In this document: in pieces, positions 1 to 64,000 of the stretch
How positions within the stretch are numbered: the stretch's first letter is position 1
Layout of the letters: each line of letters opens with the position of its first letter
Origin: Novosphingobium sp. G106
GTDB taxonomy: Bacteria > Pseudomonadota > Alphaproteobacteria > Sphingomonadales > Sphingomonadaceae
Length of the DNA stretch: 64,000 nucleotides
Direction of reading: 5' to 3'
Assembly (NCBI RefSeq): GCF_019075875.1
Contig: NZ_JAHOOZ010000002.1
Span: forward strand, 318,551-382,550
The notes under the pieces: model-generated
The model's input: the letters and a program-made list of their open reading frames with translations, nothing else
The model's database searches: none
Told to the model about the DNA's origin: nothing
Program-made: the position numbers and the translations under genes

Positions 1-127
1 AGCAAACGAATAGGACGTGGGCGAGCTGCTGGACGATGCGAGCCGCAGCGTCGGCCGCCACGGGTTTGAGATGTTCATGGAGGCGTACGAGGTCCGACGA
101 GGCCTTGGAGGTCCAGTGGATTTTCAT
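1..127 (-). CDS. ParE/RelE-family toxin, 3' part outside the window
   Basis: The reverse strand reads from an ATG at 127 through about 42 residues to the window edge without a stop. The start MKIHWTSKASSDLVRLHEHL is typical of ParE-type toxins, small proteins of the RelE/ParE fold that poison gyrase or the ribosome. The ATG directly follows the TAA stop of the upstream antitoxin, so the two are translationally coupled in the usual antitoxin-then-toxin order. The last visible residues (HVLFVC) diverge from what I would expect, so the gene may be damaged just at the edge. Completeness cannot be judged. Confidence 0.7.
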   Translation of the reverse strand, partial: MKIHWTSKASSDLVRLHEHLKPVAADAAARIVQQLAHVLFVC

Positions 128-277
128 TTAGTCGGCGGGCAGCGGCGTATCCGTTCCAAGGCTATCAGCCCACGCCTGGATCGCCTGATGGTCGATCACT
201 CGACCGGCATCCACATCCTCCAAGGCTTCCAGCGTCATTTGATGCCGCTCTTCCTCCTGATGGACCCAAGCGGCCAT
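128..277 (-). CDS. small antitoxin partner of the ParE-type toxin
   Basis: This 49-residue protein (start MAAWVHQEEERHQMTLEALE) ends in a segment of the AGRVIDHQ...AWADSL type that I associate with antitoxins placed directly before ParE toxins in sphingomonads. Its role would be to bind and neutralise the toxin and probably to repress the operon. The frame stays open upstream to 457, but that extension has no recognisable domain, and no strong ribosome-binding site marks either start. The protein is short for a ribbon-helix-helix antitoxin, so the N-terminal DNA-binding part may have been lost. Confidence 0.6.
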   Translation of the reverse strand: MAAWVHQEEERHQMTLEALEDVDAGRVIDHQAIQAWADSLGTDTPLPAD

Positions 278-736
278 TGATGTTCGGCAGTCAGGTGATC
301 GGCATGGGCCTGCTAGTCTATTCTCTGCGTCATTTTCGCGGCTGATCATCGGCCTATCTAATGACACAGCCCGGCGTCGCGGTGCTGGCAGGCTGGCTCG
401 GTTTCGACCAAGCCCTGACCGAATGGGACGGATTTGGCATCGTCCTGGTCCGAGCAAGGGGGGTGCCAGCGCGGGCGGAAGTCGGGCCTAAATTTCAGGG
501 GGAGGACCGCATCCGGTTAGGAATCATGCGGCGGATATACGTCGCTCCCGCCTGGCTGAGACCTTAACCGCAAATTCTTTGCACTCAACCGGCATTATAT
601 CTCGTTTGCTTAATAGAAAACCCAAGCGCACTCTTCAAACTCGCTGCTGGAAATATGAAAAATGCAGCGCCTTCACGACCGGGCGAGCTGAATCCTTTGG
701 ATGATCTGGTCTTGCCTGACTTGGCGAGGACGAACG
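278..736. other. intergenic stretch without a supported gene
   Basis: Several short frames are open on both strands (for example 361-567 on the plus strand), but none has a ribosome-binding site together with a recognisable sequence. The stretch separates the minus-strand toxin-antitoxin pair from the plus-strand nfeD gene and should contain the promoter of the latter. Confidence 0.4.
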
Positions 737-1207
737 ATGCTGAATGTAATTCTTCCGCTCAGTACAAGCGCGATCATTCTGATCGCCATCGGCATGCTGT
801 TGATCGCAAGCGAACTTTCATCTCCTTCGCACGGAATTGTCGCGCTGCTCGGCCTCAGCGGGGTCATCGGCGGCGCGGCGATCCTCTACCATCCAGAAGC
901 GGCCGCGATGATCAGCGCACCAGCTGTCCTGATTGCCGGACTGACCGCGCTCGTTGCCGCCGGACTGTTGATGGTGATGGGCCTATCGGCGCGGCGGCGG
1001 CGAATCCGCACAGGCACCGAAGCCTTGCTCGGCATGACCGGACCCGTTCTGAGCTGGAGCGGAGACTGCGGCCATGTTCTTGTTCATGGCGAACGCTGGC
1101 GCGCGAAGGGCGGCCAGCTGACCCCCGGCGGCCACGCAAGAGTAACCGGTATCGACGGGCTCACTTTGCACGTTGAGGGCGCCCGAAACGATGGGGCAAC
1201 GCGGTGA
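737..1207 (+). CDS. NfeD-like membrane protein
   Basis: This 156-residue protein has about three hydrophobic helices in residues 5-95 (MLNVILPLSTSAIILIAIG onward), a basic RRRR stretch, and a C-terminal OB-fold-like part (residues ~100-150, GTEALLGMTGPVLSW and RVTGIDGLTLHVE). This is the layout of the NfeD family. NfeD proteins sit in the inner membrane and pair with SPFH/slipin proteins in membrane quality control or microdomains. The start at 737 was chosen because GGCGAGGA lies just upstream; the open frame begins earlier. The slipin gene follows after 27 bp, which supports the assignment. Confidence 0.85.
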   Translation: MLNVILPLSTSAIILIAIGMLLIASELSSPSHGIVALLGLSGVIGGAAILYHPEAAAMISAPAVLIAGLTALVAAGLLMVMGLSARRRRIRTGTEALLGMTGPVLSWSGDCGHVLVHGERWRAKGGQLTPGGHARVTGIDGLTLHVEGARNDGATR

Positions 1208-1234
1208 CCTGATCAAATCGTGAAGGAGAGTGCC

Positions 1235-2023
1235 ATGAACATCCTTGAAAACCCTGTGCTGATCGCGGTGGCCGCTCTTCTCGTCCTGGTTGTTCTCCTC
1301 CTCCTCAGCGCGATCCGGATATTACGCGAATATGAGCGCGGCGTGGTCTTCACGCTCGGCCGCTTTTCCGGCGTCAAAGGCCCGGGCCTCATCCTGCTGG
1401 TGCCACTGATCCAGCAACTGGTGCGCATGGATTTGCGAACCATCGTCCACAGCGTGCCCACTCAGGATGTCATTTCGAAGGACAACGTCTCGGTTAAGGT
1501 CAACGCCGTCATCTACTTCCGGGTCGTGGATCCCGAACGTGCAACGATCCAGGTCGAAAACTTCATGCAGGCTACCAGCGAGCTCGCCCAGACCACCCTG
1601 AGGTCGGTCCTCGGCAAGCACGAACTCGACGAACTCCTTGCCGAGCGGGATCGCCTGAACGCCGACGTCCAGGAAATCCTCGACGCGCAGACCGATGCCT
1701 GGGGCATCAAGGTCGCCAACGTCGAGATCAAACATGTCGACATCGACGAATCGATGGTCCGGGCGATTGCCAGGCAGGCAGAAGCAGAGCGCGAACGCCG
1801 GGCAAAGGTGATCAACGCCGAAGGCGAGCAGCAGGCGGCACAGAAGCTGGTCGAGGCCGCGCAGATCCTCAGCCGCGACGCCGGCGCGATGCAGCTACGC
1901 TATCTTTCGACCCTGAACGTGATCGCAAACGAGCGCAGCAACACGATCGTATTTCCCTTTCCGGTCAAACTGGACGAATTGCTGGCCACCATCGCTGGCC
2001 GTGCGGCGCAGCCGGTATCATGA
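1235..2023 (+). CDS. slipin (SPFH/band 7 family membrane protein)
   Basis: The 262-residue protein has one N-terminal membrane helix (residues ~8-28), then the band 7/SPFH domain ([21 protein letters not shown], then [19 protein letters not shown]) and a charged helical segment ([20 protein letters not shown]) typical of oligomerising slipins. Slipins form ring-like assemblies on the inner membrane and usually co-occur with NfeD, as here. The start at 1235 follows a good GAAGGAG site at 1222-1228. It probably forms an operon with the upstream nfeD gene. Length and motifs are intact. Confidence 0.92.
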
Positions 2024-2064
2024 CGAATGAGCTAGAGCATCATCCTCCACATCGGAGAAAACGC

Positions 2065-2250
2065 ATGAGGACATATTATCCCGCGATTACCGCGTGCCTC
2101 GTCGAAGCACGCGCGCCCAGCCGCGGCGAGATCAGGCGTGTCGCGAGCCGTATGCGGCATGAAATTTTTGCCGATCAGACGCTCGATCGTGCGGATCGCC
2201 ATTTTCTTATCCGCGCCGCGCTCACCGCACTAGGGCACGGCATCGACTAA
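2065..2250 (+). CDS. small hypothetical protein
   Basis: This 61-residue, Arg-rich protein starts MRTYYPAITACLVEAR. The start was chosen for GGAGAAA ten bases upstream; the same frame also opens at 2020, overlapping the slipin stop. I do not recognise the family. No membrane segment is visible and the middle (RGEIRRVASRMRHEIFADQ) is likely helical. Its position directly after slipin suggests co-transcription. Confidence 0.5.
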   Translation: MRTYYPAITACLVEARAPSRGEIRRVASRMRHEIFADQTLDRADRHFLIRAALTALGHGID

Positions 2251-2323
2251 TCCGTCCCTCGCTCGGGGCTTACGCCGCATAACCGCCTTTGCCCCTCACG
2301 TTAGACGCGGAGTTCGCCTGCAA

Positions 2324-2647
2324 ATGGAAGGCCTGACAATCACGCGCCGTGGTTCGGCGCAGGCCGGCGAGTACAGAGCTCACGTTGCCGGCAGCAACCT
2401 TTTCGGTCGATTGACCTGGATAATGCGCGATGGGACAAGGATCGCTGAGCACACCATCGTACCGCCGGAGCTCGCAGGTCGGGGTGTCGCCGCTGCGCTC
2501 GTCGATGCCCTGATATCCGATGCCCGCGAGCACGAGTTCAAGATCGAACCGCGATGCTCCTACGTAGGGGCCGCCTTCAAGATACATCCGGACTGGAACG
2601 ATGTCCTGGCCGGCGAGCATTTTAGGGTGCATCGTCTGAGCCGATAA
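2324..2647 (+). CDS. small GNAT-like N-acetyltransferase (YjdJ/COG2388 type)
   Basis: The 107-residue protein contains the short acetyltransferase core EHTIVPPELAGRGVAAALVD followed by RCSYVGAAFKIHPDW. These are the acetyl-CoA-binding P-loop region (AGRGVAAAL) and the conserved C-terminal CSYV motif of the YjdJ-type minimal GNAT family. The substrate is unknown. Its 3' end overlaps the 3' end of the convergent XRE regulator by 26 bp. The segment before the core (GRLTWIMRDGTRI) fits the beta strands of the fold. Confidence 0.75.
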   Translation: MEGLTITRRGSAQAGEYRAHVAGSNLFGRLTWIMRDGTRIAEHTIVPPELAGRGVAAALVDALISDAREHEFKIEPRCSYVGAAFKIHPDWNDVLAGEHFRVHRLSR

Positions 2648-2945
2648 TACCGCCTTCGCCTTCCAATCGCGCAATCTGCCGCACGTCCTGGCGCGTGAAT
2701 TTCAGTCTGACGCCCTTTCCCATACCGTCGGATTCGTCGACGACAATCACGCCAAAGTATTCGAGCGCGCGAGCTATCGCCTCAACCTCCGGATCTGATC
2801 CGATCCAAGCGCTCCCGCCGCGCTCGATCTGCTGCAGAGCGGCAACTGATATGCCCGCGGCGCTCGCGAAGTCCGCCCGGCCCACGCCTACGAGGGCGCG
2901 CGCCGCAGCGATCAGACGGCCTGTGAGCTTAAAGCTATTGTTCAT
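2622..2945 (-). CDS. XRE-family transcriptional regulator
   Basis: The 107-residue protein has an N-terminal helix-turn-helix (residues ~8-45: RLIAAARALVGVGRADFA, then ASAAGISVAALQQIERG), the standard Cro/CI-type fold. The C-terminal half (EYFGVIVVDESDGMGKGVRL) matches small XRE proteins common in alphaproteobacteria. The start is ATG 2945, with an AAAGGG site about 11 bases away; an in-frame ATG at 2954 is too close to that site. A near-perfect 17-bp inverted repeat lies 33 bp upstream and may be its own operator. It converges on the GNAT gene. Confidence 0.8.
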   Translation of the reverse strand: MNNSFKLTGRLIAAARALVGVGRADFASAAGISVAALQQIERGGSAWIGSDPEVEAIARALEYFGVIVVDESDGMGKGVRLKFTRQDVRQIARLEGEGGIIGSDDAP

Positions 2946-2977
2946 GGCCGGCATTACCCTTTCGAGGATGAAACTAT

Positions 2978-3017
2978 CGATCGTGGCACGTCCAATATAG
3001 TGGACGCGCCACGATCG
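2978..3017. promoter_or_regulatory. 17-bp inverted repeat upstream of the XRE regulator
   Basis: The left arm CGATCGTGGCACGTCCA (2978-2994) and the complement of the right arm (3001-3017) differ at one base out of 17, with a 6-base AT-rich spacer. The position just upstream of the minus-strand regulator suggests an operator, or a leader hairpin in its transcript. No T-run follows on either strand, so a terminator is unlikely. From here to 3372 no other gene is supported. Confidence 0.55.
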
Positions 3018-3372
3018 TAAACTGAGCGGGATGAAATATGAGGATCGAGCGCCGCAGCATTTTGTACTGCGCACGATTGGGCGGGGCAATTGCAGTTGGG
3101 TAGGGAATGATGATGCACTGTGTGCGAGCACGGCGTGCAGCTATAGCTAGTATGATGGCCATCAGCATGCTCGTTGTGGCCAGCCAGCGATCGAGACTGG
3201 AAGGGCACCACACGATCGGGACTTAGAGTTTTCAAAAGCGAGTCCTTGCTTGCCGCCCCCTCGACGCCTGACGCTGTGGACGCAATATGTTCGGGACACA
3301 CTTAGTCAAAGTAGTACAGTTTCATCTCGTCCGCGACTCGCAAGATGTCCTGAAAACTTCGAAAAGGAAACA

Positions 3373-3819
3373 ATGATGTACAAACACCTTCTTATCGCAA
3401 CCGATGACTCAGACGTGGGCGAAAAAGGTGTGGAGCACGGGCTCTCGCTGGCTAAGGCCCTCGGCGCTCGCGCTACGATAATCACTGTGACCGAGCCGTT
3501 TCCAATTACCGGTGGAGAGTTCGCCCTTGTCCCAGGCGAGGCACTGTTGGGCAGTTATGAAGCTTCTCAACGCGAGAGGGCAACCGCGACATTGACTGCG
3601 GTGAAGGCGTCGGCCGATCGGGTAGGCATCGCGGTCGAGACATTGCACGTCGCAGATGCCCAGCCCGCGGAAGCGATCCTTGCAACCGCGAAGTCACTTA
3701 ATTGCGATCTCATCATCATGGGGTCACACGGCCGTAGAGGTTTGGGACGCCTGATACTAGGCAGCAAGACCTACGAAGTGGTATCGCATGGCCATATTCC
3801 AGTTCTTGTAGTGCGATAA
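3373..3819 (+). CDS. universal stress protein (UspA family)
   Basis: The 148-residue protein starts MMYKHLLIATDDSDVGEKGV, with the Asp of the ATP site near residue 11, and carries the nucleotide-binding signature GSHGRRGLGRLILGS (G-2x-G-9x-G-S) near residues 117-131, so it is probably an ATP-binding Usp. It would act in the cytoplasm under stress. Start ATG 3373 follows AAAAGGAAA; the next codon is also ATG. The frame extends upstream to 3250 but that part has no family similarity. It lies near Dps and other stress functions. Confidence 0.9.
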   Translation: MMYKHLLIATDDSDVGEKGVEHGLSLAKALGARATIITVTEPFPITGGEFALVPGEALLGSYEASQRERATATLTAVKASADRVGIAVETLHVADAQPAEAILATAKSLNCDLIIMGSHGRRGLGRLILGSKTYEVVSHGHIPVLVVR

Positions 3820-4011
3820 AAAGGCCTAGATTGAATAGAATACTGCCGAGGTTTGTCTTAAGACGACATTAACACATCGCTTTAATTAACATGTTTCGTT
3901 TATGCGTTGTTTAATCTGCCTTGGTTTTTACTCCGGGATGTTGATTTCCTCCTTGAACGGGCCATATCGATAATGATGCCTAGTTTTCTTCTCTTAGCTC
4001 CTCGGGAGCCG

Positions 4012-4070
4012 CAGCGCCTGATGTTCGGCAACTAGCCGGACGCGCGCCACGCCAGCGCAAGCGTCCGGCT
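4012..4070 (+). promoter_or_regulatory. conserved hairpin leader, copy 1 (pairs with 25579-25638)
   Basis: An 18-base conserved block at 4012-4029 is followed by a perfect 10-bp hairpin stem, AGCCGGACGC (4034-4043) with GCGTCCGGCT (4061-4070). The same block and stem start, in ungapped register over 32 bases with 26 matches, occur before the paralogous gene at 25771. Because both copies precede paralogous genes, a cis-acting leader or promoter-linked element is the simplest reading. It could also be residue of a duplicated gene region. Confidence 0.5.
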
Positions 4071-4201
4071 TGAGGCGCACAGGGAAGGCTAGCAGACTCG
4101 CACCGCGCGGATTTGAGCAGTTTCCACGTCAGGCGGAACTCCGTTGGCCGACGCGGTCGCTTACTATTGAAAGCGCGCGTCCGCAGAAAAGGACACACAA
4201 A

Positions 4202-4498
4202 ATGGCAACCTCATATGGTCGGTTGAGGCCGCGCTCAGGCGCGGCATTACAAGTCGGAAGCTTGCTCAATCGTTACCCTCGATTAAGCGAGCAGGAACTG
4301 GCAAACCTAATCGAACTCATGCCTTATCTGCCGATATTGGATCAGGCGCTAATCACCGCCGACGACCAGTTGGCGGGCAAGTTTGCTGAATTCTTACGTG
4401 ACCACCGGGCAATGCTGACTGCGCCGCAGCATCCGATAGCTTTGTTCACGATCACCGCATTTCTAGCGTTGGTCGCCATTTCCTGGGCATTCTCATGA
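4202..4498 (+). CDS. small tail-anchored membrane protein, paralogue of the gene at 25771
   Basis: The 98-residue protein starts MATSYGRLRPRSGAALQVGS, has a helical middle part (RYPRLSEQELANLIELMPYL, then LDQALITADDQLAGKFAEFL) and one C-terminal membrane helix (residues ~80-97). It is clearly homologous along its whole length to the 99-residue protein at 25771-26070. I do not recognise the family. The N-terminal part would face the cytoplasm. The start is set by AAAGGACAC upstream and by the identical start context (ATGGCAACCTC) in the paralogue. The region 4499-4850 downstream holds no supported gene. Confidence 0.7.
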   Translation: MATSYGRLRPRSGAALQVGSLLNRYPRLSEQELANLIELMPYLPILDQALITADDQLAGKFAEFLRDHRAMLTAPQHPIALFTITAFLALVAISWAFS

Positions 4499-4850
4499 CC
4501 TAACGCCCAAGTTAAGCCCAGATGAGACCGCCTCAAGAAACCCGCAAAAATCGGCTGGGGCAACCTTAGATATCCGCTTCTTGCCGGCATAACGTCCGAT
4601 TTGCTTAGTTGGGACGAGGGTGCTGAGGCGACATTAGCTCCGATCTGAAGCAGTCGTCGCGGACTCCTGAAGCTCAGAGGTGGCTATCCGGCAGGCAGAG
4701 CTCGGTCAATCCAGGAATCCAGCAAAGGGTGGACTCACGCTCGCCTGAGGTCAACATGACTCCCATAAAGAGTTGAGAAAAGTGATATATTGCCGAGTCG
4801 TTCGATTCCTGCCCGACATGGCAACGTACATTTCGATAAGGAGGCAGCCA

Positions 4851-5321
4851 ATGGCCATCAATATAGGACTCTCCCACGAGGAGCGCGAGAATATCAGCAA
4901 CGGATTGTCACGGCTGCTAGCTGACAGTTACACGCTCTATCTCATGACCCACAGCTTCCACTGGAACGTCACGGGCCCAATGTTCAACACATTGCATCTC
5001 ATGTTTATGCAGCAGTACACTGAGCAATGGACGGCACTGGATTTGATCGCTGAAAGGATCCGTGCTCTCGGCTTCCCCGCCCCGGGCACTTACAAAGAAT
5101 TTGCGGCACTCGCTTCGATTCAAGAGGTAGATGGAGTGCCCAAAGCGATGGAGATGGTGCGGCACCTCGTCGACGCGCAAGAAGCAACGGCACGCACGGC
5201 CCGCCAATTATTCCCGACGGTGGGAGCCGCAAACGATCAACCCACAGCGGACCTTCTAACCCAGCGCCTAGATGTCCACGAGAAAACAGCTTGGATGCTG
5301 CGCAGCCTGCTGGAAGAGTGA
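4851..5321 (+). CDS. dps: Dps-family DNA-binding ferritin-like protein
   Basis: This 156-residue protein carries the Dps/ferritin-like iron site: THSFHWNVTGPMFNTLHLMF with the conserved His/Trp pair, followed by YTEQWTALDLIAERIRALG with the Asp/Glu ligands. Dps forms dodecamers that oxidise and store iron using peroxide and protect DNA in stress. The start at 4851 follows a strong AAGGAGG site (4838-4844); the open frame begins at 4773 but that extension is not Dps-like. Length is normal for the family and the gene looks intact. Confidence 0.92.
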   Translation: MAINIGLSHEERENISNGLSRLLADSYTLYLMTHSFHWNVTGPMFNTLHLMFMQQYTEQWTALDLIAERIRALGFPAPGTYKEFAALASIQEVDGVPKAMEMVRHLVDAQEATARTARQLFPTVGAANDQPTADLLTQRLDVHEKTAWMLRSLLEE

Positions 5322-5807
5322 GCAATGCGTAAAACCGCGCTTCAAACTGCCTTCTCTGATGGGCTCTAGGCGCTTCAGGGCATTAACAATTTCTGTGTAT
5401 CATGGGCGTCGATTGCAAGGCGCCCAACGCGGACAGCGCAGCTCAGGTGACCTGATGTTCATTGCTAGTTGCCAGCGCCCGCTTCATTTGGCCTCCATCC
5501 TCGCCTCGAGGCGAATACGACTCACGACCATTGTTCCGCCGTCACCTTGCCGGTTTTGCACTCATTCGAAATAAGAAATGCTCCCCGGCCAGGCATTGGC
5601 GAGAATGTCCGGTAATACGACAACGCCCGCCGCATCAGAGTCCGTCCGCTTTAGGCGTTGCCATTCGAAAGCTCTTTCTGGGCCGATCTCGCATTTTTCC
5701 CAGTGTTGGGAGTGCGGCCGGCACGAGTATCTTGCAATCCGCGCCGACGATCTCAGAGGGTGCGATCTGCTCAATGCCGTCGGTTCCGACCAAGCCTACG
5801 AAGCCGG
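5322..5807. other. intergenic stretch without a supported gene
   Basis: Overlapping open frames exist on both strands, but none shows a plausible ribosome-binding site plus a recognisable protein. It lies between Dps and the convergent rnk-like gene. Confidence 0.4.
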
Positions 5808-6248
5808 CTATCTGCTTAGCGGAGGAGCGAGCCTATCAGCGGTGTTAATCGCTTGCGAGACTGTCACGACCTTCAGTTCGCGTTCGTGCCCCTCACGATC
5901 AGGCCAGAGAATCGACTGTCCTTCACGCAGCCCGATGAGGCCTGCGCCAACTGGTGTGAGGACCGAGATTCGGCCCGCGGAAATATCGGCTTCGCCAGGG
6001 TAGGCAAGCTGGTAGCTGTAATCCTTGCCGCTGGCTTCATCCACGAACTGCACAGTGGCGTGCATCGTAACGACATTGCGCGGAATCCGGGCGGCCGAAT
6101 GGGTCGTTGCGCGGGCGATTTCATTGAGCAGCAGGTCGCTCGCTTGCGGTGCGCGATCCTCGGCAGCTATCGCCAAATCGGTCAGCGCTTCGGCTTCCGT
6201 ATCGATCATGTGAATTGGCGGCCGACGGCTCGCCTTCAGGGTGGTCAT
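5808..6248 (-). CDS. Rnk-like GreA/GreB-family regulator
   Basis: The 146-residue protein has a helical N-terminus and a C-terminal GreA/GreB-type domain (residues ~65-135: TMHATVQFVDEASGKDYSYQ, YPGEADISAGRISVLTPVGA, LIGLREGQSILWPD). Without a long GreA coiled coil it fits the Rnk (regulator of nucleoside diphosphate kinase) type, which binds RNA polymerase. Start ATG 6248 was chosen because the frame upstream of it (to 6455) reads through a hairpin-rich, non-conserved stretch. The upstream site is weak. Such genes are often found near nitric oxide or stress genes on sphingomonad replicons. Confidence 0.75.
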   Translation of the reverse strand: MTTLKASRRPPIHMIDTEAEALTDLAIAAEDRAPQASDLLLNEIARATTHSAARIPRNVVTMHATVQFVDEASGKDYSYQLAYPGEADISAGRISVLTPVGAGLIGLREGQSILWPDREGHERELKVVTVSQAINTADRLAPPLSR

Positions 6249-6566
6249 AATTTTCGCTTTCAAATGCGGCAGCGCCGCCGAATATCTCGGCGCTGCCTCC
6301 GGACATGTAACCTGTGCCCCGAGTTCGGGGCACGATGCACCGGAACCCGGGGCTAGAAGCCCGCGAGAATCTGCCCCCCCGTGGTGGCGAAAGCGACAAT
6401 GACGGCGATGAGTCTTCATATGATCATGATGTAGGGAGTGTCTCGCCCGAGTCAAATGCGATCGCCTAAATATCGGCTCAGAGCCGGCGCATCATTGGTG
6501 ACATAGCCTACTATCCGCGAGTGACTCAGTCGCTAAATGGAATGACCGTCAGTCTGGAGGGACAGC

Positions 6567-6739
6567 TTAAACTGAAGAATTGATCGGTCTGATGTAGAGA
6601 CTTCCGTAGGCCTTCAGCGCAGCGATCATCAGTGGGATGGCGCCAAAAACGATTAAAATCAGGTCGCCGGTTAAGCGCATCCATTCGAGCTTCCGCGCGA
6701 TAATACTGCTGGTGTAAGCGCTGAGAACCGCACCCGGTC
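6567..6739 (-). pseudogene. 3' fragment of a second norB (quinol NO reductase)
   Basis: The minus strand encodes ARKLEWMRLTGDLILIVFGA and further residues to a stop at 6567. This matches the C-terminal end of the norB product in this window (ARQLEWMRLPGDLIFIVFGA). Only about 50 residues remain. The similarity stops around 6740, exactly where an IS3-family end begins, so the rest of this norB copy was lost with the insertion or a later deletion. It is not the same copy as 14549-16862, because several residues differ. Confidence 0.75.
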
Positions 6740-6762
6740 TGCCGGAGGCATTTGGTCGTGAG

Positions 6763-7762
6763 TCACGCCGCCATATCGATGTTATTCGCGGCAGCATAAT
6801 ATTGTTCTTCGGCTTTGACAGGCGGGATGTTTCCGATAGGCTCGAGCAGTCGCCGATGGTTGAACCAGTCGACCCATTCTAGCGTGGCATATTCGACGGC
6901 TTCGACGCTGCGCCATGGAGCGCGCCTGTCGATCACTTCGGCCTTGTAGAGTCCGTTGATGGTCTCGGCCAAAGCGTTGTCATAGTTGTCGCCGACGCTG
7001 CCGACCGACGGCTCGATCCCTGCTCCGGCGAGGCGCTCCGTGTATTTGATGGACACGTATTGCGAACCGCGATCGCTATGATGGATGTGGCCGTCCCGAT
7101 GGACCGCCCGGCGGTCATGAAGCGCCTGCTCCAGGGCATCGAGGACGAAGCTGGCATGGGCCGTCTTGCTGGCCCGCCAACCGACGATCCGACTAGCAAA
7201 AGGTATCGATGACGAAGGCGACGTAGACCAACCCAGCCCAGGTCGCGACGTAGGTGAAGTCCGACACCCACAGCAAGTTCGGCGCCGGCGCATAGAACCT
7301 GCGGTTGACGTGATCGAGCGGGCACGGCGGCGCCTTGTCGCTGATGGTCGTGCGCACCGGCTTGCCGCGGATTACCACTGCCAGGCCCATCTCACGCATC
7401 AATCGCGCGACCGTGCAGCGGGCGACCGGGAAGCCTTCTCGCATCATTTGTCGCCAGATCTTGCGGACGCCGTAGACCGCGAAGTTCTCAGCGAACACGC
7501 GGGCAATCTCGGGTCTAAGCGCCTATTCTCGTTGCGCCCGCTCCGATAGGCGCATCGGATCGCGACGCTGTGCGATACGCTCATGATACGTCGATGGGGC
7601 GATCGGCAGGACGCGGCAGCTTGGCTCGACCCCATAGGTGTCACGGTGATCGTCAATGAAGGCGATCATCGCTTGAACGGGCGGTCGAGCTCCGCCTGGG
7701 CAAAATATACCGACGCCTTGAGGAGAATCTCGTTGGCTTGTCGCAGTTCGCGGACGTCTCAC
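6763..7762 (-). pseudogene. IS3-family transposase orfB, several frameshifts
   Basis: Three consecutive minus-strand frames together give a whole IS3-type transposase: the start [20 protein letters not shown] (7523-7762), the middle AVYGVRKIWRQMMREGF and LLWVSDFTYVATWAGLVYVA with the first catalytic Asp (7193-7498), and the end HHSDRGSQYVSIKYTERLAG with the second Asp and EWVDWFNHRRLLEP (6763-7293). At least two frameshifts separate them, so no active enzyme is expected. Confidence 0.85.
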
Positions 7763-7991
7763 TCCAGCGCCTTCATCTTGTCAGCCACCTCGGTCGGGAC
7801 GCCAGCGCGCTTGCCGCTGTCGACTTCGGCCTGCTTCACCCACTCATGCAGCGTCTGCGGACCGCAGTCGATCTTCTCTGCGATCGACACCACAGCCGCC
7901 CAGCGCGAGGGGTAATCGCGTTCGTGATCGATCACCATGCGCACGCGCGCTCGCGGACTTCCGGCGCAAACTTGTTCGTTGTCTGGCTCAT
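7759..7991 (-). pseudogene. IS3-family orfA, frameshifted
   Basis: It starts [16 protein letters not shown] at 7991, then shifts frame into [20 protein letters not shown] and [18 protein letters not shown], the helix-turn-helix protein of IS3-type elements that binds the element ends. One frameshift lies near 7945. The start codon abuts the stop of the neighbouring element's orfB, showing that the natural upstream end was lost. Confidence 0.8.
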
Positions 7992-8487
7992 ACAGGCTCC
8001 GCCTTCTCAGGAGTTGGAGCCTCCCGGCAAACCCGGTGCGGTTCCCATTGCTTATGCAGTTCAGCGGCGAAGGCCGCAGGGGTCTCGTATCCAAGGGCTG
8101 AGAGCGGACGCTGCTTGTTGTAGTTGTCCGCCCAGGCGGCGATCACCACGCGGGCATGGTCCTGGCTTAGGAAAAGGGTCTCGTTGAGCAGCTCGTCGCG
8201 CATGCGACCGTTTGAAGCTCTCGACGTAGCCGTTCTGCATGGGCTTGCCCGGCGCGGTGTAATGCCACTCGATGCCGATCTCCCCGCACCATGCCAGCGC
8301 CGCGTTGGAGGTCAGCTCGGTGCCGTAGCACATTGGGAAGAGCCCGGTTCGAGAGCCGCGATGACCCTGCCCGCAAGCACTCCCGGGTCACGTCATCGAC
8401 GATGTTGAGGACCCGGAACCGGCGTCCCGATTCCATATGATCGTGCACGAAGTCGAGGCTCCGACGCTGGTTGGGTAGTGCCAGCAC
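7988..8487 (-). pseudogene. fragment of a different IS3-type transposase orfB
   Basis: The pieces NQRRSLDFVHDHMESGRRFR, GIEWHYTAPGKPMQNGYVES and [20 protein letters not shown] (minus strand, three frames) are the catalytic part and C-terminus of an IS407-like orfB, distinct from the element at 6740-7992. The N-terminal half is absent and two frameshifts are present. It is joined directly to the other element, which indicates nested insertion followed by deletion. Confidence 0.8.
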
Positions 8488-8809
8488 GGGTGAGCGTGTC
8501 GAAAGTCGTCAGAATCGTCACTCGCGTGGAAACTCTCGAGATTTGCACCGGGATGCTGGCACGCGTCACCGCGACGCTCGCTAAGTGGACCCGCATTGGA
8601 CATCGGCACAATTGCATCGCAGAGGATGCCCTCGCCGCTGCTCGTAGCCGCCACGATGGGCCTGCCAGGCTGATTGCGGCGGACCTGTTGATGGACGTGC
8701 AGAAGCAAGCGCCGGTCGAAGAGGCTTTTCTTCGTAGCGATGTCCAAGCCAGGTTGACGAAGGTAGATGTCTAAACGACCGCGGGGCTACAGGTTTGTCG
8801 CCTAGCCAG
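8488..8809. other. unassigned stretch next to IS debris
   Basis: Both strands have open frames of about 100 codons (for example 8478-8774 plus), but I recognise neither protein and see no ribosome-binding site. It may be flanking DNA disrupted by the IS3-type fragments. Confidence 0.35.
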
Positions 8810-9025
8810 TCAGTGGTACTCGGGCTGGACCTCTCCGCGTTGGAAGATTGACCAGATACCGCTCTGTTCCAGTCGGATTGAAAACGCGTATCGTTCCTCC
8901 AGGAACACATCGGCCTCATGACACTCGAGGCCCTGAACGATACCGAGGATGCGCTCGGTGCTGGAGGCTTCGACCTCTGCAGAGCCCAGAGATGGATCGG
9001 TCGGAAATACCTTATAAAGGGGCAT
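8810..9025 (-). CDS. small conserved hypothetical protein
   Basis: This 71-residue protein starts MPLYKVFPTDPSLGSAEVEA and ends in the segment AFSIRLEQSGIWSIFQRGEV. The start was chosen at 9025, with GGAG seven bases upstream. The pattern recalls a small protein repeatedly seen in sphingomonad stress-related plasmid regions; I know no function for it. It is cytoplasmic by composition, with no membrane segment. Confidence 0.6.
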   Translation of the reverse strand: MPLYKVFPTDPSLGSAEVEASSTERILGIVQGLECHEADVFLEERYAFSIRLEQSGIWSIFQRGEVQPEYH

Positions 9026-9415
9026 GGAGTGCTCCGTTTGACGGGACCACGGTGGCGGTCTGATTGCCTGTCGAAAGCTAGCTGGAACGCACATTATTCG
9101 CAGGATGGCGATTCAATAAACGCCTCTGCAACCTCAGGGTCGCCAGCCCGTGTTTTGCAAGCGACGAAAGCATGATGTCGCTGCCGTGTCTGATGAAGAG
9201 ACAACCTCGACCGAAGCGCGTCCGCCTTCTTGCAGCTTTGCCAGGATTGGTGACAGGCTACGCGCCGTGCGAGCTCGCATCGCAGCCGGCTGCCGGGATC
9301 AAACGACGGCACCAATGCCTCCACGGCCGGGCGCATAAACGCATCACTCGCGGCCGCTGCAGCGATCACGTTTAGGCAAGCGCGGACCTCGACCTACAAA
9401 ACGCCGTTGCATTTT

Positions 9416-9432
9416 ATATCGCACTGCGATAT
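9416..9432. promoter_or_regulatory. 17-bp perfect palindrome, MarR-type operator, site 1
   Basis: ATATCGCA (9416-9423), one central base, then TGCGATAT (9425-9432) form a perfect 8+1+8 inverted repeat. The same site with one arm mismatch occurs at 60527-60543 before a MarR-family gene and at 61044-61060 before a relative of the gene that follows here at 9508. This makes it a probable operator for that MarR protein. The remainder of 9026-9507 holds no supported gene. Confidence 0.65.
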
Positions 9433-9507
9433 GTATTTGAGTGGGCTCTTCGACGTGAGCCTGGGTGGTGGCGACGGACTTGAAGGCTGATCGCAAGAGG
9501 TGCCGCT

Positions 9508-9789
9508 ATGCTGATGCTGAAAATCATGGCTGAAGCGCTAGGACAAGTAATTGGAGGCTTGGTCGCGGCCGCCCTGTTCTGCTGGCTCTTCTGGAACGCG
9601 TTCAAGCTCGTTCGCCACCCCGAAATCAGCGCTGCCTTGTGTGTGCTCATCGCGGTCGCGGTTTGGGCGTTCGGTCCTTCCAGCCCTCTGCTCCGACTGA
9701 CATCAGTTTACGCGGCGATGTTTGCGTTCTGGCTGTGGCCGGCCGGTCGCTTGTGGAGGCGCGAGCATCCGTCGATGAAGAGGAATTGA
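9508..9789 (+). CDS. small integral membrane protein (paralogue of the remnant at 61094)
   Basis: The 93-residue protein has two or three hydrophobic helices (LGQVIGGLVAAALFCWLFW; AALCVLIAVAVWAF; SVYAAMFAFWLWPAG) and a basic C-terminus (RLWRREHPSMKRN). Function unknown. It is homologous to a frameshifted gene at 61094-61383 (AAALFSWFCWTVLKFVRHPE against AAALFCWLFWNAFKLVRHPE). Both are preceded by the same MarR-type palindrome. GAGG lies upstream of the start (CAAGAGGTGCCGCT). Confidence 0.65.
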   Translation: MLMLKIMAEALGQVIGGLVAAALFCWLFWNAFKLVRHPEISAALCVLIAVAVWAFGPSSPLLRLTSVYAAMFAFWLWPAGRLWRREHPSMKRN

Positions 9790-10279
9790 CGATGTCGGCG
9801 CCCAACACATCAGCTACTGCACGCCCGCACTATCCGGTTATCGGCCTGCATCGGCGATGCGCGCGGCCCGAGTTTAGGCGAAATAAGTCGACTGATGCGC
9901 CGCATTCGTCGGGAAGCCTTTCCCTGCCCCCGGATCGGCGCGCCTATCCGATGCCGGCTGTCGGCGGCAGCTCTTGCGGCAGTAGGCTTAGATCGGCGTA
10001 GCGCCGCTGGACTGGCGGTTGCCCCAACGGTTGGGCAACGGGATGCCGCTGTCGGCGCAAACTTGAGCAACTCCGCTCCGGACCCAAAAATGCGCGAATG
10101 AACCCGCTGTCTGTCGAACCGATGGAATTATGGTTGCTCGCCGGAGCCAATCCCAGCGGACCCGCCAACAGGGGCGGTGTTTCTGCATCAGCGACAACTG
10201 AATGATCTCGGTGCGATCTGCAGCCCAGCGGAAGTACGCCCATTTCACGTAACCTATCCCGCCCACCACGTAGATGATC
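9790..10279. other. unassigned stretch
   Basis: No convincing gene. Short frames on both strands carry scattered low-complexity residues. It could be the decayed 5' part of the beta-propeller remnant that follows, or lost flanking genes. Confidence 0.3.
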
Positions 10280-10655
10280 CCATCGAGGATTTCGTCGTCG
10301 ACGGGATGTTCATCCACGAGACGGACGAGAAAGTCGGGCCTGCGGATATCGATTGCCGGCCGCGCTTCAGCGCCGGGACGCCGATTCAGGAGCCGTCATC
10401 GATACGCTGCCAGCTTGCGGCGTCGCCGACGATTTCTTCCTCGATGGCGACCGCCAGTATCTCATTTGCGGCGCCGGTCACGTCGATGTTTCGACGCGGT
10501 CGCGGCCTCAGGATGCAGGCTTGCGTGTGATCACCGCGCCGGGCGTCCGCACGGGCCTGTTTTCATCCGAACTCGCGATGCTTTTTGTAGCAGTACCGGA
10601 CCGAGGTCGACTTGCCGCGATCTGGGTTCTGGGAACTGTGGCAGCGGATCGATAA
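10280..10655 (+). pseudogene. remnant of a YncE-like beta-propeller protein
   Basis: In one frame (10380-10655) the translation GAVIDTLPACGVADDFFLDG, YLICGAGHVDV and GVRTGLFSSELAMLFVAVPD, then AAIWVLG, has the repeating blade pattern of YncE/NHL-type secreted propellers. A further piece (VVDGMFIHETDEKVGPADID) sits upstream in another frame at about 10295-10355. There is no start codon with a ribosome-binding site and there is at least one frameshift. The assignment rests on pattern memory only. Confidence 0.45.
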
Positions 10656-10980
10656 CACGGCCCTGCGATGTCCGGTCACGAGCAGAGCCCGTCAGCCCGA
10701 TTCCGACCAATGCCGGTCGTTTCGTGATTGACATCTAAATGACCGGTTGCACCAGAACCTTCCGTTCGTGCGGCAAAGCACGGTCAGATCAATGCGCTCA
10801 AGGCACCGCCACCCAGCTGCACGCCGCGCAAGATGAGCAGCACAATCATGCAATCGTCCTTGCAGACTATATCGCAAAGCGTCGCTGATTGGACCGGCTT
10901 GGCGGTTCGCAAATGACCGCAACACCCCCATTTTAACCGGTCTGGGGCAAATCCCGATTCCTTGCGGCGCTAAACAGCAT
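10656..10980. other. unassigned stretch downstream of nsrR
   Basis: Nothing recognisable. A minus-strand frame (10692-10931) lacks a ribosome-binding site and any family pattern. Confidence 0.3.
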
Positions 10981-11394
10981 TCAAGTTCTGCCGGTTTTTG
11001 TGATGAGATCTGCCAGCGTGTAACCGTCCAGCACGTTTAGAAACGCGGCCAGCGCCTGCCGCAAAGCGCCGGTCATCCCGCAATCCGGGGCGATGATGCA
11101 CTCACCGCAATCGACCAAGTCGAAACCGTCCTCGGTGTGCCGTACGACCGCGCCCACATTGATTTCCACTGCCAGCCTGGCGAGCTTGATGCCGCCAAAG
11201 CGGCCGCGTGCACTGGCCAGATAACCGGCATTCACCAGATCGTTGACCACTTTCATCAGGTTATTCTGCGAAATGTCATAGGCGCGCGATATCTCCGCGA
11301 TGGAGCTCAACCCATCGGCCCGCGCGCCAAGGTAAATGAGCACGCGCAGGGCGTAGTCCGTGTAGCGCGTGAGCCGCGTGCAATCTCCTAGCAT
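10981..11394 (-). CDS. NsrR-like Rrf2-family nitric oxide sensor regulator
   Basis: The 137-residue protein has the Rrf2 winged helix (TRLTRYTDYALRVLIYLGAR, then ISQNNLMKVVNDLVNAGYLA and ARGRFGGIKLA) and three cysteines, C96, C99 and C105, placed as in Fe-S-containing Rrf2 regulators. Neighbouring NO-related genes favour NsrR, whose [4Fe-4S] cluster reacts with NO and relieves repression. The Cys spacing C-x2-C-x5-C is tighter than in E. coli NsrR. It is divergent from the truncated globin gene, and two ATGCAT-containing operator-like sites lie between them, so it probably represses both directions. Confidence 0.82.
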   Translation of the reverse strand: MLGDCTRLTRYTDYALRVLIYLGARADGLSSIAEISRAYDISQNNLMKVVNDLVNAGYLASARGRFGGIKLARLAVEINVGAVVRHTEDGFDLVDCGECIIAPDCGMTGALRQALAAFLNVLDGYTLADLITKTGRT

Positions 11395-11398
11395 TCAT

Positions 11399-11420
11399 AT
11401 ATGCATTTCTCTTGCATCTT
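11399..11420. promoter_or_regulatory. NsrR-type operator candidate, nsrR-proximal
   Basis: Read on the minus strand this is AAGATGCAAGAGAAATGCAT followed by AT. It agrees well with the NsrR consensus of AAGATGCATTT-type half-sites repeated head to head about 11 bp apart. It sits directly upstream of the regulator's start codon (11394), suggesting autorepression. Confidence 0.6.
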
Positions 11421-11434
11421 TCAAAACCGTCTTT

Positions 11435-11455
11435 AGATGCATTCACGATGCATGA
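11435..11455. promoter_or_regulatory. NsrR-type operator candidate, globin-proximal
   Basis: Two ATGCAT motifs 11 bp apart (AGATGCATTCACGATGCATG) lie directly before the ribosome-binding site of the globin gene. Together with the site at 11399-11420 they occupy most of the intergenic region, which would allow NO-controlled expression of the globin/AOX operon. Confidence 0.6.
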
Positions 11456-11469
11456 ATAGGAGTCGGTCG

Positions 11470-11874
11470 GTGGACGACGGGAATGGGATCACGGAGGAAG
11501 CCCTTAAGCGGCTGGTCTCCCTGTTCTACGAGCGCGTCCGCGAAGATGAATCGCTGGGTCCGATCTTCAACGATGCGATCGAAAACTGGCCTGAACATCT
11601 CGACAAGCTAGTTACCTTCTGGTCGTCGGTGATGTTGACCACTGGCCGCTACAAGGGCAACCCCGTGGCCGCGCATCTAAAGCACCGGACGCGCATAAGT
11701 CGCGAGTTGTTCCAGCGCTGGCTGGCGCTTTGGAGCAGCACCACGACCGAGGTGTTGGAGCCCGGTGCGGCCGCTGCGATGCAGAGCAAGGCCGCGCGGA
11801 TCGCAGAAAGCCTGCAACTGGCGCTCTTCTTCAAGCTCGATCTAAAAACCAAACCAGACCGCGCGGCGGCCTGA
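11470..11874 (+). CDS. group III truncated haemoglobin
   Basis: The 134-residue protein shows the trHb group III pattern: [20 protein letters not shown], then [20 protein letters not shown], a proximal-His segment ([10 protein letters not shown]) and [16 protein letters not shown]. Group III globins bind O2 and NO; their role is not settled. I chose the GTG at 11470 because AGGAG (11457-11461) sits eight bases before it; the frame is open from ATG 11437, but that would place the operator inside the coding region. It is the first gene of an NO-responsive operon. Confidence 0.85.
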
Positions 11875-11891
11875 CCGTCAAGGAATCCTTC

Positions 11892-12581
11892 ATGCCAATC
11901 GCTCCCTATGTTGATCTCAGCATCCACTGCAAACCGCGCGGTCTGTCTGATCGCATCGCGCTGGCCTTCACCAAGGTATTGCGGTTCACGGCCGACACAT
12001 TTTTTGCCAAGCGCTACGGCCACCGGGCCATCGTGCTTGAGACTGTAGCGGCCGTGCCGGGCATGGTCGGCGCAACGTTGACGCATCTGCGTTGCCTGCG
12101 GCGCATGTGCGATGACAAAGGTTGGATCCGCACCTTGATGGAGGAAGCGGAGAACGAGCGGATGCACCTGATGACCTTCATCGAGGTGGCCAAGCCGACT
12201 ATGTTCGAGCGGCTCGTGATTCTGGCCGTTCAGTGGGTCTTCTACCTCGCCTTCTTCACGCTCTATCTGCTCAGCGCCAAGACCGCACACCGCGTGGTCG
12301 GATATTTCGAGGAAGAAGCGGTGATCAGCTACACGCTCTATCTCGCCGAACTTGACGAGGGCCGGTCCCCCAATGGCCCGGCACCAGCAATCGCGCGGCA
12401 CTATTGGAAGCTTGCAGACGATGCGACCTTGCGCGACGTGGTGCTCCTGGTCCGCGCCGATGAGGCGCATCACCGCGATATTAATCATGGTTTCGCAAAC
12501 GAACTCGCTGGTTTGCCGGTCAACCATGCGGCCGTGGCGCCCTATCCTGACCACGCCGACGACATTCGGTTGGCAGCCTGA
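11892..12581 (+). CDS. aox: alternative oxidase (cyanide- and NO-resistant ubiquinol oxidase)
   Basis: The 229-residue protein has all di-iron ligand motifs of alternative oxidases: LET (near residue 50), EEAENERMH (near 84-92), EEEAV (near 140) and RADEAHH (near 188-194). AOX is bound to one leaflet of the inner membrane and passes electrons from ubiquinol to oxygen without pumping protons and without haem, so it keeps working when NO blocks haem oxidases. Its place behind an NsrR-type promoter fits that role. Start ATG 11892 has AAGGA seven bases before it. The length is shorter than plant AOX but usual for bacteria. Confidence 0.93.
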
Positions 12582-12582
12582 C

Positions 12583-12852
12583 ATGGACGAGCCCTATCGC
12601 TCAACCCCAGTGTTCAACGAGACCAACCTCCCTGCGGCGCTGCGTGCCCGACACGCAACCAAGGTCGGGGTCTGGGGCATGGTTCGCGTGCTCGAAGGCA
12701 AAGTGAAACTTACCTATCTTGAGCCTCCTTCCGAACTTCTGCTCGATTCCGATACCCCGGGACCATTGCTTCCCGAACAGCCCCATTTTGTCGAACCGAT
12801 CGGTGCGATGAAGATGCGGGTCGATTTTTACAGTGAACCGCCCGGCGGCTGA
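12583..12852 (+). CDS. DUF1971-domain protein
   Basis: The 89-residue protein (PVFNETNLPAALRARHATKV, GVWGMVRVLEGKVKLTYLEP, PLLPEQPHFVEPIG) matches the DUF1971 family, a small cupin-like domain also found fused to tellurite-resistance methyltransferases. Its precise function is unknown, but it is repeatedly co-encoded with NO-responsive genes. The gene starts one base after the AOX stop, so the two are tightly coupled. Confidence 0.8.
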   Translation: MDEPYRSTPVFNETNLPAALRARHATKVGVWGMVRVLEGKVKLTYLEPPSELLLDSDTPGPLLPEQPHFVEPIGAMKMRVDFYSEPPGG

Positions 12853-12897
12853 CGCCGCCAGCACCAGCCTACCTCATGACCACGACAGGAGACGTTG

Positions 12898-13143
12898 ATG
12901 TCACAGACACTCAGCGAGCCACCACGGGCAGATGACGTTGCGGGCCGGGACTATGACCATGATGGGCTGATCGACGAGGCTTGGCTCACGGCCCATACGC
13001 GGATCGAAGAGGCGAACAATTATCTATGCGGCCCGCGACCGTTCCTGCCCGCGTTCGTCGCCACCTTGTCGCTCGCTGGCGTCGCATCGGACAGAATTCA
13101 TTATGAGTTCTTCGGCCCCGCCTACGAACTACTCGCCGCCTGA
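12898..13143 (+). pseudogene. C-terminal fragment of a flavohaemoglobin (NO dioxygenase) reductase
   Basis: The 81-residue product consists of DYDHDGLIDEAWLTAHTRIE, ANNYLCGPRPFLPAFVATLS and SDRIHYEFFGPAYELLAA, the NAD-binding end of Hmp. The globin and FAD domains are absent. It still has a good AGGAG site and an ATG, and the first 15 residues (SQTLSEPPRADDVAGR) are not obviously Hmp-like. An internal deletion that kept the original start is the simplest history. It might still be translated, but it cannot detoxify NO alone. Confidence 0.75.
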
Positions 13144-13157
13144 AGGGACCGACCGAC

Positions 13158-13631
13158 ATGGATGATCTCACCATCGCGCGCATGATCCACATCCTGGCCA
13201 TCGTTTGCTGGATCGGCGGGGTTGCGTTTGCAACCACCGTTGTCATCCCGTCCGTCAAAGCCCGGCCGGCATCGGAGCGGATGGCTGCCTTTCACCGCAT
13301 CGAAAGCCGCTTCGCGCCGCAGGCGCGCATCTGGCTTCTCCTCGCTGGCGGAAGTGGCCTCTGGATGATTCAGCGCGGAGGAATGTGGGATCGCTTCGGC
13401 GATCCCCATTTCTGGTGGATGCACGCCATGCTATGCGTGTGGTCGATCTTCTTTGTGGTGCTGTTTATCGTTGAACCGCTGATCTTGCGTCGCCGGTTCG
13501 AGGTTTGGGCAGCAAGATCTCCGGATGGAGCGTTCAGGCTGCTCCACCGCGCGCATATCCTTCTACTTGGTCTCAGCCTGACTACCGTCATTGGTGCGGT
13601 TGCCGGAAGCCGCGGGTTTTCGCCTTTTTAA
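13158..13631 (+). CDS. integral membrane protein, CopD/DUF2269-like
   Basis: The 157-residue protein has four predicted membrane helices (MIHILAIVCWIGGVAFATTV; ARIWLLLAGGSGLWMI; MHAMLCVWSIFFVVLFIVEP; RAHILLLGLSLTTVIGAVAG) with His residues inside them (IHILA, WWMHAM, HRAHIL) that could bind haem or metal, as in CopD-like and DUF2269 proteins. Function unknown. It follows the hmp remnant with a GAAGGGA site and is probably part of the NO-responsive operon. Confidence 0.75.
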   Translation: MDDLTIARMIHILAIVCWIGGVAFATTVVIPSVKARPASERMAAFHRIESRFAPQARIWLLLAGGSGLWMIQRGGMWDRFGDPHFWWMHAMLCVWSIFFVVLFIVEPLILRRRFEVWAARSPDGAFRLLHRAHILLLGLSLTTVIGAVAGSRGFSPF

Positions 13632-13657
13632 ACAGCCGATGAAGGAGTCCGACCGTT

Positions 13658-13984
13658 GTGCCTGATACCGAAAACAGATCGATAGATCCCGAACGCATAG
13701 AGGCGGTCGCGCACGCCGTCCATGCGCTTTGCCACGGACGATCCGATGTATCGCTAGCGGCGGCGGCGGCGGCGGCCCAGCATTTTGCAGGCACCGCACC
13801 GATAACGGATTCTATTCTCGCGCAACGCGCTGCGCTGGAAACGGCCGTAACAAAGAGGGTGGAGCAGCACAAGAGAGCCAGGCCGAGTCCGACGCAATCG
13901 CGACCAGGCATCGCGGGAATCCTTCCTGCCAGCGACGCGCCCGCATGGATTCATCGCGGCATTGACCGCTTCAGGCAACGGTAG
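13658..13984 (+). CDS. hypothetical protein with poly-Ala stretch
   Basis: The 108-residue protein starts at GTG 13658, ten bases after GAAGGAG. It has an Ala-rich run (SLAAAAAAAQHFAG) and a helical centre (DSILAQRAALETAVTKRVEQ). No family was recognised. Position and a strong ribosome-binding site argue that it is real and part of the operon running from the globin gene to the cupin gene. Confidence 0.5.
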   Translation: MPDTENRSIDPERIEAVAHAVHALCHGRSDVSLAAAAAAAQHFAGTAPITDSILAQRAALETAVTKRVEQHKRARPSPTQSRPGIAGILPASDAPAWIHRGIDRFRQR

Positions 13985-13998
13985 AAAGATAATTGATC

Positions 13999-14349
13999 AT
14001 GGCACTTCATCACGCGCAGCACGGCGAGATCGTACATCTCTCAGACTTAGGTGTGGGCGGAGATGATGCCCACACGACCGCCCTCGTCAAAACCGAGGCC
14101 TTTGAGGCCATCCACCTCATCGTTCACGCTGGCGCCGTAATCCCGCCGCACCATGTTGCCGGACAGGCTACGCTCCACTGTCTGCGTGGCAGAGTGTCTG
14201 TATTGCTCGGAGCCGCGACGGCTGTCTTGCGGGCGAGCGACTGGATGTATCTCGATGGCGGCGAGGAGCATGGCATCGAAGGCATTGAAGATGCAGCCTT
14301 GCTGCTCACCATATTATTCGAGCATCCAACCGTCTCAACTGTAAGCTGA
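13999..14349 (+). CDS. cupin-domain protein
   Basis: The 116-residue protein contains a single cupin fold: HAGAVIPPHHVAGQATLHCL (cupin motif 1 with paired His) and SDWMYLDGGEEHGIEGIED (motif 2 with His). Small cupins of this type in NO clusters are thought to bind a metal, but the reaction is unknown. The frame is open from TTG 13993; ATG 13999 is the likelier start. It is the last small gene before norB, 200 bp upstream of it. Confidence 0.75.
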   Translation: MALHHAQHGEIVHLSDLGVGGDDAHTTALVKTEAFEAIHLIVHAGAVIPPHHVAGQATLHCLRGRVSVLLGAATAVLRASDWMYLDGGEEHGIEGIEDAALLLTILFEHPTVSTVS

Positions 14350-14548
14350 ACGCATGCGAACTGTAATCATCAGCCGCTTTCGGCTGTTCTTTGTGAGAGG
14401 CACCATACATTCTCCGCGCCGCGCTGCCCTCAACGGCCAATTGCGAGGCTTCTATCAGACTACGACCAGCTGGGCCCATTACCGATGTTGAACGTATGCC
14501 GGACCGTTCAATTCTTTCCCAACCTTCGGTTTCGCCAGGAGACGCGCA

Positions 14549-16862
14549 ATGGACGAAGCCGCCCAACCCAAATTTGATCCTGAAGTAAGTCCCTTGTCGA
14601 AATGGTGGCTGCGATCGGTCCTGATGGTGATGATCCTTGGCTTTGCGGGGCTTCTGGCGATCACCATGCTCTCCTATCGGAACGCTCCGCCCATCCCGGA
14701 TGTCGTTGTGGATGCCCGCGGGGAGACCCTGTTCACAGGTGATCAGATCCGCTCGGGACAGGCCATTTTTCTGCGCTATGGCTTGATGGACAATGGCACG
14801 ATCTGGGGACATGGAGCCTATCTTGGCCCCGATTTTTCGGCCGAAACGCTGCATCAGATTGGTGAGAGCCTAGCCACCTCCCTGGCACAACAACAATTCG
14901 CCAAGACTTTGAACGCTCTTACCCCTATCGAGACAGGGTCGATCCGCGGTCAGGTCGCCGTCACGCTGAAAACCAATCGTTTCGAGCCTGCCAGCGACAC
15001 TCTTCGCCTGACTGCGCCGGAGGCTATTGCCTACCGCGCGCAGACAGCCCGCTGGACATCCTATTTCATCAACCCAGCGCGCAACGGCGGTCTCGCGCCC
15101 AAGCTCATTACCGATCCGGCAGAATTGCGCGACTTGACCGCGTTCTTTTGCTGGACGGCGTGGGCGTCGGTCGCTGATCGGCCGGGGGGCGGACTATTCC
15201 TACACCAACAATTTTCCCTATGATCCTGGCGTCGGTAATGTTGCTCCGGCCGGGGCACTCCTCTGGAGCGCACTCAGCCTGATCGCCCTGCTTGCCGGCA
15301 TCGCGGCAGTACTGCTTGCCTTCGGCAAATTCGATTATCTGGGCTGGATTACGCGGGGCCATAGCGCCACGCCGCAGGTGATCCCGGGACAGGCAAGCCC
15401 CGGACAACGCGCCCTCGTCAAATTCTTCGTTGTCGTCTCCTTGCTGTTTCTGATGCAGACGCTCGTAGGTGGTGCGGTTGCGCATTATCGCGCCGATCCG
15501 GGAAGTTTCTACGGCTTCCAGCTCGAGAGTATCTTTCCGAGCAACCTGATGCGCATCTGGCACTTGCAGACCGCAATCTTCTGGATCGCGACGGCCTATG
15601 CGGCAGCCGCGCTGTTTCTTGGCCGCTCGCTCCGGTCCGATGAGCCCCGCTGGCTGCCTGCAGCCATTCATCTTCTGTTCGCGGCTTTCGTTATCGTCAT
15701 CGGCGCCAGCCTTCTTGGCGAATGGGCGGGTATATCTGGATGGCTTGACGACTGGTGGTTCCTGTTCGGCAACCAGGGCTGGGAATATCTCGAGATCGGC
15801 CGGTTCTGGCAGTATCTGCTTGTTGTGGGATTACTGGGGTGGTTCGCCCTGCTCTGGTGGATTTCGCGGCCCAGCCAGAACACCAACGTCCATGCACGGC
15901 CGATCGCCCGGATGTTCCTGCTCGGCGCGCTGGCCATTCCCGTTTTCTACGTTCCCGCCCTGTTTTTTGGCGCAAAGACCAACTTTACCGTGGTCGACAC
16001 CTGGCGCTTCTGGATCATTCATCTGTGGGTTGAGGGCTTCTTCGAATTCTTCGCAACCACCGTGGTCGCGCTGATGTTGTTCCAGCTAGGCCTCACGGGC
16101 CGGAACACCGCACTGCGCGTCATTTATCTTGACGCGATCCTCTATTTCCTAGGCGGCCTGATGGGGACTGGCCATCACTGGTACTTCTCGGGTCAGACCC
16201 AGATCAATATGGCGGCATCGGCGCTGTTCTCTGCGCTGGAAGTGGTGCCCCTGACATTGCTGACGCTCGACGCATGGGATTTTGTCCGCACGACACGCGG
16301 CGAAACCGGCCAAAATGGCAGCGCATCGGCGCTGTCCCACAAGTGGACCTTTTATTTCCTCATGGCGGTGGGGTTCTGGAATTTCCTCGGCGCCGGCGTT
16401 TTCGGATTTATGATCAATCTGCCGATCGTGAGCTATTATGAGGTTGGAACGATCCTGACTCCCAATCACGGCCACGCCGCCATGATGGGCGTCTTCGGAA
16501 TGCTTGCGCTGGCCTTGATGGTGTTTGTGCTGCGTCAAACGACTGACTTGGAGCGCTGGCCAGACATCGAAAAATATATCCGCGTCGGATTCTGGGGGAG
16601 CAACATCGGACTCGCCTCAATGGTGGTCTTCAGCTTGTTTCCTTCTGGAGTTCTGCAGGTTTGGGATGTGGTGCAGCATGGCTATTGGCACGCACGCAGC
16701 ATCGACTACACCGGCAGCGCAATCGCACGGCAGCTCGAATGGATGCGCCTACCTGGCGACCTGATCTTCATCGTTTTTGGCGCGATCCCACTGAGCATAG
16801 CCACCTTCAAAGCCTATTGGATGGTTCGTGCTGCATCATTTGCAGGGAGTGGAATGAAATGA
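14549..16862 (+). pseudogene. norB: quinol-dependent nitric oxide reductase (qNOR) broken by a one-base frameshift
   Basis: Two overlapping frames (14549-15223 and one running to 16862) encode a complete qNOR of about 770 residues once a single base is removed from the G6 run at 15184-15189. The join then reads WASVADRPGADYSYTNNFPY, a conserved qNOR motif. The N-terminal part is the periplasmic cytochrome-c-like domain of qNOR; the C-terminal part is the 12-helix catalytic subunit with haem and non-haem iron His residues (HLWVEGFFEFF, GTGHHWYF, NHGHAAMMGVFGML). The enzyme reduces NO to N2O with quinol. The start has no strong site (CCAGGAGACGCGCA). A real null, or a sequencing error, are both possible. 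Confidence 0.9.
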
Positions 16863-17159
16863 GCCCAACAGGGAGGCCTTCGCGCACGACATAAGCAATC
16901 TCAACATGCGGAACGACGGCTTGTGCCCGCCCGCTCGCTGCGCAAAAGCCTCTAGCCAAATTCGTCCGGCGACCACTCGAATCTCTTGGGCTGTCGGCGA
17001 GCAGGAGGCGAGTATACATGCGGTCAGCGCTGGATATGGCTATTCGGGGATGCACACACCCTGCGGCGAATCGAATTCAGTGATCTGTGGATGGCACGAA
17101 CGGACGTTGCATGCCACAGATCGCGAACGTCGGGTATTGTCGGAAACTGCCGTTCTGCC
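16863..17159. other. unassigned stretch after norB
   Basis: No recognisable gene or terminator. Frames on both strands run through it without family patterns. Confidence 0.3.
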
Positions 17160-17411
17160 CCTACCGCAGGAATGGCCGAAAAGTCCCAAAGCCGGCCGCT
17201 CACTGCGGCTCACCAGGTTGAGGAACAATGGACCGGTTTTAGAGGGCGTGTCTCGACCGGTGACCGCATTTTTGCTGTCGACGACAAGCTGTTCGATTCT
17301 ACGCATCCGGCTCCCGGCAAGCGCCTTAGCGGCCAGCCAGCAGGAACACGGTTGTCGCTCACCCTCGAGGCGGGAAGGCAAACTTCGCTAGTCCTGAGGG
17401 ATTATTTCTAA
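17160..17411 (+). pseudogene. possible C-terminal PDZ-like fragment
   Basis: The end of a plus-strand frame reads GRVSTGDRIFAVDDKLFDS, then GTRLSLTLEAGRQTSLVLRD and a stop. This looks like the last strands of a PDZ-like domain at the C-terminus of an exported protease-like protein. There is no plausible start or N-terminal domain, so I treat it as a remnant. Assignment is weak. Confidence 0.3.
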
Positions 17412-17591
17412 CTGTGGCTTAAGTGGTGACAGCGAAACGATCGCTTAACGCCAGGTTGTCAACCCAATATATTTGTGGCTATCCTTTAAAAACATTCGTT
17501 TGCAAGCCTCTGGCTGCTCTCTCACACTCTGTGAAAGGCCATCGTGATAATAACTGGCACAGGCCCGTTCCAGCTACGAGAGGAATGCCTC

Positions 17592-17831
17592 ATGAAGTGG
17601 CGGGCAGAGAAGCCACCGACACCGGGCTCACCATTTTCCTGGCTCGGGATGATTTGGTCCGTCGTCATGGCGGCCATCATGTACGGGCTCTACCTGCTCC
17701 ACGACTTTCGTGTATTAAGCGAAGAGCAGATCATGCTCTTCGTCTTCATAGTCGTACCGGTCGCCGCTTTTGTCCTGTCCGGCGCGGGGCAGGATCGGAG
17801 TCAAAACGAAGCGGACGCCGCCGAAGATTAA
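17592..17831 (+). CDS. small two-helix membrane protein
   Basis: The 79-residue protein has two hydrophobic helices (WLGMIWSVVMAAIMYGLYLL and IMLFVFIVVPVAAFVLSG) joined by a short charged loop, and an acidic tail (SQNEADAAED). The start MKWRAEK at 17592 follows GAGAGGAATG. Function unknown. It lies 226 bp before the efflux operon; the gap between holds no further gene. Confidence 0.6.
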   Translation: MKWRAEKPPTPGSPFSWLGMIWSVVMAAIMYGLYLLHDFRVLSEEQIMLFVFIVVPVAAFVLSGAGQDRSQNEADAAED

Positions 17832-18057
17832 CTTACGGGACCAGATGGACGCCTGATTGAGGATCGCCCGTGGAGGGCTTGGCGTCCTGAACTGCCGTGG
17901 GATTTGTTACCTCAAAATTGTTGCGCTCATCCATCAATATTTTGCTCTACGCCTTGGATGCCATGCTCAGCTATCGGCATCTGCTCAAGGAAGGTGCTGA
18001 CCACGGTCGCAAATGATCGTGACAAATCCCCACAGCAGTTTGTCACGGTAGCGATTG

Positions 18058-20118
18058 ATGACCATCCCGCTAGCAGCGCTCCGCCGCCTGCCTCCCATCG
18101 CGCTGGACATTGATCCGCAAAAGCTGCTCTTTTCGATGAGTAGTTTTATCGCGGCAGCTCTCACTCTCGGTGTGGCTTTCTGGGCCAGTCTACCGCGGCC
18201 CTGGTGGGCGCTCTTGACAGTCTATGTGACCGCACAGCCCATGGCAGGTGCGTTCCGTCCCAAGGCCCTCTACCGGCTCGGCGGAATCGCAACGGGTGCG
18301 GTGGTCACGATCGCCCTTGTTCCCAATCTGCAGTCCACACCTGAGTTGCTGGTCCTGTGCCTCGCAGTCTGGACCGGCTTTTGTATCTATATTGCGGTCC
18401 TGGACCGTACTCCGCGCGCTTTCCTGTTCCAAATGGCGGCTTTTAGTTCGGCGGTGATGAGCTTTCCCTATCTCGACGATCCCGGCAACATTTTCGAAAC
18501 GACAATCGCGCGCGTTGAAGAGATGACGCTCGCCATTCTTTGCGTCACCGCTTCCCACGCCCTGCTCCAGCCGTGGAGTGCCACTCCGGTTATTCGGGCC
18601 CGCGCACAAGCATTTCTTAGTCATGCGCGGCGATGGACCGCCGAAGCGTTGGGCCGACATCACACCCGTCTCGAGAATGAGCATCGCCGCACTTTGGCAG
18701 CCGATGTGACTGAACTTGGCATGATTGCGATCCACTTGCCTTTCGACCAGCGCTGGGCGCCGGCCACGATGCGTCGGGTAACGGCACTGCAGCAGCATCT
18801 TGCGAATATACTTCCGCTAGCGTCGGCAGCCGCCAACCGGCTCGACCGGCTGCGCGAGAGCGCCTCCCTTCCGCCCGTCCTTGAAGCGCTGCTCGAGGAT
18901 ACCATCGGTTGGTTGGTGTGCGAGGATGGCCAGCTAGCTCAAGTGGGGCCATTGGTGCGTCGTTGCGAAGCGATGGCGCTGGAAGCAGAAGCCAAGGGCG
19001 ACTGGACCGCGCTGTTGACGGCGAGCGCCTGCACTCGCATTGCAGAGTTTCTGACCGCTCTTGCGGCGAGCCATCGCCTCGCTGCCAGGATCGGTTCCCC
19101 GGGCCGTCCCAATCTTGCTGCAGCGACCGCGTATCGCTTTGTGTTAGCGCGCGATCACGGGGTTGCGGCGCTCGCCGGATTCGCGACCGGAACAGCGATA
19201 TTACTCTACTGCGCCGTCTGGATTCTGCTCGCCTGGCCGAACGGGTCAGCGACTGCCGCATTCGCAGCGTTAATCACTTGCTCCTTTGCCGCTCAGGACG
19301 ATCCTGCGCCCATCATCGCTCACTATCTACTTGCAACGCTCAAAACCTTTCCCCTGGCAGCGCTTTACCTTTTCGTCATCCTGCCGCGGGTCGACGGGTA
19401 CGAGATGCTGATAATCACTTTAGCGCCGGCGCTCTTGTGGATGGGATATATTCAGGCCGACCCGAAGCGATCCCCGCAAGCCTTGCCAATGTTCTCGTGC
19501 TTCATCGTAGCCATGGGTTTTCTCGCGCGATTCCAGGCGGATTTCGCGCTGTTCGTCAACACTGGGCTGGCGCAGCTTGGCGGTATTGTAGCGACTCTTG
19601 CAGTCACCCGAATGTTCCGGTCTGCCAATGCAGCTTGGACGGCGCGCCGCATCCTACGCGCTAATTGGGGTGAGCTTTCCCAGCTTGCAGATATAAGGCG
19701 ACCATTCCTCGCCGAACGATGGACGGCTATGGCCGTCGACCGCCTTGGTCAGGTCGCCGCGCGCATGGCCTTCGCGGCACCGGGCGACGCTCTCCACGCC
19801 GCCGATGGGCTTGCAGATATGCGCGTTGGACGGAATATCATCCCGATCCGAAGCGCCCTCCCCCATGTGCCGCATGAAGCCAGGCATTTATTGGGCGTCG
19901 CTCTCGCGCGGCTCTCCCGCTTTTACGGTGAACGGTGGCGCGAAGGCCAAGCCATCGCTCCACCACAGATGCTCCTTGTGGAGCTCGACAAAGCCTTGAA
20001 TGCTCTACTCGGGCTGGAGCTCAACGCGCCACGTCGGCGGGCACTACGGGCTCTCGTAGGCGTGCGCTGCAACCTGTTCCCGACTTCTGCGCCATTGGTG
20101 CCGGACGAAACAGTATGA
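18058..20118 (+). CDS. FUSC-family inner-membrane efflux protein (AaeB-like)
   Basis: The 686-residue protein has two blocks of membrane helices, one near the N-terminus (FSMSSFIAAALTLGVAFWAS onward, residues ~20-170) and one in residues ~360-520 (AALAGFATGTAILLYCAVWI), separated by cytoplasmic segments. This is the FUSC/aromatic acid exporter layout. Early motif RPWWALLTVYVTAQPMAGA is typical. With the DUF1656, HlyD and outer-membrane-factor genes that follow it would pump hydrophobic or aromatic acids out of the cell. Start ATG 18058 follows an in-frame TTG. Confidence 0.88.
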   Translation: MTIPLAALRRLPPIALDIDPQKLLFSMSSFIAAALTLGVAFWASLPRPWWALLTVYVTAQPMAGAFRPKALYRLGGIATGAVVTIALVPNLQSTPELLVLCLAVWTGFCIYIAVLDRTPRAFLFQMAAFSSAVMSFPYLDDPGNIFETTIARVEEMTLAILCVTASHALLQPWSATPVIRARAQAFLSHARRWTAEALGRHHTRLENEHRRTLAADVTELGMIAIHLPFDQRWAPATMRRVTALQQHLANILPLASAAANRLDRLRESASLPPVLEALLEDTIGWLVCEDGQLAQVGPLVRRCEAMALEAEAKGDWTALLTASACTRIAEFLTALAASHRLAARIGSPGRPNLAAATAYRFVLARDHGVAALAGFATGTAILLYCAVWILLAWPNGSATAAFAALITCSFAAQDDPAPIIAHYLLATLKTFPLAALYLFVILPRVDGYEMLIITLAPALLWMGYIQADPKRSPQALPMFSCFIVAMGFLARFQADFALFVNTGLAQLGGIVATLAVTRMFRSANAAWTARRILRANWGELSQLADIRRPFLAERWTAMAVDRLGQVAARMAFAAPGDALHAADGLADMRVGRNIIPIRSALPHVPHEARHLLGVALARLSRFYGERWREGQAIAPPQMLLVELDKALNALLGLELNAPRRRALRALVGVRCNLFPTSAPLVPDETV

Positions 20119-20321
20119 TCGACGAGATCCAGATCCTCGGCGTCTATGTGCCTGCCGCACTCGCATGGGCCGTCGTAGCAGCGATCTTCGTTTACGCGCT
20201 GCGCGCTCCTTTGCAGCAGCTGCCTGTCTACAGACTCCTCTGGCACCCGAGCCTGCTCGAACTTGCACTGTTCGTTCTCTCTTGGTGGGGGCTGAGCGCC
20301 CTGGCCGACACCTTCCTCTAG
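20115..20321 (+). CDS. DUF1656 small membrane protein
   Basis: The 68-residue protein starts MIDEIQILGVYVPAALAWAV and has two membrane helices, the typical DUF1656 companion of FUSC pumps (AaeX-like). Its ATG overlaps the FUSC stop codon (ATGA), showing translational coupling. It probably helps assemble the inner-membrane pump. Confidence 0.88.
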   Translation: MIDEIQILGVYVPAALAWAVVAAIFVYALRAPLQQLPVYRLLWHPSLLELALFVLSWWGLSALADTFL

Positions 20322-20323
20322 TG

Positions 20324-21241
20324 ATGGGCCCTCAGCCAACTATGCTTCATCGACAGAATTTGTTGCGTTCCGCCGTTACCGCGACAGTGATCCTCGTGAT
20401 CCTGGGCGGGATCTACGCGCTATGGCTGCGCTACCAGGTCGAACCCATAACACGCGACGGCAAAGTCCGTGCCGATATGGTTCCGGTGGCCGCCGACGTC
20501 GGTGGCCTCGTTTCGGAGGTGCGTGTAAGCGACAACGAAACAGTGAAAAAGGGCGACCTGCTTTTCGTGATTGACCGACCTCGTTATCGCCTCGCGCTGG
20601 AACAGGCCGAAGCGAACCTCGTCAATGCGCAAACTGCGCTCGCCCAGGCAGTCCGCGAGGACCGCCGAAACCGTGCGATGGCCGAATTGATCGCGGCTGA
20701 GGCCATCGAGCAGGGTCGTGCGAAGGTCGAGGGGCTGCGGGCCGCAGTAGGACAAGCCGTCGCGGCGCGCGATCTTGCCCATTTCAATCTCGAGCGCACC
20801 CTCGTTCGGGCCCCGGTTGAAGGGACTGTTTCGAATTTCTCGCTACAACCTGGCACCTATCTATCTGCCGGAAAGCCGGCTCTGGCGCTTGTTTTTGATC
20901 GGTCGCTGCGCGTTGAAGGCTACTTCGAGGAAACCAAGCTGCCCGCGATTAAGGTAGGCGACAGGGCAAGCATCTATCTGATGGGGGTTGCTGACGAGAT
21001 CAGTGGTCATGTCCAAAGCATCGCGGGCGGCGTCGAGGACCGCGAACGCGCTGGAAGCGACGGACAACTCGCCAATGTGAATCCCTCGTTTACTTGGGTG
21101 CGCTTAGCGCAGCGCATCCCGGTTCGAATTGTGATCGACAAAGTCCCGGCCAATGTACGCTTGATCCCCGGCCAGACTGCGACAGTTGTTGTCCATCCGC
21201 GCAACGACGGGCGCGAAGTTCATCGGAGCCTACCGTGGTGA
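20324..21241 (+). CDS. HlyD-family periplasmic adaptor of the FUSC efflux system
   Basis: The 305-residue protein has one N-terminal membrane anchor (TATVILVILGGIYALWLRYQ), a biotinyl-lipoyl-like half (MVPVAADVGGLVSEVRVSDN), a helical hairpin (residues ~95-160), the second lipoyl half (RTLVRAPVEGTVSNFSLQPG) and a beta-barrel domain. It would bridge the FUSC pump and the outer-membrane factor (AaeA-like). The start is uncertain: GTG 20321 overlaps the upstream stop, ATG 20324 follows, and ATG 20342 is also possible. Confidence 0.88.
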   Translation: MGPQPTMLHRQNLLRSAVTATVILVILGGIYALWLRYQVEPITRDGKVRADMVPVAADVGGLVSEVRVSDNETVKKGDLLFVIDRPRYRLALEQAEANLVNAQTALAQAVREDRRNRAMAELIAAEAIEQGRAKVEGLRAAVGQAVAARDLAHFNLERTLVRAPVEGTVSNFSLQPGTYLSAGKPALALVFDRSLRVEGYFEETKLPAIKVGDRASIYLMGVADEISGHVQSIAGGVEDRERAGSDGQLANVNPSFTWVRLAQRIPVRIVIDKVPANVRLIPGQTATVVVHPRNDGREVHRSLPW

Positions 21242-22650
21242 GAGCGCGCCTTCTTCTTGCCGTCGCCCTTCTTTCCGGCTGCGCCAAGGTCGGCCCCGAC
21301 TATCATGTTCCCGATGCCGCGCTGGTGCACATCCCAGCAGCGCAGGGCGCGTTCCGCTTGGGCGGGGCTGTGAGCGTCGCCGAACCGCTCCCGGATCGGT
21401 GGTGGCAGCTCTACAACGATCCGGTGTTGGATAGTCTTGTGACACAAGCCCTCGCCGCAAATACCGACCTCAGGATAGCCCAAGCCAATCTCGAACGAGC
21501 TCTGGCGCTGCTCGATGCCTCAGGCGCCAGCCGGGAACTCCAAGGTCGCGTCGATGTGGACACGAGTCATTCGCAGCGCTCCGCCGAGGCCGAGCTGTCT
21601 CACGCGAAGCCACCTGAACGACAAATCTACAACGCCGGCATTGCAGTCAGTTACGATCTCGATCTCTTTGGCGGTCTGAAGCGGGGGATCGAGGCGGTGA
21701 ACGCTGATGCTGAAGCTGCAGTCGCCGCGCGGGATTTGGTCCGGGTCAATGTTGCCGCCGAGACGGCTCGTGCCTATTCCGATATCTGCAACAGCGGTTC
21801 ACAGATCCAGGTGCTTGACCGCGCAATCGCTCTACAAGAAAATATTCTCCGTCTGACGCGAATCCTGATCGTTCATGGTCGCGCCGCGCCTTATGAGATC
21901 GATCGGCGCCAGGTCGCACTCGAGACAAGCCGTTCGCGCCTACCGCGGCTCGCTGCGCGCCAACGCAATGCCCTTCTCAGGCTCACTGCGCTGCTGGGGC
22001 GCGTGCCCGGCGAGGCCGACACTGAGCTTTTGCGTTGCAATAGCCCGCTCCATATCGTGCAGGCCGTTCCCGTCGGTGATGGGCAAGCCCTTCTCAAGCG
22101 CCGGCCCGATATCAGGCTCGCCGAACGCCACCTAGCCGCCTCGACCGCGCGCATCGGCGTTGCGACGGCCGAGCTATATCCGGAGATCCGCCTAGGCGCT
22201 TCTGCGGGTTCGACCGGCGCTGCAGCCGATTTTCTGTCGCCATTGACCAACCGCTTCGGCTTCGGCCCTTCGATTAGTTGGATGCTTAATCGCCATGTCG
22301 TCCGCGCGCGGATCAACGCGGCCGATGCCCAAAGCCGTGCCGATCTGGCGGCGTTTGATGGCGCAGTGCTCAGGTCGCTGCGCGAAGTCGAGACGGCTCT
22401 TAACTCATACGAGGCCGGGATTGTTCAACAACAACGCCTGGAGTCCGCGCGCGCAGAGGCGACCCTTGTTGCCCGCCGCACGGCGCAGTTGCGGCGCGGC
22501 GGCAAAATCGGCGAACTCCCGGCGATCGAGGCCGATCGCGATCTGGTGGCAATGGAACAAGCAGCAGCTGAAGGACAAGCAGCGATTAATGATGACCAGA
22601 TCACGCTTTTCCTGGCGCTCGGCGGCGGTTGGGGCTCCGGAGAGCGATGA
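21238..22650 (+). CDS. outer-membrane efflux lipoprotein (NodT/OprM family)
   Basis: The 470-residue protein begins MRARLLLAVALLSGCAKVGP, a lipoprotein signal with lipobox LSGC, followed by PDYHVP typical of NodT-type factors. Two OEP repeats follow (LVTQALAANTDLRIAQANLE and LLKRRPDIRLAERHLAASTA). It would form the trimeric outer-membrane channel of the pump. The GTG start at 21238 overlaps the HlyD stop by four bases, so all four genes form one operon. The longer open frame from 21094 lies inside hlyD and is not used. Confidence 0.9.
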   Translation: MRARLLLAVALLSGCAKVGPDYHVPDAALVHIPAAQGAFRLGGAVSVAEPLPDRWWQLYNDPVLDSLVTQALAANTDLRIAQANLERALALLDASGASRELQGRVDVDTSHSQRSAEAELSHAKPPERQIYNAGIAVSYDLDLFGGLKRGIEAVNADAEAAVAARDLVRVNVAAETARAYSDICNSGSQIQVLDRAIALQENILRLTRILIVHGRAAPYEIDRRQVALETSRSRLPRLAARQRNALLRLTALLGRVPGEADTELLRCNSPLHIVQAVPVGDGQALLKRRPDIRLAERHLAASTARIGVATAELYPEIRLGASAGSTGAAADFLSPLTNRFGFGPSISWMLNRHVVRARINAADAQSRADLAAFDGAVLRSLREVETALNSYEAGIVQQQRLESARAEATLVARRTAQLRRGGKIGELPAIEADRDLVAMEQAAAEGQAAINDDQITLFLALGGGWGSGER

Positions 22651-22713
22651 CCGAGGCAAGGCCTTAGCCGCCTTAATTATACGCAGCGCATTATTTCGGA
22701 GTGATTCTCACAT

Positions 22714-24978
22714 TCATTCCAAGTTTGGGCTGACACCACAGACCGCGACACTCGTCAAATTGAGGATGCCGCGAGCAGTCACTCCCGGCGTCAACACGTG
22801 GATCGGCTGTGCGAGGCCCAGGAGCATCGGACCTATTGTCGGTGAACCGGATGACGCGGACAACGCCGTAAGGGTGATATTGGCAGCATCGAGATTCGGC
22901 ATAATAAGCAGGTTGGCGGCACCACGAAATCTTGAATGGGGCACCAACTTGTCGCGCAGCGCTTCGCTCAATGCCACATCAGAATGCATCTCTCCATCTA
23001 CCTGAAGATCCGGTGCTGCATCTCGCACCAGTGCGGTCGCAGTGCGCATCTTGCGCGCGCTCGGACTATGTGACGATCCAAAATTCGAATGTGAAAGCAT
23101 GGCGATCCGCGGTTCCAAACCAAAGCGGCGCACTGCTTCAGCGGCTAAAAGTGTCATTTCAGCTACCTGTTCGGCCGTTGGATCTGGCACCATGTGCGTG
23201 TCCGCCAAAAACAGCGCGCCCGCGTCGAGTATGAGGCCGGAAAGGGCGTATACCCTCCCCTGCACTCGATCAATGATGCGCAGCACATGCTCAATCTCGC
23301 CCCAATATTCCGAGTTGCCCCCGACCAGGGCCGCGTCCACTTGGCCCGTCTTCAAAAGCATTGCCGCGGTCACGGTGGGCGACCGCTGAACGTGACGGTG
23401 AACCTGCGTTGCAGGGACGCCCTTGCGAGCGGAAACGGCAAGGTAAGCATCCGCGAGTTTCCCCAACAGCTCGTGATCCGTCTCAGTATCCACCAAATCA
23501 AGATCACGGTCGATATCGATTTGCAGACCGAGTTCGGGTAGCTTCCGTTCCAATATGCGACGCCGCGCCACTAACGTCGGGCGCACCATACCTTCCTGCA
23601 GAGCGTCCTGCACAGCGCGCAGCACGCGGCCGTCCTCGCCCTCACCGTATGCGACGCGCCGCCCGGCGCCCCGCGCGGCCTCAAAAACCGGCAACATAAC
23701 TTGAGCGGTTCGAGCATTCACGTTCGCCAGCGACCGTCGGTATTCGTCGAGATCCAGCGCGCGGGTGGCGACGCCGCTATCCATAGCTGCCTTTGCGACA
23801 GCGGGTGCGACCTCAGTAATGAGACGTGGATCGAACGGAGTTGGGATGATGTATTCCGGCCCGAAGACAAGTTTGCGCCCACCGTGCGCCTGCGTCACGC
23901 TGTCATGTGCAGCGACACGTGCAAGGGCCGCGATCGCCTCGGCCGCAGCTACCTTCATTTCCTCGTTAATCTGCGTGGCGCCAACATCGAGCGCCCCACG
24001 GAAAATATAAGGAAAACAGAGTACGTTGTTGACCTGGTTAGGATAGTCCGAACGACCGGTAGCAACTATCGCGTCTTTCCGCACGGCATTGACGAGCTCG
24101 GGTCTGATCTCGGGTTCTGGGTTGGCAAGCGCGAAAATCAGAGGATTTTCCGCGAGCAAAGGCAGCCACTCGCTTTTGAGTACGCCCGGTGCGGAGAGAC
24201 CTAGGAAGACGTTTGCACCAGGCAACACCTCCGGCAAAGTGCGTGCATCCGTCTCGCGCGCGTAACGCGCCATGTTCGGCAGCATTCCAAGTCGCCGCGA
24301 ATGGATGACTCCCTCCTTGTCCGTCATGGTGACGTTTTCAACCGGCAGTCCCATCGATACGAGCAGGTCAACACAGGCGAGCGCCGCGGCCCCTGCGCCG
24401 GAGGTAACCAGCCGAGCGTCAGACAGTGCTATGCCCTGCAAAACCAGCGCATTCCGAACCGCCGCGGCGACGACGATTGCGGTGCCATGCTGGTCATCAT
24501 GGAACACGGGAATGTTCATGCGCCCTTTGAGCGCTGCCTCGATGGCGAAGCACTCGGGTGCCTTGATGTCCTCCAGGTTGATGCCGCCAAAGGTGGGTTC
24601 GAGCAGCGCGACAGCCTCAACGAACTGTTGCGGGTCGCCTGTGTCCACCTCTATGTCAAAGACGTCGATACCCGCGAATTTCTTGAACAGAACGGCCTTG
24701 CCCTCCATCACCGGCTTAGAGGCCAAGGCCCCGATCGCCCCCAAGCCCAGAACAGCAGTTCCGTTTGAGATTACTGCGACAAGATTGCCGCGAGCGGTGT
24801 ATTCGAGCGCTTTGGCCGGATCCGCCGCAATTTCAATGCAAGGGGCCGCCACGCCGGGCGAATAAGCAAGCGCGAGATCGCGCTGGTTTACCATTCGTTT
24901 CGTGGGTTCAATTGCCAGCTTTCCCGGGCGCGGGAGACGGTGGTAATCAAGCGCCGCGCGCCGAAGGCTGTCGTCCAT
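22714..24978 (-). CDS. maeB: NADP-dependent malic enzyme with phosphotransacetylase-like domain
   Basis: The 754-residue protein has the malic enzyme domain in the first ~430 residues ([73 protein letters not shown] nucleotide fold) and a C-terminal phosphate-acetyltransferase-like domain (residues ~440-750) that is regulatory, as in MaeB. It converts malate to pyruvate and CO2 with NADP+, supplying NADPH and pyruvate. Start ATG 24978 has AAGGAG six bases upstream. It converges on the efflux operon and is intact. Confidence 0.95.
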
Positions 24979-25219
24979 GATCCACTCCTTCATTCGGGTC
25001 GCGCACATTTACCAAAGACGTGCGATCCCGGGGCTCTCAAACACGTTCGAGCGACGCTTGTCGAGCAAATGAGGGGGCGTTCCACCACGTAAAATTGGGC
25101 AAGCGGCGACTGATGAGAATAAGCTCCCAGGGGTTTGGCTCCTGTGGCGATCGGTGCTCGACAGTCCACCGGGGCATGAGGTCCTCATACACCGGCGCGA
25201 TAAGACGAGGAGCCTTCAA

Positions 25220-25387
25220 ATGCCCACTTTCAAGCCTATGCGGAAGACGGCCATTCTTCTCGATTTTATCGTCGTCGATTGCGCAGAGGGCGGCATTGGA
25301 ACCTCACCGCATGAAGTTCACGATCGGGACTTTTATAGCGCCGCGTGGCGGCTCGCCGGGGCAGACCATTTCGAATTTGCCGCGTGA
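25220..25387 (+). CDS. small hypothetical protein
   Basis: The frame starting MPTFKPMRKTAILLDFIVVD encodes 55 residues and is preceded by ACGAGGAGCC, a plausible ribosome-binding site. No family recognised. The composition (CAEGGIGTSPHEVHDRDFYS) is not obviously random, but the evidence is thin. Confidence 0.3.
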   Translation: MPTFKPMRKTAILLDFIVVDCAEGGIGTSPHEVHDRDFYSAAWRLAGADHFEFAA

Positions 25388-25578
25388 TCAAAGCGAGAGA
25401 ATTCCCAGGTTGGCATTGGAAACCACGGCGCCGAAGCTGACGCGGGCTCGGTGAATCTTGCTCAAGGCAGGGAGCGCCTCTCACCAGACCGCCGCGATAG
25501 GGAGGATTTGAATTGATGGGCAAGTCAGCCCATATAAGTACGATGACTGTTCAATTGCCTTGTGTTTGCCGAGAGCCT

Positions 25579-25638
25579 CAGCGCCTCATATTCGGCTCTT
25601 AGCCGGGCGCCCGCCGAGCTATCGGCGAGTGTCCGGTA
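25579..25638 (+). promoter_or_regulatory. conserved hairpin leader, copy 2 (pairs with 4012-4070)
   Basis: The 18-base block at 25579-25596 and the stem start AGCCGGGCGC (25601-25610) are in the same ungapped register as in copy 1. The hairpin closes at 25629-25638 with an inner stem CGCCGA/TCGGCG. The distance to the start codon of the gene (25771) is about 130 bp, as in copy 1. Apart from this element the stretch 25388-25770 holds nothing I can support. Confidence 0.5.
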
Positions 25639-25770
25639 AGGCATCGGACGCGCTGGCGCGATCCTGCGCGAGACCCTTTAACAAGCTCTGATGCCAAGCA
25701 AATTCCCATTCATCACGGACGGCGACCTGCGCTCGCAGCCAATGCGTCCGATGGAAAAGGACCTGTGTAA

Positions 25771-26070
25771 ATGGCAACCTCCTCTGACCGGATAAGACCG
25801 CGATCGAGAGCCGCTTTGCAGATCGAATCTATGCTTAAGCGTTATCCTCGGCTCGAAGAGGCCGAACTGGAACGGCTCATCGAGCTGTTCGTGTATCTGC
25901 CTGTCTTGGATCAGGCCCTGCTAACCACGAACGATCAGCTAGCGCCGAAGCTTGCAGTCTTCCTGAAAGATCATGGGAGCAGATTAAAAGCGCCAAGGAC
26001 GCGTCTGTTGACTATCCTTGCCCTGCCCGGAATCCTCGCAGCTTGCCTGCTTTGGCTAATTATAATGTGA
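25771..26070 (+). CDS. small tail-anchored membrane protein, paralogue of the gene at 4202
   Basis: The 99-residue protein (MATSSDRIRPRSRAALQIES) aligns end to end with 4202-4498, including RYPRLEEAELERLIELFVYL and LDQALLTTNDQLAPKLAVFL, and ends in one membrane helix (LLTILALPGILAACLLWLII). Family unknown to me. AAAAGGACC lies upstream. Duplication of gene plus leader implies that the two are regulated alike. GC content falls noticeably downstream (26071-26160). Confidence 0.7.
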   Translation: MATSSDRIRPRSRAALQIESMLKRYPRLEEAELERLIELFVYLPVLDQALLTTNDQLAPKLAVFLKDHGSRLKAPRTRLLTILALPGILAACLLWLIIM

Positions 26071-26177
26071 TTTGGATTGAATGAGCTCCGTTCGTGGGAT
26101 TAAGTAGTTACGAATCCATTCAAATAGACTAAAAATATTGACGATATTGGATAATATTATGGGAAGAGGTAACGGCG

Positions 26178-27614
26178 ATGAGCAAAATTGAGGCGCTGTG
26201 CTGGTCATCGGGTCATGAGATCGCGGCTAATATCCGCGGTGGCACCTTGACCGCCAGCGAGGTAGTGGAAAGTTTCCTGGATCGCGCCGACGCGGTCGAG
26301 CCGCTGATCCATTCCTTTATTACGATCGCTGCGGACCACGCGCGAGACCGGGCCGAAAAGATCGACCACCTACCATCCGCTGAAAAGCGGGGCGGGCTGA
26401 TTGGCGTTCCCTTCTCCGCCAAGGACAACATCCTTACCGCGGGGGTGCGAACGACGATGGCCTCGCGACTTCTCGAGACCTTCCAACCGGCAAATGACGC
26501 GGCCGTTGTCGAAAATCTCAATGCAGCCGGCGGCGTGCTCCTAGGCAAGGCGAACCTGCCGGAATTTTCGATGTGGGCGAGGTCTGGAAACCTTGTAGCG
26601 CAGGAATGTCGTAATCCTTGGGATGTCCGTCGGACCTCCGGCGGCTCCAGCGGCGGATCGGGCGCCGGTGTGGCCGCGGGACTGGTTCCAATGTCGATCG
26701 GCACCGACGATGGTGGTTCGATCCGCCTGCCAGCCGCCCTCAACGGCGTTCTCGGATTGATGCCCAGCCCAGGTCGGGTACCGCTCGACGGCGTCGTGAT
26801 CGGAGGCGCTGTCTCTGCGGCAGGACCTCTCACTCGTAATGTTCGAGACGCCGCTCTGTTTCTCGACGCAATGATGCCCAACAAGGAATTTGATCGCGGC
26901 CTGGATGCCGGCATAAAGGATCTTCGCATGGCTTGGATAAGCGACGTGGAGGGCATAGCAATCAATGACCTGCGCGTAGTAGACTGTGCCCGGGCTGGAG
27001 CGCTCGTGTTAGCGCAAGTGGCGGGGGCGGCAGTGGAGGAACCTCGAACGGCACTAATCGACAGCATGGGGAGCGCACCCGTCAGCCCCTTTGCCGAGTG
27101 GCCTACATACGGAGGCCTGCGCCCTTGGCACCTCCCTGAGATTCAGCGCATAGTCGCTGAACCGGGTTGGGAGCAGCTGCTTGCCCCCAACGCCCGGGCA
27201 GGCGGTGTGTCAGGTGTTGAAGCCATGCCTTTCGACGAGACGGCAGAGCAACGCCGTCGGCGCGTCGTCGAGCAGATGGGTGCCCTACTCACACGCTGGG
27301 AGGTATTGCTGACACCGACCATCGATCAGATTGCACCGATCGTTCCAAAAGAGTGGATCTACCCCTATGCAGCTCCCGAAGCAGGTGCTGGTGAGTCCGT
27401 TCGTCAGTATGTTAAGTATACCATGCGCGCGAACCTTGCGGGGTGCTGCGCCGTATCCATCCCCTGCGGCTTCGTTGACGGTATGCCAGTCGGACTTCAG
27501 GCAATCGGCCGCCCAGGGGCCGAGCTGACATTGCTGCGCGTCGCGCGTGCGCTCGAGCAAGCCCTTCCCTGGGCTCATGCTCACCCTGTGCTATCCACTT
27601 CGTCTTCAGCATAG
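26178..27614 (+). CDS. amidase (amidase signature family)
   Basis: The 478-residue protein carries the Ser-cisSer-Lys triad of the amidase signature family: K82 (PFSAKDN), S157 in TSGGSSGGSGAG and the nucleophile S181 in GTDDGGSIRLPAA. It hydrolyses an amide; the substrate cannot be read from sequence. Start ATG 26178 follows GAAGAGG. It has no signal peptide, so it is cytoplasmic. Length is normal and the gene looks intact. The preceding 100 bp are AT-rich and could hold its promoter. Confidence 0.9.
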   Translation: MSKIEALCWSSGHEIAANIRGGTLTASEVVESFLDRADAVEPLIHSFITIAADHARDRAEKIDHLPSAEKRGGLIGVPFSAKDNILTAGVRTTMASRLLETFQPANDAAVVENLNAAGGVLLGKANLPEFSMWARSGNLVAQECRNPWDVRRTSGGSSGGSGAGVAAGLVPMSIGTDDGGSIRLPAALNGVLGLMPSPGRVPLDGVVIGGAVSAAGPLTRNVRDAALFLDAMMPNKEFDRGLDAGIKDLRMAWISDVEGIAINDLRVVDCARAGALVLAQVAGAAVEEPRTALIDSMGSAPVSPFAEWPTYGGLRPWHLPEIQRIVAEPGWEQLLAPNARAGGVSGVEAMPFDETAEQRRRRVVEQMGALLTRWEVLLTPTIDQIAPIVPKEWIYPYAAPEAGAGESVRQYVKYTMRANLAGCCAVSIPCGFVDGMPVGLQAIGRPGAELTLLRVARALEQALPWAHAHPVLSTSSSA

Positions 27615-27855
27615 GCTCCAAAACAGCAATATGAATGTCACGAAGGCTAAGTCGCCAAATCCAATCAGGATTGCTGCGCAATCATTAATCATAAGTGGGA
27701 TCCGTCGGTGGCCATCAATTGGCCTGCTCCCGACGTTCGAGGAATCATTCGCTTCTCCAGGCAGCGGTAACGCCCGGAGTTCGCGTTCTGCGATTATTTG
27801 ACATCCCCTCGGTGCAAGATACTATCGATCGGATGGCTTTTGAGCACCCAACGCC

Positions 27856-27925
27856 TCATGCGGGTAGCGGCACTGCACGCCTGCTTGCCCTAGATCCGCG
27901 GGTTTACGCCCGCCGGACCTAGGGC
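27856..27925 (+). ncRNA. three-copy structured leader element, copy 1
   Basis: Core CATGCGGGTAGCGGCACTGC (27857 on) continues to GCCCTAG (27887-27893), which pairs with CTAGGGC (27919-27925) around an inner stem TCCG/CGGA and CGGG/CCCG. The 37-nt span from CAT to CCCTAG aligns without gaps to copies 2 and 3. TTGACA at 27798-27803 lies 64 nt before the GGGTAGC core and could be the -35 box. The dioxygenase start is 142 nt downstream. No T-run follows, so it is not an ordinary terminator. Confidence 0.6.
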
Positions 27926-28067
27926 ATCGCTGTTGGGCGTGATCGGTTGATCTGCGCCAGGTTTTCATTTTTTCGTGGCCAGCTCCGACCTAGGAGCGCC
28001 GATCTCGCGGCTTAGCCAGCTGTCGCAAGCTTCATGCTTCCACGAAAACCGATCAGGGATCATGCAC

Positions 28068-29495
28068 ATGAACGTCGAAACCGGCACGTTGAAACCCGGA
28101 GAGGCGCGCTGCCCGGCCGAGACTACGCAGGAAATCATCGCGCGCGACAAGGTCGCCGCGCCTGCCTGGGCCGCCAGCGAAAGCTACGAATACCTCGGCA
28201 GCGAGGACATCTCGAAGGACCGCTACACCACCGCCGAATTCGCCCAAGGTGAGTTCGACCGGCTGTGGACGCGCACCTGGCAGATGGCTTGCCGCGAGGA
28301 GCATATCCCCGACGTCGGCGACTATTACGTCTATGACCTCGGGCCCTACAGCTTCGTCGTCACGCGCAGCGGCGAGGACGAGATCCAGGCCCATTTCAAT
28401 TCGTGCCTGCACCGCGGCACCAAGCTCAAGCCCTCGGGCACCACGGGCTTCTCGAACAACCTCAAGTGCCCGTTCCACGGCTGGACCTGGAACCTCGACG
28501 GCAGCCTCAAGGAAATCCCCGAGAAGTGGGACTTCAGCCATACCCAGGGCAAGAAGATGTGCCTGCCCGAAGCCCGTGTCGAGCGACTGGGCGGCTTCGT
28601 CTGGATCAACATGGATCCCGAAGCGCCGAGCCTGGCCGACTACCTGGGCAAGGAAGTCATGGCGCACATGAACGCCTGGAAGCTGGAAGACCGCTACATC
28701 TACCTGCACGTCCAGAAAAGCTACCCGGCCAACTGGAAGCTGACGATGGAGGCCTTCATGGAGGCCTATCACGTCGGCGACACGCACCCGCAGGTGGCGC
28801 CGGCGAACGGCGACGTGAACTCGCAGTACGACTGGTACGACGAGCATGTTAACCGCTTCATCTCGACGCTCGGCGTGGTCAGCCCTAAGTTATACAACAA
28901 GTACAGCGAGCAGGACATCGTCGAGCACTTCACCCTGGGTGACAGCTCGTCGCTGGGCGGCAGCAAGCCGCAGCTCAAGGACGGCGAGCGCGCCCGCCAG
29001 GTCATGGCCGACATGTTCCGCGGCATGTTCGAGAGTGCGACCAACACCGATCTCAGCCACGTTTCGGACACCGAACTGCTCGACACCTACAGCTACACGT
29101 TCTTCCCGAACCTGTTCCTGTTCCCGGGCATCTCGCTGCCGATGATCTATCGCTTCCGGCCCGATGCGCGCGACCATCGCCGCACGATCTACGAAGTGAT
29201 GTTCATGCGCCCGTGCCCCAAGGACGGCTCGGTTCCCGAGACCGCCGAGGTCGAGATCCTCGAGGACCACCAGTCCTTCGCCGAGGCAAAGGGCATGGAT
29301 CCGGTCTTCGGGGTGATCCTCAATCAGGATACTCGAAATCTGCACGCCCAGCAGGAAGGCCTCGAAGCCAGCGCCAAGCCGGGGATCACACTGGGTGACT
29401 ACCAGGAAATCCGCATCCGCCACTTCCAGAAGGCAATCGACAAGTACATGGCGATGGAGCCCAAGCTCCCCGACTGGCGGACATCACAACGCTGA
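28068..29495 (+). CDS. Rieske aromatic ring-hydroxylating dioxygenase, alpha subunit
   Basis: The 475-residue protein has a Rieske [2Fe-2S] site (C113, H115 and C134, H137 in NSCLHRGTKL and LKCPFHGWTW) and the mononuclear-iron motif MEAFMEAYHVGDTHP with H235 and H240. It inserts oxygen into an aromatic or related substrate, needing a ferredoxin and reductase not encoded nearby; no beta subunit is next to it either. Start ATG 28068 has AGGGA eight bases upstream; ATG 28062 and an open frame to 27975 are alternatives. Codon choice is much more GC-biased than in the flanking DNA, suggesting a separate origin. Confidence 0.92.
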   Translation: MNVETGTLKPGEARCPAETTQEIIARDKVAAPAWAASESYEYLGSEDISKDRYTTAEFAQGEFDRLWTRTWQMACREEHIPDVGDYYVYDLGPYSFVVTRSGEDEIQAHFNSCLHRGTKLKPSGTTGFSNNLKCPFHGWTWNLDGSLKEIPEKWDFSHTQGKKMCLPEARVERLGGFVWINMDPEAPSLADYLGKEVMAHMNAWKLEDRYIYLHVQKSYPANWKLTMEAFMEAYHVGDTHPQVAPANGDVNSQYDWYDEHVNRFISTLGVVSPKLYNKYSEQDIVEHFTLGDSSSLGGSKPQLKDGERARQVMADMFRGMFESATNTDLSHVSDTELLDTYSYTFFPNLFLFPGISLPMIYRFRPDARDHRRTIYEVMFMRPCPKDGSVPETAEVEILEDHQSFAEAKGMDPVFGVILNQDTRNLHAQQEGLEASAKPGITLGDYQEIRIRHFQKAIDKYMAMEPKLPDWRTSQR

Positions 29496-30375
29496 ACGAG
29501 GAATGACCCAAGCTAAGCGGGAGGGGCAACGCTTCCGATCGCTCCCGCCCATTCCCGTGAGCGGGAAACGCCTGCAGATCTACTTTCGATCAGCAACGGA
29601 ACCAATCAGGTCCCGCCAAGCGCCCAGGTCGCGAGGGGAGACGATGCGTCGGCGCGTTCAATACTCAACGCCTCTGGAGACATTACAACGATGCAGATTG
29701 GCGCCTGTTCGACCATTCAATCGCAATCGGAAGCCCCCGGAGACGTCGAGATCGTGTGGCGACAGGCCTTTGGCCACATCGAAAGTGCGGGGCGCGGAAC
29801 GCTCGCCTGAGAAACCACCAGGCTTCAGTCGGGCGATCGCCAGGGTTTGCTTCGATGCTGTCACCGACTCCTCTTGTGCGTCGGCGGCCTGACCGGTCGG
29901 GTGCGGGCGATGCTCGGCCTGCGAGCACGATATCCAAAACAGCGACACCGCCATTGCCGCCTCCGGTTCCGCTTCGCTCCACCAATCGCACTGGACCACT
30001 CGGGGGGGGCCGATCATTGGGCCAATTTCGGCCAGCGCCTATCTCCCATCTGGTGCCATCGAAACACTTGCAGCGCTCGTGCTGGACAGAGAACTGGCGC
30101 GGGCTATCGAATAAGGCCTATGGGAACAGACGGCCCAATCGTCCCTGAGTCCTTTGCGTGGCGCAATACACCCTGCAGGCACACCGTCATTCACAGTACA
30201 ACCCAGATGCTTTCGCCAATCAAAGTAAATTATCGGTCTTTACTAAAACTAGTAGGCGATAACATGGTCTGAATAACAGCTGAACGCCCATATTTTTCTT
30301 GCCAAACCACACAATTTGACATTCAGACTTCGAATACCCATATTCGTAACATCATGATGGCACCGATAACCCATT
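29496..30375. other. long unassigned stretch
   Basis: Frames of 100-140 codons exist on both strands (for example 29658-30017 minus, 29847-30272 plus) but none has a clear ribosome-binding site or family pattern. GCGGGAG/CTCCCGC near 29518-29548 can form a hairpin behind the dioxygenase gene but lacks a T-run. The last 100 bp are AT-rich and contain TTGACA at 30316-30321, the likely promoter for the element that follows. Confidence 0.35.
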
Positions 30376-30451
30376 CTGAAATTCATCCGGGTAGCAGTAC
30401 GGCACGGATGCACGCCCTAGCCGGCGAAGGCTAACGCCTTCCGTCTAGGGC
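30376..30451 (+). ncRNA. three-copy structured leader element, copy 2
   Basis: Core CATCCGGGTAGCAGTACGGC (30384 on) leads to GCCCTAG (30414-30420), closed by CTAGGGC (30445-30451) with an inner GCGAAGGC/GCCTTC stem. The conserved tract extends upstream (CCCATATT and GAAAT-CATCC blocks are shared with copy 3). TTGACA at 30316-30321 is 73 nt before the core. The next supported gene starts at 30773, 320 nt downstream, longer than for copies 1 and 3. Confidence 0.6.
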
Positions 30452-30772
30452 CCTTAATCGATCGAATAGCGGCCTTCGCGCTCAAGCTCGCGCGCCCAAT
30501 GCATCCCGTGCTTCAGGTCTGAAAATCTGAATGACATGAGTGCCAATGGGATCCTCCGAGTTCACAAGCCTGTGCACTGGGAGCGCCGAGTATGCGAGGC
30601 CTGCCCCACGATTGATCAGCGAACAGAGCATCGCCTGCGATGGTACTTCTATCGAAGCCGAAGGAAACCTGAGGCAGAGTTCACACGCAATCCTCGTTTA
30701 GATTGCGCTGTGAAACCTCACAGGACAATTGGCTCGTCCGCGCTCCAACCGCTTATTCCCGAGGATTTTGAA

Positions 30773-31069
30773 ATGCACAGCCATAGATTGTTGTCCAAGA
30801 GTAGAACTCAACAAACAATTCGACTCTCATATAATTCGCCCGATCGCCCGAATGCCTTTCACGATAATATGGCCAGTAATGCCCTCTTCGACACGCAGGC
30901 AGGCCATATCGAGTATGCCTTAGCTTTTGGGGATGCAAAAACTCGCAAACAATTTCACCGCTTCGTAAACAACGAATTCCACGGAGGCGAAATCCGCAGA
31001 GTTATGCTAGCGTCGGCCCTGGGAACTATTTCTATAGTAATTATATCAGTTTTCGCAGCGCTGCTATAA
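30773..31069 (+). CDS. small protein with C-terminal membrane helix, unknown function
   Basis: The 98-residue protein (MHSHRLLSKSRTQQTIRLSY) is polar until residue ~75 and ends in a hydrophobic helix (RVMLASALGTISIVIISVFA). GAGGA lies seven bases before ATG 30773; the same frame is open from 30536 but that region is not protein-like. Family not recognised. It is the first of a run of co-directional small genes ending at the hemD-like gene. Confidence 0.55.
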   Translation: MHSHRLLSKSRTQQTIRLSYNSPDRPNAFHDNMASNALFDTQAGHIEYALAFGDAKTRKQFHRFVNNEFHGGEIRRVMLASALGTISIVIISVFAALL

Positions 31070-31127
31070 CATAGACGACGCGCCTAACCTTATGATATAT
31101 TGGTTATTCATTTAAAGAATAAGCGGT

Positions 31128-31277
31128 ATGAACATAATCTTCGTTATGATATTATCATCTATATATTGCGCTGCCTTTGTGGTCACCCGCCGTCCGCGGA
31201 TATATTGGGCCGTTACCTCCCTCGCGTTTCTATTAGCCGCGACATCACTGATGATGTTCACCGAAATTCTTTCATAA
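31128..31277 (+). CDS. 49-residue two-helix membrane protein
   Basis: The frame MNIIFVMILSSIYCAAFVVT, RRPRIYW, then a second hydrophobic helix (AVTSLAFLLAATSLMMF) and a stop at 31275-31277 has the pattern of a small hairpin membrane protein with a positive cytoplasmic loop (RRPR). The ribosome-binding site is weak (AAGAATAAGCGG). It sits between two supported genes in the same direction. No family recognised. Confidence 0.4.
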   Translation: MNIIFVMILSSIYCAAFVVTRRPRIYWAVTSLAFLLAATSLMMFTEILS

Positions 31278-31320
31278 TAATATCGACGCCAGACAGCAAG
31301 GATCATTAAAGGATCATATA

Positions 31321-31878
31321 ATGAATCTCATTGCGCAATCACGCCTAATGAAAACCCTCCTAAATGTTGCCGGCAACCAGGCCGATAGCATTCTTAGCGA
31401 TGGAGAAATAAGCGCTATTTCATTGGAGCGTAGAATCTCTGATTTAGAAATATCCCCTCTTCTTGACAAGCAGTTACTGGCCACCGCACTTCGAGTCGCC
31501 GGCGACCTAGGTCTCTCGAGCGGTGTCCGGAATAGTTTATTCAATCGGTTCCAAAATCCCGCCCCAACCGTAGCGATCGATGCGCAGCGACGAGCAATCA
31601 TCAGCGAGGTGAAGGCGAAGGGGCTGCCTATGGAACTGGCGATGGATTATGCAAATACCCTAGAACGCCGACTCACCGTCTCCCCCGAGGATTTGGGGGA
31701 TACGCTCTGGGCCTATGCTTCGGTTTACGAGGAGATTTGGAGCGATCCGAGGATAGGTGCGCGCGCTCCGACGAGGAGAATCATGTTAGCTATGGCGACG
31801 GTTCTTCGCGCCCGCAGCGCGCAGCTCGCGATGAATGCCTCACTGACTACAGCGACTGCATTCCGGGTCAGCAGCTAA
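31321..31878 (+). CDS. protein of unknown family, paralogue of the gene at 32279
   Basis: The 185-residue, mostly helical protein shares two blocks with the product of 32279-32953: ALRVAGDLGLSSGVRNSLFN/DAQRRAIISE and YASVYEEIWSDPRIGARAPT followed by RRIMLAMATVLRARSA. AAAGGATC precedes ATG 31321. The family is unknown to me; the conserved (W)xDPRIGA motif could be diagnostic in a profile search. No catalytic motif is visible. The two tandem paralogues suggest a heteromeric complex or recent duplication. Confidence 0.65.
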   Translation: MNLIAQSRLMKTLLNVAGNQADSILSDGEISAISLERRISDLEISPLLDKQLLATALRVAGDLGLSSGVRNSLFNRFQNPAPTVAIDAQRRAIISEVKAKGLPMELAMDYANTLERRLTVSPEDLGDTLWAYASVYEEIWSDPRIGARAPTRRIMLAMATVLRARSAQLAMNASLTTATAFRVSS

Positions 31879-32085
31879 GCAGTAATGTGTCTCGAGGCAG
31901 CGCGAGTGGTGATGGGAAAAGGGAAAAGGCCAAAATTTTGACGAACCGCTGCCGAAGTACATGGCCGCATCGATTGTCTTCAGCAAGCGATGTCGGCGAG
32001 GTCGTCGTTTGCCTCTGATTATAAGAGCGCCGTGGGAAATGTGGCCCTAACGTTCGATCAACAGTCTATCAAAAGGAGTATTACT

Positions 32086-32250
32086 TTGAATGATGATGCC
32101 CCTTTCCCTGCGAGAGCGAGGGAGATGATCGATCACCCCGGTTCTGCGACGGGAAAAGTTATTCCGTTCGCAACGCCGACAGGGCGCCCGCTTTCGAAGG
32201 GCGGTTCAGCGTGGAGGCCAAGACCGACGGAGCCCCCAAGTGCGGCTTGA
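32086..32250 (+). CDS. short basic hypothetical protein
   Basis: A TTG start at 32086 follows AAAAGGAG by seven bases and gives 54 residues (MNDDAPFPARAREMIDHPGS, then KVIPFATPTGRPLSKGGSAW). Low complexity, no fold recognised. The strong site between two paralogous genes is the main evidence. The frame is open from 31990. Confidence 0.4.
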   Translation: MNDDAPFPARAREMIDHPGSATGKVIPFATPTGRPLSKGGSAWRPRPTEPPSAA

Positions 32251-32278
32251 CAGAAATCTATAAGTTAAGGAGCTCGAA

Positions 32279-32953
32279 ATGAATAGGCGTCAGTCCAGGC
32301 GGCCTGATCTATTAGATGATTTGATGCAGACTGCAGCTGCCCGCGCCAAAGAGATATCTTCCGCCCCGGGGGCTGCTGCAAGGCTACGTCAGGTCGGATC
32401 GGACGATCTCAGTGAGATTGGACGGCTGGAGACTTCTCCCTTTGCCGAGGACCAACTGGTAGCTGTGGCGCTGCGGCTAGCGGGGTCGAGATCAATGCGA
32501 GGTGACCTCGAAGAAAGTCTCAGGAGATATATGGAGACCCCGGCCTCTTCGCTCGAGACGGAAGCCCAGCGGCAGACTATTTGGAGGACAAACCGGCAAA
32601 CTCCGCTACCGATTGCTCAGGCCGAGGCTGCCGCCGGCACCATAGAACGGGACATAGTTAGCGGTGGCAGAGATGCATCGCAGGAGCTTGCCCGATGGGC
32701 CGCTTTCTATGCGGACTTCTGGTGCGATCCACGCATAGGTGCCAGCGCTCACGCCCGACGGGTGATGTTGTTCATGGTGACATTTCTCCACGATCGGGCC
32801 AATCCGTTTGATGAACCTGCCCCCCCTGCTCAATGGAGCAAGCTTGTGACGGGAGGATCGTCCAACGACGCCCCGCCGTATCAATTTGGCTGCCTGGGGC
32901 AAGGCATATTCGTTGTCCTGCTAGTGACATTCTTTCTGCTGATTACGCCTTGA
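32279..32953 (+). CDS. protein of unknown family, paralogue of the gene at 31321, with added membrane helix
   Basis: The 224-residue protein shares ALRLAGSRSMRGDLEESLRR and FYADFWCDPRIGASAHARRV with the 185-residue neighbour and adds a C-terminal extension ending in one membrane helix (GCLGQGIFVVLLVTFFLLIT). It could anchor the pair to the inner membrane. AAGGAG lies six bases before ATG 32279. Function unknown. Downstream (32954-33274) I see no gene. Confidence 0.65.
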   Translation: MNRRQSRRPDLLDDLMQTAAARAKEISSAPGAAARLRQVGSDDLSEIGRLETSPFAEDQLVAVALRLAGSRSMRGDLEESLRRYMETPASSLETEAQRQTIWRTNRQTPLPIAQAEAAAGTIERDIVSGGRDASQELARWAAFYADFWCDPRIGASAHARRVMLFMVTFLHDRANPFDEPAPPAQWSKLVTGGSSNDAPPYQFGCLGQGIFVVLLVTFFLLITP

Positions 32954-33274
32954 GCCACCGCCGTCGACCATGCGAACGTCTCCAAAGATTTTGGTCGTTC
33001 AGCAGTTCAGGGGGCCGTCCAATCGGTGGCGTATCCGGTCGTGCGTTCCCTTCCCATTGTATTGATGATAGGCTCACTGCCATGATGCGGCATTCATCTT
33101 TTGTTCGGCTTCAAGCTTACGGGGGTAGCCTTATGATCCGGCTCCTCCCCCTCGGTGCGTAGCAGCCGCTAAGAGGTAGCGGTCGCATCGCGTCCGAGGG
33201 CGCTCAGTTCGCTCTCCGCTCCCACACTCTCAGTGTATCCCTTCTTTCGGCCCGCGAAGCGCCTGGAGATTGAT

Positions 33275-33628
33275 ATGAAGACCGATGATATTCAGATTCT
33301 TCCCGAAGTATTACTAATCGAACGACGTGCGGAATTCGAGGAGGCTATGGCACAGAATTTTGCCGGATCTCCAGAAGCCGTTCCATCAGTTCAGGATCGT
33401 CAAGCAGTTCGCGACATATACGAGTTGTTGATCGCTGTACTGAATGGCAAGGATGGCATATCAGCCGTAGAATCCCCGGATGCATTCTCAGCAACTTACT
33501 ACAGCCGATTTGGCGATGCACTTTCTCCGATTCTCAGAGACGTTCTAGGGGATTCCGCCTCGCAATCTTTCGTGGCCAAAGCCGTCGATTGTTTCTGGGG
33601 AGCAGTTCGTGCTGTTCGCTCCCGATAA
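33275..33628 (+). CDS. globin-like helical protein, paralogue of the gene at 39763
   Basis: The 117-residue protein ends in YYSRFGDALSPILRDVLGDS and KAVDCFWGAVRAVRS, which resembles helices G and H of bacterial globins (HYxxxGxAL...LG...W). I see no proximal His at the F-helix position (before ATYYSRFG), so haem binding is doubtful and the globin call is inference. GGAG lies before ATG 33275. The gene overlaps the following hemD-like gene by 20 bp, implying linked function, possibly tetrapyrrole-related. Confidence 0.6.
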   Translation: MKTDDIQILPEVLLIERRAEFEEAMAQNFAGSPEAVPSVQDRQAVRDIYELLIAVLNGKDGISAVESPDAFSATYYSRFGDALSPILRDVLGDSASQSFVAKAVDCFWGAVRAVRSR

Positions 33629-34274
33629 TCAAATTTGGGTGACAAGGACCGCTCCATTCAATCAGTTAACGGCGCGACATCTCAAGAACGCAGGCCTCAA
33701 TCCATTGCTGGCGCCCGCGCTTCAGGTAGTTCCGCTTCGAGCGAACGGACCAATGATTGTCCCCGATGCCCTGGTATTCACAAGCCTGCAGGGCGTTCGG
33801 CATCACCCCTTCCTCCCTTCACTCGCTCATCTACCGGTGTTCGCGGTGGGCGGCCATACCGCCCGGATGGCGCGCCTTCGCGGATATAAAAAAGTCACTT
33901 CCGCTTGGGGTGATGTGCATGACCTTCGGAAACTCATATGCGCTGAGATGCCCTTCGGCGCGACGATAATGCATCTAAGTGCTGCTCAGCCCGCTGGAGA
34001 TCTTGTTGGCATGCTCAGCGACGACGGTTACCAAGCCAGGCGCCGCAGTGTTTATAAGACGATGGAGACGAATTTTTCCGATCTCGAGGGGGTGGCGGCG
34101 AATCTCTCTTTGATCGGGACGATCCTTATTCATTCGCCCCGCGCAGGATGGCATGTCGCCCAATGGCTTGAAGAGCGACGAATGAATTGGTCGGGTATCA
34201 TTTATTGCATTTCGCCAGCAGCCTCCGAACCGTTTAAAAATAAAGGCATAGCACGGGTGTCAGTGGGCGTGTAA
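33609..34274 (+). pseudogene. hemD-like uroporphyrinogen-III synthase, 5' part, cut by IS21
   Basis: The product from GTG 33609 (MLFAPDNQIWVTRTAPFNQL; DALVFTSLQGVRH; LPVFAVGGHTARMARLRGY; ILIHSPRAGWHVAQWLEERR) has the two-domain HemD pattern. HemD closes and inverts the linear tetrapyrrole to uroporphyrinogen III. At 34258 an IS21 element enters the coding sequence; the last six codons (VSVGV) and stop come from the element. The native 3' end resumes after the element at 36591. The truncated product lacks about 40 residues. Its coupling to a globin-like gene suggests a specialised copy, not the housekeeping hemD. Confidence 0.8.
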
Positions 34275-34320
34275 TTCTCCGCAAAAGTGGGCTTTGAAAA
34301 TTCCCTGATTGTTGGACCTG

Positions 34321-34362
34321 GTTGCCCAATGAGCCGGGGTTAACCCCGGCTCATTGGGCAAC
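34321..34362. repeat. 42-bp perfect palindrome inside the IS21 left end
   Basis: GTTGCCCAATGAGCCGGGG followed by TT is exactly mirrored by its complement, so 34321-34362 is a perfect palindrome without spacer. It lies between the left terminal repeat and istA. It could form a cruciform or strong RNA hairpin that blocks read-through transcription from the host gene into istA, or be a transposase-binding site. Confidence 0.85.
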
Positions 34363-34402
34363 GCCAAAATCGGCGCGATGACCTCCTGCGGGAGGCCCGC
34401 CG

Positions 34403-35659
34403 ATGATCCGACTTGGAGAAGCCATGATGATACTGGAGCTGCACCGGCAGGGGCTGTCGGTGACCGCCATCGCCCGTCGGACGGGCCGCGATCCCAAGAC
34501 CATTCGCAAATACATCGAGCGCGGCGTCGAGGTGCCGGCGTACGGCCCGCGCCAGTTGGGGCGTCCGTGCAAGATCGCGCCGTACATGGAGTTCCTGCGC
34601 GAGCGGGTCACCGCGTTTCCCGAACTCACGGCCTCGCGGCTGACCCGCGAGATCCGGGAGATGGGCTACGCCGGCGCCTATACCGCCGTGAAGCGATACC
34701 TCGCCGCGATCCGGCCCGAGCACGATCCCAAGCCCTACGAGGTCCGCTTCGAGACCAAGGCCGGTGTGCAGGGCCAGGTCGACTTCGCCCGCTTCGTCGT
34801 CGAGTTCACCGACGAGCCGGGGGTGGTGCGCATCGTCTGGTTGTTCAGCCTGGTGCTGGGCTACTCGCGGTTCCTGTTTGCCCGCTATGTGCTGCACCAG
34901 GACCTGCAGACGCTGCTGCGCTGTCACATGCAGGCCTTCGAGGCGCTGGGCGGCGTGCCGATCGAGATCCTCTACGACCGCATGAAGACGGCGGTGACCG
35001 GCGAGGATGATCAGGGCCACATTGTCTACAACACCTCGCTGCTGGCGCTGGCGAAGCATTACCGCTTCCAGCCCAGGGCCTGCCGTCCCTATCGCGCAAA
35101 AACGAAGGGCAAGGTTGAGCGGCCCTTCCGCTATATCCGCGAGGACTTCTTCCTGGGGCGATCCTTCCGCAACATGGAGGACCTCAATGTCCAGCTCATC
35201 GACTGGCTCGATACGGTCGCCAATGCACGCGTGCACGGGACGACCCAACGCGTGGTGGCCGAGGCCCTAGCCGAGGAACAGGGGGAACTTCAGCGGCTCC
35301 CCGACCATCGCTTCAACGCCGTCCTGAAGCTCGAGCGGCGGGTTACCCATGATGGCTTCGTCGCGGTTGGCGGCAACTTCTACAGCGTGCCCGACCGGAC
35401 CCGCCGGCTCGTCGAGATCGAGCAGCTGCCGGATCTGGTGCGCATCATCGACCGCGGCATCGTCGTCGCCGAGCATCCCGTGCTCGAAGGGCGCCGGCAA
35501 TATCGTATCGACCGGCGCCATCGCACCGGACGGCCGCAGCCGCGAACGCCGGAGAGGCCCATGACAATGATCGGCCGGATCGGCGACCATGTGCCACTGC
35601 GTTCGCTGGCGGTCTATGAGGCGATCGGCGCGAGCCTGGCGATGGAGGGGCGGCCATGA
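34403..35659 (+). CDS. istA: IS21 transposase IstA
   Basis: The 418-residue protein starts with a helix-turn-helix (GLSVTAIARRTGRDPKTIRK) and has the rve-type DDE core: first Asp in VQGQVDFARFVVEF, second in EILYDRMKTAV, Glu in KGKVERPFRYIREDF, then the C-terminal beta-barrel typical of IS21 (VTHDGFVAVGGNFYSVPDRT). It cuts and joins the element ends. Its stop overlaps istB by four bases. Confidence 0.95.
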   Translation: MIRLGEAMMILELHRQGLSVTAIARRTGRDPKTIRKYIERGVEVPAYGPRQLGRPCKIAPYMEFLRERVTAFPELTASRLTREIREMGYAGAYTAVKRYLAAIRPEHDPKPYEVRFETKAGVQGQVDFARFVVEFTDEPGVVRIVWLFSLVLGYSRFLFARYVLHQDLQTLLRCHMQAFEALGGVPIEILYDRMKTAVTGEDDQGHIVYNTSLLALAKHYRFQPRACRPYRAKTKGKVERPFRYIREDFFLGRSFRNMEDLNVQLIDWLDTVANARVHGTTQRVVAEALAEEQGELQRLPDHRFNAVLKLERRVTHDGFVAVGGNFYSVPDRTRRLVEIEQLPDLVRIIDRGIVVAEHPVLEGRRQYRIDRRHRTGRPQPRTPERPMTMIGRIGDHVPLRSLAVYEAIGASLAMEGRP

Positions 35660-36513
35660 ACGGTGCGGCACCATCCTCGCGCGTCGACTCCATCCGCCGC
35701 AGCCTCGTCATGCTCAAGATGCCGCGCGCACTCGAGATCCTCGATGCCACCCTGCGGCGCATCGAGCAGGGTCAGATCGATGGCATCGAAGCGCTTGATG
35801 AGCTGCTGGGCGAAGAGCTCTCGCTGCGCGAGAACCGCCGGATCAAGGCTGCCCTGCGCATGGCGCGGCTCCCTGTGGTCAAGACCCTGGCCGGCTACGA
35901 CTTCTCCTTCCAGCCATCGCTCGATAAGAACCGCATCCTGGCGCTCGCCGGCCTCGACTTTATCGAACGAGCCGAGGTCGTCCATCTGCTCGGCCCTCCC
36001 GGCACCGGCAAAAGCCACATCGCTACAGCACTTGCCGTCGAGGCCGTCCGCGCCGGCAAAGCAGTCTACTTCATCCCGCTCGCCGATCTGATCGCGCAGC
36101 TTGCCAAAGCCGAGCGTGAAGGCACACTGAGGGAGAAGATCCGCTTCCTCACCAGGGCATCGCTGCTGGTCGTCGACGAGATCGGTTACCTGCCGGTCAC
36201 GCCCGGCGGCGCCAACCTGTTCTTCCAGCTCGTCAACGCCCGCTACGAAAAGGGCGCCATGATCCTCACTTCCAATCGCGGCTTCGCCGAATGGGGAGAG
36301 GTCTTCGGCGATCCTGTCGTCGCCACCGCGCTGCTCGACAGGCTGCTGCACCACGCCGTCGTCATCCAGATCGAAGGCTCCAGCTACCGCATGCGTGAGC
36401 ACGCGGCGCTCGTGCCCGAAAACGTCCGCAACGGCGCCCCGTTCAATCCGCACCCGCCAAAGCGCCGCGGGCGACCACCGATGAAAGGAAAGCCCGATCA
36501 CGAATACGGCTGA
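35656..36513 (+). CDS. istB: IS21 helper ATPase IstB
   Basis: The 285-residue AAA+ protein has Walker A LLGPPGTGKSHIATALA, Walker B SLLVVDEIGYLP and sensor LTSNRGFAEWGEVF. IstB assembles on DNA and recruits IstA, selecting the target. ATGA overlap with istA shows coupling. Intact. Confidence 0.95.
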   Translation: MNGAAPSSRVDSIRRSLVMLKMPRALEILDATLRRIEQGQIDGIEALDELLGEELSLRENRRIKAALRMARLPVVKTLAGYDFSFQPSLDKNRILALAGLDFIERAEVVHLLGPPGTGKSHIATALAVEAVRAGKAVYFIPLADLIAQLAKAEREGTLREKIRFLTRASLLVVDEIGYLPVTPGGANLFFQLVNARYEKGAMILTSNRGFAEWGEVFGDPVVATALLDRLLHHAVVIQIEGSSYRMREHAALVPENVRNGAPFNPHPPKRRGRPPMKGKPDHEYG

Positions 36514-36590
36514 TCACCGCTCCGTCCAAAACCGCCAACGTAGGGAATTTTGGGCGCCCACATCTGGGGAAAGTTCGGTGCCCGTTGACA

Positions 36591-36721
36591 CACGGGTAGC
36601 AATTGCTACGCGACCAACCGAACGCTCCCTGTTAGATCTCATCCGGCACATGGGTACTTCAGATATCGACCACCTCCGCAGCGATTCTCGCGGGAAAAGG
36701 CTACCGAACGGCTGCACGTGA
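36591..36721 (+). pseudogene. 3' remnant of the hemD-like gene
   Basis: Removing the IS21 element and one target copy joins ...GIAR to VAIATRPTERSLLDLIRHMG in frame and reaches a TGA at 36719-36721. This gives an ancestral protein of about 257 residues, a normal HemD length. This piece has no start of its own. Confidence 0.8.
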
Positions 36722-37080
36722 CCAGACTAGTTCGATGAACTGCGCTCGCTGGTGACCTGCCCCACATAACAAGGGCTTAGCTTCGTCAGCGCGCTCCGTT
36801 CGACCATGAATTTCGCGGCATGTCCTTGCGATAGCATCAAAAAGCGTGCCGGCGGCGCCACAAAATTTCTCGATGCCCTCGACGACCAGAGCAGCTGCCA
36901 CACTTGCAAGATCGATGCCGAGATCCTTGGGCGTCGAGAGGATCTGACCCGCGCCCTCGACGTCCGCAGCCAGAGACTGGCTCGTCACGCCATGATCAAG
37001 AAAGCCCTCCATAGTCTTGAGCGGCATAGTGCTGATCGTGTCGCGTCCGATCAGCGTCTCTGCGTAGAGCACGTCACGAT
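36701..37080 (-). pseudogene. C-terminal fragment of a transaldolase
   Basis: The minus strand reads LYAETLIGRDTISTMPLKTM, FLDHGVTSQSLAADVEGAGQ, LGIDLASVAAALVVEGIEKF, the end of a transaldolase of the pentose phosphate pathway (the conserved YxETLIGxxTxxTMP motif is intact). The N-terminal two thirds are missing: at about 37080 the sequence passes into an IS110-type transposase. Its stop end overlaps the hemD remnant. Confidence 0.75.
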
Positions 37081-37527
37081 CCCGTACTCAGCCAAGTGAC
37101 CCCGAAGCGCGTTGATCAGCATGGTGCGCTGCCGAACCATGAGATCGCGGCTATTATGAAGCATCAGCACCGCCTGCTGCTCGACCGACTTCACAGCGAC
37201 GAAGCGCATCGTCGGGCGCGTTACTGCTTCGCAGATCGCTTCGGCATCCGCCGCATCGGTCTTCCCGCGCTTCACATAAGGCTTAACACAAGCCGGCGAC
37301 ATCAGGCGCACCTCACGCCCGATCGCCATCGACTCGCGCGCCCAGTGATGCGCCGAAGCGCAGGCTTCCATGCCGACCAGGCAAGGGGATAGCTCCGCGA
37401 AGAACCCAATGACCTCGGACCGACGCAGCTTGCGCCGGATCAGCACTACGCCATCGGCTGCGATAGCGTGCACCTGAAACACATTCTTCGCCAGATCCAA
37501 TCCGACGGTGACAACCTCCTGCTCCAT
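37081..37527 (-). pseudogene. 5' part of an IS110-family transposase
   Basis: About 150 residues remain (MEQEVVTVGLDLAKNVFQVH; LVGMEACASAHHWARE; KPYVKRGKTDAADAEAICEA), the RuvC-like DEDD domain of IS110 transposases. The serine-containing C-terminal domain is missing, replaced by the transaldolase scrap. The rest of the element's start side runs to about 37610 without other features. The element is inactive. Confidence 0.88.
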
Positions 37528-37686
37528 GGAACGACTCCTAGAAGTGGACCTACAACGACCACATCATTGCACAGCTACGCTGGTGCGGAGGTCGTCCACG
37601 ACATCACGTCAGTGGATCTCTGAGTTTGCATTTATATTTAGAAGCCCCATATTAGATACATTATGATGTGCATAAGACGAAATTCC

Positions 37687-37760
37687 GAAATCCATCCCGG
37701 CAGCAGTACCGCACGACTGCATGCCCTAGGCGCTTAGTGCCTCAAGCCTTCGCCTAGGGC
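37687..37760 (+). ncRNA. three-copy structured leader element, copy 3
   Basis: Core CATCCCGGCAGCAGTACCGC (37693 on) leads to GCCCTAGGCG (37723-37732), which pairs perfectly with CGCCTAGGGC (37751-37760). The conserved tract continues upstream to CCCATATT, as in copy 2. A TTGCAT at 37626-37631 lies in the same place as TTGACA in the other copies. The next gene begins about 105 nt downstream with a very strong ribosome-binding site. Confidence 0.6.
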
Positions 37761-37864
37761 TCCTCTCAACAAGCCAAGTGGCGCCAGTTGGCGCGGTAGA
37801 TCTTGCTGTGTGCGTTAAACCGGCGGTCGAATGATCTCCGGGAGTTCGCATGCAAGGAGGTATT

Positions 37865-38089
37865 GTGTTAAATCAATTCGTTGTGGAGGCGAACAAGGAG
37901 ACCGTCGGGGTCGCAGTGCGCGTGCCCGGAGGTTTCCGCTTCTTCTATTCTGACCCACGCTTTAGTGGTCTGGACGGTCAAATTTTCCGCCGGGGCAAGC
38001 AACTGGCGCGGACCGTGGGCAAGCTTGCGCAGAAGAAGGGTGTCGGGCGCCTTGACGAGGCATTTTGCGAGAAGCTGGCGTTTCACTGA
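37865..38089 (+). CDS. small conserved hypothetical protein
   Basis: The 74-residue protein (LNQFVVEANKETVGVAVRVP, then GGFRFFYSDPRFSGLDGQIF) starts at GTG 37865, four bases after AAGGAGG; an ATG at 37850 is possible. I recall similar small proteins in sphingomonads but know no function. It follows copy 3 of the structured leader directly and may be controlled by it. Confidence 0.6.
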   Translation: MLNQFVVEANKETVGVAVRVPGGFRFFYSDPRFSGLDGQIFRRGKQLARTVGKLAQKKGVGRLDEAFCEKLAFH

Positions 38090-38260
38090 GACCAGCCCCC
38101 TCGCCCCGGTACGCAACGCATCATTCGAAGGCAGCACCTTCATCAAGGGCGCCCCGCTCAAAATGGCAAGGAGGGGGTTAGGGGGTTCCAACCACGCCGT
38201 TGCACGGTTCAAATTTGCCTATGGCCCGCTGCTTCAATCAAACAAAGAAAAGGTGCTTGA

Positions 38261-38623
38261 GTGCCTAACATGACGCAATTGTGGGATACGCGAGGACCGT
38301 TCGCGGCACTCATTATCCTATTTGGCCTTGTCACCAGCGCAGCCCCTGCGACGGGTGCGCCGCAGGCGGTACGCGATGCAATTACTAGGCTCGGCTCTGT
38401 TCGAGCAATTGGCGCGACATCTAAAATCCGATCTGTCGGAAAGTCACATTCTGGCGAGACGCTCGCAGAGATCTCAGCGGGATTGTGCTCGCATCCCTCT
38501 CTTGAGATAGTTTTTGAGGCCGGCTCCACGAGGCCGTTTCCACCCGTTACCAAGTCAAGCTCGACCGAGATGCGAATATCTCGCCTTCCCGATTATCGTG
38601 CGCGAGCCCCACCGTCAGTCTGA
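38261..38623 (+). CDS. possible exported hypothetical protein
   Basis: From GTG 38261 (AAAAGG eight bases upstream) the N-terminus PFAALIILFGLVTSAAPATG looks like a signal peptide. The rest of the 120 residues is not convincing and other frames are also open. Otherwise 38090-38688 holds nothing I can support. Confidence 0.25.
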   Translation: MPNMTQLWDTRGPFAALIILFGLVTSAAPATGAPQAVRDAITRLGSVRAIGATSKIRSVGKSHSGETLAEISAGLCSHPSLEIVFEAGSTRPFPPVTKSSSTEMRISRLPDYRARAPPSV

Positions 38624-38688
38624 CGTCGCGATGCGGCTCAGTCACATTCTGCTTCCGCTTATTGCGGGCCAACTTGCTGGAGATAACT

Positions 38689-38862
38689 ATGTCATCCGCA
38701 GCCTTCCGGCTTACTGAAATCCACCGTCGCCTGGACGAGGAGATCACGAGAGAAACGCGAGCCAGGCTCCCCGATAGCCTGAAGCTCCTTCGCCTCAAGA
38801 AGCTTCGCCTCGCTGTTAAAGACCGCCTGTTCGCAATGATGCGAAAAAAGTCTCGGAGGTAA
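38689..38862 (+). CDS. DUF465-like small helical protein
   Basis: The 57-residue protein (MSSAAFRLTEIHRRLDEEIT, then LKLLRLKKLRLAVKDRLFAM) has the H-x2-LD-x2-I...LKKxKLxxKDxL pattern of the DUF465/YdcH family of short coiled-coil proteins. GGAG lies six bases before ATG 38689. Function unknown. Confidence 0.7.
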   Translation: MSSAAFRLTEIHRRLDEEITRETRARLPDSLKLLRLKKLRLAVKDRLFAMMRKKSRR

Positions 38863-39365
38863 CCAAATGGCCGGCGTTCCCATGCGGGGACCCCGGCCTA
38901 CCAACCCCGCCCAGCCCCGAAGACTCTGAACATTAAATTTAATTATGAATCATTTACTTAGACGATTCCGCCGTTCAAGGCGCTAGAACCTCCAGATCAA
39001 TTTGACCGCATATAGCCTCTACTCCACGGCTGTTTGGAGTGAGTTCAGCGAAGCGTGGGCGGTAGCTTACCAAGCCGGTTTTCGCTTACCCGAGCAAAGT
39101 AAATGCTTCGCCGATGGTCACCTTACCCCAGGTATGTGCATGCGTTAGTCAAAACGCCATCGCCTCGATGCTTCAGTCAAGAAGCAGGTTACACCGGGGC
39201 TTGCTTAGGCGGCAGGACGGCCGCCTGAAATCGTTCGACGAAAGAAAGGACGACCCATTGCTAGGTCGCCCCTGAGTAAAAACCCTGAGAGTGCAGAGTC
39301 TTTGGGTCACTATGTATTATTAACTCAAGTATCATCGCCTGAATAGTAGAAACGCGACAAGCATC
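38863..39365. other. intergenic stretch without a supported gene
   Basis: No recognisable gene or RNA. GGCCGG/CCGGCC near 38869-38895 could form a weak hairpin behind the DUF465 gene. Confidence 0.35.
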
Positions 39366-39680
39366 TCAACGAAACTCGCGCTGCCTTAAACCTGCCTCCT
39401 CACCCTCGATCCGGGTATCGAGAACAAGCGCGAGTGTATCCCCTTGATTTGCATAGGGAACGGCCTTAGACGCCGCCCGCAATGCAAGCTCGATATCGCG
39501 GCAATTTTCAAGAGCGACTGCGAGGGTCGTCTCCGCGGCCTCATCCCTGGGGCGGTTGCCAAAGGTATCGGCGATGCAATCACGGTAGGCAGATTTAGCT
39601 TCAATAACTTGATCAGAAAAGAACGATGGAGCAACCTCAAGCGCAGTAAAAACCGAGGCTAGAAGCAAGACGGTGAGCAC
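39366..39680 (-). CDS. small exported hypothetical protein
   Basis: From GTG 39680 (AAGGGA eight bases upstream) the 104-residue protein begins with a signal peptide (MLTVLLLASVFTALEVAPSF) followed by a helical mature part with two Cys (SAYRDCIADTFGNRP; LENCRDIELALRAAS). Family unknown. It would be periplasmic. Confidence 0.5.
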   Translation of the reverse strand: MLTVLLLASVFTALEVAPSFFSDQVIEAKSAYRDCIADTFGNRPRDEAAETTLAVALENCRDIELALRAASKAVPYANQGDTLALVLDTRIEGEEAGLRQREFR

Positions 39681-39762
39681 CAGTCAATTCCCTTCTCATT
39701 TTTAGCTACGTGAAAAGCTAGTGCTGGAGGCAACGGCCGAAGGTTTCTAAAAGTTCCGACCT

Positions 39763-40110
39763 TCAGGCTATCTGATGACACCGAACTGCGCGCCAATAGC
39801 TGTCGATAGATTTCGAGATAATCGTCGGAGACGCCACATTTCCTATGACGTCTTTTAAGACTGGGATCAGAGCGTCGCCGAACATTGTATAGTACGCCGG
39901 CGGAATTGCACTCGCGACGGCGTTTGCACCGCCATCCGTTCTGGGGCCCAGCGATCCTATGAGAATGTCGACCAGCCGCCCTGCTGCGTAAGCATGCGAG
40001 GCTGGATTCGAGCCAATTTCCTTCGCGAAATATCGCTTCATCGCGCCCTCGATCTCTTTGCGGCTGGAAATAACAGCCGTCGCGAGATCGCTTTCCTGCG
40101 GTTCATTCAT
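39763..40110 (-). CDS. globin-like helical protein, paralogue of the gene at 33275
   Basis: The 115-residue protein shares AYYTMFGDALIPVLKDVIGN and KSIDSYWRAVR with the product of 33275-33628, the G/H-helix-like region of a globin fold; again no His is seen where the proximal ligand should be. Start ATG 40110 has GGAGAAA upstream. Unlike its paralogue it is not next to a hemD-like gene. The following 40111-40629 holds no supported gene. Confidence 0.6.
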   Translation of the reverse strand: MNEPQESDLATAVISSRKEIEGAMKRYFAKEIGSNPASHAYAAGRLVDILIGSLGPRTDGGANAVASAIPPAYYTMFGDALIPVLKDVIGNVASPTIISKSIDSYWRAVRCHQIA

Positions 40111-40629
40111 ACGATTTCTCCGTGGACACAACTGCTCCGTTCGCAGGCATCCGTCGATGGTGGTGAATGATCTGCGGCCCAACCGGGGGGCCGGCTTTCC
40201 GCCTCGGAGACGCGCCGCTCTAGCGGCTTTCACGTCCCGAGGCGGTCAGGCGCGTCATGAGACTACCACCGTGCGCTTGGAGACGAAGGAAGATTGGGAT
40301 ATCGCCCATCCCACTCATATAGCGTTAGGACATGACAAATGTAATGGTCGTGCCGTAAATTAACGGGCGTTGCACCGCCGATCGGAATGGCGTGGACCAT
40401 ATCTCACGCGTCCCCCCTGTGCGTGAATGCACGGCTCCCAACAGGAGCACTTCAGCGTAGACGTTCCCCATTATTCCTACGCGACCGGAGCGATCGAAAG
40501 TGACGTCCCGCATGTCGGGATGGATCTAGAGTGAGCCCCCTGCCGATATGAAGTAACGCGAAAGTCGACCGAGACGTTTTGGACCGGTCCTCCGCGCCGA
40601 GCGCGACCTGGAAGGAGCAGCGACGCCGA

Positions 40630-41535
40630 TCAACCGGCAGCATGGTCCCTGACCAAGCTGTTAAATCTATGGCGAAGCGACTGCTTCATGAGCTTGGCGA
40701 GCGGAGACGGCGAACTCCGATCGAGGGAAAAGATGGCGGCGGTGAAATGGCCCTCATACACGGCAGCTGGTTTCGAGAGCTTCGCGAGTGTGCCCTGGGC
40801 GATCTCGTCGGCCACGGCATAGGTCGACGTGAGCCAGACGGCATCGGAATTGCGCGTCACGTGGATCAATGTGTCGAAATCCTCGATGAGGTTGATGACG
40901 CCGCCGCTCTCATCGAGCAGCTCGGCGGGCGCGCTATGCGGCATGACGCTCTGGCCCGAAAGCAGGAACGGAAAATGGTTGTCCAAGCTCGCACCGCTGA
41001 GCAGCGGATGGCCAGGCCGCACGATTAGGTTGACCGGAAAATCCCCCAGCTTCTCGCAACGCAGAGGAGGGAAGTCCGGCACCAGGACAATCGGAGAGAC
41101 GATGAACTCAATCTCCCCGGCGAGCAGCATCGGCAGCAGAGCATCGAAGCTTCTGATGAACACGTTGTTCCGGATCTTCGGCGCTTGACGAAGTCTTTCC
41201 TGCAGGCTTCTGGCCAGCAGCGCCCGAGCCGGCACTGGCGCGATGCCGAAGCTCAGCTCGCCGACATCGCCTTGCGCGGTATTGCGAAGGTGACTCTCGA
41301 GATCGTCCGCATTTGCCAAGAGCCCCAGAGCGCGGTCGATGATCTGGCGGCCCGCCAGGGTTGCGGAGACACCGCCCCGGCCCCGCTCGAAGAGGCGGAT
41401 GCCGTAGTCCTGCTCCAGCGACTGGACCGAGCGGCTCAGGGCGGACTGAGTAATGCCCAGCTCGTCGGCGGCGCGTGCGTAGTTCAGGCGCTTTGCCAGC
41501 ACGGTGAGATATCGCAGATGACGTAGGTCGAACAT
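40630..41535 (-). CDS. LysR-family transcriptional regulator
   Basis: The 301-residue protein has the LysR helix-turn-helix at residues ~18-40 (ARAADELGITQSALSRSVQS) and a periplasmic-binding-like effector domain. It is divergent from the arylsulfatase gene, and a perfect 12-bp inverted repeat with LysR-type spacing lies between them, so it most likely controls the sulfatase/TonB receptor unit in response to a substrate-derived signal. Intact. Confidence 0.9.
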   Translation of the reverse strand: MFDLRHLRYLTVLAKRLNYARAADELGITQSALSRSVQSLEQDYGIRLFERGRGGVSATLAGRQIIDRALGLLANADDLESHLRNTAQGDVGELSFGIAPVPARALLARSLQERLRQAPKIRNNVFIRSFDALLPMLLAGEIEFIVSPIVLVPDFPPLRCEKLGDFPVNLIVRPGHPLLSGASLDNHFPFLLSGQSVMPHSAPAELLDESGGVINLIEDFDTLIHVTRNSDAVWLTSTYAVADEIAQGTLAKLSKPAAVYEGHFTAAIFSLDRSSPSPLAKLMKQSLRHRFNSLVRDHAAG

Positions 41536-41541
41536 GATGAA

Positions 41542-41576
41542 TCCAATTCATCAAATTTGTAGTCTGATGAATTGGA
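41542..41576. promoter_or_regulatory. 12-bp perfect inverted repeat, LysR operator candidate
   Basis: TCCAATTCATCA (41542-41553) and TGATGAATTGGA (41565-41576) are exact complements with 11 bases between. It begins 7 bp from the lysR start codon and lies 75 bp before the sulfatase start, as expected for the recognition site of a divergently acting LysR protein. Confidence 0.75.
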
Positions 41577-41650
41577 CGTACTCCCGGCCTTTTGCAATCC
41601 TTTCCTGACAGGGTCGGCAAACCGCCGAGCGGATCCAGAGGATGGTTGAT

Positions 41651-43987
41651 ATGCGCAAATGGGCGGGTGCCTGCCTAACAGTGCTGGCCTGGGCAAGCAG
41701 CATCGAGGTTCACGCTCAGAGCGAGCGGAGTGTCCTGCCCGTCCCACCCTCGCCCTTCAGCGGCGTTATCGCCGACAACATCCTCGATTCCACACCGTCG
41801 CCGCAGGTCCCGGTCCGTGCGCCCCATGGGGCACCGAACGTGCTCCTTTTCATGAGCGACGATGTCGGCTTCGCCATGTCGAGCGCATTTGGCGGACCGG
41901 TGCCCACGCCCAATTTCGAGCGGCTGGCCGCGCAGGGACAACGCTACAACCGCTTCCATACGACCGGCGTCTGCTCGCCCTCGCGCGCAGCGCTGTTGAC
42001 TGGGCGCAACCATCACAACGTCGGCATGGGACACGTCAGCGACCTGGCTTCGGGCTATCCTGGCTATACGGGCCGCATCACCCCGGAGGCCGCGACCATC
42101 GCGCAGGTATTGAAGTTGAATGGCTACAGCACAGCCATGTTCGGCAAGCATCACAACGTGCCGCCGGGCGAGGATTCCGGAGCCGGGCCCTTCGACAACT
42201 GGCCGACAGGCCTCGGCTTCGAATACTTCTACGGCTTCATCACGGCCGACAGTGACCAGTACGATCCGCATCTCTATCGCGGGACGAATCGGGTCGATCC
42301 CGACGAAGGCAAAGGCGCGCTGCTCGATAAGCGGCTAGCGACGGACGCGCTCAGCTGGCTCCACAACCACGAGGCAGTTGCGTCCGACAAGCCGTTCTTC
42401 ATCTATTACGCGCCGGGATCGACTCACGTACCACACCAGGCTCCGCCGGAGTATATCGCCCGCTTCAAGGGAAAGTTCGATCAGGGCTGGGATCGGATGC
42501 GCGAGGAAACCTGGCGCCGGCAACTCGTCGCCGGCCTTATCCCCAAAGGCACGAAGCTCACGCCGCGTCCCGATCCCATCCCAGCATGGGACAGCCTGTC
42601 GGCCGGCGAAAAGGCCTTCGCCGCGCGGTCGATGGAGGTCGCGGCCGCCCAACTGGTCTATCAGGACGAGCAGTTCGGTCGGGTGCTCAACGAACTCCAG
42701 CGGATGGGCAAGCTCGATAATACGCTCGTCACGCTGATCATCGGCGACAACGGCGCCAGCATGGAGGCCGGCCCCAAGGGCACCGTCAACGAGACCTACT
42801 CGATGACCGGCGGCGTCGAGTCCACAGAATGGCTCGTCTCCAACACCGACAAGCTCGGCGGACCGATGGTCTATGGCAACTATCCCGTCGGCTGGGCCTG
42901 GGCGATGGACACGCCGCTGCGCTGGGGCAAGATGTATACCTCCGTGCTCGGCGCAGTGCGTAACGGCATGGTGATGTCGTGGAAGGGGCATGTCTCCCGT
43001 CCCGGCGCCATATGCGGCCAGTTCGGCCATTTGATTGACATCGCGCCGACCATCCTGGAAGCCGCGCACCTGCCGGCGCCGCGCAGTGTCTACGGCGTGG
43101 CGCAGAAACCGATGGACGGGCAGAGCCTGCTGCCGAGCCTCGCCACTTGCGATGTGGCGCACCCCCGCACGCAATATTTCGAAGTCGGCGGCAAGATCGG
43201 CCTGTATCACGACGGCTGGTTCCTCTCCGGGGACGATGGCCGCCTGACTTGGGAGAACCTGCCCCCGGCGGGGCCTCGTCCGGAAACCCGCTGGTCACTC
43301 TACGATCTCACCAAGGACTTCTCCCAGGGCGAGGACATTTCACAACGCAATCCCGGCCGCCTTCGCGACATGATCGCGCTTTGGCGCCAGGAAGCCGAGA
43401 AGAACCACGTGTTCCCGCTTGACCACAGGTTCGGCATCGCACGCTTCGACAAGAACGAGCGCCCGGTGGGCCGCGACCGCTACGACTACTGGGGCAAGGA
43501 CGTCAGCGCGCCCGCAGGCGGCAATCCTGCCTGGACCGGCCGCAGCTTCACGCTCGATGCCGACGTGGCGACCGCCAAGCCCGACGCATCCGGCGTGGTG
43601 ATCGCCGTGGGCAGCCATTTCGGCGGTTGGAGCCTGTTCCTCGAAAAAGGAAGGCCGACCTTCGTCTATGCCGCCACGACCGATCCGGCGCAGACCACCC
43701 GCATCGCTGCCACCGATCCGCTGCCTCAGGGCGCCGGTACTCTACGCATGCGGTTCGATTTCCGGGGCTTCGCGAAGGGCGCCGATGTCACCCTTCTCGC
43801 CAACGGCAAGAGCATCGCGGCCGGGCATGTCGGAAGCCTCTTCCTAAGCCCATCGGGTCTCGGCGAAACGGTCGATATCGGGCGGGACACCGGTGTGCCG
43901 GTCACGGACTACACTACGCCGCGCGGCGCGATCGAAGGCGACGTGACGCACGTTTCCGTGAACTTCGACAAACCCGCCGGGCCCTGA
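41651..43987 (+). CDS. secreted arylsulfatase (type I sulfatase)
   Basis: The 778-residue protein has a signal peptide (MRKWAGACLTVLAWASSIEV), the metal site PNVLLFMSDDVGFAMS, and the sulfatase signature CSPSRAALLTGRNHHNVGMG whose Cys becomes formylglycine. The long form with a C-terminal beta-rich domain (ENLPPAGPRPETRWSLYDLT) resembles arylsulfatase A-type enzymes of sphingomonads. It would cleave sulfate esters in the periplasm. Start 41651 fits GAGG ten bases upstream better than ATG 41642. The required maturase is not in the window. The TonB receptor follows after 40 bp. Confidence 0.92.
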   Translation: MRKWAGACLTVLAWASSIEVHAQSERSVLPVPPSPFSGVIADNILDSTPSPQVPVRAPHGAPNVLLFMSDDVGFAMSSAFGGPVPTPNFERLAAQGQRYNRFHTTGVCSPSRAALLTGRNHHNVGMGHVSDLASGYPGYTGRITPEAATIAQVLKLNGYSTAMFGKHHNVPPGEDSGAGPFDNWPTGLGFEYFYGFITADSDQYDPHLYRGTNRVDPDEGKGALLDKRLATDALSWLHNHEAVASDKPFFIYYAPGSTHVPHQAPPEYIARFKGKFDQGWDRMREETWRRQLVAGLIPKGTKLTPRPDPIPAWDSLSAGEKAFAARSMEVAAAQLVYQDEQFGRVLNELQRMGKLDNTLVTLIIGDNGASMEAGPKGTVNETYSMTGGVESTEWLVSNTDKLGGPMVYGNYPVGWAWAMDTPLRWGKMYTSVLGAVRNGMVMSWKGHVSRPGAICGQFGHLIDIAPTILEAAHLPAPRSVYGVAQKPMDGQSLLPSLATCDVAHPRTQYFEVGGKIGLYHDGWFLSGDDGRLTWENLPPAGPRPETRWSLYDLTKDFSQGEDISQRNPGRLRDMIALWRQEAEKNHVFPLDHRFGIARFDKNERPVGRDRYDYWGKDVSAPAGGNPAWTGRSFTLDADVATAKPDASGVVIAVGSHFGGWSLFLEKGRPTFVYAATTDPAQTTRIAATDPLPQGAGTLRMRFDFRGFAKGADVTLLANGKSIAAGHVGSLFLSPSGLGETVDIGRDTGVPVTDYTTPRGAIEGDVTHVSVNFDKPAGP

Positions 43988-44027
43988 CGCCACGCCGGGA
44001 ACACCATCGACAAGGGGGAGGATCACT

Positions 44028-46549
44028 ATGCGTATCAACCGTACCAAGGCGAGCCTTGCAGGCGCTGCGTCCGCCATCGTCATCGCCGCGAGCGCGCCAG
44101 CGGCGGCCCAGGATGAGTCGGCGGGCAATCTCGGTGACATCGTCGTCACTGCCCGGCGCTCGGAGGAACGCCTACAGGACGTGCCCATCTCGATCACGGT
44201 CTTCAACCAGCAGCAGATTTCCAATCGCAACGTCGTGACCGCGACCGACCTTGCCATCTATACCCCGTCGCTATCGGTCAATCAGCGGTTCGGCCCTGAG
44301 AAGGCCGCATTCTCGATCCGCGGTTTCGTCCAGGACAGCGGCACCGCGCCATCGGTCGGCGTCTATTTCGCCGACGTGGTGTCCACCCGCGTCCAGGGCG
44401 GCACGACCTCCGGCGCGACCGCTCCCGTGGGCTCTTTCATGGACCTGCAGAACGTCCAGGTGCTCAAGGGACCTCAGGGCACCCTGTTCGCCGCAATACC
44501 ACGGGCGGTGCGGTGCTCCTGGTGCCGCAGAAGCCCACCGACAGGTTGGAGGGCTGGGTCGAGGGTTCGGCCGGCGGATACAATCTGATGCGCGGGCAGA
44601 TGGTGCTCAACGTGCCTCTCGCCGATACATTCAAGGTCCGCGTCACGGTAGACCGAAACAAGCGTGACGGCTACGTCAAGAACCACTCGGGAACGGGTGC
44701 GGACGACTTCGCCAACGTCAACTATTTCGCCGCGCGCCTCAGCATCGTCGCCGATCTAACCCCGGACCTCGAGAACTATACGGTCGCGACCTACAGCCAT
44801 TCCTTCGGCCGCGGATATGGCAGCCGCCTGATCGCCTGCGACCAGCGGCAGACCACCGGCATCCTGGGCATCAACGCCCAGGCGGCCTGCGCTCAGATCG
44901 CCCGGCAAAACGCGAGGGGCGACGGCCCATTGGATTCCGACATTTCCAATCCGAACCCCTTCGTCAACCAGCGCACCTGGCAGGTGATCAACACCACGAC
45001 GTGGCAAGCCAGCGACGATCTGACGGTCAAGAACATCGCCAGCTATTCAGAGTTCCGGGAAAGGCTGAGCAACAATCTCAACGGCGACAATTTCTTCCTT
45101 GGAACGACGCCATTCCAGGTCACGTTCCAGGATGTTTTTGATACGACCTCCAACCAGGCGGCCGAATCCGGCTTCACCGAGGAGCTCCAGCTCCACGGCA
45201 AGACGGGAGACGGTCGGTTCGACTGGCAGCTCGGCGCCTACGTCGAGCTCAGCCGGCCGCTGGGCTGGAACCAGGGTCGGACGGGGGCATACGTCAACTG
45301 CACCTCGATTCGCGATATCGCCTGCACCAACCCGCTGGGCTTCGGCTCGATCACCCAGGCGTCCCAGAAGGCATCGTTCGACAGCAAGGGGCTCTATGCT
45401 CAGGGTACCTACAAGCTCACCGATCAATTGAGCATGACCGCAGGCCTGCGCTACACGTGGGACACTACCAAGGTGAGCGCGCGCAGTTCCCGCCTCAATC
45501 TAGCCGTTCCGGCGGCGGGCGTCCCGCAGATCCTGCGCTGCTCGGATCCGCTGAACAACCCGGGCGCCACGCCGGGCACGGGCAAGGTGGTGACGGATAT
45601 CAACCAGTGCCTGTACACCTATCCGCTGAACAAGTCGCATGCGCCGACCTGGATGGTCGACCTTGAATACAAGCCCGCTTCGGACCTGCTGTTCTACGCG
45701 AAGTACGCACGCGGCTACCGCACCGGCGGCATCAACCCGAACAACTTCGGGTTCGAAGCCTGGGATCCCGAGAAGGTCGACACGTACGAACTGGGCGCTA
45801 AAGCCAGCTTCCATGGCGCTGTCAGCGGCTACTTCAATATCACCGGCTTCTACAACGATTTCAGCAATCAGCAACTCTCGGTCGGGGTGAGCCCGGTGCT
45901 GGGGAGCGGCTTCGCGGGCTCGACCGCGGTGGTCAATGCCGGCAAGTCGCGGCTGAGCGGCATCGAGGTGGATTCGTCCGCAACCTTCTTCGACAGCCTG
46001 CGCTTCGATCTCGGCTACGCCTATCTCGACACCGAACTCAAGTCTTTCGTCCCACCCACGATCCCGCCGGCGCTCTCATCCGTCTTCGCAGGTTTCACGC
46101 AGAACCAGATCGTCGGCGGACCTCTATCGCTCTCGCCAAAGCACCGCGTGACCCTGACGGGAACCTATACGCTGCCGGTCAGCGAACACCTGGGCAGGAT
46201 TTCCCTGAGCGCGACCTACGTCTACACCAGCGCCCAGTACTTCAGCCGCGCCGACGATGCGTTCGTTCCATTTCTGGATGGCACCAACTCGGTTCAGCTT
46301 CGTACCGCGAACATCCCGCTGTGGGACGCCAACCTCGGCCGCCTGCCGGCGACCAACCTCGTCAACCTCAACCTGAACTGGAACGAGTTCCTGGGCCAGC
46401 CGATCGACCTGTCGGCGTTCGTAACCAACGTGACCAACCAGATCTACCCGGTCGCTACCGGCAGCACTCTCTCACAAGGTTACGAAACGGCGATATTCGG
46501 CGCGCCCAGGATGTGGGGTATCCGGATCAAGTATCGCTTCGGGAGCTGA
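44028..46549 (+). pseudogene. TonB-dependent receptor, broken by one missing base
   Basis: A signal peptide, TonB box region (GDIVVTARRSEERLQDVPIS), plug (RGFVQDSGTAPSVGVYFADV, LQNVQVLKGPQGTLF) and a 22-strand barrel ending in YRFGS give about 840 residues over two frames. At about 44490 the expected LFGRNTTGGA motif is disrupted by loss of one base (TTCGCCGC instead of TTCGGCCGC); restoring it joins both frames. It would import a large or scarce substrate, here probably a sulfated compound, given the co-directional sulfatase. GGGGGAGG precedes the start. Confidence 0.9.
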
Positions 46550-46687
46550 CCGGCGACAGAGGCCAGGTCCCTGATCGTTAGCGCTTCCAGCTATGATCGG
46601 GGATCGGAAGCCCGAGGAACAGATGCGTTCCCCCACGGAGTCGCTTGAACCGGTGAAGCGGCTCGTAAGCGGAATGCTACGGCGAGG

Positions 46688-47047
46688 ATGGACAAATCGG
46701 AGATCGCATTGCCCACCAGCAGGCAATTGAGCGCCGAGCATCTGATGGTCGACGGAGGATATGCGTCGGTCAGCACCCGTCGCGTGACGTCGCAGGCTTC
46801 GATCAAGCCGGCGTTGGTCCACTACTACTTCAAAACGACGGACAATCTGTTCCTGGGCGTATTCGATCGCGCTGCAATGAAGCGTCGGGTCCGGATCGGC
46901 AAGGAGCTCGCATCCGATGCGCCGCTCCACGCCCTCTGGAAGCTTGCGTCCGATTTGCGGCTTTCAGCGCTTATGGCCGAGTTCAATGCTGCGGCCAATC
47001 ACCGCAAAGTGAACCGCGCCGGGTTTGCCGGAGGCATTGGGTTGTGA
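46688..47047 (+). pseudogene. TetR-family regulator truncated by an IS3 remnant
   Basis: The N-terminal DNA-binding domain (SAEHLMVDGGYASVSTRRVT, IKPALVHYYFKTTDNLFLGV) and the beginning of the ligand domain (HALWKLASDLRLSALMAEFN, ANHRKV) are present. After NRA the frame enters the IS3 end at 47026. About 90 residues are missing, so it is probably inactive. Confidence 0.8.
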
Positions 47048-47130
47048 GGCACGCTGTCATATCGATGTTGTCCGCGGCAGCATAATATTGTTCTTCGGCC
47101 TCGGCAGGCGGGATGTTGCCGATGCGTTCG
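47026..47130 (-). mobile_element. IS3-family end fragment, same type as 6740-7992
   Basis: From TGCCGGAGGCAT onward, about 100 bp match the 6740-6845 end of the other element, including CGCGGCAGCATAATATTGTT. The transposase body is absent. It marks where an insertion cut the tetR gene. Similarity ends near 47130; the rest up to 47324 holds no gene. Confidence 0.8.
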
Positions 47131-47324
47131 GGAAGTGGCAAAGTGTAGGTGGCACTTAACGCTGACGCGGTACTTCGGGGCTATCCACTTGTGGGACTCA
47201 CACTTGTCTTCCCTCACACCCTCCGAGAGGTCTGGAGTCTGGAGGGCGCTCCCCTGCCCTCGTCAGTCGAGGAAGATGACCGTGAGTGCCTTCCTAGGGC
47301 AAGTCCCGGCCGGAATGGTGGCCG

Positions 47325-48608
47325 TCATCCCCTAACCTCGCGCAGCATCCGCGCGGTCGCATTGGAAGCCGGTGCAAGCTTTCGGCCGTATCGCAGTGCG
47401 GTGGACGTCGATGTCCACCGCAGTGCCTGGGCGATAGGGCCAGCATCCTCGCCGCTGGCGAAGAGATCTTGCGTGAGGCCGACCCTGAGCGAATGCGTAC
47501 TCAGCGCCTCAATCGCCGCGACGAGTTCCTTGCCGACGAGATTGACCAGATGCTCGTCGGCGGCGCGCATGGCGGTGCGCTTGATGATCAGTCGCACCGC
47601 CGCCGGCGTCAACGCTTCCTCGCCGATGATATAGGTTGTCGACGCCAGCACGGATTTCGCTTCAGCGCCCACTCGCGCGCCGACAGACAGCCGCCACTGA
47701 AAGCCTGGCGGCGCCGGTAACGACCGGGGTGGCTCGGCTTCGCGCGCTTTCGTCCGTACCACGCCGATGCGACGGAACAGCGGCCCTTCACGAATCGCGC
47801 TGGCATTGCACCATGCTGCAACGCGCCGCATCGTGTCGGGCGACAGCCAAGCGTAGGCCCCCTGCCCTTCCTGGTCGGTCTTTGAGCGCGGCACGGTGAG
47901 TACCGCGGAGCCATCGCTCTGGGTGGCGAGATGGTCGCACGTCACCCGCACCAGTTCCGAGACGCGCAGCCCGGTGTCGTAGGCAAGCGAGAGCAGCGCC
48001 GCATCGCGCAACCCGGGTAGCGTTCCCGGGCAGGCCTGCAGCAATGCGCTCAAGGTGAACCCCTTGGCGGGCTCGGCGCCGATACCCTCACCAAATCGCA
48101 ATGGCCCCGCCTGCCGCTGAGCCACCCCCACCCGGCGCCGAAACCCGCGCAGCGCATCGCGCACGATGCTCCCGCGCGTCGGGCTCGTCACGCCGAGCAG
48201 CCCGTGGATGACCGCCAAGCTGGCGAGCCTGCGGCCAACCGTCGCCGGCTTAAGCTTCCGGCTTTCGCAATCTTCGAGGTAAGCGACGATTCGCGCCTCG
48301 TTCGCGGGCAGGCCGATCCCCCGCGCGCGCGTACAAAACGCCGCATAGCAGGCAAGATCGTTGGCGAGCGCCTTGACGCTCGCCGGTGCGCGCGCCTCGA
48401 GGCTCTTGCGGAAGGCGAGGCGGTCGATTGCTCCGCCCTGGCCGATGAGGCCAACAAGCAGCGCGGTCAGTTGCGCGACGCGGTTCGCAGCCCGATCCCC
48501 ATGCCGGCGCGGCAGCGGCGCTTCAGCGGCGGTACGGACCATCACCAGCTCGCCAGCGATTCCCGGCATGGTGGTGACGGATCGAGAAGAGGGAGAATTC
48601 ACGGGCAT
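47325..48608 (-). CDS. tyrosine recombinase/integrase
   Basis: The protein of up to 427 residues has an N-terminal SAM-like core-binding part (LEARAPASVKALANDLACYA) and the catalytic domain with Arg in YDTGLRVSELVRVTCDHL, HxxR in STHSLRVGLTQDLFA and the nucleophilic Tyr in STALRYGRKLAPAS. It could resolve plasmid multimers or mediate integration. The start is uncertain: 48608, 48569 and 48541 are all in frame; GGCGAG precedes the last. It is divergent from the HTH protein at 48772. Confidence 0.88.
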   Translation of the reverse strand: MPVNSPSSRSVTTMPGIAGELVMVRTAAEAPLPRRHGDRAANRVAQLTALLVGLIGQGGAIDRLAFRKSLEARAPASVKALANDLACYAAFCTRARGIGLPANEARIVAYLEDCESRKLKPATVGRRLASLAVIHGLLGVTSPTRGSIVRDALRGFRRRVGVAQRQAGPLRFGEGIGAEPAKGFTLSALLQACPGTLPGLRDAALLSLAYDTGLRVSELVRVTCDHLATQSDGSAVLTVPRSKTDQEGQGAYAWLSPDTMRRVAAWCNASAIREGPLFRRIGVVRTKAREAEPPRSLPAPPGFQWRLSVGARVGAEAKSVLASTTYIIGEEALTPAAVRLIIKRTAMRAADEHLVNLVGKELVAAIEALSTHSLRVGLTQDLFASGEDAGPIAQALRWTSTSTALRYGRKLAPASNATARMLREVRG

Positions 48609-48640
48609 GGACGTCTGATACGCAATTGCTGTGGCGACGT

Positions 48641-48671
48641 CACTATCGATAATATCCCATTAGCGATAGTG
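48641..48671. promoter_or_regulatory. inverted repeat in the integrase/HTH divergent promoter
   Basis: CACTATCG (48641-48648) and CGATAGTG (48664-48671) are exact complements, and the pairing extends inward (ATAA against TTA) to about 12 bp. Position between two divergent starts suggests an operator for the HTH protein at 48772 or a recombinase-associated site. Confidence 0.55.
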
Positions 48672-48771
48672 CATGAATTCCGTAGTTCCTGTTGTTGTAT
48701 AGCTTTCTGATGTTCGCTATACATCCGTAGCGATGCATTGATTTTCCAGCGTTTTATCGGACAGGACAGCC

Positions 48772-49935
48772 ATGGCCTACCCCGGCGATGTTCCCACGCT
48801 CGAGACGGAGGCACTGCTCGCGCTCGGCCGCCTCGATGGCGCGCTCGGCGCGGCGCGGCCGCGGACGCTGCGCCTGCTCGCCGGCCAGCAGTTGCGGACC
48901 CTGCTCATCACCGCGCTGCGCCAGGAGGGGCATAGCTTCACCGATCAGCGCTTCCACGCCTGGTGCGCCGGCCTCGCGACGCTGTCCGATGCCCCGCCGC
49001 GCCACCTCCGCGCGCCCCGGGCGGTGTGCGAGGCGATCCTCACCGAGCTCGCGCACAGCAGCTGGGAGCCCCTCGCCGCGCTCGCCGCCAAGTTCTCCGC
49101 GGCGCTGCTGGCGCCCCAGGATCATGAGGACAGCGTGCCAGACGCAGAGACCGGGCACGCCGCCGCTCACAGCCTGGTCACCGGGGCACGCAACCTGATC
49201 GAAGCGCTTGAACCCTCGCCGCTACCACTGCCCGCGCTGGCGCAGCTTCACCGCGCGGTCGCTGCGCATATCCGCTTCGCGCCGCCCGAACGCGCCCTCG
49301 TGCCGATCAGCCTCGGCGCAATGCGGCTGACCGTCGAGCGCGCAGCGCTGCCCTCCCCGCGCTGGGCTCTCGAAATGCTCTGGGGCGAACACTGGCGCGC
49401 CGCTGGGCTCCTCGCCCACGCCCTCCCCTTCCCCGGCCTCATCCGCCTTGATGCTTCGCCAGATGCGGCCGGGCCGGGCGAAGCGCGCATCATCGTGGCG
49501 GGCGCACTGCGCGAGGTCGCGCAAAGCCTGGGCGGTAGCCTGGTCAAAGCGGGCCAGCTTAGTCGGCGCATCGATGACCTCCAACCTGGTCGCCGGCGCA
49601 CCTCGCGCGCACCGGCGCTGCTTGAACTGCTGGCAGGCTTTGGGCCGCTGCGCTCGGCGCAGATCGAAACGTTGCTGGGCGCCACCCGACTTGGCGTCCG
49701 CACGATGCTCGCCGCGCTGGGTGACATCGGTGTACTCGAGCGCACCACCCTCGCGGGCGTGTGCCTCTATTCAGTCAACCTCAGTGCTCACCCGGCACCC
49801 GATGTCAGCGAGCCAGCAGCTGGCTTTGCTTTCTCGTCCGCGGCATTGGGTGAGTACGATGCCGCGATGGCGGGCATCGAGGCGCTGCTGAATCGCAGCG
49901 GCGTGCCCCTGGCTGATGCCGAGGAAGACGACTAA
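48772..49935 (+). CDS. HTH protein related to the DUF1612/RHE_PE00001 plasmid family
   Basis: The 387-residue protein starts MAYPGDVPTLETEALLALGR, has a long helical centre, and a C-terminal winged-helix-like part (LELLAGFGPLRSAQIETLLG, RTMLAALGDIGVLERTTLAG). This layout recalls the DUF1612 HTH proteins of rhizobial and sphingomonad plasmids, whose role is unsettled. It is divergent from the integrase with a palindrome between. An ATG with GGACAGGACAG upstream supports the start. Confidence 0.6.
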   Translation: MAYPGDVPTLETEALLALGRLDGALGAARPRTLRLLAGQQLRTLLITALRQEGHSFTDQRFHAWCAGLATLSDAPPRHLRAPRAVCEAILTELAHSSWEPLAALAAKFSAALLAPQDHEDSVPDAETGHAAAHSLVTGARNLIEALEPSPLPLPALAQLHRAVAAHIRFAPPERALVPISLGAMRLTVERAALPSPRWALEMLWGEHWRAAGLLAHALPFPGLIRLDASPDAAGPGEARIIVAGALREVAQSLGGSLVKAGQLSRRIDDLQPGRRRTSRAPALLELLAGFGPLRSAQIETLLGATRLGVRTMLAALGDIGVLERTTLAGVCLYSVNLSAHPAPDVSEPAAGFAFSSAALGEYDAAMAGIEALLNRSGVPLADAEEDD

Positions 49936-50938
49936 CCTTGCGGCCTGCCGACGCCGCTAGGAGCAGCAATTCGCGTCCAAACAGCGGAACAGCCCGAAAA
50001 TCACCCTAACAATTTGATTTATAAATCTATTTTAGACGTTCCCGGAAAGGCCCCTTACAGCGCGAAAACGCAGCCTCAGATGGGCAAGGGTGCGGCGACC
50101 TCGCCAACGCGCTCTACGGGATTCTGAGGGCAAAATTCGGCAAAAACGTCCTTTTGTGGTTCCGAGCGCGGCCTCTCAACGAGCGACCCGTCGCATGACC
50201 AGGCCCACGGGTACAGACTATGGTACGGTTGCCTCGGGGCAACGAGCCTTCGCCTTCAGCACATTCGGGCTCGACCCGAGCAAAGCTAACGCCGGCAAGG
50301 CAACAAGACGCTCGAAGCGATCCGAGGTGCTCTGTCGCTCGCTGTGTGCCAACACCAGCAGCGCACGGTGCCAGACGGAACGGGTTGGCGACAAACCGGG
50401 CGCGGTAGGCCGTTTGGCTTCCCCGCAGACCTCTATTCTTCGCGCCCGTGAGCTGGCCCAGAAAGTAGTGATCGAATGCGTCCGTCGCCGCGGTCGGTGG
50501 CAAGCGGCGATGCTGGGCTTGAGCGCGATGACCCGATCTTTGGGCGATGTGGTTTGCGTTCGATCAACCGCTCTGTGCTGACAGAGTCTTTTCATGACTT
50601 CGGGATTGGCGGCACTCCGGAAGGTGCTACGTCGCTTCGCGACACTTAGGGCAGGCGTGGCGGTAGGGGCGTCCTCGATCGCCTGAGCAAGCCGTAGAGC
50701 CGTTTCTGTGGCATACATCAGCCCTCTGACCTTAGCTGTGGTTCACTGGCTTTGGGGAAGGATCGAAAGATGGGATCCAACTTCCCCGGTCAAGCGCCCT
50801 TCTCCCTATCCCAATATCTTCAATAGAGAGGATTCGCCGTAGGCGCCGTTAATTCCTTTAGAAGATAGGATACAAGGTTAAGCTGTGGACGCAGCTAGAG
50901 CGACTCACGGGATCATCGCGAGTCGAGGCAACATGGCT
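49936..50938. other. long non-coding or unassigned stretch before the origin region
   Basis: Frames up to 166 codons exist on both strands (for example 50218-50718 minus) without ribosome-binding sites or family patterns. It may include origin-associated DNA, since iterons begin directly after it. Confidence 0.35.
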
Positions 50939-51042
50939 GTTCCTGAAATACCGTCTTAGCGTTCCTGAAATACCCAATGTAGCGTTCCTGTTGGACCGTG
51001 ATTCGGTTCCTGAAGTACCGTGATCCGTTCCTGAAATACCGT
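50939..51042 (+). repeat. five phased iterons, replication origin candidate
   Basis: Five copies of GTTCCTGAAATACCGT begin at 50939, 50961, 50984, 51006 and 51027; the third is the most diverged (TTGG in the middle). The steps of 22, 23, 22 and 21 bp keep the copies on one face of the helix. Such direct repeats next to an RPA-type repA are the expected RepA binding array of a theta-replicating plasmid. Confidence 0.85.
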
Positions 51043-51078
51043 GCCGCTTTGCGCTCATCAGACGGGGTACGAGCCGCG

Positions 51079-51094
51079 GTAAAACGCGTTTTAC
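51079..51094. promoter_or_regulatory. 16-bp palindrome, copy 1 (parS or Rep/Par site candidate)
   Basis: GTAAAACGCGTTTTAC is a perfect 16-bp palindrome 37 bp after the last iteron. The identical sequence occurs at 53095-53110, just upstream of repA. ParB centromere sites of many plasmids are 16-bp palindromes, so both could be parS; autoregulatory operators are the alternative. Confidence 0.55.
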
Positions 51095-51237
51095 TCTGCT
51101 AGAAGTCGCGGAATTGCGGGGGTTTTGGGTATTTTCAGCGCTCCATCTCATCCGGGCAGCAGGCGTCCTGTCAGGCCGCGGATATGGCGGCATTGATAGT
51201 CGTAAATGGGCAATTAGGGCATTACGACGATTCCCTC

Positions 51238-51948
51238 ACGGTACTTTGGGAACGGGTCGTCTGTATGGATAGGAGGTATCCATAACATCGGTACCGCCGG
51301 CACGGCCTTCCGGCCGGTCTGACATAGTCCGAGCTCGCAATTTCTATGGCTATTACGCCGTTTCGCTGCCCAACGATGGAGGGTCGGGCGACATGCTGCT
51401 TTCGATCGAGTGGGGAGATCTTGCGGCATCGAGCCGCGACCCAGCTTTGTTGATCGGGTGAGGTCTGGCTTTGTCTCGGTACTTCAGGAACGCCGCTGCT
51501 TGGATGAGGCGATTCGGATGGGCCTGGCAATAGCGCAACCGCCCTCCCCTGCCCGACCAGCGGCGATGCCGACATCGGTGGTCCATTTGGGACGCTTCAA
51601 TTCATGTCTGGAATTGTCGGCGCGCGCTCTGCTCGGATGCCCGTTCCTAATGTACCCGGTTATTGACATGTGGCCGATTTGGAAGCTTTTTCGATGATAC
51701 CGCATCCTGCGCGTCGGCCGCGTGCTTACGGCGGCGATCAAGACCAACATGACTATGTGAGAATCCCCGGCGGAGGCATCTCCAGGATAAGTGCGGCGCT
51801 GACTAGCTGGATTTGAGAGTGCCGAGCCTCGGCCACTGTGGCATTCGTAGGTTCGGCGCGTACAACGTCGGACTCATCGAAAGACGGTACTTCAGGAACG
51901 TGATCCTGAACCTGGTTTGGACGCGGTTCGTACGTTCCCGAAGTACTG
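51238..51948. repeat. scattered, mostly inverted iteron copies
   Basis: Copies of the iteron in inverse orientation lie at 51238-51254, 51476-51492 and 51884-51900 (CGGTACTTCAGGAACG type) and a degenerate direct copy at 51933-51948. Inverted copies away from the main array often serve RepA dimers in autoregulation or handcuffing. No gene is supported between 51043 and 51956. Confidence 0.7.
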
Positions 51949-51956
51949 AGCCTCTG

Positions 51957-53075
51957 TCAGGTCGCGGCGCGTTGTTTTGAGCAGAACGTCGCGAAGATTT
52001 GGGTGATGTTCTTCGTGTCGTATGCAATCCCGCGTTGCCTCAGGAACGAACGAAAGTCGTCGGCTACGAGCCCGTGATCACGCTGTGGCTCGGGTAGGTT
52101 TGCCCGCGCGATCGCGCTAAAGGCGCTGTGCGCTATATGACCATATTCCGGAAACCCAACCACGGGCGAGGCGTCCATCTTGCTCTGCGCGGAGGCGATG
52201 GGCTTTTCGCGTAAAGCGGAGGGCGGGGCAGGGGAGGGGGCTCCTGCCGGGATGTCGCGCCTGATCATGCGCAACAAGGGCTCGGCCTCGCCGCGCAGTT
52301 CAATCTCCAAGGCGTAGCCAGGGAGCGCATTCTCCTTTGCGATCTTCGTCATCTCGAACTTGAAGCGGCGGTAATCGCCCTCCGCGCCCGATTTCTCGAA
52401 TAGTGTGGGCATGGAGATCGCGAAACCATCCGTACCGGCACCGCCGGCGTGCTTGCGCGCGACGCGGTACAGCCAGCGCTCTCTTCCTCCTGTCAACGAG
52501 AAGTAGGCAGGGTCGATGGCAAGCACGCCGCCTTCCATGAGGACGCCGTCGTAAAACCATTTTGCGAGGGTGATGCGCATGCCGCGTACGTTGCCGGCGC
52601 GATCCTTGAGCTGGCTGTAGCTGTCAATCCAGGAGAACGTGGTCTCCACGGCGTCACCAGAACGAATATTGGTCTTCACTGTGGTCGACTGAAGCCGATC
52701 GAGGGCATTGCCCAGCAAGTCATAGGCTCTACCGCCAACCTCGCGCTTCAGTGTTTTGAGCATGTCGTAAGGTACGACGTTTAAGGTTTGCGGAATGTCG
52801 TTGGTACCACGACGTTTGTGCTCGATGAGGACCGACGCGCAGTAGATGAGGATGTCGAGGTCATAGATCGTTGCAAGGCCATATTCGGAGTTGGCCGAGA
52901 CGTGGACCGTAATCTTTCGATCGGGACTGATATAGTCGATCGGCTTCAGGCGCTTGCGTTTCGACAGAGAGAAGAATGGCCGCTCCATCGTCTCACGCTG
53001 GTCGCGAAGGGGCAGTGCCGTGAGCTGCGGCAGAAAGAGATCGACTTGACCATCTTCACGGAATTCCTGTGACAT
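51957..53075 (-). CDS. repA: plasmid replication initiator RepA (RPA family)
   Basis: The 372-residue protein has the RPA-type initiator core: PFFSLSKRKRLKPIDYIS, ATIYDLDILIYCASVLIEHK, GRAYDLLGNALDRLQSTTVK, SLTGGRERWLYRVARKHAGG and a C-terminal winged-helix region. It would bind the iterons at 50.9-51.9 kb and open the origin. AGGA precedes the start. The gene lies upstream of its iterons, with a 16-bp palindrome in its promoter region, consistent with control by a Rep or Par protein. Confidence 0.92.
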   Translation of the reverse strand: MSQEFREDGQVDLFLPQLTALPLRDQRETMERPFFSLSKRKRLKPIDYISPDRKITVHVSANSEYGLATIYDLDILIYCASVLIEHKRRGTNDIPQTLNVVPYDMLKTLKREVGGRAYDLLGNALDRLQSTTVKTNIRSGDAVETTFSWIDSYSQLKDRAGNVRGMRITLAKWFYDGVLMEGGVLAIDPAYFSLTGGRERWLYRVARKHAGGAGTDGFAISMPTLFEKSGAEGDYRRFKFEMTKIAKENALPGYALEIELRGEAEPLLRMIRRDIPAGAPSPAPPSALREKPIASAQSKMDASPVVGFPEYGHIAHSAFSAIARANLPEPQRDHGLVADDFRSFLRQRGIAYDTKNITQIFATFCSKQRAAT

Positions 53076-53094
53076 CTCACGTCCTGCAACGCGG

Positions 53095-53110
53095 GTAAAA
53101 CGCGTTTTAC
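53095..53110. promoter_or_regulatory. 16-bp palindrome, copy 2 (parS or repA operator candidate)
   Basis: Identical to the palindrome at 51079-51094 and located 20 bp before the repA start, between parB and repA. Position fits an operator; identity of two copies around the rep region also fits parS. Confidence 0.6.
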
Positions 53111-53149
53111 TACAAGATAAGTATTTGAAAATAAGACGTAAAAGTGGAT

Positions 53150-54229
53150 TTATCCCTTTTTCTGGGCAAACCGCGCACCTTCAATGGCGGGGCGCAGGGC
53201 GTCCAGAATCTCGTCGGCCGTCTCGCCGCATTTCGGGTTGATATTGATGGTAATGCCCTTCGCCTTGGTGTCGGCGAGAATTTGTCCGATTTCCTTGCCT
53301 GAAGATGCCCTCAGAGCAGGCTTTGCTTTTGGCGCCGGCGCGCTCCTTGCGCTTGTCACTGCGGTCGCCAGGCGCTCACAGACCCTGCTGCCTTCGATCT
53401 TGTCGGCTCCGGCAGCCCGTAGCTTCGCTTGCTCCTCCGTCAGGAGAGCTGCTTCGGCCAGGATGGCGTCGCGATAGCGTTCGTCCTTGAGGAGCGGCGA
53501 AAGGCGCATGCCGTGACGGACCTTGAGATCACCAGGTTCGGCAAAGGCGTTCACGACTCCGTCGGGAAGTTCCGCGAGTTGCAACAAATTGTGGAGATTC
53601 TGTTTCGGTATAGCGAGGCGGTCAGCCATCTGGGTCCTGACGCCGTTGTAATAGGCTCCGACGGCATGCAGATAATTTCGGGCCCGCTCGAGGTCGGTGA
53701 CGTCCTCGCGTTCCCGATTTTCCAGATCTGCGAGCCGGAAAGCGCCTTCGTCGTCGAGTGTTTCAATCCGGGCGACGAGCTCGATTTCGGTGTGGTTGTT
53801 GGCATGCAGCCAAGAAACCGAGAAATGCCGGCGTGTGCCGACGATCAACTCGTAAGGCTGCTCGGCGTTCGGAGTGCGCCGAACGACCACAGGCTCACGA
53901 TTGGTCCCTTCCTCTCTGATGGATTCGATAAGAGAGGCGCAGCGATCATAGCTGAGCGCGGCATGATCCCGCGCATTGCCGGGCCAAATTGAGCATTCCG
54001 ATGGTTTGAGACGGATGGTCAGCCGCTTCACTGTCCGTGCGATCTCGTCGAACGCAATCCCACGCCGTTCTAGAAACGATGAGGTAGCCGCTTCGTCTGC
54101 GGGCTTCTCTCGCACAACGAGTTCTGCCGCGACGGGCGCATCCGCCGGCGGTGTCGGGGCAGGTGTCGTGCCGATGCTTTCAATGGCGTTCGCCAAAAGA
54201 CTACGCCGTCTGCCCCCCGCGCTTGTCAT
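53150..54229 (-). CDS. parB: partition protein ParB
   Basis: The 359-residue protein has the ParB N-terminal nuclease-like domain (SIREEGTNREPVVVRRTPNA, ELIVGTRRHFSVSWLHANN with the GxRR CTP-binding motif, LADLENREREDVTDLERARN), a helix-turn-helix (YNGVRTQMADRLAIPKQNLH) and a C-terminal part. It loads on parS and works with ParA to segregate the plasmid. The start overlaps the parA stop (ATGA). Confidence 0.92.
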   Translation of the reverse strand: MTSAGGRRRSLLANAIESIGTTPAPTPPADAPVAAELVVREKPADEAATSSFLERRGIAFDEIARTVKRLTIRLKPSECSIWPGNARDHAALSYDRCASLIESIREEGTNREPVVVRRTPNAEQPYELIVGTRRHFSVSWLHANNHTEIELVARIETLDDEGAFRLADLENREREDVTDLERARNYLHAVGAYYNGVRTQMADRLAIPKQNLHNLLQLAELPDGVVNAFAEPGDLKVRHGMRLSPLLKDERYRDAILAEAALLTEEQAKLRAAGADKIEGSRVCERLATAVTSARSAPAPKAKPALRASSGKEIGQILADTKAKGITININPKCGETADEILDALRPAIEGARFAQKKG

Positions 54230-55422
54230 GCCGCCTCCGTCAACCTATCGGTGCCTAGCTGCGCCATCCGCGACGGCCACTGCTTGCAGATGTCTTTCTC
54301 GATCTCCCGAAAAACCATGTTGAGATTGTCTCGGCAACGGACATAGGTCTGGTGCGAGCCATATGGCTTGTTGATTTCGTAAACCGACGACATCGAAAGG
54401 CCGGCATTCTTGATCTCTTCGGAGAGTAGAATGGGCGTTGAGATCATTTGTCCGGCGTAAGTCTTCTCCATGACTTGGAGCATCTGCGCCTCGTTCGTGC
54501 GGCTCGGCTGAAACATCGTGCAGACGACCCGAATGAAGCCGTAATCGATCGACGTGTCGAACTTGGAGACGAGATCCATCGCCTCTCGGCAGGTTTGCAT
54601 GAAATGGATCGTGGAGAGATAGTCGAGCTGCCTGGCGGGGACGGGAATCAGCAAGCCATCGGCCGCTGTCAGAGTGTTGACGCCGAGGAACCCCATGGCA
54701 GGCGGTGGGTCGAGAATGACGACGTCGTAATCTTGGCGGATTTCTTCCAATCCGATCCGCAGCATGCGGAAGGCGCCGGCGATTGCCGTTGGTCCTTCTT
54801 CGATCGTCGCGGTCAGTTCCCACTCGGTGTCCTGAAGGCCCAGGTTCGCCGGACAGATGTCGATATTGGGCCAGGCAGTCCTCTGGATTGTTTTGCGGAG
54901 CGAATCCGCCTCATCAATGCGCGGCGACAGGAAGTTCGACAGCGTATGGGTTTCTTCGACCAACGCCTCGAGATTGACGTCGAACATAACGCTCATCGAG
55001 GCTTGGGGGTCGCAGTCCACGACGAGCACCCGGTAACCACGCAGGGCTAGATAATCGGCAAGGTGCTTGCCGGTGGTCGACTTGCTCACGCCGCCTTTAA
55101 AATTCTGTACTGCAACGACGACGGCTCGCTCGGACGGCAATTTGCCCATCTTGATGCCGAGCGCCTCGCGAATCGCGATCAAATCATCGACGGTGTAATA
55201 TCGGCGTCCATTGGCGGAGGTCTTAGGTGTTGGAAGGCGTCCACGAGCCTCTGCCTTGGAAAGGGCTTCGGGTGTTCGCCCCAGAAACTCGGCGGCGACC
55301 GATGCACCCATTGAAATATTGAGAGTTTTCCTGTCGGACGGGTCGATGGCAGCTTGCCGCAGGACAGTCTTCGCGTTTTCGCAGGAGGTGATCATCGCAT
55401 CGAGAATCTGACCCGACAGCAT
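54226..55422 (-). CDS. parA: partition ATPase ParA
   Basis: The 398-residue protein has an N-terminal winged-helix/MerR-like part (AAEFLGRTPEALSKAEARGR) used for autoregulation in type Ia ParA, the deviant Walker A VQNFKGGVSKSTTGKHLA, the switch region LVVDCDPQASM and DYDVVILDPPPAMGFLG. Start ATG 55422 follows AAAAGGGGG; the frame also opens at TTG 55443. It forms an operon with parB. Confidence 0.94.
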   Translation of the reverse strand: MLSGQILDAMITSCENAKTVLRQAAIDPSDRKTLNISMGASVAAEFLGRTPEALSKAEARGRLPTPKTSANGRRYYTVDDLIAIREALGIKMGKLPSERAVVVAVQNFKGGVSKSTTGKHLADYLALRGYRVLVVDCDPQASMSVMFDVNLEALVEETHTLSNFLSPRIDEADSLRKTIQRTAWPNIDICPANLGLQDTEWELTATIEEGPTAIAGAFRMLRIGLEEIRQDYDVVILDPPPAMGFLGVNTLTAADGLLIPVPARQLDYLSTIHFMQTCREAMDLVSKFDTSIDYGFIRVVCTMFQPSRTNEAQMLQVMEKTYAGQMISTPILLSEEIKNAGLSMSSVYEINKPYGSHQTYVRCRDNLNMVFREIEKDICKQWPSRMAQLGTDRLTEAA

Positions 55423-56544
55423 GGGAAATGTCCCCCTTTTCAACCCAAATTGGCCACGGTTCGTGAAAAAGGCCGAAAAACGCCCCCTAATCCTGGACAG
55501 CTATGCCAAAACACACGTGGTTAGTCAAATGAGCGGCTTCTTTCGCCATCAAGCAGGGACAGTGCTGCCCCTGAGCCGAGAGTCCCGGACCATCCCTGGG
55601 ATCGCGGACTGATCAAGGCGAATCAAGCAGCGCCGCAAAATCCGCACAAGTATAGATCGGTCTTGAGCCACATCGAGTAGGGGCCTCATATTCATCCCCA
55701 GTCGTATGCAAATTGGCGGGGGGCTACAAGCGGTCCGCTGGCTTAACCAGCGCCTCCAGATGCTCCTAAAGTGCAATTGAAGCGCAGGCGACAAGATCCA
55801 CAGCGACCAAAAGACCCGTGCGTGCTCGCGAGAAGTCGTTTCCGCATGCGGGCTTCGTCTGGTTTACCTACGCTCACGCCTGGAAGATTGCGGGTCATCG
55901 ATACGCGACCAGATGTCAGTCGGGCTGCAAGCAGGAAAAGGGTGATGGGTGAGATCTGGTAAGCAGGAGAGAGATCATTCCGCTTACAGCCAGACGACAA
56001 ACTCAGGTACTCATCGATCCCGTAGTTGCTCTGGGCGGGCCGTGGCACGGCCGGACAGCGAGGTGTTTGTGCCAAGCGCACGCTGATAGCACGCCAAGTC
56101 CATCGATACGCCAGGGCGATCGCGGCATTTTTGTTGCATGCATTGCCGGTTGCAACCGCAAAAAAATCCTGCGCGAGCTGTGTCGGATTCCAATCAGCAA
56201 CACTTCTCTTACCGTGACGCGGCCGTGCATGGAGCCGGTAACGTGGCGCGGCTATGGGAGGAGGGGATTTCCATCACAGGGACAATCGCCGAGCGCCGTC
56301 TGACATTGCGGCATCTCTAACCGGCCATCGATGACCTACGCTTCCATGCGCGTCGTCCCTACCGCCTTAAAACCCTGGAATACGTTTCATCCCGCGTTGC
56401 TCGTAGCGGTGCGCTAAGGGAACCGACTGACCGCGGTTCAGCGCATTTTTCTTAATCCAAAGACTGGCAATTACAGCATGAAACTCATGCCGGGCCGGCC
56501 GGGGAAGGGGGCATGGCAAGTGGGAGGGAGGAGAGTCTCCCTGC
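55423..56544. other. long stretch without a supported gene
   Basis: Frames below 115 codons occur on both strands without recognisable content. The segment just before parA should carry its promoter. I could not identify a parS cluster here. Confidence 0.35.
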
Positions 56545-56787
56545 GTGGCACTTGAAGAGGGGTTTGAAACCGCGCGCTATTTTACGCTTCTGCACGCTGT
56601 GCCCTGTTGGGCAAGCCTTGGGGCGCGGCGTCTCGATCAGGTCTTTCTGCCGCAAAACCTAATGTCGTTGATTCTCGCCGGCCACAACTATGCAGAGGGC
56701 GAGTTGGCGGCAGAGCGCGCAGCCTTGCGATATGCGCGGCCGGAGCTGCAGATCACGCGCCAAGTCTCCCGCGACGTCAAAGATTGA
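56545..56787 (+). CDS. possible small hypothetical protein
   Basis: An open frame of 80 residues (ALEEGFETARYFTLLHAVPC, then LILAGHNYAEGELAAERAAL) starts at GTG 56545 with GGGAGGAG-like purines upstream. No family is recognised; a different frame on the other strand is equally long. Confidence 0.3.
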   Translation: MALEEGFETARYFTLLHAVPCWASLGARRLDQVFLPQNLMSLILAGHNYAEGELAAERAALRYARPELQITRQVSRDVKD

Positions 56788-56997
56788 GCAAAAGTGCTCG
56801 AATCCGGGGGCCGATGACGAATTGCTGCGGGCACAATCGTCTCGGCCGCGTTTCCTCCACGAGCCTCCGCTATTGTTCAGTTTGCGGTCGCGACCGCTCT
56901 GACGGCCTTGACTTGGGAACCAACGGCGCCGAAATAGGTCGTAATCCGATATAAATCCGAACTGCGAGAAACGGCGGCGGGGCCGGGGGGCAATCTG

Positions 56998-57411
56998 GTG
57001 TTTGAAGTAATGGTGTTGTTGGTCGTGGAAGACGAGCCGCTCATTCTCATGGCAATCCAGGACGCACTGGAAGCGAGTGGATATGTGGTGTTGCCGACGA
57101 CCAGCGGGGCAGAAGCCATCACGGTTTTGGACAACCGTCACAGAGAGATAGCCGGTATAATCACGGACGTGCGTCTTGGTTCGGGGCCGAACGGATGGCA
57201 GGTTTCGAGGCGAGCTCGGGAATTGCGACCGGATATCCCTGTGGTTTACGCGACGGGAGACAGTGCTCCGGATTGGCCCGCATTCGGAGTCCCGCAGAGC
57301 ATTCTGGTTCCCAAGCCCTATGTACCAGAGCAAATGCTAGACGCCATTTCGGCCGTGATGGTGTCAGCGGTCGGAAGGCCTCGGCCACTCTCAGGCACTT
57401 CTCCTAAGTGA
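56998..57411 (+). CDS. single-domain response regulator (CheY-like)
   Basis: The protein of about 137 residues is one receiver domain: LLVVEDEPLILMAIQDALEA with the acidic pocket, GIITDVRLGSGPNGWQVSRR with the phosphorylated Asp, DIPVVYATGDSAPDW and the Lys in LVPKPYVPEQMLDAIS. No output domain is present. The start may be GTG 56998 (GGGG seven bases upstream) or ATG 57010. No histidine kinase is adjacent. Confidence 0.88.
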   Translation: MFEVMVLLVVEDEPLILMAIQDALEASGYVVLPTTSGAEAITVLDNRHREIAGIITDVRLGSGPNGWQVSRRARELRPDIPVVYATGDSAPDWPAFGVPQSILVPKPYVPEQMLDAISAVMVSAVGRPRPLSGTSPK

Positions 57412-57502
57412 CCGGGAAGGGTCTTCTATTGGAAGACTGTCGAAGCGACCGTAGGCTGCTGCGGATGCGCAGACATTCATTTCATTTTCGGCAGGGGGAC
57501 CC

Positions 57503-57681
57503 ATGGTCACGGAACAATTAGCCAGCAGGGCGCCTGATGGCCGTATAGCGCTGCTGATCGACGTCGAGAACATACCCTAGGGTAAAATCTCGAGCATTCT
57601 CGCGGAACTCGCGAATGTGGCACAGCCATATTCGCCGCGCTTACGGCGACTGGACGCGGCGTGAGCTCAAGGGTTGAACTT
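57503..57681 (+). pseudogene. 5' remnant of a NYN-domain protein
   Basis: With a good AGGGGGAC site, ATG 57503 begins MVTEQLASRAPDGRIALLID and continues VENIP, then an in-frame TAG at 57578-57580. After it GKISSILAELA continues, and after a shift IRRAYGDWTRRELKG, both typical of the LabA/NYN endonuclease-like family (LIDxENI, RxYGDWTR). Stop, frameshift and loss of the 3' part make it a pseudogene. Confidence 0.65.
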
Positions 57682-58136
57682 AGAAGCTTCACGAGTTCGC
57701 GGTGAGGCCCATCCGGCAACTCGGATAAACCAAAGGCAAAAAGCGCGAGGCCGGCGCTCGCGGGATCGAGCCCGATCACCGCGCCTAATTCGAAGCTTCG
57801 CGCGAGGCCGCACAGCAATGATCCGCCCGCGAAAACCGTCGTGCCGGCCAGTAACAGCCGGCGCCGTCCTACGACATCTCCGACGCGCCCGGCGATGACG
57901 TCCATTGCGGCAACGGTCAGCAGATAGGCTAGCACGATCCACTGCGCCGCCTGAAACGACACCGCGAACATACGCGCCAAACTCGGCAGCGCAACATTGG
58001 CGGTACCGGTGGCGAGCGACGACATCAGCGTCGTCAGGGAAAGGCCGGCCAACGCCCTCCCGTTGATGATTGGCGCGTCGCGCTCGGGGCCTGTTGTATA
58101 GCGATTGTCCTTGTGTCGAATGACGGATCGCAGCAC
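57680..58136 (-). pseudogene. MFS transporter remnant (DHA2-like)
   Basis: The first four helices of a drug-proton antiporter are visible (LSLTTLMSSLATGTANVALP; FQAAQWIVLAYLLTVAAMDV; RVGDVVGRRRLLLAGTTVFA, the loop 2-3 motif), after which the sequence jumps to unrelated LDPASAGLALFAFGLSELPD and ends in the NYN remnant. An internal deletion removed most of the protein. It was probably controlled by the divergent MerR-type regulator. Confidence 0.7.
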
Positions 58137-58142
58137 GATGCC

Positions 58143-58162
58143 ACTTCAAGCCGACTTGAGGT
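58143..58162. promoter_or_regulatory. MerR/SoxR-type dyad operator candidate
   Basis: ACTTCAAG, four bases, CTTGAGGT forms an inverted repeat with 7 of 8 matched pairs, close to the SoxR-type CCTCAAG-N4-CTTGAGG. On the minus strand it sits between TTGACC and CATCGT with a 19-bp spacer, the long spacer of MerR-activated promoters, though the -10 is poor. It also overlaps the ribosome-binding region of the merR gene. Confidence 0.45.
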
Positions 58163-58167
58163 CAAGC

Positions 58168-58603
58168 GTGAAACTGATCGAAATTTCCGAGGTGGCGAAG
58201 CGATCGGGAATCACGGCCTCGACCCTGCGGTTCTACGAGGAGAAGGGCCTGATAGAATCGCTGGGGCGTCGCGGTCTCAGGCGCACCTATGGCCAAGATG
58301 TCTTCGGCCGGCTCTCGCTGGTCACACTTGGTCGCCTGGCAGGATTTTCGCTCGATCAGATCAGCGCGATGTTCGGCAGCGGGCCTTCGGCGCAGATCGA
58401 CCGTGTGCCGCTGTCGGACAAGGCGGCCGAGCTTGACCGGACGATCAGACAACTCAACGCGTTGAAAAAATGGCCTGGAGCACGCCGCCATCTGTCCTGC
58501 ACCGAGCCACATGGAATGCCCCTCGTTCCGGCGGTTTTTGAAAATCGCGGCAGCGCGCTCTGGCAAGTTATCGTCGAAGCAAGTCCCCATCCTATCACGT
58601 TGA
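58168..58603 (+). pseudogene. MerR-family regulator with a one-base insertion
   Basis: From GTG 58168 (GAGG upstream) the protein has the MerR winged helix (IEISEVAKRSGITASTLRFY, EEKGLIESLGRRGLRRTYGQ) and a dimer helix. The uninterrupted frame runs to 58644, but removing one A from the A6 run at 58465-58470 gives GLEHAAICPAPSHMECPSFR, a normal Cys-containing MerR C-terminus, ending at 58603 (about 144 residues). Either the true protein is the corrected one or the C-terminus was recently lost. Confidence 0.8.
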
Positions 58604-58703
58604 TGCCCGGCTCAAATGGTCCTTACACTTTAATGAATAAATGACTCGTTCTCCACCCTTCTCGGGCCAGCTTTGGACGACCGAGATATCGGAGTTGTCA
58701 GCG

Positions 58704-60486
58704 CTAAGCGGGACGCTCGGTGCCGAGCCGCACGAAGCGATCGCGGTCCGTTTCGGCCATTCTGTTCGCGCCGCGCGCCTTGAGAAGGTCCTGGCGCGAC
58801 AGAATGCCTACAACCTGATGAGTGTGCCGCGCGACAATCGGAATGCGGCCAATTCCCGTTTCAATGATCAGGTCCGCAACGACGCCCGATGGTGTGTCGG
58901 GGTACGCTACCGGTTGGGCTGCATCGGAGACGGCGTCGGCGAGGGTGCTATCGGCCTGACGCCGATCTGTTTGCCACTGTAGCGCATCGGTTCGTGAAAC
59001 GAGCCCTACCAGACGGCCGTTGCCGTCGACGACGGGATAGCTGCGGTGCCGCGCCTCCGATGTGAAAAAGGCCAAGGCCTCCGAAATGGTCATTGTCCCA
59101 GGCAGCGTTTCCGGCGCTCGGGTCATGATCTGGTCTGCCTGGAGTAGTTCGAGCGGATCGACCGTGTATTCCTGCAGGATGTGACGTCCGCGCCGAGCGA
59201 TCTTTTCCGTCAGGATCGAGCGCCGCATCAACAGCACGCTGATGGCATAGGCGGCCGTCGCGGCCACGATGGTGTAGGGAAGGGCCTGGAAATGTCCGGT
59301 GAGTTCGGCCGCGAATATTGCTCCTGTCATTGGCGCACGCATCGCGCCGCTCATAATGCCGGCCATGCCGATCATCGCCCAGAAGCCGGCATCGCCCGGC
59401 AGGAACTGACCGATCAGAAAACCTGCGGCACCGCCAAGTATGAGCAATGGAGCGAGCACGCCGCCTGACGTGCCCGATCCCAATGCCACCAGCCAGACGG
59501 CAGCCTTCACGACAAGCAGAGCGACAACGACTCTCAACGACAGTGAGGCCGTGAGGAGCGCCCTCGATACTGGCATACCCCGCGCCCAGCACATGGGCGT
59601 CGATGAGGCCACCGATGCCGACGACGATCGCGCCGATCGCCGGCCACCACATCCAATGGACAGGGAGCTTATGGAACAGATCTTCGATGCGGTAGAGCAT
59701 CGTCGAGAGTAGCGTCGCTTCGAGCCCAACAGCGACCCCGATCCCAGCGGAGGCCACGAGACCCAAACCGCCATCCACCAGGCCGGCGGTCGTCGGAAAC
59801 ATAGGGCCTGATCCGATGAAGTAGGGGCGCCATGCATAGGCCACCATAGCCGCTACGACTACCGGCACGAAGCTGCGGGGCTTCCACTCGAAAAGCAGCA
59901 CTTCGACGGCGAGAAGAATAGCCGCTAGCGGCGTCCCAAATATCGCGGTCATGCCCGCGGCGGCGCCGGCGACTAGCAACGTTTTGCGCTCGGCAGCACT
60001 CAGATGGAAGCATTGCGCGAACAGCGATCCGATCGCACCGCCCGTCATGATGATTGGCCCTTCCGCGCCGAACGGTCCGCCGCTACCGATCGAAACCGCT
60101 GACGAGAGGGGCTTGAGCAGCGCGACCTTCAGCGACAGGCGACTTTGTCCAAACAGGATTGTCTCAATGGCTTCCGGGATACCGTGCCCCCGGATCTTGT
60201 CGGAACCGAACCGCGCCATCAGGCCAACAATAAGGCTGCCCAGGACTGGGATCGCGACTACCAGAAGTCCGACTGAGGCATCGGTGATGACGACATTGTC
60301 TGCTGATAGCCGCCCAAACCAAAATAGATTGGTGGCCACTGCGATGAGTTTTACAAGAATCCACGCCCCGACGGCGCCGCCCGTGCCAACAACCAGCGCC
60401 ATCATAGCTAGAAGCGGCATCCGCAGATCAACGCTATGGTCCGCGAGCCGATGGCTCTCGATAGAATGGGCAGAAGAAGATGGCAT
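58704..60486 (-). pseudogene. ClC-type chloride channel/antiporter with CBS domains, one-base frameshift
   Basis: Two minus-strand frames join near 59565 (the A-S-I | R-A-L-L-T point, one extra base) to a 593-residue ClC protein: SIGSGGPFGAEGPIIMTGGA with the gating Glu, AIFGTPLAAILLAVEVLLFE, GSGTSGGVLAPLLILGGAAG, then two CBS domains (RHRSYPVVDGNGRLVGLVSR; IGRIPIVARHTHQVVGILSR). It would move chloride or fluoride across the inner membrane. ATG 60486 is preferred over GTG 60525. The MarR-type palindrome lies 41 bp upstream of that ATG. Confidence 0.88.
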
Positions 60487-60526
60487 AGGGCTGGCTCGGT
60501 CCTGTTGCGGAAGATGTAGGGCCACT

Positions 60527-60543
60527 ATATCGCAATGCGATAC
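60527..60543. promoter_or_regulatory. MarR-type operator, site 2
   Basis: ATATCGCA-A-TGCGATAC is the second copy of the 17-bp palindrome (perfect copy at 9416-9432). It lies between the divergent clc and marR genes, 22 bp before the marR ATG, ideal for autorepression and control of clc. Confidence 0.75.
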
Positions 60544-60564
60544 AATTCAATCCGGAGGCGATTT

Positions 60565-60981
60565 ATGAAAGGGCGGAACCGGCCACTAACCGACGAGGAT
60601 TATGTTGCGCTCTCCAACTTCCGCTATGCGATCCGGCGGTTTCAGGCCTTCAGCGAGGAATGTGCCAGTGGCATTGGCCTGACACCGCGACAGCATCAGG
60701 CCTTGTTGGCGATCCGCGCCGTCGACCCAGCCAAAGCGACGGTCGGCTACGTCGCCGAGCGCCTGATTCTAAAGCCGCATAGTGCGACCGGGCTCATCGA
60801 TCGGTTGGAAGGCTTGGGGCTGGTGAGACGGCAGACGGCTGAGAATGATCGGCGCCGCGCTCTTCTTCGTCTCACCGAGCGGGCCTACACGATCCTGGAC
60901 GAACTCTCTGGCGTTCATCGCGACGAGATTAAAAGGCTCAAACCGCTGCTGGCAACGATTTTCGAGCAACTCGAGGCCTGA
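60565..60981 (+). CDS. MarR-family transcriptional regulator
   Basis: The 138-residue protein (MKGRNRPLTDEDYVALSNFR) has the winged helix LTPRQHQALLAIRAVDPAKA, GYVAERLILKPHSATGLIDR and the wing VRRQTAENDRRRALLRLTE. MarR proteins are repressors released by small phenolic or oxidising ligands. Start ATG 60565 follows CGGAGG; the ATG at 60535 lies inside the operator. It likely represses clc, itself and the small membrane genes behind the other two palindromes. Confidence 0.9.
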   Translation: MKGRNRPLTDEDYVALSNFRYAIRRFQAFSEECASGIGLTPRQHQALLAIRAVDPAKATVGYVAERLILKPHSATGLIDRLEGLGLVRRQTAENDRRRALLRLTERAYTILDELSGVHRDEIKRLKPLLATIFEQLEA

Positions 60982-61043
60982 TGCAGCGATCGCTATCTGG
61001 CGCTGTGAATGCACCTGTGAAATCAGCGACTTTGGCCTTGAAT

Positions 61044-61060
61044 ATATCGTAATACGACAT
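61044..61060. promoter_or_regulatory. MarR-type operator, site 3
   Basis: ATATCGTA-A-TACGACAT keeps 7 of 8 pairs of the 17-bp palindrome. It lies 33 bp before the frameshifted relative of the 9508 gene, as site 1 lies before the 9508 gene itself. Confidence 0.65.
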
Positions 61061-61093
61061 ATGTAAGAGGCGTGCAGGACCCGATTTGTGAGA

Positions 61094-61383
61094 ATGCCCG
61101 CCATGATGATGCTTTCGATCATCGCTCAAGCTCGGCTTGGTTTTTGGCAGTCTCATGGCTGCGGCGCTGTTTAGCTGGTTTTGCTGGACTGTTCTAAAAT
61201 TTGTCCGCCACCCTGAACTCGGGGGTTCCCTTCGGCTTGGCCCTGCTTTTGCTCCTGGAGCGGGAGGAACTCGCGGCCAGTGAATTCCTGCGTATGACGC
61301 TCGCCGTTGCTGCGCTGGTCGCGGTCGTTCTGTGGCCACTCGGCCTCGAATGGCGGCACGACCACCCTCGATCTCACTCCTAA
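61094..61383 (+). pseudogene. frameshifted small membrane protein, relative of the gene at 9508
   Basis: Three frames together read MPAMMMLSIIAQA, then LVFGSLMAAALFSWFCWTVL and KFVRHPELG, then GVPFGLALLLLLEREEL and VAALVAVVLWPLGLEWRHDH. This matches the helix arrangement of the 9508 product. At least two single-base shifts (about 61135 and 61225) break it. Confidence 0.65.
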
Positions 61384-61471
61384 CGAGCAAGATCTCGCGG
61401 TGGCCGGACACCTCTTCGCTTTCCTAATGCTCTGAACCAGCTCTGCTATGCTCTGCTCGGTCGCCGGGGGG

Positions 61472-62023
61472 CTAGATCGAATGCGGGTCGGGCTTCACGG
61501 GTGCTTCACCCGATGCTGCTGCGGCAGGAACCGGGGTTTTCATTTTCGCCGAATCGCAATCACCGGAGCTAGCGCGGGTTATCTTGGGCTCAGCGTTCTT
61601 GCCGTCAGAGCTCCACTGAACGGTCTGAGTGCAGAAATTCTTGCCATTCGACGACGTGATCGAGGTATAGCTGTAAGTGTTTCCCGCCGGTAGGTTGCCC
61701 GAGACCAGGATCTGTTCGGGATGCTGCGTATCGGCGCTGCGCTGCATCTCTGCGGTCCGCTGCATGAGCTGGGCGCTGCGCTGCTGCATCGCTGCCATGT
61801 CACGCTCCATCTGCATGAAGGGGTCGTAGGCGATTGCTTGGCGTGAATCCACCGGGTCGATCGCGACCCTGGGCGCGGTATCACCGACGTAGGTAATATG
61901 CGCGACCGAGCCATCAGGCAGGGCGACACTCATAGTGTGAAGCTTTTCGGCAGCAGCAAAGGCAGCTCCGGCGAATAGCAGCGAGGCGCCGCCGGCGATC
62001 AGGGCAGTACGGAGCTTAGGCAT
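61472..62023 (-). CDS. exported hypothetical protein with coiled-coil segment
   Basis: The 183-residue protein has a signal peptide (MPKLRTALIAGGASLLFAGA, cleavage near AFA-AA) and a Gln/Met-rich helical segment (MERDMAAMQQRSAQLMQRTA). The C-terminal part has two Cys (KNFCTQTVQW and SSGDCDSAK) that could form a disulfide, and ends in a Pro/Ala-rich tail. GGAGGA lies six bases before ATG 62023. Periplasmic; function unknown. Confidence 0.7.
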   Translation of the reverse strand: MPKLRTALIAGGASLLFAGAAFAAAEKLHTMSVALPDGSVAHITYVGDTAPRVAIDPVDSRQAIAYDPFMQMERDMAAMQQRSAQLMQRTAEMQRSADTQHPEQILVSGNLPAGNTYSYTSITSSNGKNFCTQTVQWSSDGKNAEPKITRASSGDCDSAKMKTPVPAAAASGEAPVKPDPHSI

Positions 62024-62043
62024 CAAGAATCCTCCGGTTGATC

Positions 62044-62349
62044 CTAGGCAAATACTATCCCGCTCGCCTGAACACTAAATGACTGAGGCCCATTCGAAGA
62101 AGCGCCACCGGCAATCTTGCTCTCCTGTTTGACGGCGGCGATCTTTCGATCAACCTCGACAAGGTGACGGCTGGCGAGTGCGTCGATCTCGCCGCAATCG
62201 CGTTCGCGCTGGGCTGCTAGGTCGAGCAGTGCCCTACTCTCTTCCAGGCTAAAGCCGAGGTCGCTGTCCGGCGTATGAAGGCAAGACGGGCGGCATCGCG
62301 CGGACAGTTTTGCACTGACCGGCCGACAGGCTTGAAATGCCCCAATCAC
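62044..62349 (-). pseudogene. MerR-type (metal/HMR-like) regulator remnant
   Basis: The segment LGFSLEESRALLDLAAQRER, DCGEIDALASRHLVEVDRKI is the dimerisation helix of CueR/HMR-type MerR proteins. The winged-helix start is absent or scrambled: AFIRR, the residues normally before the LGFS motif, lies in another frame just upstream, and the N-terminal 50 residues are gone. Confidence 0.65.
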
Positions 62350-62417
62350 GGCATTGCCACGTCACGCTGCATCAACACCAATCCAAACACCCCCAGATCC
62401 CGAAATGAGGAGGCTTT

Positions 62418-63177
62418 ATGCCCACTGACCACGATTTGACCTTCGTGGAGCCAGCACGGCGTGCCGAGGTTTCGCGCAGAATCGAAGCCATCGAACGTTT
62501 TATCGCGAAGCCTGGTCGAGCCGCGGCCGAAGCAGAAGCTGCCAAATTGGGCCTACGCCATGCCCAGTTCTACAATATGGTCCGCGCTTGGCGAGCGAGT
62601 CCTCGCCCAGAAGTAGTCGCTGGCGCAGGAGCCTCGCGTCCCAAGCCTACGCGCTTCAAACAGGACCAACTCAAACTCATGGCCGACATTATCTCCGACA
62701 GTGGTCGCGCGCGGCCTAATCTGATTGTCGATCGGATCATGGCAAAGGCTCATACTCTCGGTATTGCGATGCCTGATCGCTGCACGATCGGGCTTCACGT
62801 CCGACGGACCCGACCCAGCCTGCTCACCGATGACATAAAGGCCGGCTTCGAGCTTCTGGTCGACCACACCGTTCTCGATATGCCGGTGAACTTCGGAGAC
62901 GGCACACCGCGGCGGCCGCTAGCTACGATGGTGATCGATGTGACTGCTGAAGCCATTATCGGGCTCACCATTTCCGCAAAAACCCCAAATCCTGCCTCTA
63001 CACCGAAGGCGCTGCTTGATTCTATTCGCGGAGGGCTGCGGAATGATCACAAAGAGAGCTCGTTCCTAGAAACGGATTGGCATCGTTGCGCATTCGAAAG
63101 AGGAAGCGTTCGACATTCTGGAGCCTCTTCGCGCGAGCGGGTTTGACGCGAGTGTCCGGTTGACCGATCGGTTCGGC
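62418..63177 (+). pseudogene. DDE-type transposase/integrase remnant
   Basis: The N-terminal part (RIEAIERFIAKPGRAAAEAE, LGLRHAQFYNMVRAWRA) is an HTH of Mu/TnsB-like or IS481-like transposases; VDHTVLDMPVNFGDGTPRRP and LATMVIDVTAEAIIGLTISA begin the rve/DDE core with its first Asp. After about 63085 the frame shifts to AHSKEEAFDILEPLRASGFD and then a stop; the second Asp and Glu are not seen. ATG 62418 follows GAGGAGG. The stretch 63178-63504 has no supported gene. Confidence 0.6.
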
Positions 63178-63504
63178 GGGGTCTGAGCGTCGAGGCTCTG
63201 CTCGGCTACCTCCACGCGCGCATCAAATTGAGGCCTCGGCTAGTTTGGAACGAGGGATCCCGGAGGCTGTTTCGGCTAGCTCCGGGTTCGATCGCGCTCC
63301 AGCCCCAAGAGGCGCAGTTGCTGGCTCACGGCCGGCTGACAAGCAGACACGCGACTACGGCGCTTGGGCACATCAATGGCTCGGCCCGAACGCGGCTCAT
63401 AGGCGAATTGCTCACCTTAGCTGAATGTGCGCCGGCGTGGCGTACATGACCTTGCAAGGTGCGCCTCTATGGCGTACATATTTGTCGAAATAGAAGGAAT
63501 TTCC

Positions 63505-63819
63505 ATGTTGACCTACCACGACAGCATAGGTGGGATTGAAGAGCGCAGTTCTGAACGAATGTCGTTTCGGACCAAGCCGCGCATCAAGGAAACCATCCAA
63601 AAGGCAGCTGCTCTTTCAGGTGTAGACGATTCGGTATTCACGATGAACGCGGCCTACAAGGCTGCCATGGAAACGATTTCCGCTCATGAGCATACGATGC
63701 TCGAGCCAGTCGATCACGAGGCCTTCTTTGCCGCCCTGGATCGCCCCGCTGCTCCCACTGAGAACCTTCGCGCCGCCTTCGCGCGTCACAAAGGACGATC
63801 GAAAGCAAGTGACAGATAA
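63505..63819 (+). CDS. DUF1778-family antitoxin (TacA-like)
   Basis: The 104-residue protein has the ribbon-helix-helix start ERMSFRTKPRIKETIQKAAA and the C-terminal toxin-binding arm LEPVDHEAFFAALDRPAAPT. TacA-type antitoxins neutralise GNAT toxins that acetylate charged tRNA. AAGGA precedes ATG 63505 by six bases. The toxin gene overlaps its 3' end. Confidence 0.85.
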   Translation: MLTYHDSIGGIEERSSERMSFRTKPRIKETIQKAAALSGVDDSVFTMNAAYKAAMETISAHEHTMLEPVDHEAFFAALDRPAAPTENLRAAFARHKGRSKASDR

Positions 63820-64000
63820 TCAGGCGGGTGGAAAATCCACCATCGAGCCGCTCGATCCATCCAAACATGATCGAGCGGCTTTTTTCGTGTCGGGTCGAGC
63901 AAGTCGACAATTATTTCAAAAAAACTGCAAACAAGCTCACCCAAGCTGGCAACATTCGGGTATTCGTTCTTACCAGCCCAGACGGATCGCTTGTAGGCTT
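63809..64000 (+). pseudogene. GNAT toxin (TacT-like), one-base insertion, 3' end outside the window
   Basis: GTG 63809 overlaps the antitoxin stop. The first frame reads IEPLDPSKHDRAAF, and after removing one T from the T6 run at 63880-63885 it continues FSCRVEQVDNYFKKTANKLT and RVFVLTSPDGSLVGF, the start of a TacT-type acetyltransferase. Without the correction the protein ends early. The rest lies beyond the window. Confidence 0.75.

Follow-up and report, generated by a model that had tools for sequence, protein, structure and literature searches.

Each of the three related stretches at 27856-27925, 30376-30451 and 37687-37760 of the window (the complete 64,000 nucleotides of Novosphingobium sp. 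G106 DNA analysed here) is probably a tiny gene whose product is a conserved peptide some 20-30 residues long, followed directly on its 3' side by an RNA hairpin and located ahead of other genes. Judged by sequence, they seem to represent a new family of gene switches that work through a peptide, in which one conserved cassette of peptide and hairpin stands in front of several kinds of unrelated genes (three of these kinds being single cases so far), apparently in sphingomonads, which are known for the degradation of pollutants and lignin. The initial annotation had placed the three copies correctly and had described an ungapped 37-nt core, which indeed aligns (as CAT...GCCCTAG) over 27857-27893, 30384-30420 and 37693-37729. 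With zero mismatches, the core pattern GGYAGCRGYACNGCACNNNTGC occurs only four times in the 7.2-Mb genome, namely in the three copies and in the duplicate of copy 3; allowing up to two mismatches, the same genome yields 13 matches compared to six for the reversed pattern.

All three copies are on the forward strand and show the same order of elements. In copy 1, a promoter-like site (27798-27826; TTGACA, 17 nt, ACTATC) precedes leader ORF 1 (27833-27922; peptide MAFEHPTPHAGSGTARLLALDPRVYARRT, then stop), the hairpin (27886-27926) and a gene for the alpha subunit of a Rieske/ring-hydroxylating oxygenase (27975-29495; PF00848 and PF00355), given here as the longest ORF with an actual start possibly further in. 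Copy 2 consists of a promoter-like site (30316-30344; TTGACA-N17-CATATT, with the groES-type CCATATT), leader ORF 2 (30354-30434; peptide MMAPITHSEIHPGSSTARMHALAGEG, then stop) and the hairpin (30414-30451), and is followed by an ORF (30536-31069) with a hydrophobic C-terminus and weak likeness to small proteins, probably membrane proteins, that are encoded downstream of other leaders. Copy 3 combines a promoter-like site (37625-37653; TTTGCA-N17-CATATT, again CCATATT), leader ORF 3 (37663-37737; peptide MMCIRRNSEIHPGSSTARLHALGA, then stop), the hairpin (37723-37760) and, directly 3' of it, a pyrimidine tract (TCCTCTC, 37761-37767) that can pair with the Shine-Dalgarno sequence at 37854-37860 of a gene for a small conserved protein, termed protein A (37865-38089; GTG start, 74 aa). 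Hence the position ahead of these three genes was recognized correctly from the start, and promoter-like hexamers are present as proposed, although the TTGACA of copy 1 lacks a -10 element of the CCAT type and the -35 element of copy 3 is weak. An IS21 istA/istB pair sits between copies 2 and 3, and copy 3 is duplicated together with its surroundings at C2:3595.

The variation within the core falls mainly on third codon positions, which identifies the core as coding. Among 29 of 30 leaders (L099 left out) and over the eight codons from H to R, codon pairs with a single difference were synonymous in 1035 cases and non-synonymous in 229 (82%; expected 25%), and only 9% and 10% were synonymous in the two shifted frames. 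Since most leaders had been found with patterns or models of the core, we repeated the test with the 13 distinct leaders upstream of protein-A genes, which came from a protein search for these genes and not from a core pattern or model. This gave 185 versus 38 (83% synonymous; expected 25%), with 7% and 14% in the other frames. The resulting consensus is ...E-[ILV]-H-[PA]-G-S-S-T-[AE]-R-L, in which G, S, S, T and R are kept in 28, 28, 27, 28 and 28 of the 29 leaders, and H and L in most of them. Taken together, these comparisons provide good support for amino-acid-level selection on the peptide. In the copies read, the stop codon is located just 5' of the hairpin or within it, and one leader (L030) has no in-frame ATG. 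A text search of the literature, with subscription journals mostly outside its reach, revealed no match to HPGSSTAR; the 15 matches listed out of 120 for GSSTAR look like word fragments, and the papers listed by further topic searches contained nothing about this peptide.

Behind the core, the proposed pairing of GCCCTAG with a later CTAGGGC closes a hairpin in each of the three copies. The z-scores of the minimum free energy in 91-nt windows are -3.51 for copy 1, -1.72 for copy 2 and -3.53 for copy 3, so that the hairpin of copy 2 is weak on its own. In 12 of 17 leaders measured, the GC-rich hairpin begins 5-6 nt past the Arg codon, and its outer 7-bp stem is 93% paired in 21 leaders. For the covariation claimed in the initial annotation the picture is mixed: in the 21 leaders the score of 0.327 exceeds that of shuffles (0.221; reached by 0 of 500) and of slid controls, but pairs changed on both sides and pair types are reached by 130 and 211 of 500 shuffles, and in two further analyses the same two counts are reached by 139 and 466, and by 256 and 266, of 500. 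A conserved RNA structure adjoins the end of the ORF, but covariation is not decisive, since some of its measures are no higher than in shuffles and relatedness alone can raise the score. This single hairpin is the only conserved helix found. In agreement with the earlier description, none of the leader sequences read has a T-run 3' of the hairpin and thereby the GC hairpin plus T-run of an intrinsic terminator, and the copies in the window have no match in Rfam (release 15) at the gathering threshold; searching 11 leader loci with E up to 1 returned two weak Rfam matches, both outside the leaders. There is only a hint that the downstream Shine-Dalgarno sequence is sequestered: 8 of 18 leaders fall into the best tenth for pairing (about two would do so if uniform, and more because each value is the best of five windows), TCCTCTC in copy 3 is outdone by 23% of other windows, and removal of the first 48 nt does not consistently free the Shine-Dalgarno sequence.

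Upstream, the leader ATG follows a -10-like box by 6-9 nt in 20 of 31 leaders, some of these boxes being weak, and this spacing suggests a leaderless mRNA without a Shine-Dalgarno sequence for the leader ORF. The motif TTGAC-N16/17-NCAT is found upstream of 25 of 29 groES genes, 12 of 31 leaders and none of 29 rpsL genes from the same family, and the TA[TA][AT] form upstream of 0, 0 and 16 of them, respectively. CCAT is present in the -10 region of 20 of 31 leaders (overlapping the ATG in L103) and missing at -10 in eleven (c1, L012, L017, L022, L023, L025, L054, L055, L071, L099, L178), and the boxes of L023 and L017 are rather sigma-70-like. Searched for exactly, the promoter pattern shows no enrichment in the window's own genome (four matches, four for the reversed control). 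The CTTGAC-N16/17-CCAT of some leaders, as in groES of the family, resembles RpoH (sigma-32) promoters of alphaproteobacteria, for which an excerpt of PMC4843759 gives CTTGAA-N15-16-CCTATAT in the case of Sinorhizobium RpoH1. In contrast to the latter, the leaders carry CCAT instead of CCTAT, strictly in 12 of 31 and not at all in 11, and the sigma factor is putative.

On balance, and with modest confidence, we read each copy as a leader-peptide attenuator that is reused ahead of several genes. The mRNA would start at the ATG or a few nt away, driven by a promoter that is frequently of the groES (heat-shock) type; the short ORF would be translated without a Shine-Dalgarno sequence, as its spacing suggests; and the ribosome, while making the consensus peptide, would meet a stable hairpin about 5-6 nt past the Arg codon. 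Under a stress condition, the nascent peptide may slow or arrest translation around the Arg/Leu codons or at the stop codon that directly follows, and the paused ribosome would keep the 5' arm of the hairpin open and change expression of the downstream gene, either via a freed Shine-Dalgarno sequence or by preventing Rho-type termination; the direction of control and the signal are, like the transcription start and the stalling, predicted. The observations behind this scheme are the coding selection, the hairpin, its spacing and the repeated occurrence in front of genes of several types, and the short upstream ORF with amino-acid selection in one frame only, typical for an attenuator, is present (82% and 83% against 25%), with translation as a prediction. 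It is possible, if rather doubtful, that this one nascent peptide on leaderless mRNAs serves a whole group of unlinked operons as a common stress sensor carried by the ribosome, in which case the ribosome and not a transcription factor would define the regulon. If the mechanism works as proposed, it would bring a novel arrest motif, together with a regulon that is unusual in being based on translation.

Several arrest-peptide regulators use the stalled ribosome to open an RNA structure. With regulators based on arrest peptides or uORFs (SecM, ErmBL, TnaC, MifM and CruR with its RAPP motif) the leaders share a short ORF upstream of a gene and conserved residues close to where arrest is proposed. 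They differ by the motif GSST[AE]RL in place of RAPP or the RAGP of SecM (no such C-terminal motif was seen in the 30 leader peptides inspected), by the apparently leaderless start, by the predicted nature of the arrest and by the presence of one leader peptide in front of several types of unrelated genes. To our knowledge, most leader peptides described so far are each dedicated to a single type of operon. Transcription attenuators of the trpL and ilvBNC type also have a leader ORF and then a hairpin, but our leaders have no codon run for one amino acid, only one conserved hairpin and no T-run. CruR provides the analogy for our leader, as an excerpt of PMC9426467 describes it as a uORF with translation arrest, for which RAPP is the arrest-peptide motif, and Rho termination.

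Behind the 31 leaders, protein A is the commonest gene (18), followed by a glutamate-synthase-like enzyme (five, at loci in four genera) and small probable membrane proteins (five), with one case each of a Rieske oxygenase, a sigma factor and a further small protein. The searches made of Pfam, NCBIfam and solved structures gave no match for the small family to which protein A belongs, and the association with the leader is a first handle on it. The 397 genomes contain 17 protein-A genes, of which 14 directly follow a leader, one more is separated from it by an ORF, and two (L034, L035) have none within about 450 nt upstream. These associations argue against an independent small gene, whose peptide acts in trans and whose hairpin forms the end of the gene's own short mRNA or protects it, with separate promoters for the genes behind: neither the position of the protein-A genes nor the recurrence of the same enzyme type would be needed for a free-standing gene, and the missing T-run does not fit either. 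Conservation of the peptide as a protein and the long distance between approximately the start of the hairpin and the next ORF (115-184 nt at protein-A genes) are compatible with such a gene, and leader peptides can act in trans, for example peTrpL (excerpt of PMC7298713), but overall we regard it as unlikely. Even less likely is a translation or heat sensor in which translation of the leader does no more than link the opening of the hairpin to the movement of the ribosome, without nascent-chain arrest. The hairpin in the leaders measured, its pairing above shuffles, and the putative leaderless start with groES-type promoters would suit such a device, yet it predicts little amino-acid selection, whereas G, S, S, T and R, and mostly H and L, are retained while third positions drift. 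The riboswitch-like leader or sRNA family of the initial annotation would account for a recurrent, structured element with varied downstream genes, but was abandoned after the coding test and now appears highly improbable, because the conserved part outside the single helix is an ORF that varies like codons in one frame only, and not a conserved non-coding aptamer. A leader-peptide ORF plus hairpin remains the best reading.

The proposed search of other genomes added 24 leaders to the seven in the window's genome, which are all on its 382-kb contig, giving 31 distinct leaders; the element occurs in 15 of 397 genomes and 9 of 96 genera of the family. Further leaders, for example L102-L105 with E-values of 1e-12 to 4e-12, were detected by models built without them. 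One model search returned 36 matches, of which 24 were judged real and 12 not (L056-L064, L066-L068). The least clear of these 12 is L064, with HPGSGTHPR in one frame. Among 240 genomes drawn from the class and searched with model R1, there was no convincing match outside the family; weak matches in nine such genomes (L072-L080) were all inspected and revealed no leader, and weak leaders may have been missed since the filters were strict. Six pattern matches in viral contigs were judged chance from their reading frames, and phage origin was discarded; neither protein A nor the copy-3 leader DNA had a match in a plasmid collection. The duplication of copy 3 and the nearby IS21 genes would be in line with a mobile-DNA repeat (an IS end, a REP or an integration site) that was copied together with insertion sequences nearby, but we give this hardly any credence, as the flanks of the remaining copies differ, the reading frame is kept, most copies retain promoter spacing and a gene behind, and the element is spread over these nine genera with codon-like divergence.

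The three copies of the element that the initial annotation described in the window are all present on re-reading the sequence, and in one frame they encode HPGSSTAR-type peptides. Across 29 leaders, 1035 of 1264 single-difference codon pairs in this frame were synonymous (expected 25%), counts which are not independent because the pairs come from related sequences; the other two frames of the core reached 9% and 10%. The test took 29 of the 30 leaders then in hand, leaving out L099, whose match was out of register and whose ORF reads MIILSLIFGRNTARL before its stop. Since many of the 29 had originally been found by patterns or models built on the same core, and given the dependence among pairs, we repeated the test on 13 distinct leaders upstream of genes for protein A (the small conserved protein behind copy 3), located via a protein search for those genes. 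Here 185 of 223 pairs were synonymous (83%), against 7% and 14% in the other frames. Residue conservation among the 29 follows the peptide: H 24, P 20 or A 8, G 28, S 28, S 27, T 28, A 19 or E 8, R 28 and L 22. A stop codon stands directly after the core in L014, L015, L022, L026, L033, L039 and L054, and in others a few codons past it, at the furthest inside the hairpin.

The hairpin starts 2-7 nt past the Arg codon in 17/17 measured leaders and 5-6 nt past it in 12 of them; the codon at this place in L025 is not Arg. Its outer 7-bp stem is 93% paired in the first 17 leaders and in 21 leaders, with covariation scores reached by 2/500 and 0/500 shuffles, and 91% paired (0/500) in 27 leaders, some rows of which are out of register. 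Both-side-changed pairs and pair-type counts showed no excess over shuffles in the 17-, 21- or 27-leader set. Inside this stem, both sequence and length differ between leaders, as the initial annotation had noted.

Besides, 20 of the 31 distinct leaders (copies 1-3, L014, L015, L018, L023, L025-L027, L029, L032, L033, L039, L055, L102, L104-L107) carry an in-frame ATG 6-9 nt past a -10-like box, weak in copy 1, L023, L025 and L055; where two ATGs fitted, the one closer to this spacing was chosen. From this spacing we infer that the mRNA would begin at the ATG. Alphaproteobacterial groES is RpoH-driven, and TTGAC-N16/17-NCAT lies upstream of groES at 25/29 loci (28 Sphingomonadaceae genomes; L146 excluded, seven further matches without a locus), of leaders in 12/31 and of rpsL at 0/29 loci (29 genomes), while TTGAC-N16/17-NTA[TA][AT] occurs in 0, 0 and 16, the upstream lengths being unequal (320, 99 and 350 nt for groES, leaders and rpsL). 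CCAT is absent from the -10 region in 11/31 leaders, the boxes of L023 and L017 look closer to sigma-70, and across the own genome the precise pattern is no commoner than its reversed control (4 matches each). A Sinorhizobium motif related to the groES-type promoter is given in PMC4843759, and PMC8407463 reports that >80% of N. aromaticivorans sigma-70 promoters are without a conserved T at -7.

Taken together, the element is probably a leader ORF under selection, next to a structured RNA. Overall we lean slightly towards a leader-peptide attenuator, a preference left unchanged on rechecking; action by nascent-chain arrest is a tentative proposal, just short of an even chance. The leader family is new, of a kind already known, and is unusual in its inferred leaderless start and its reuse ahead of several gene types.

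Searching with the leader model R3, we found the leader in 15/397 Sphingomonadaceae genomes and 9/96 genera, and a single-genus draw gave it in 7/151, four of them new. The 31 distinct leaders comprise seven from the own genome, 23 from other genomes and L023, recorded as Novosphingobium album. Protein A follows 18 (copy 3, L014, L015, L018, L022, L023, L025-L027, L029, L030, L032, L033, L039, L102-L105). A glutamate-synthase-like enzyme follows five in four genera (PF01645 found for L055 and the gene behind L012; L054, L106 and L178 assigned by reading), and small probable membrane proteins of weak mutual similarity follow another five (copy 2, L017, L052, L053, L099). A Rieske oxygenase (copy 1), a sigma factor (L071) and a small protein (L107) are single cases. 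Of the 397 genomes, 11 have both protein A and the leader, 2 have only protein A and 4 have only the leader. The leader lies directly upstream of 14 of 17 protein-A genes and before an intervening ORF in one (L036/L099); none was found upstream of the other two. An eighteenth match (L037) falls within a frame of 539 aa and was excluded. Protein A (37865-38089, forward strand) and its homologues (A5) form a small, undescribed family with three strands and helices, a C-terminal hydrophobic residue plus H occurring in 7/21 aligned members; our searches gave no family match and no clear fold match.

The window is the end of contig C2 (382,550 bases) in a 7.2-Mb genome of five contigs, and genes for a RepA-type initiator and for ParA/ParB-type proteins at 51.9-55.4 kb make C2 look like a plasmid or a second replicon. 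Beyond copies 1-3, C2 carries L001 (a duplicate of copy 3), L017, L018, L022 and L012. Leader models matched the own genome on C2 only. Pattern matches on contigs C1 and C4, with two mismatches each and without the leader layout, were rejected, and we judge no match outside C2 a real leader. Other leaders on C2 have, no more than about 12 kb away, genes for a flavohaemoglobin-like protein, globin, glutamate dehydrogenase, Nramp, oxidase subunit II, COX15/CtaA, superoxide dismutase, peroxiredoxin and carbonic anhydrase, with many redox and respiratory stress genes at C2:164000-183999 (L183) and C2:212000-228000 (L184). This gene context suggests a stress-related replicon, and is not proof of a signal. 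The window also holds a COX1-type oxidase subunit (15378-16862), a FUSC/HlyD/OEP efflux set (18055-22650) and, on the reverse strand, a malic enzyme with a phosphate acetyltransferase-type domain (22714-25008). A HemD-like gene stands behind protein A at L102 (Pfam), L104 and L105 (both by reading); the window's HemD-like (uroporphyrinogen-III synthase) gene (33609-34274) shares 43% identity over 170 residues with that at L102, which is from another genus.

The Rieske ORF (27975-29495) appears as if separately acquired, since its third-position GC (0.87) is far above that of the ORFs beside it (0.46-0.67); the IS21-type istA/istB pair (34403-36513) has 0.81-0.86, so the Rieske ORF is not much higher than these. 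The surroundings of copy 3 are duplicated near the opposite end of C2 (L001/L041); there, the copy of protein A runs in one frame for its first half and then shifts to another. An Rfam match to the ALIL pseudoknot (RF01497), known from insertion sequences of the IS3 family as their frameshift element, lies at 7595-7711 on the reverse strand.
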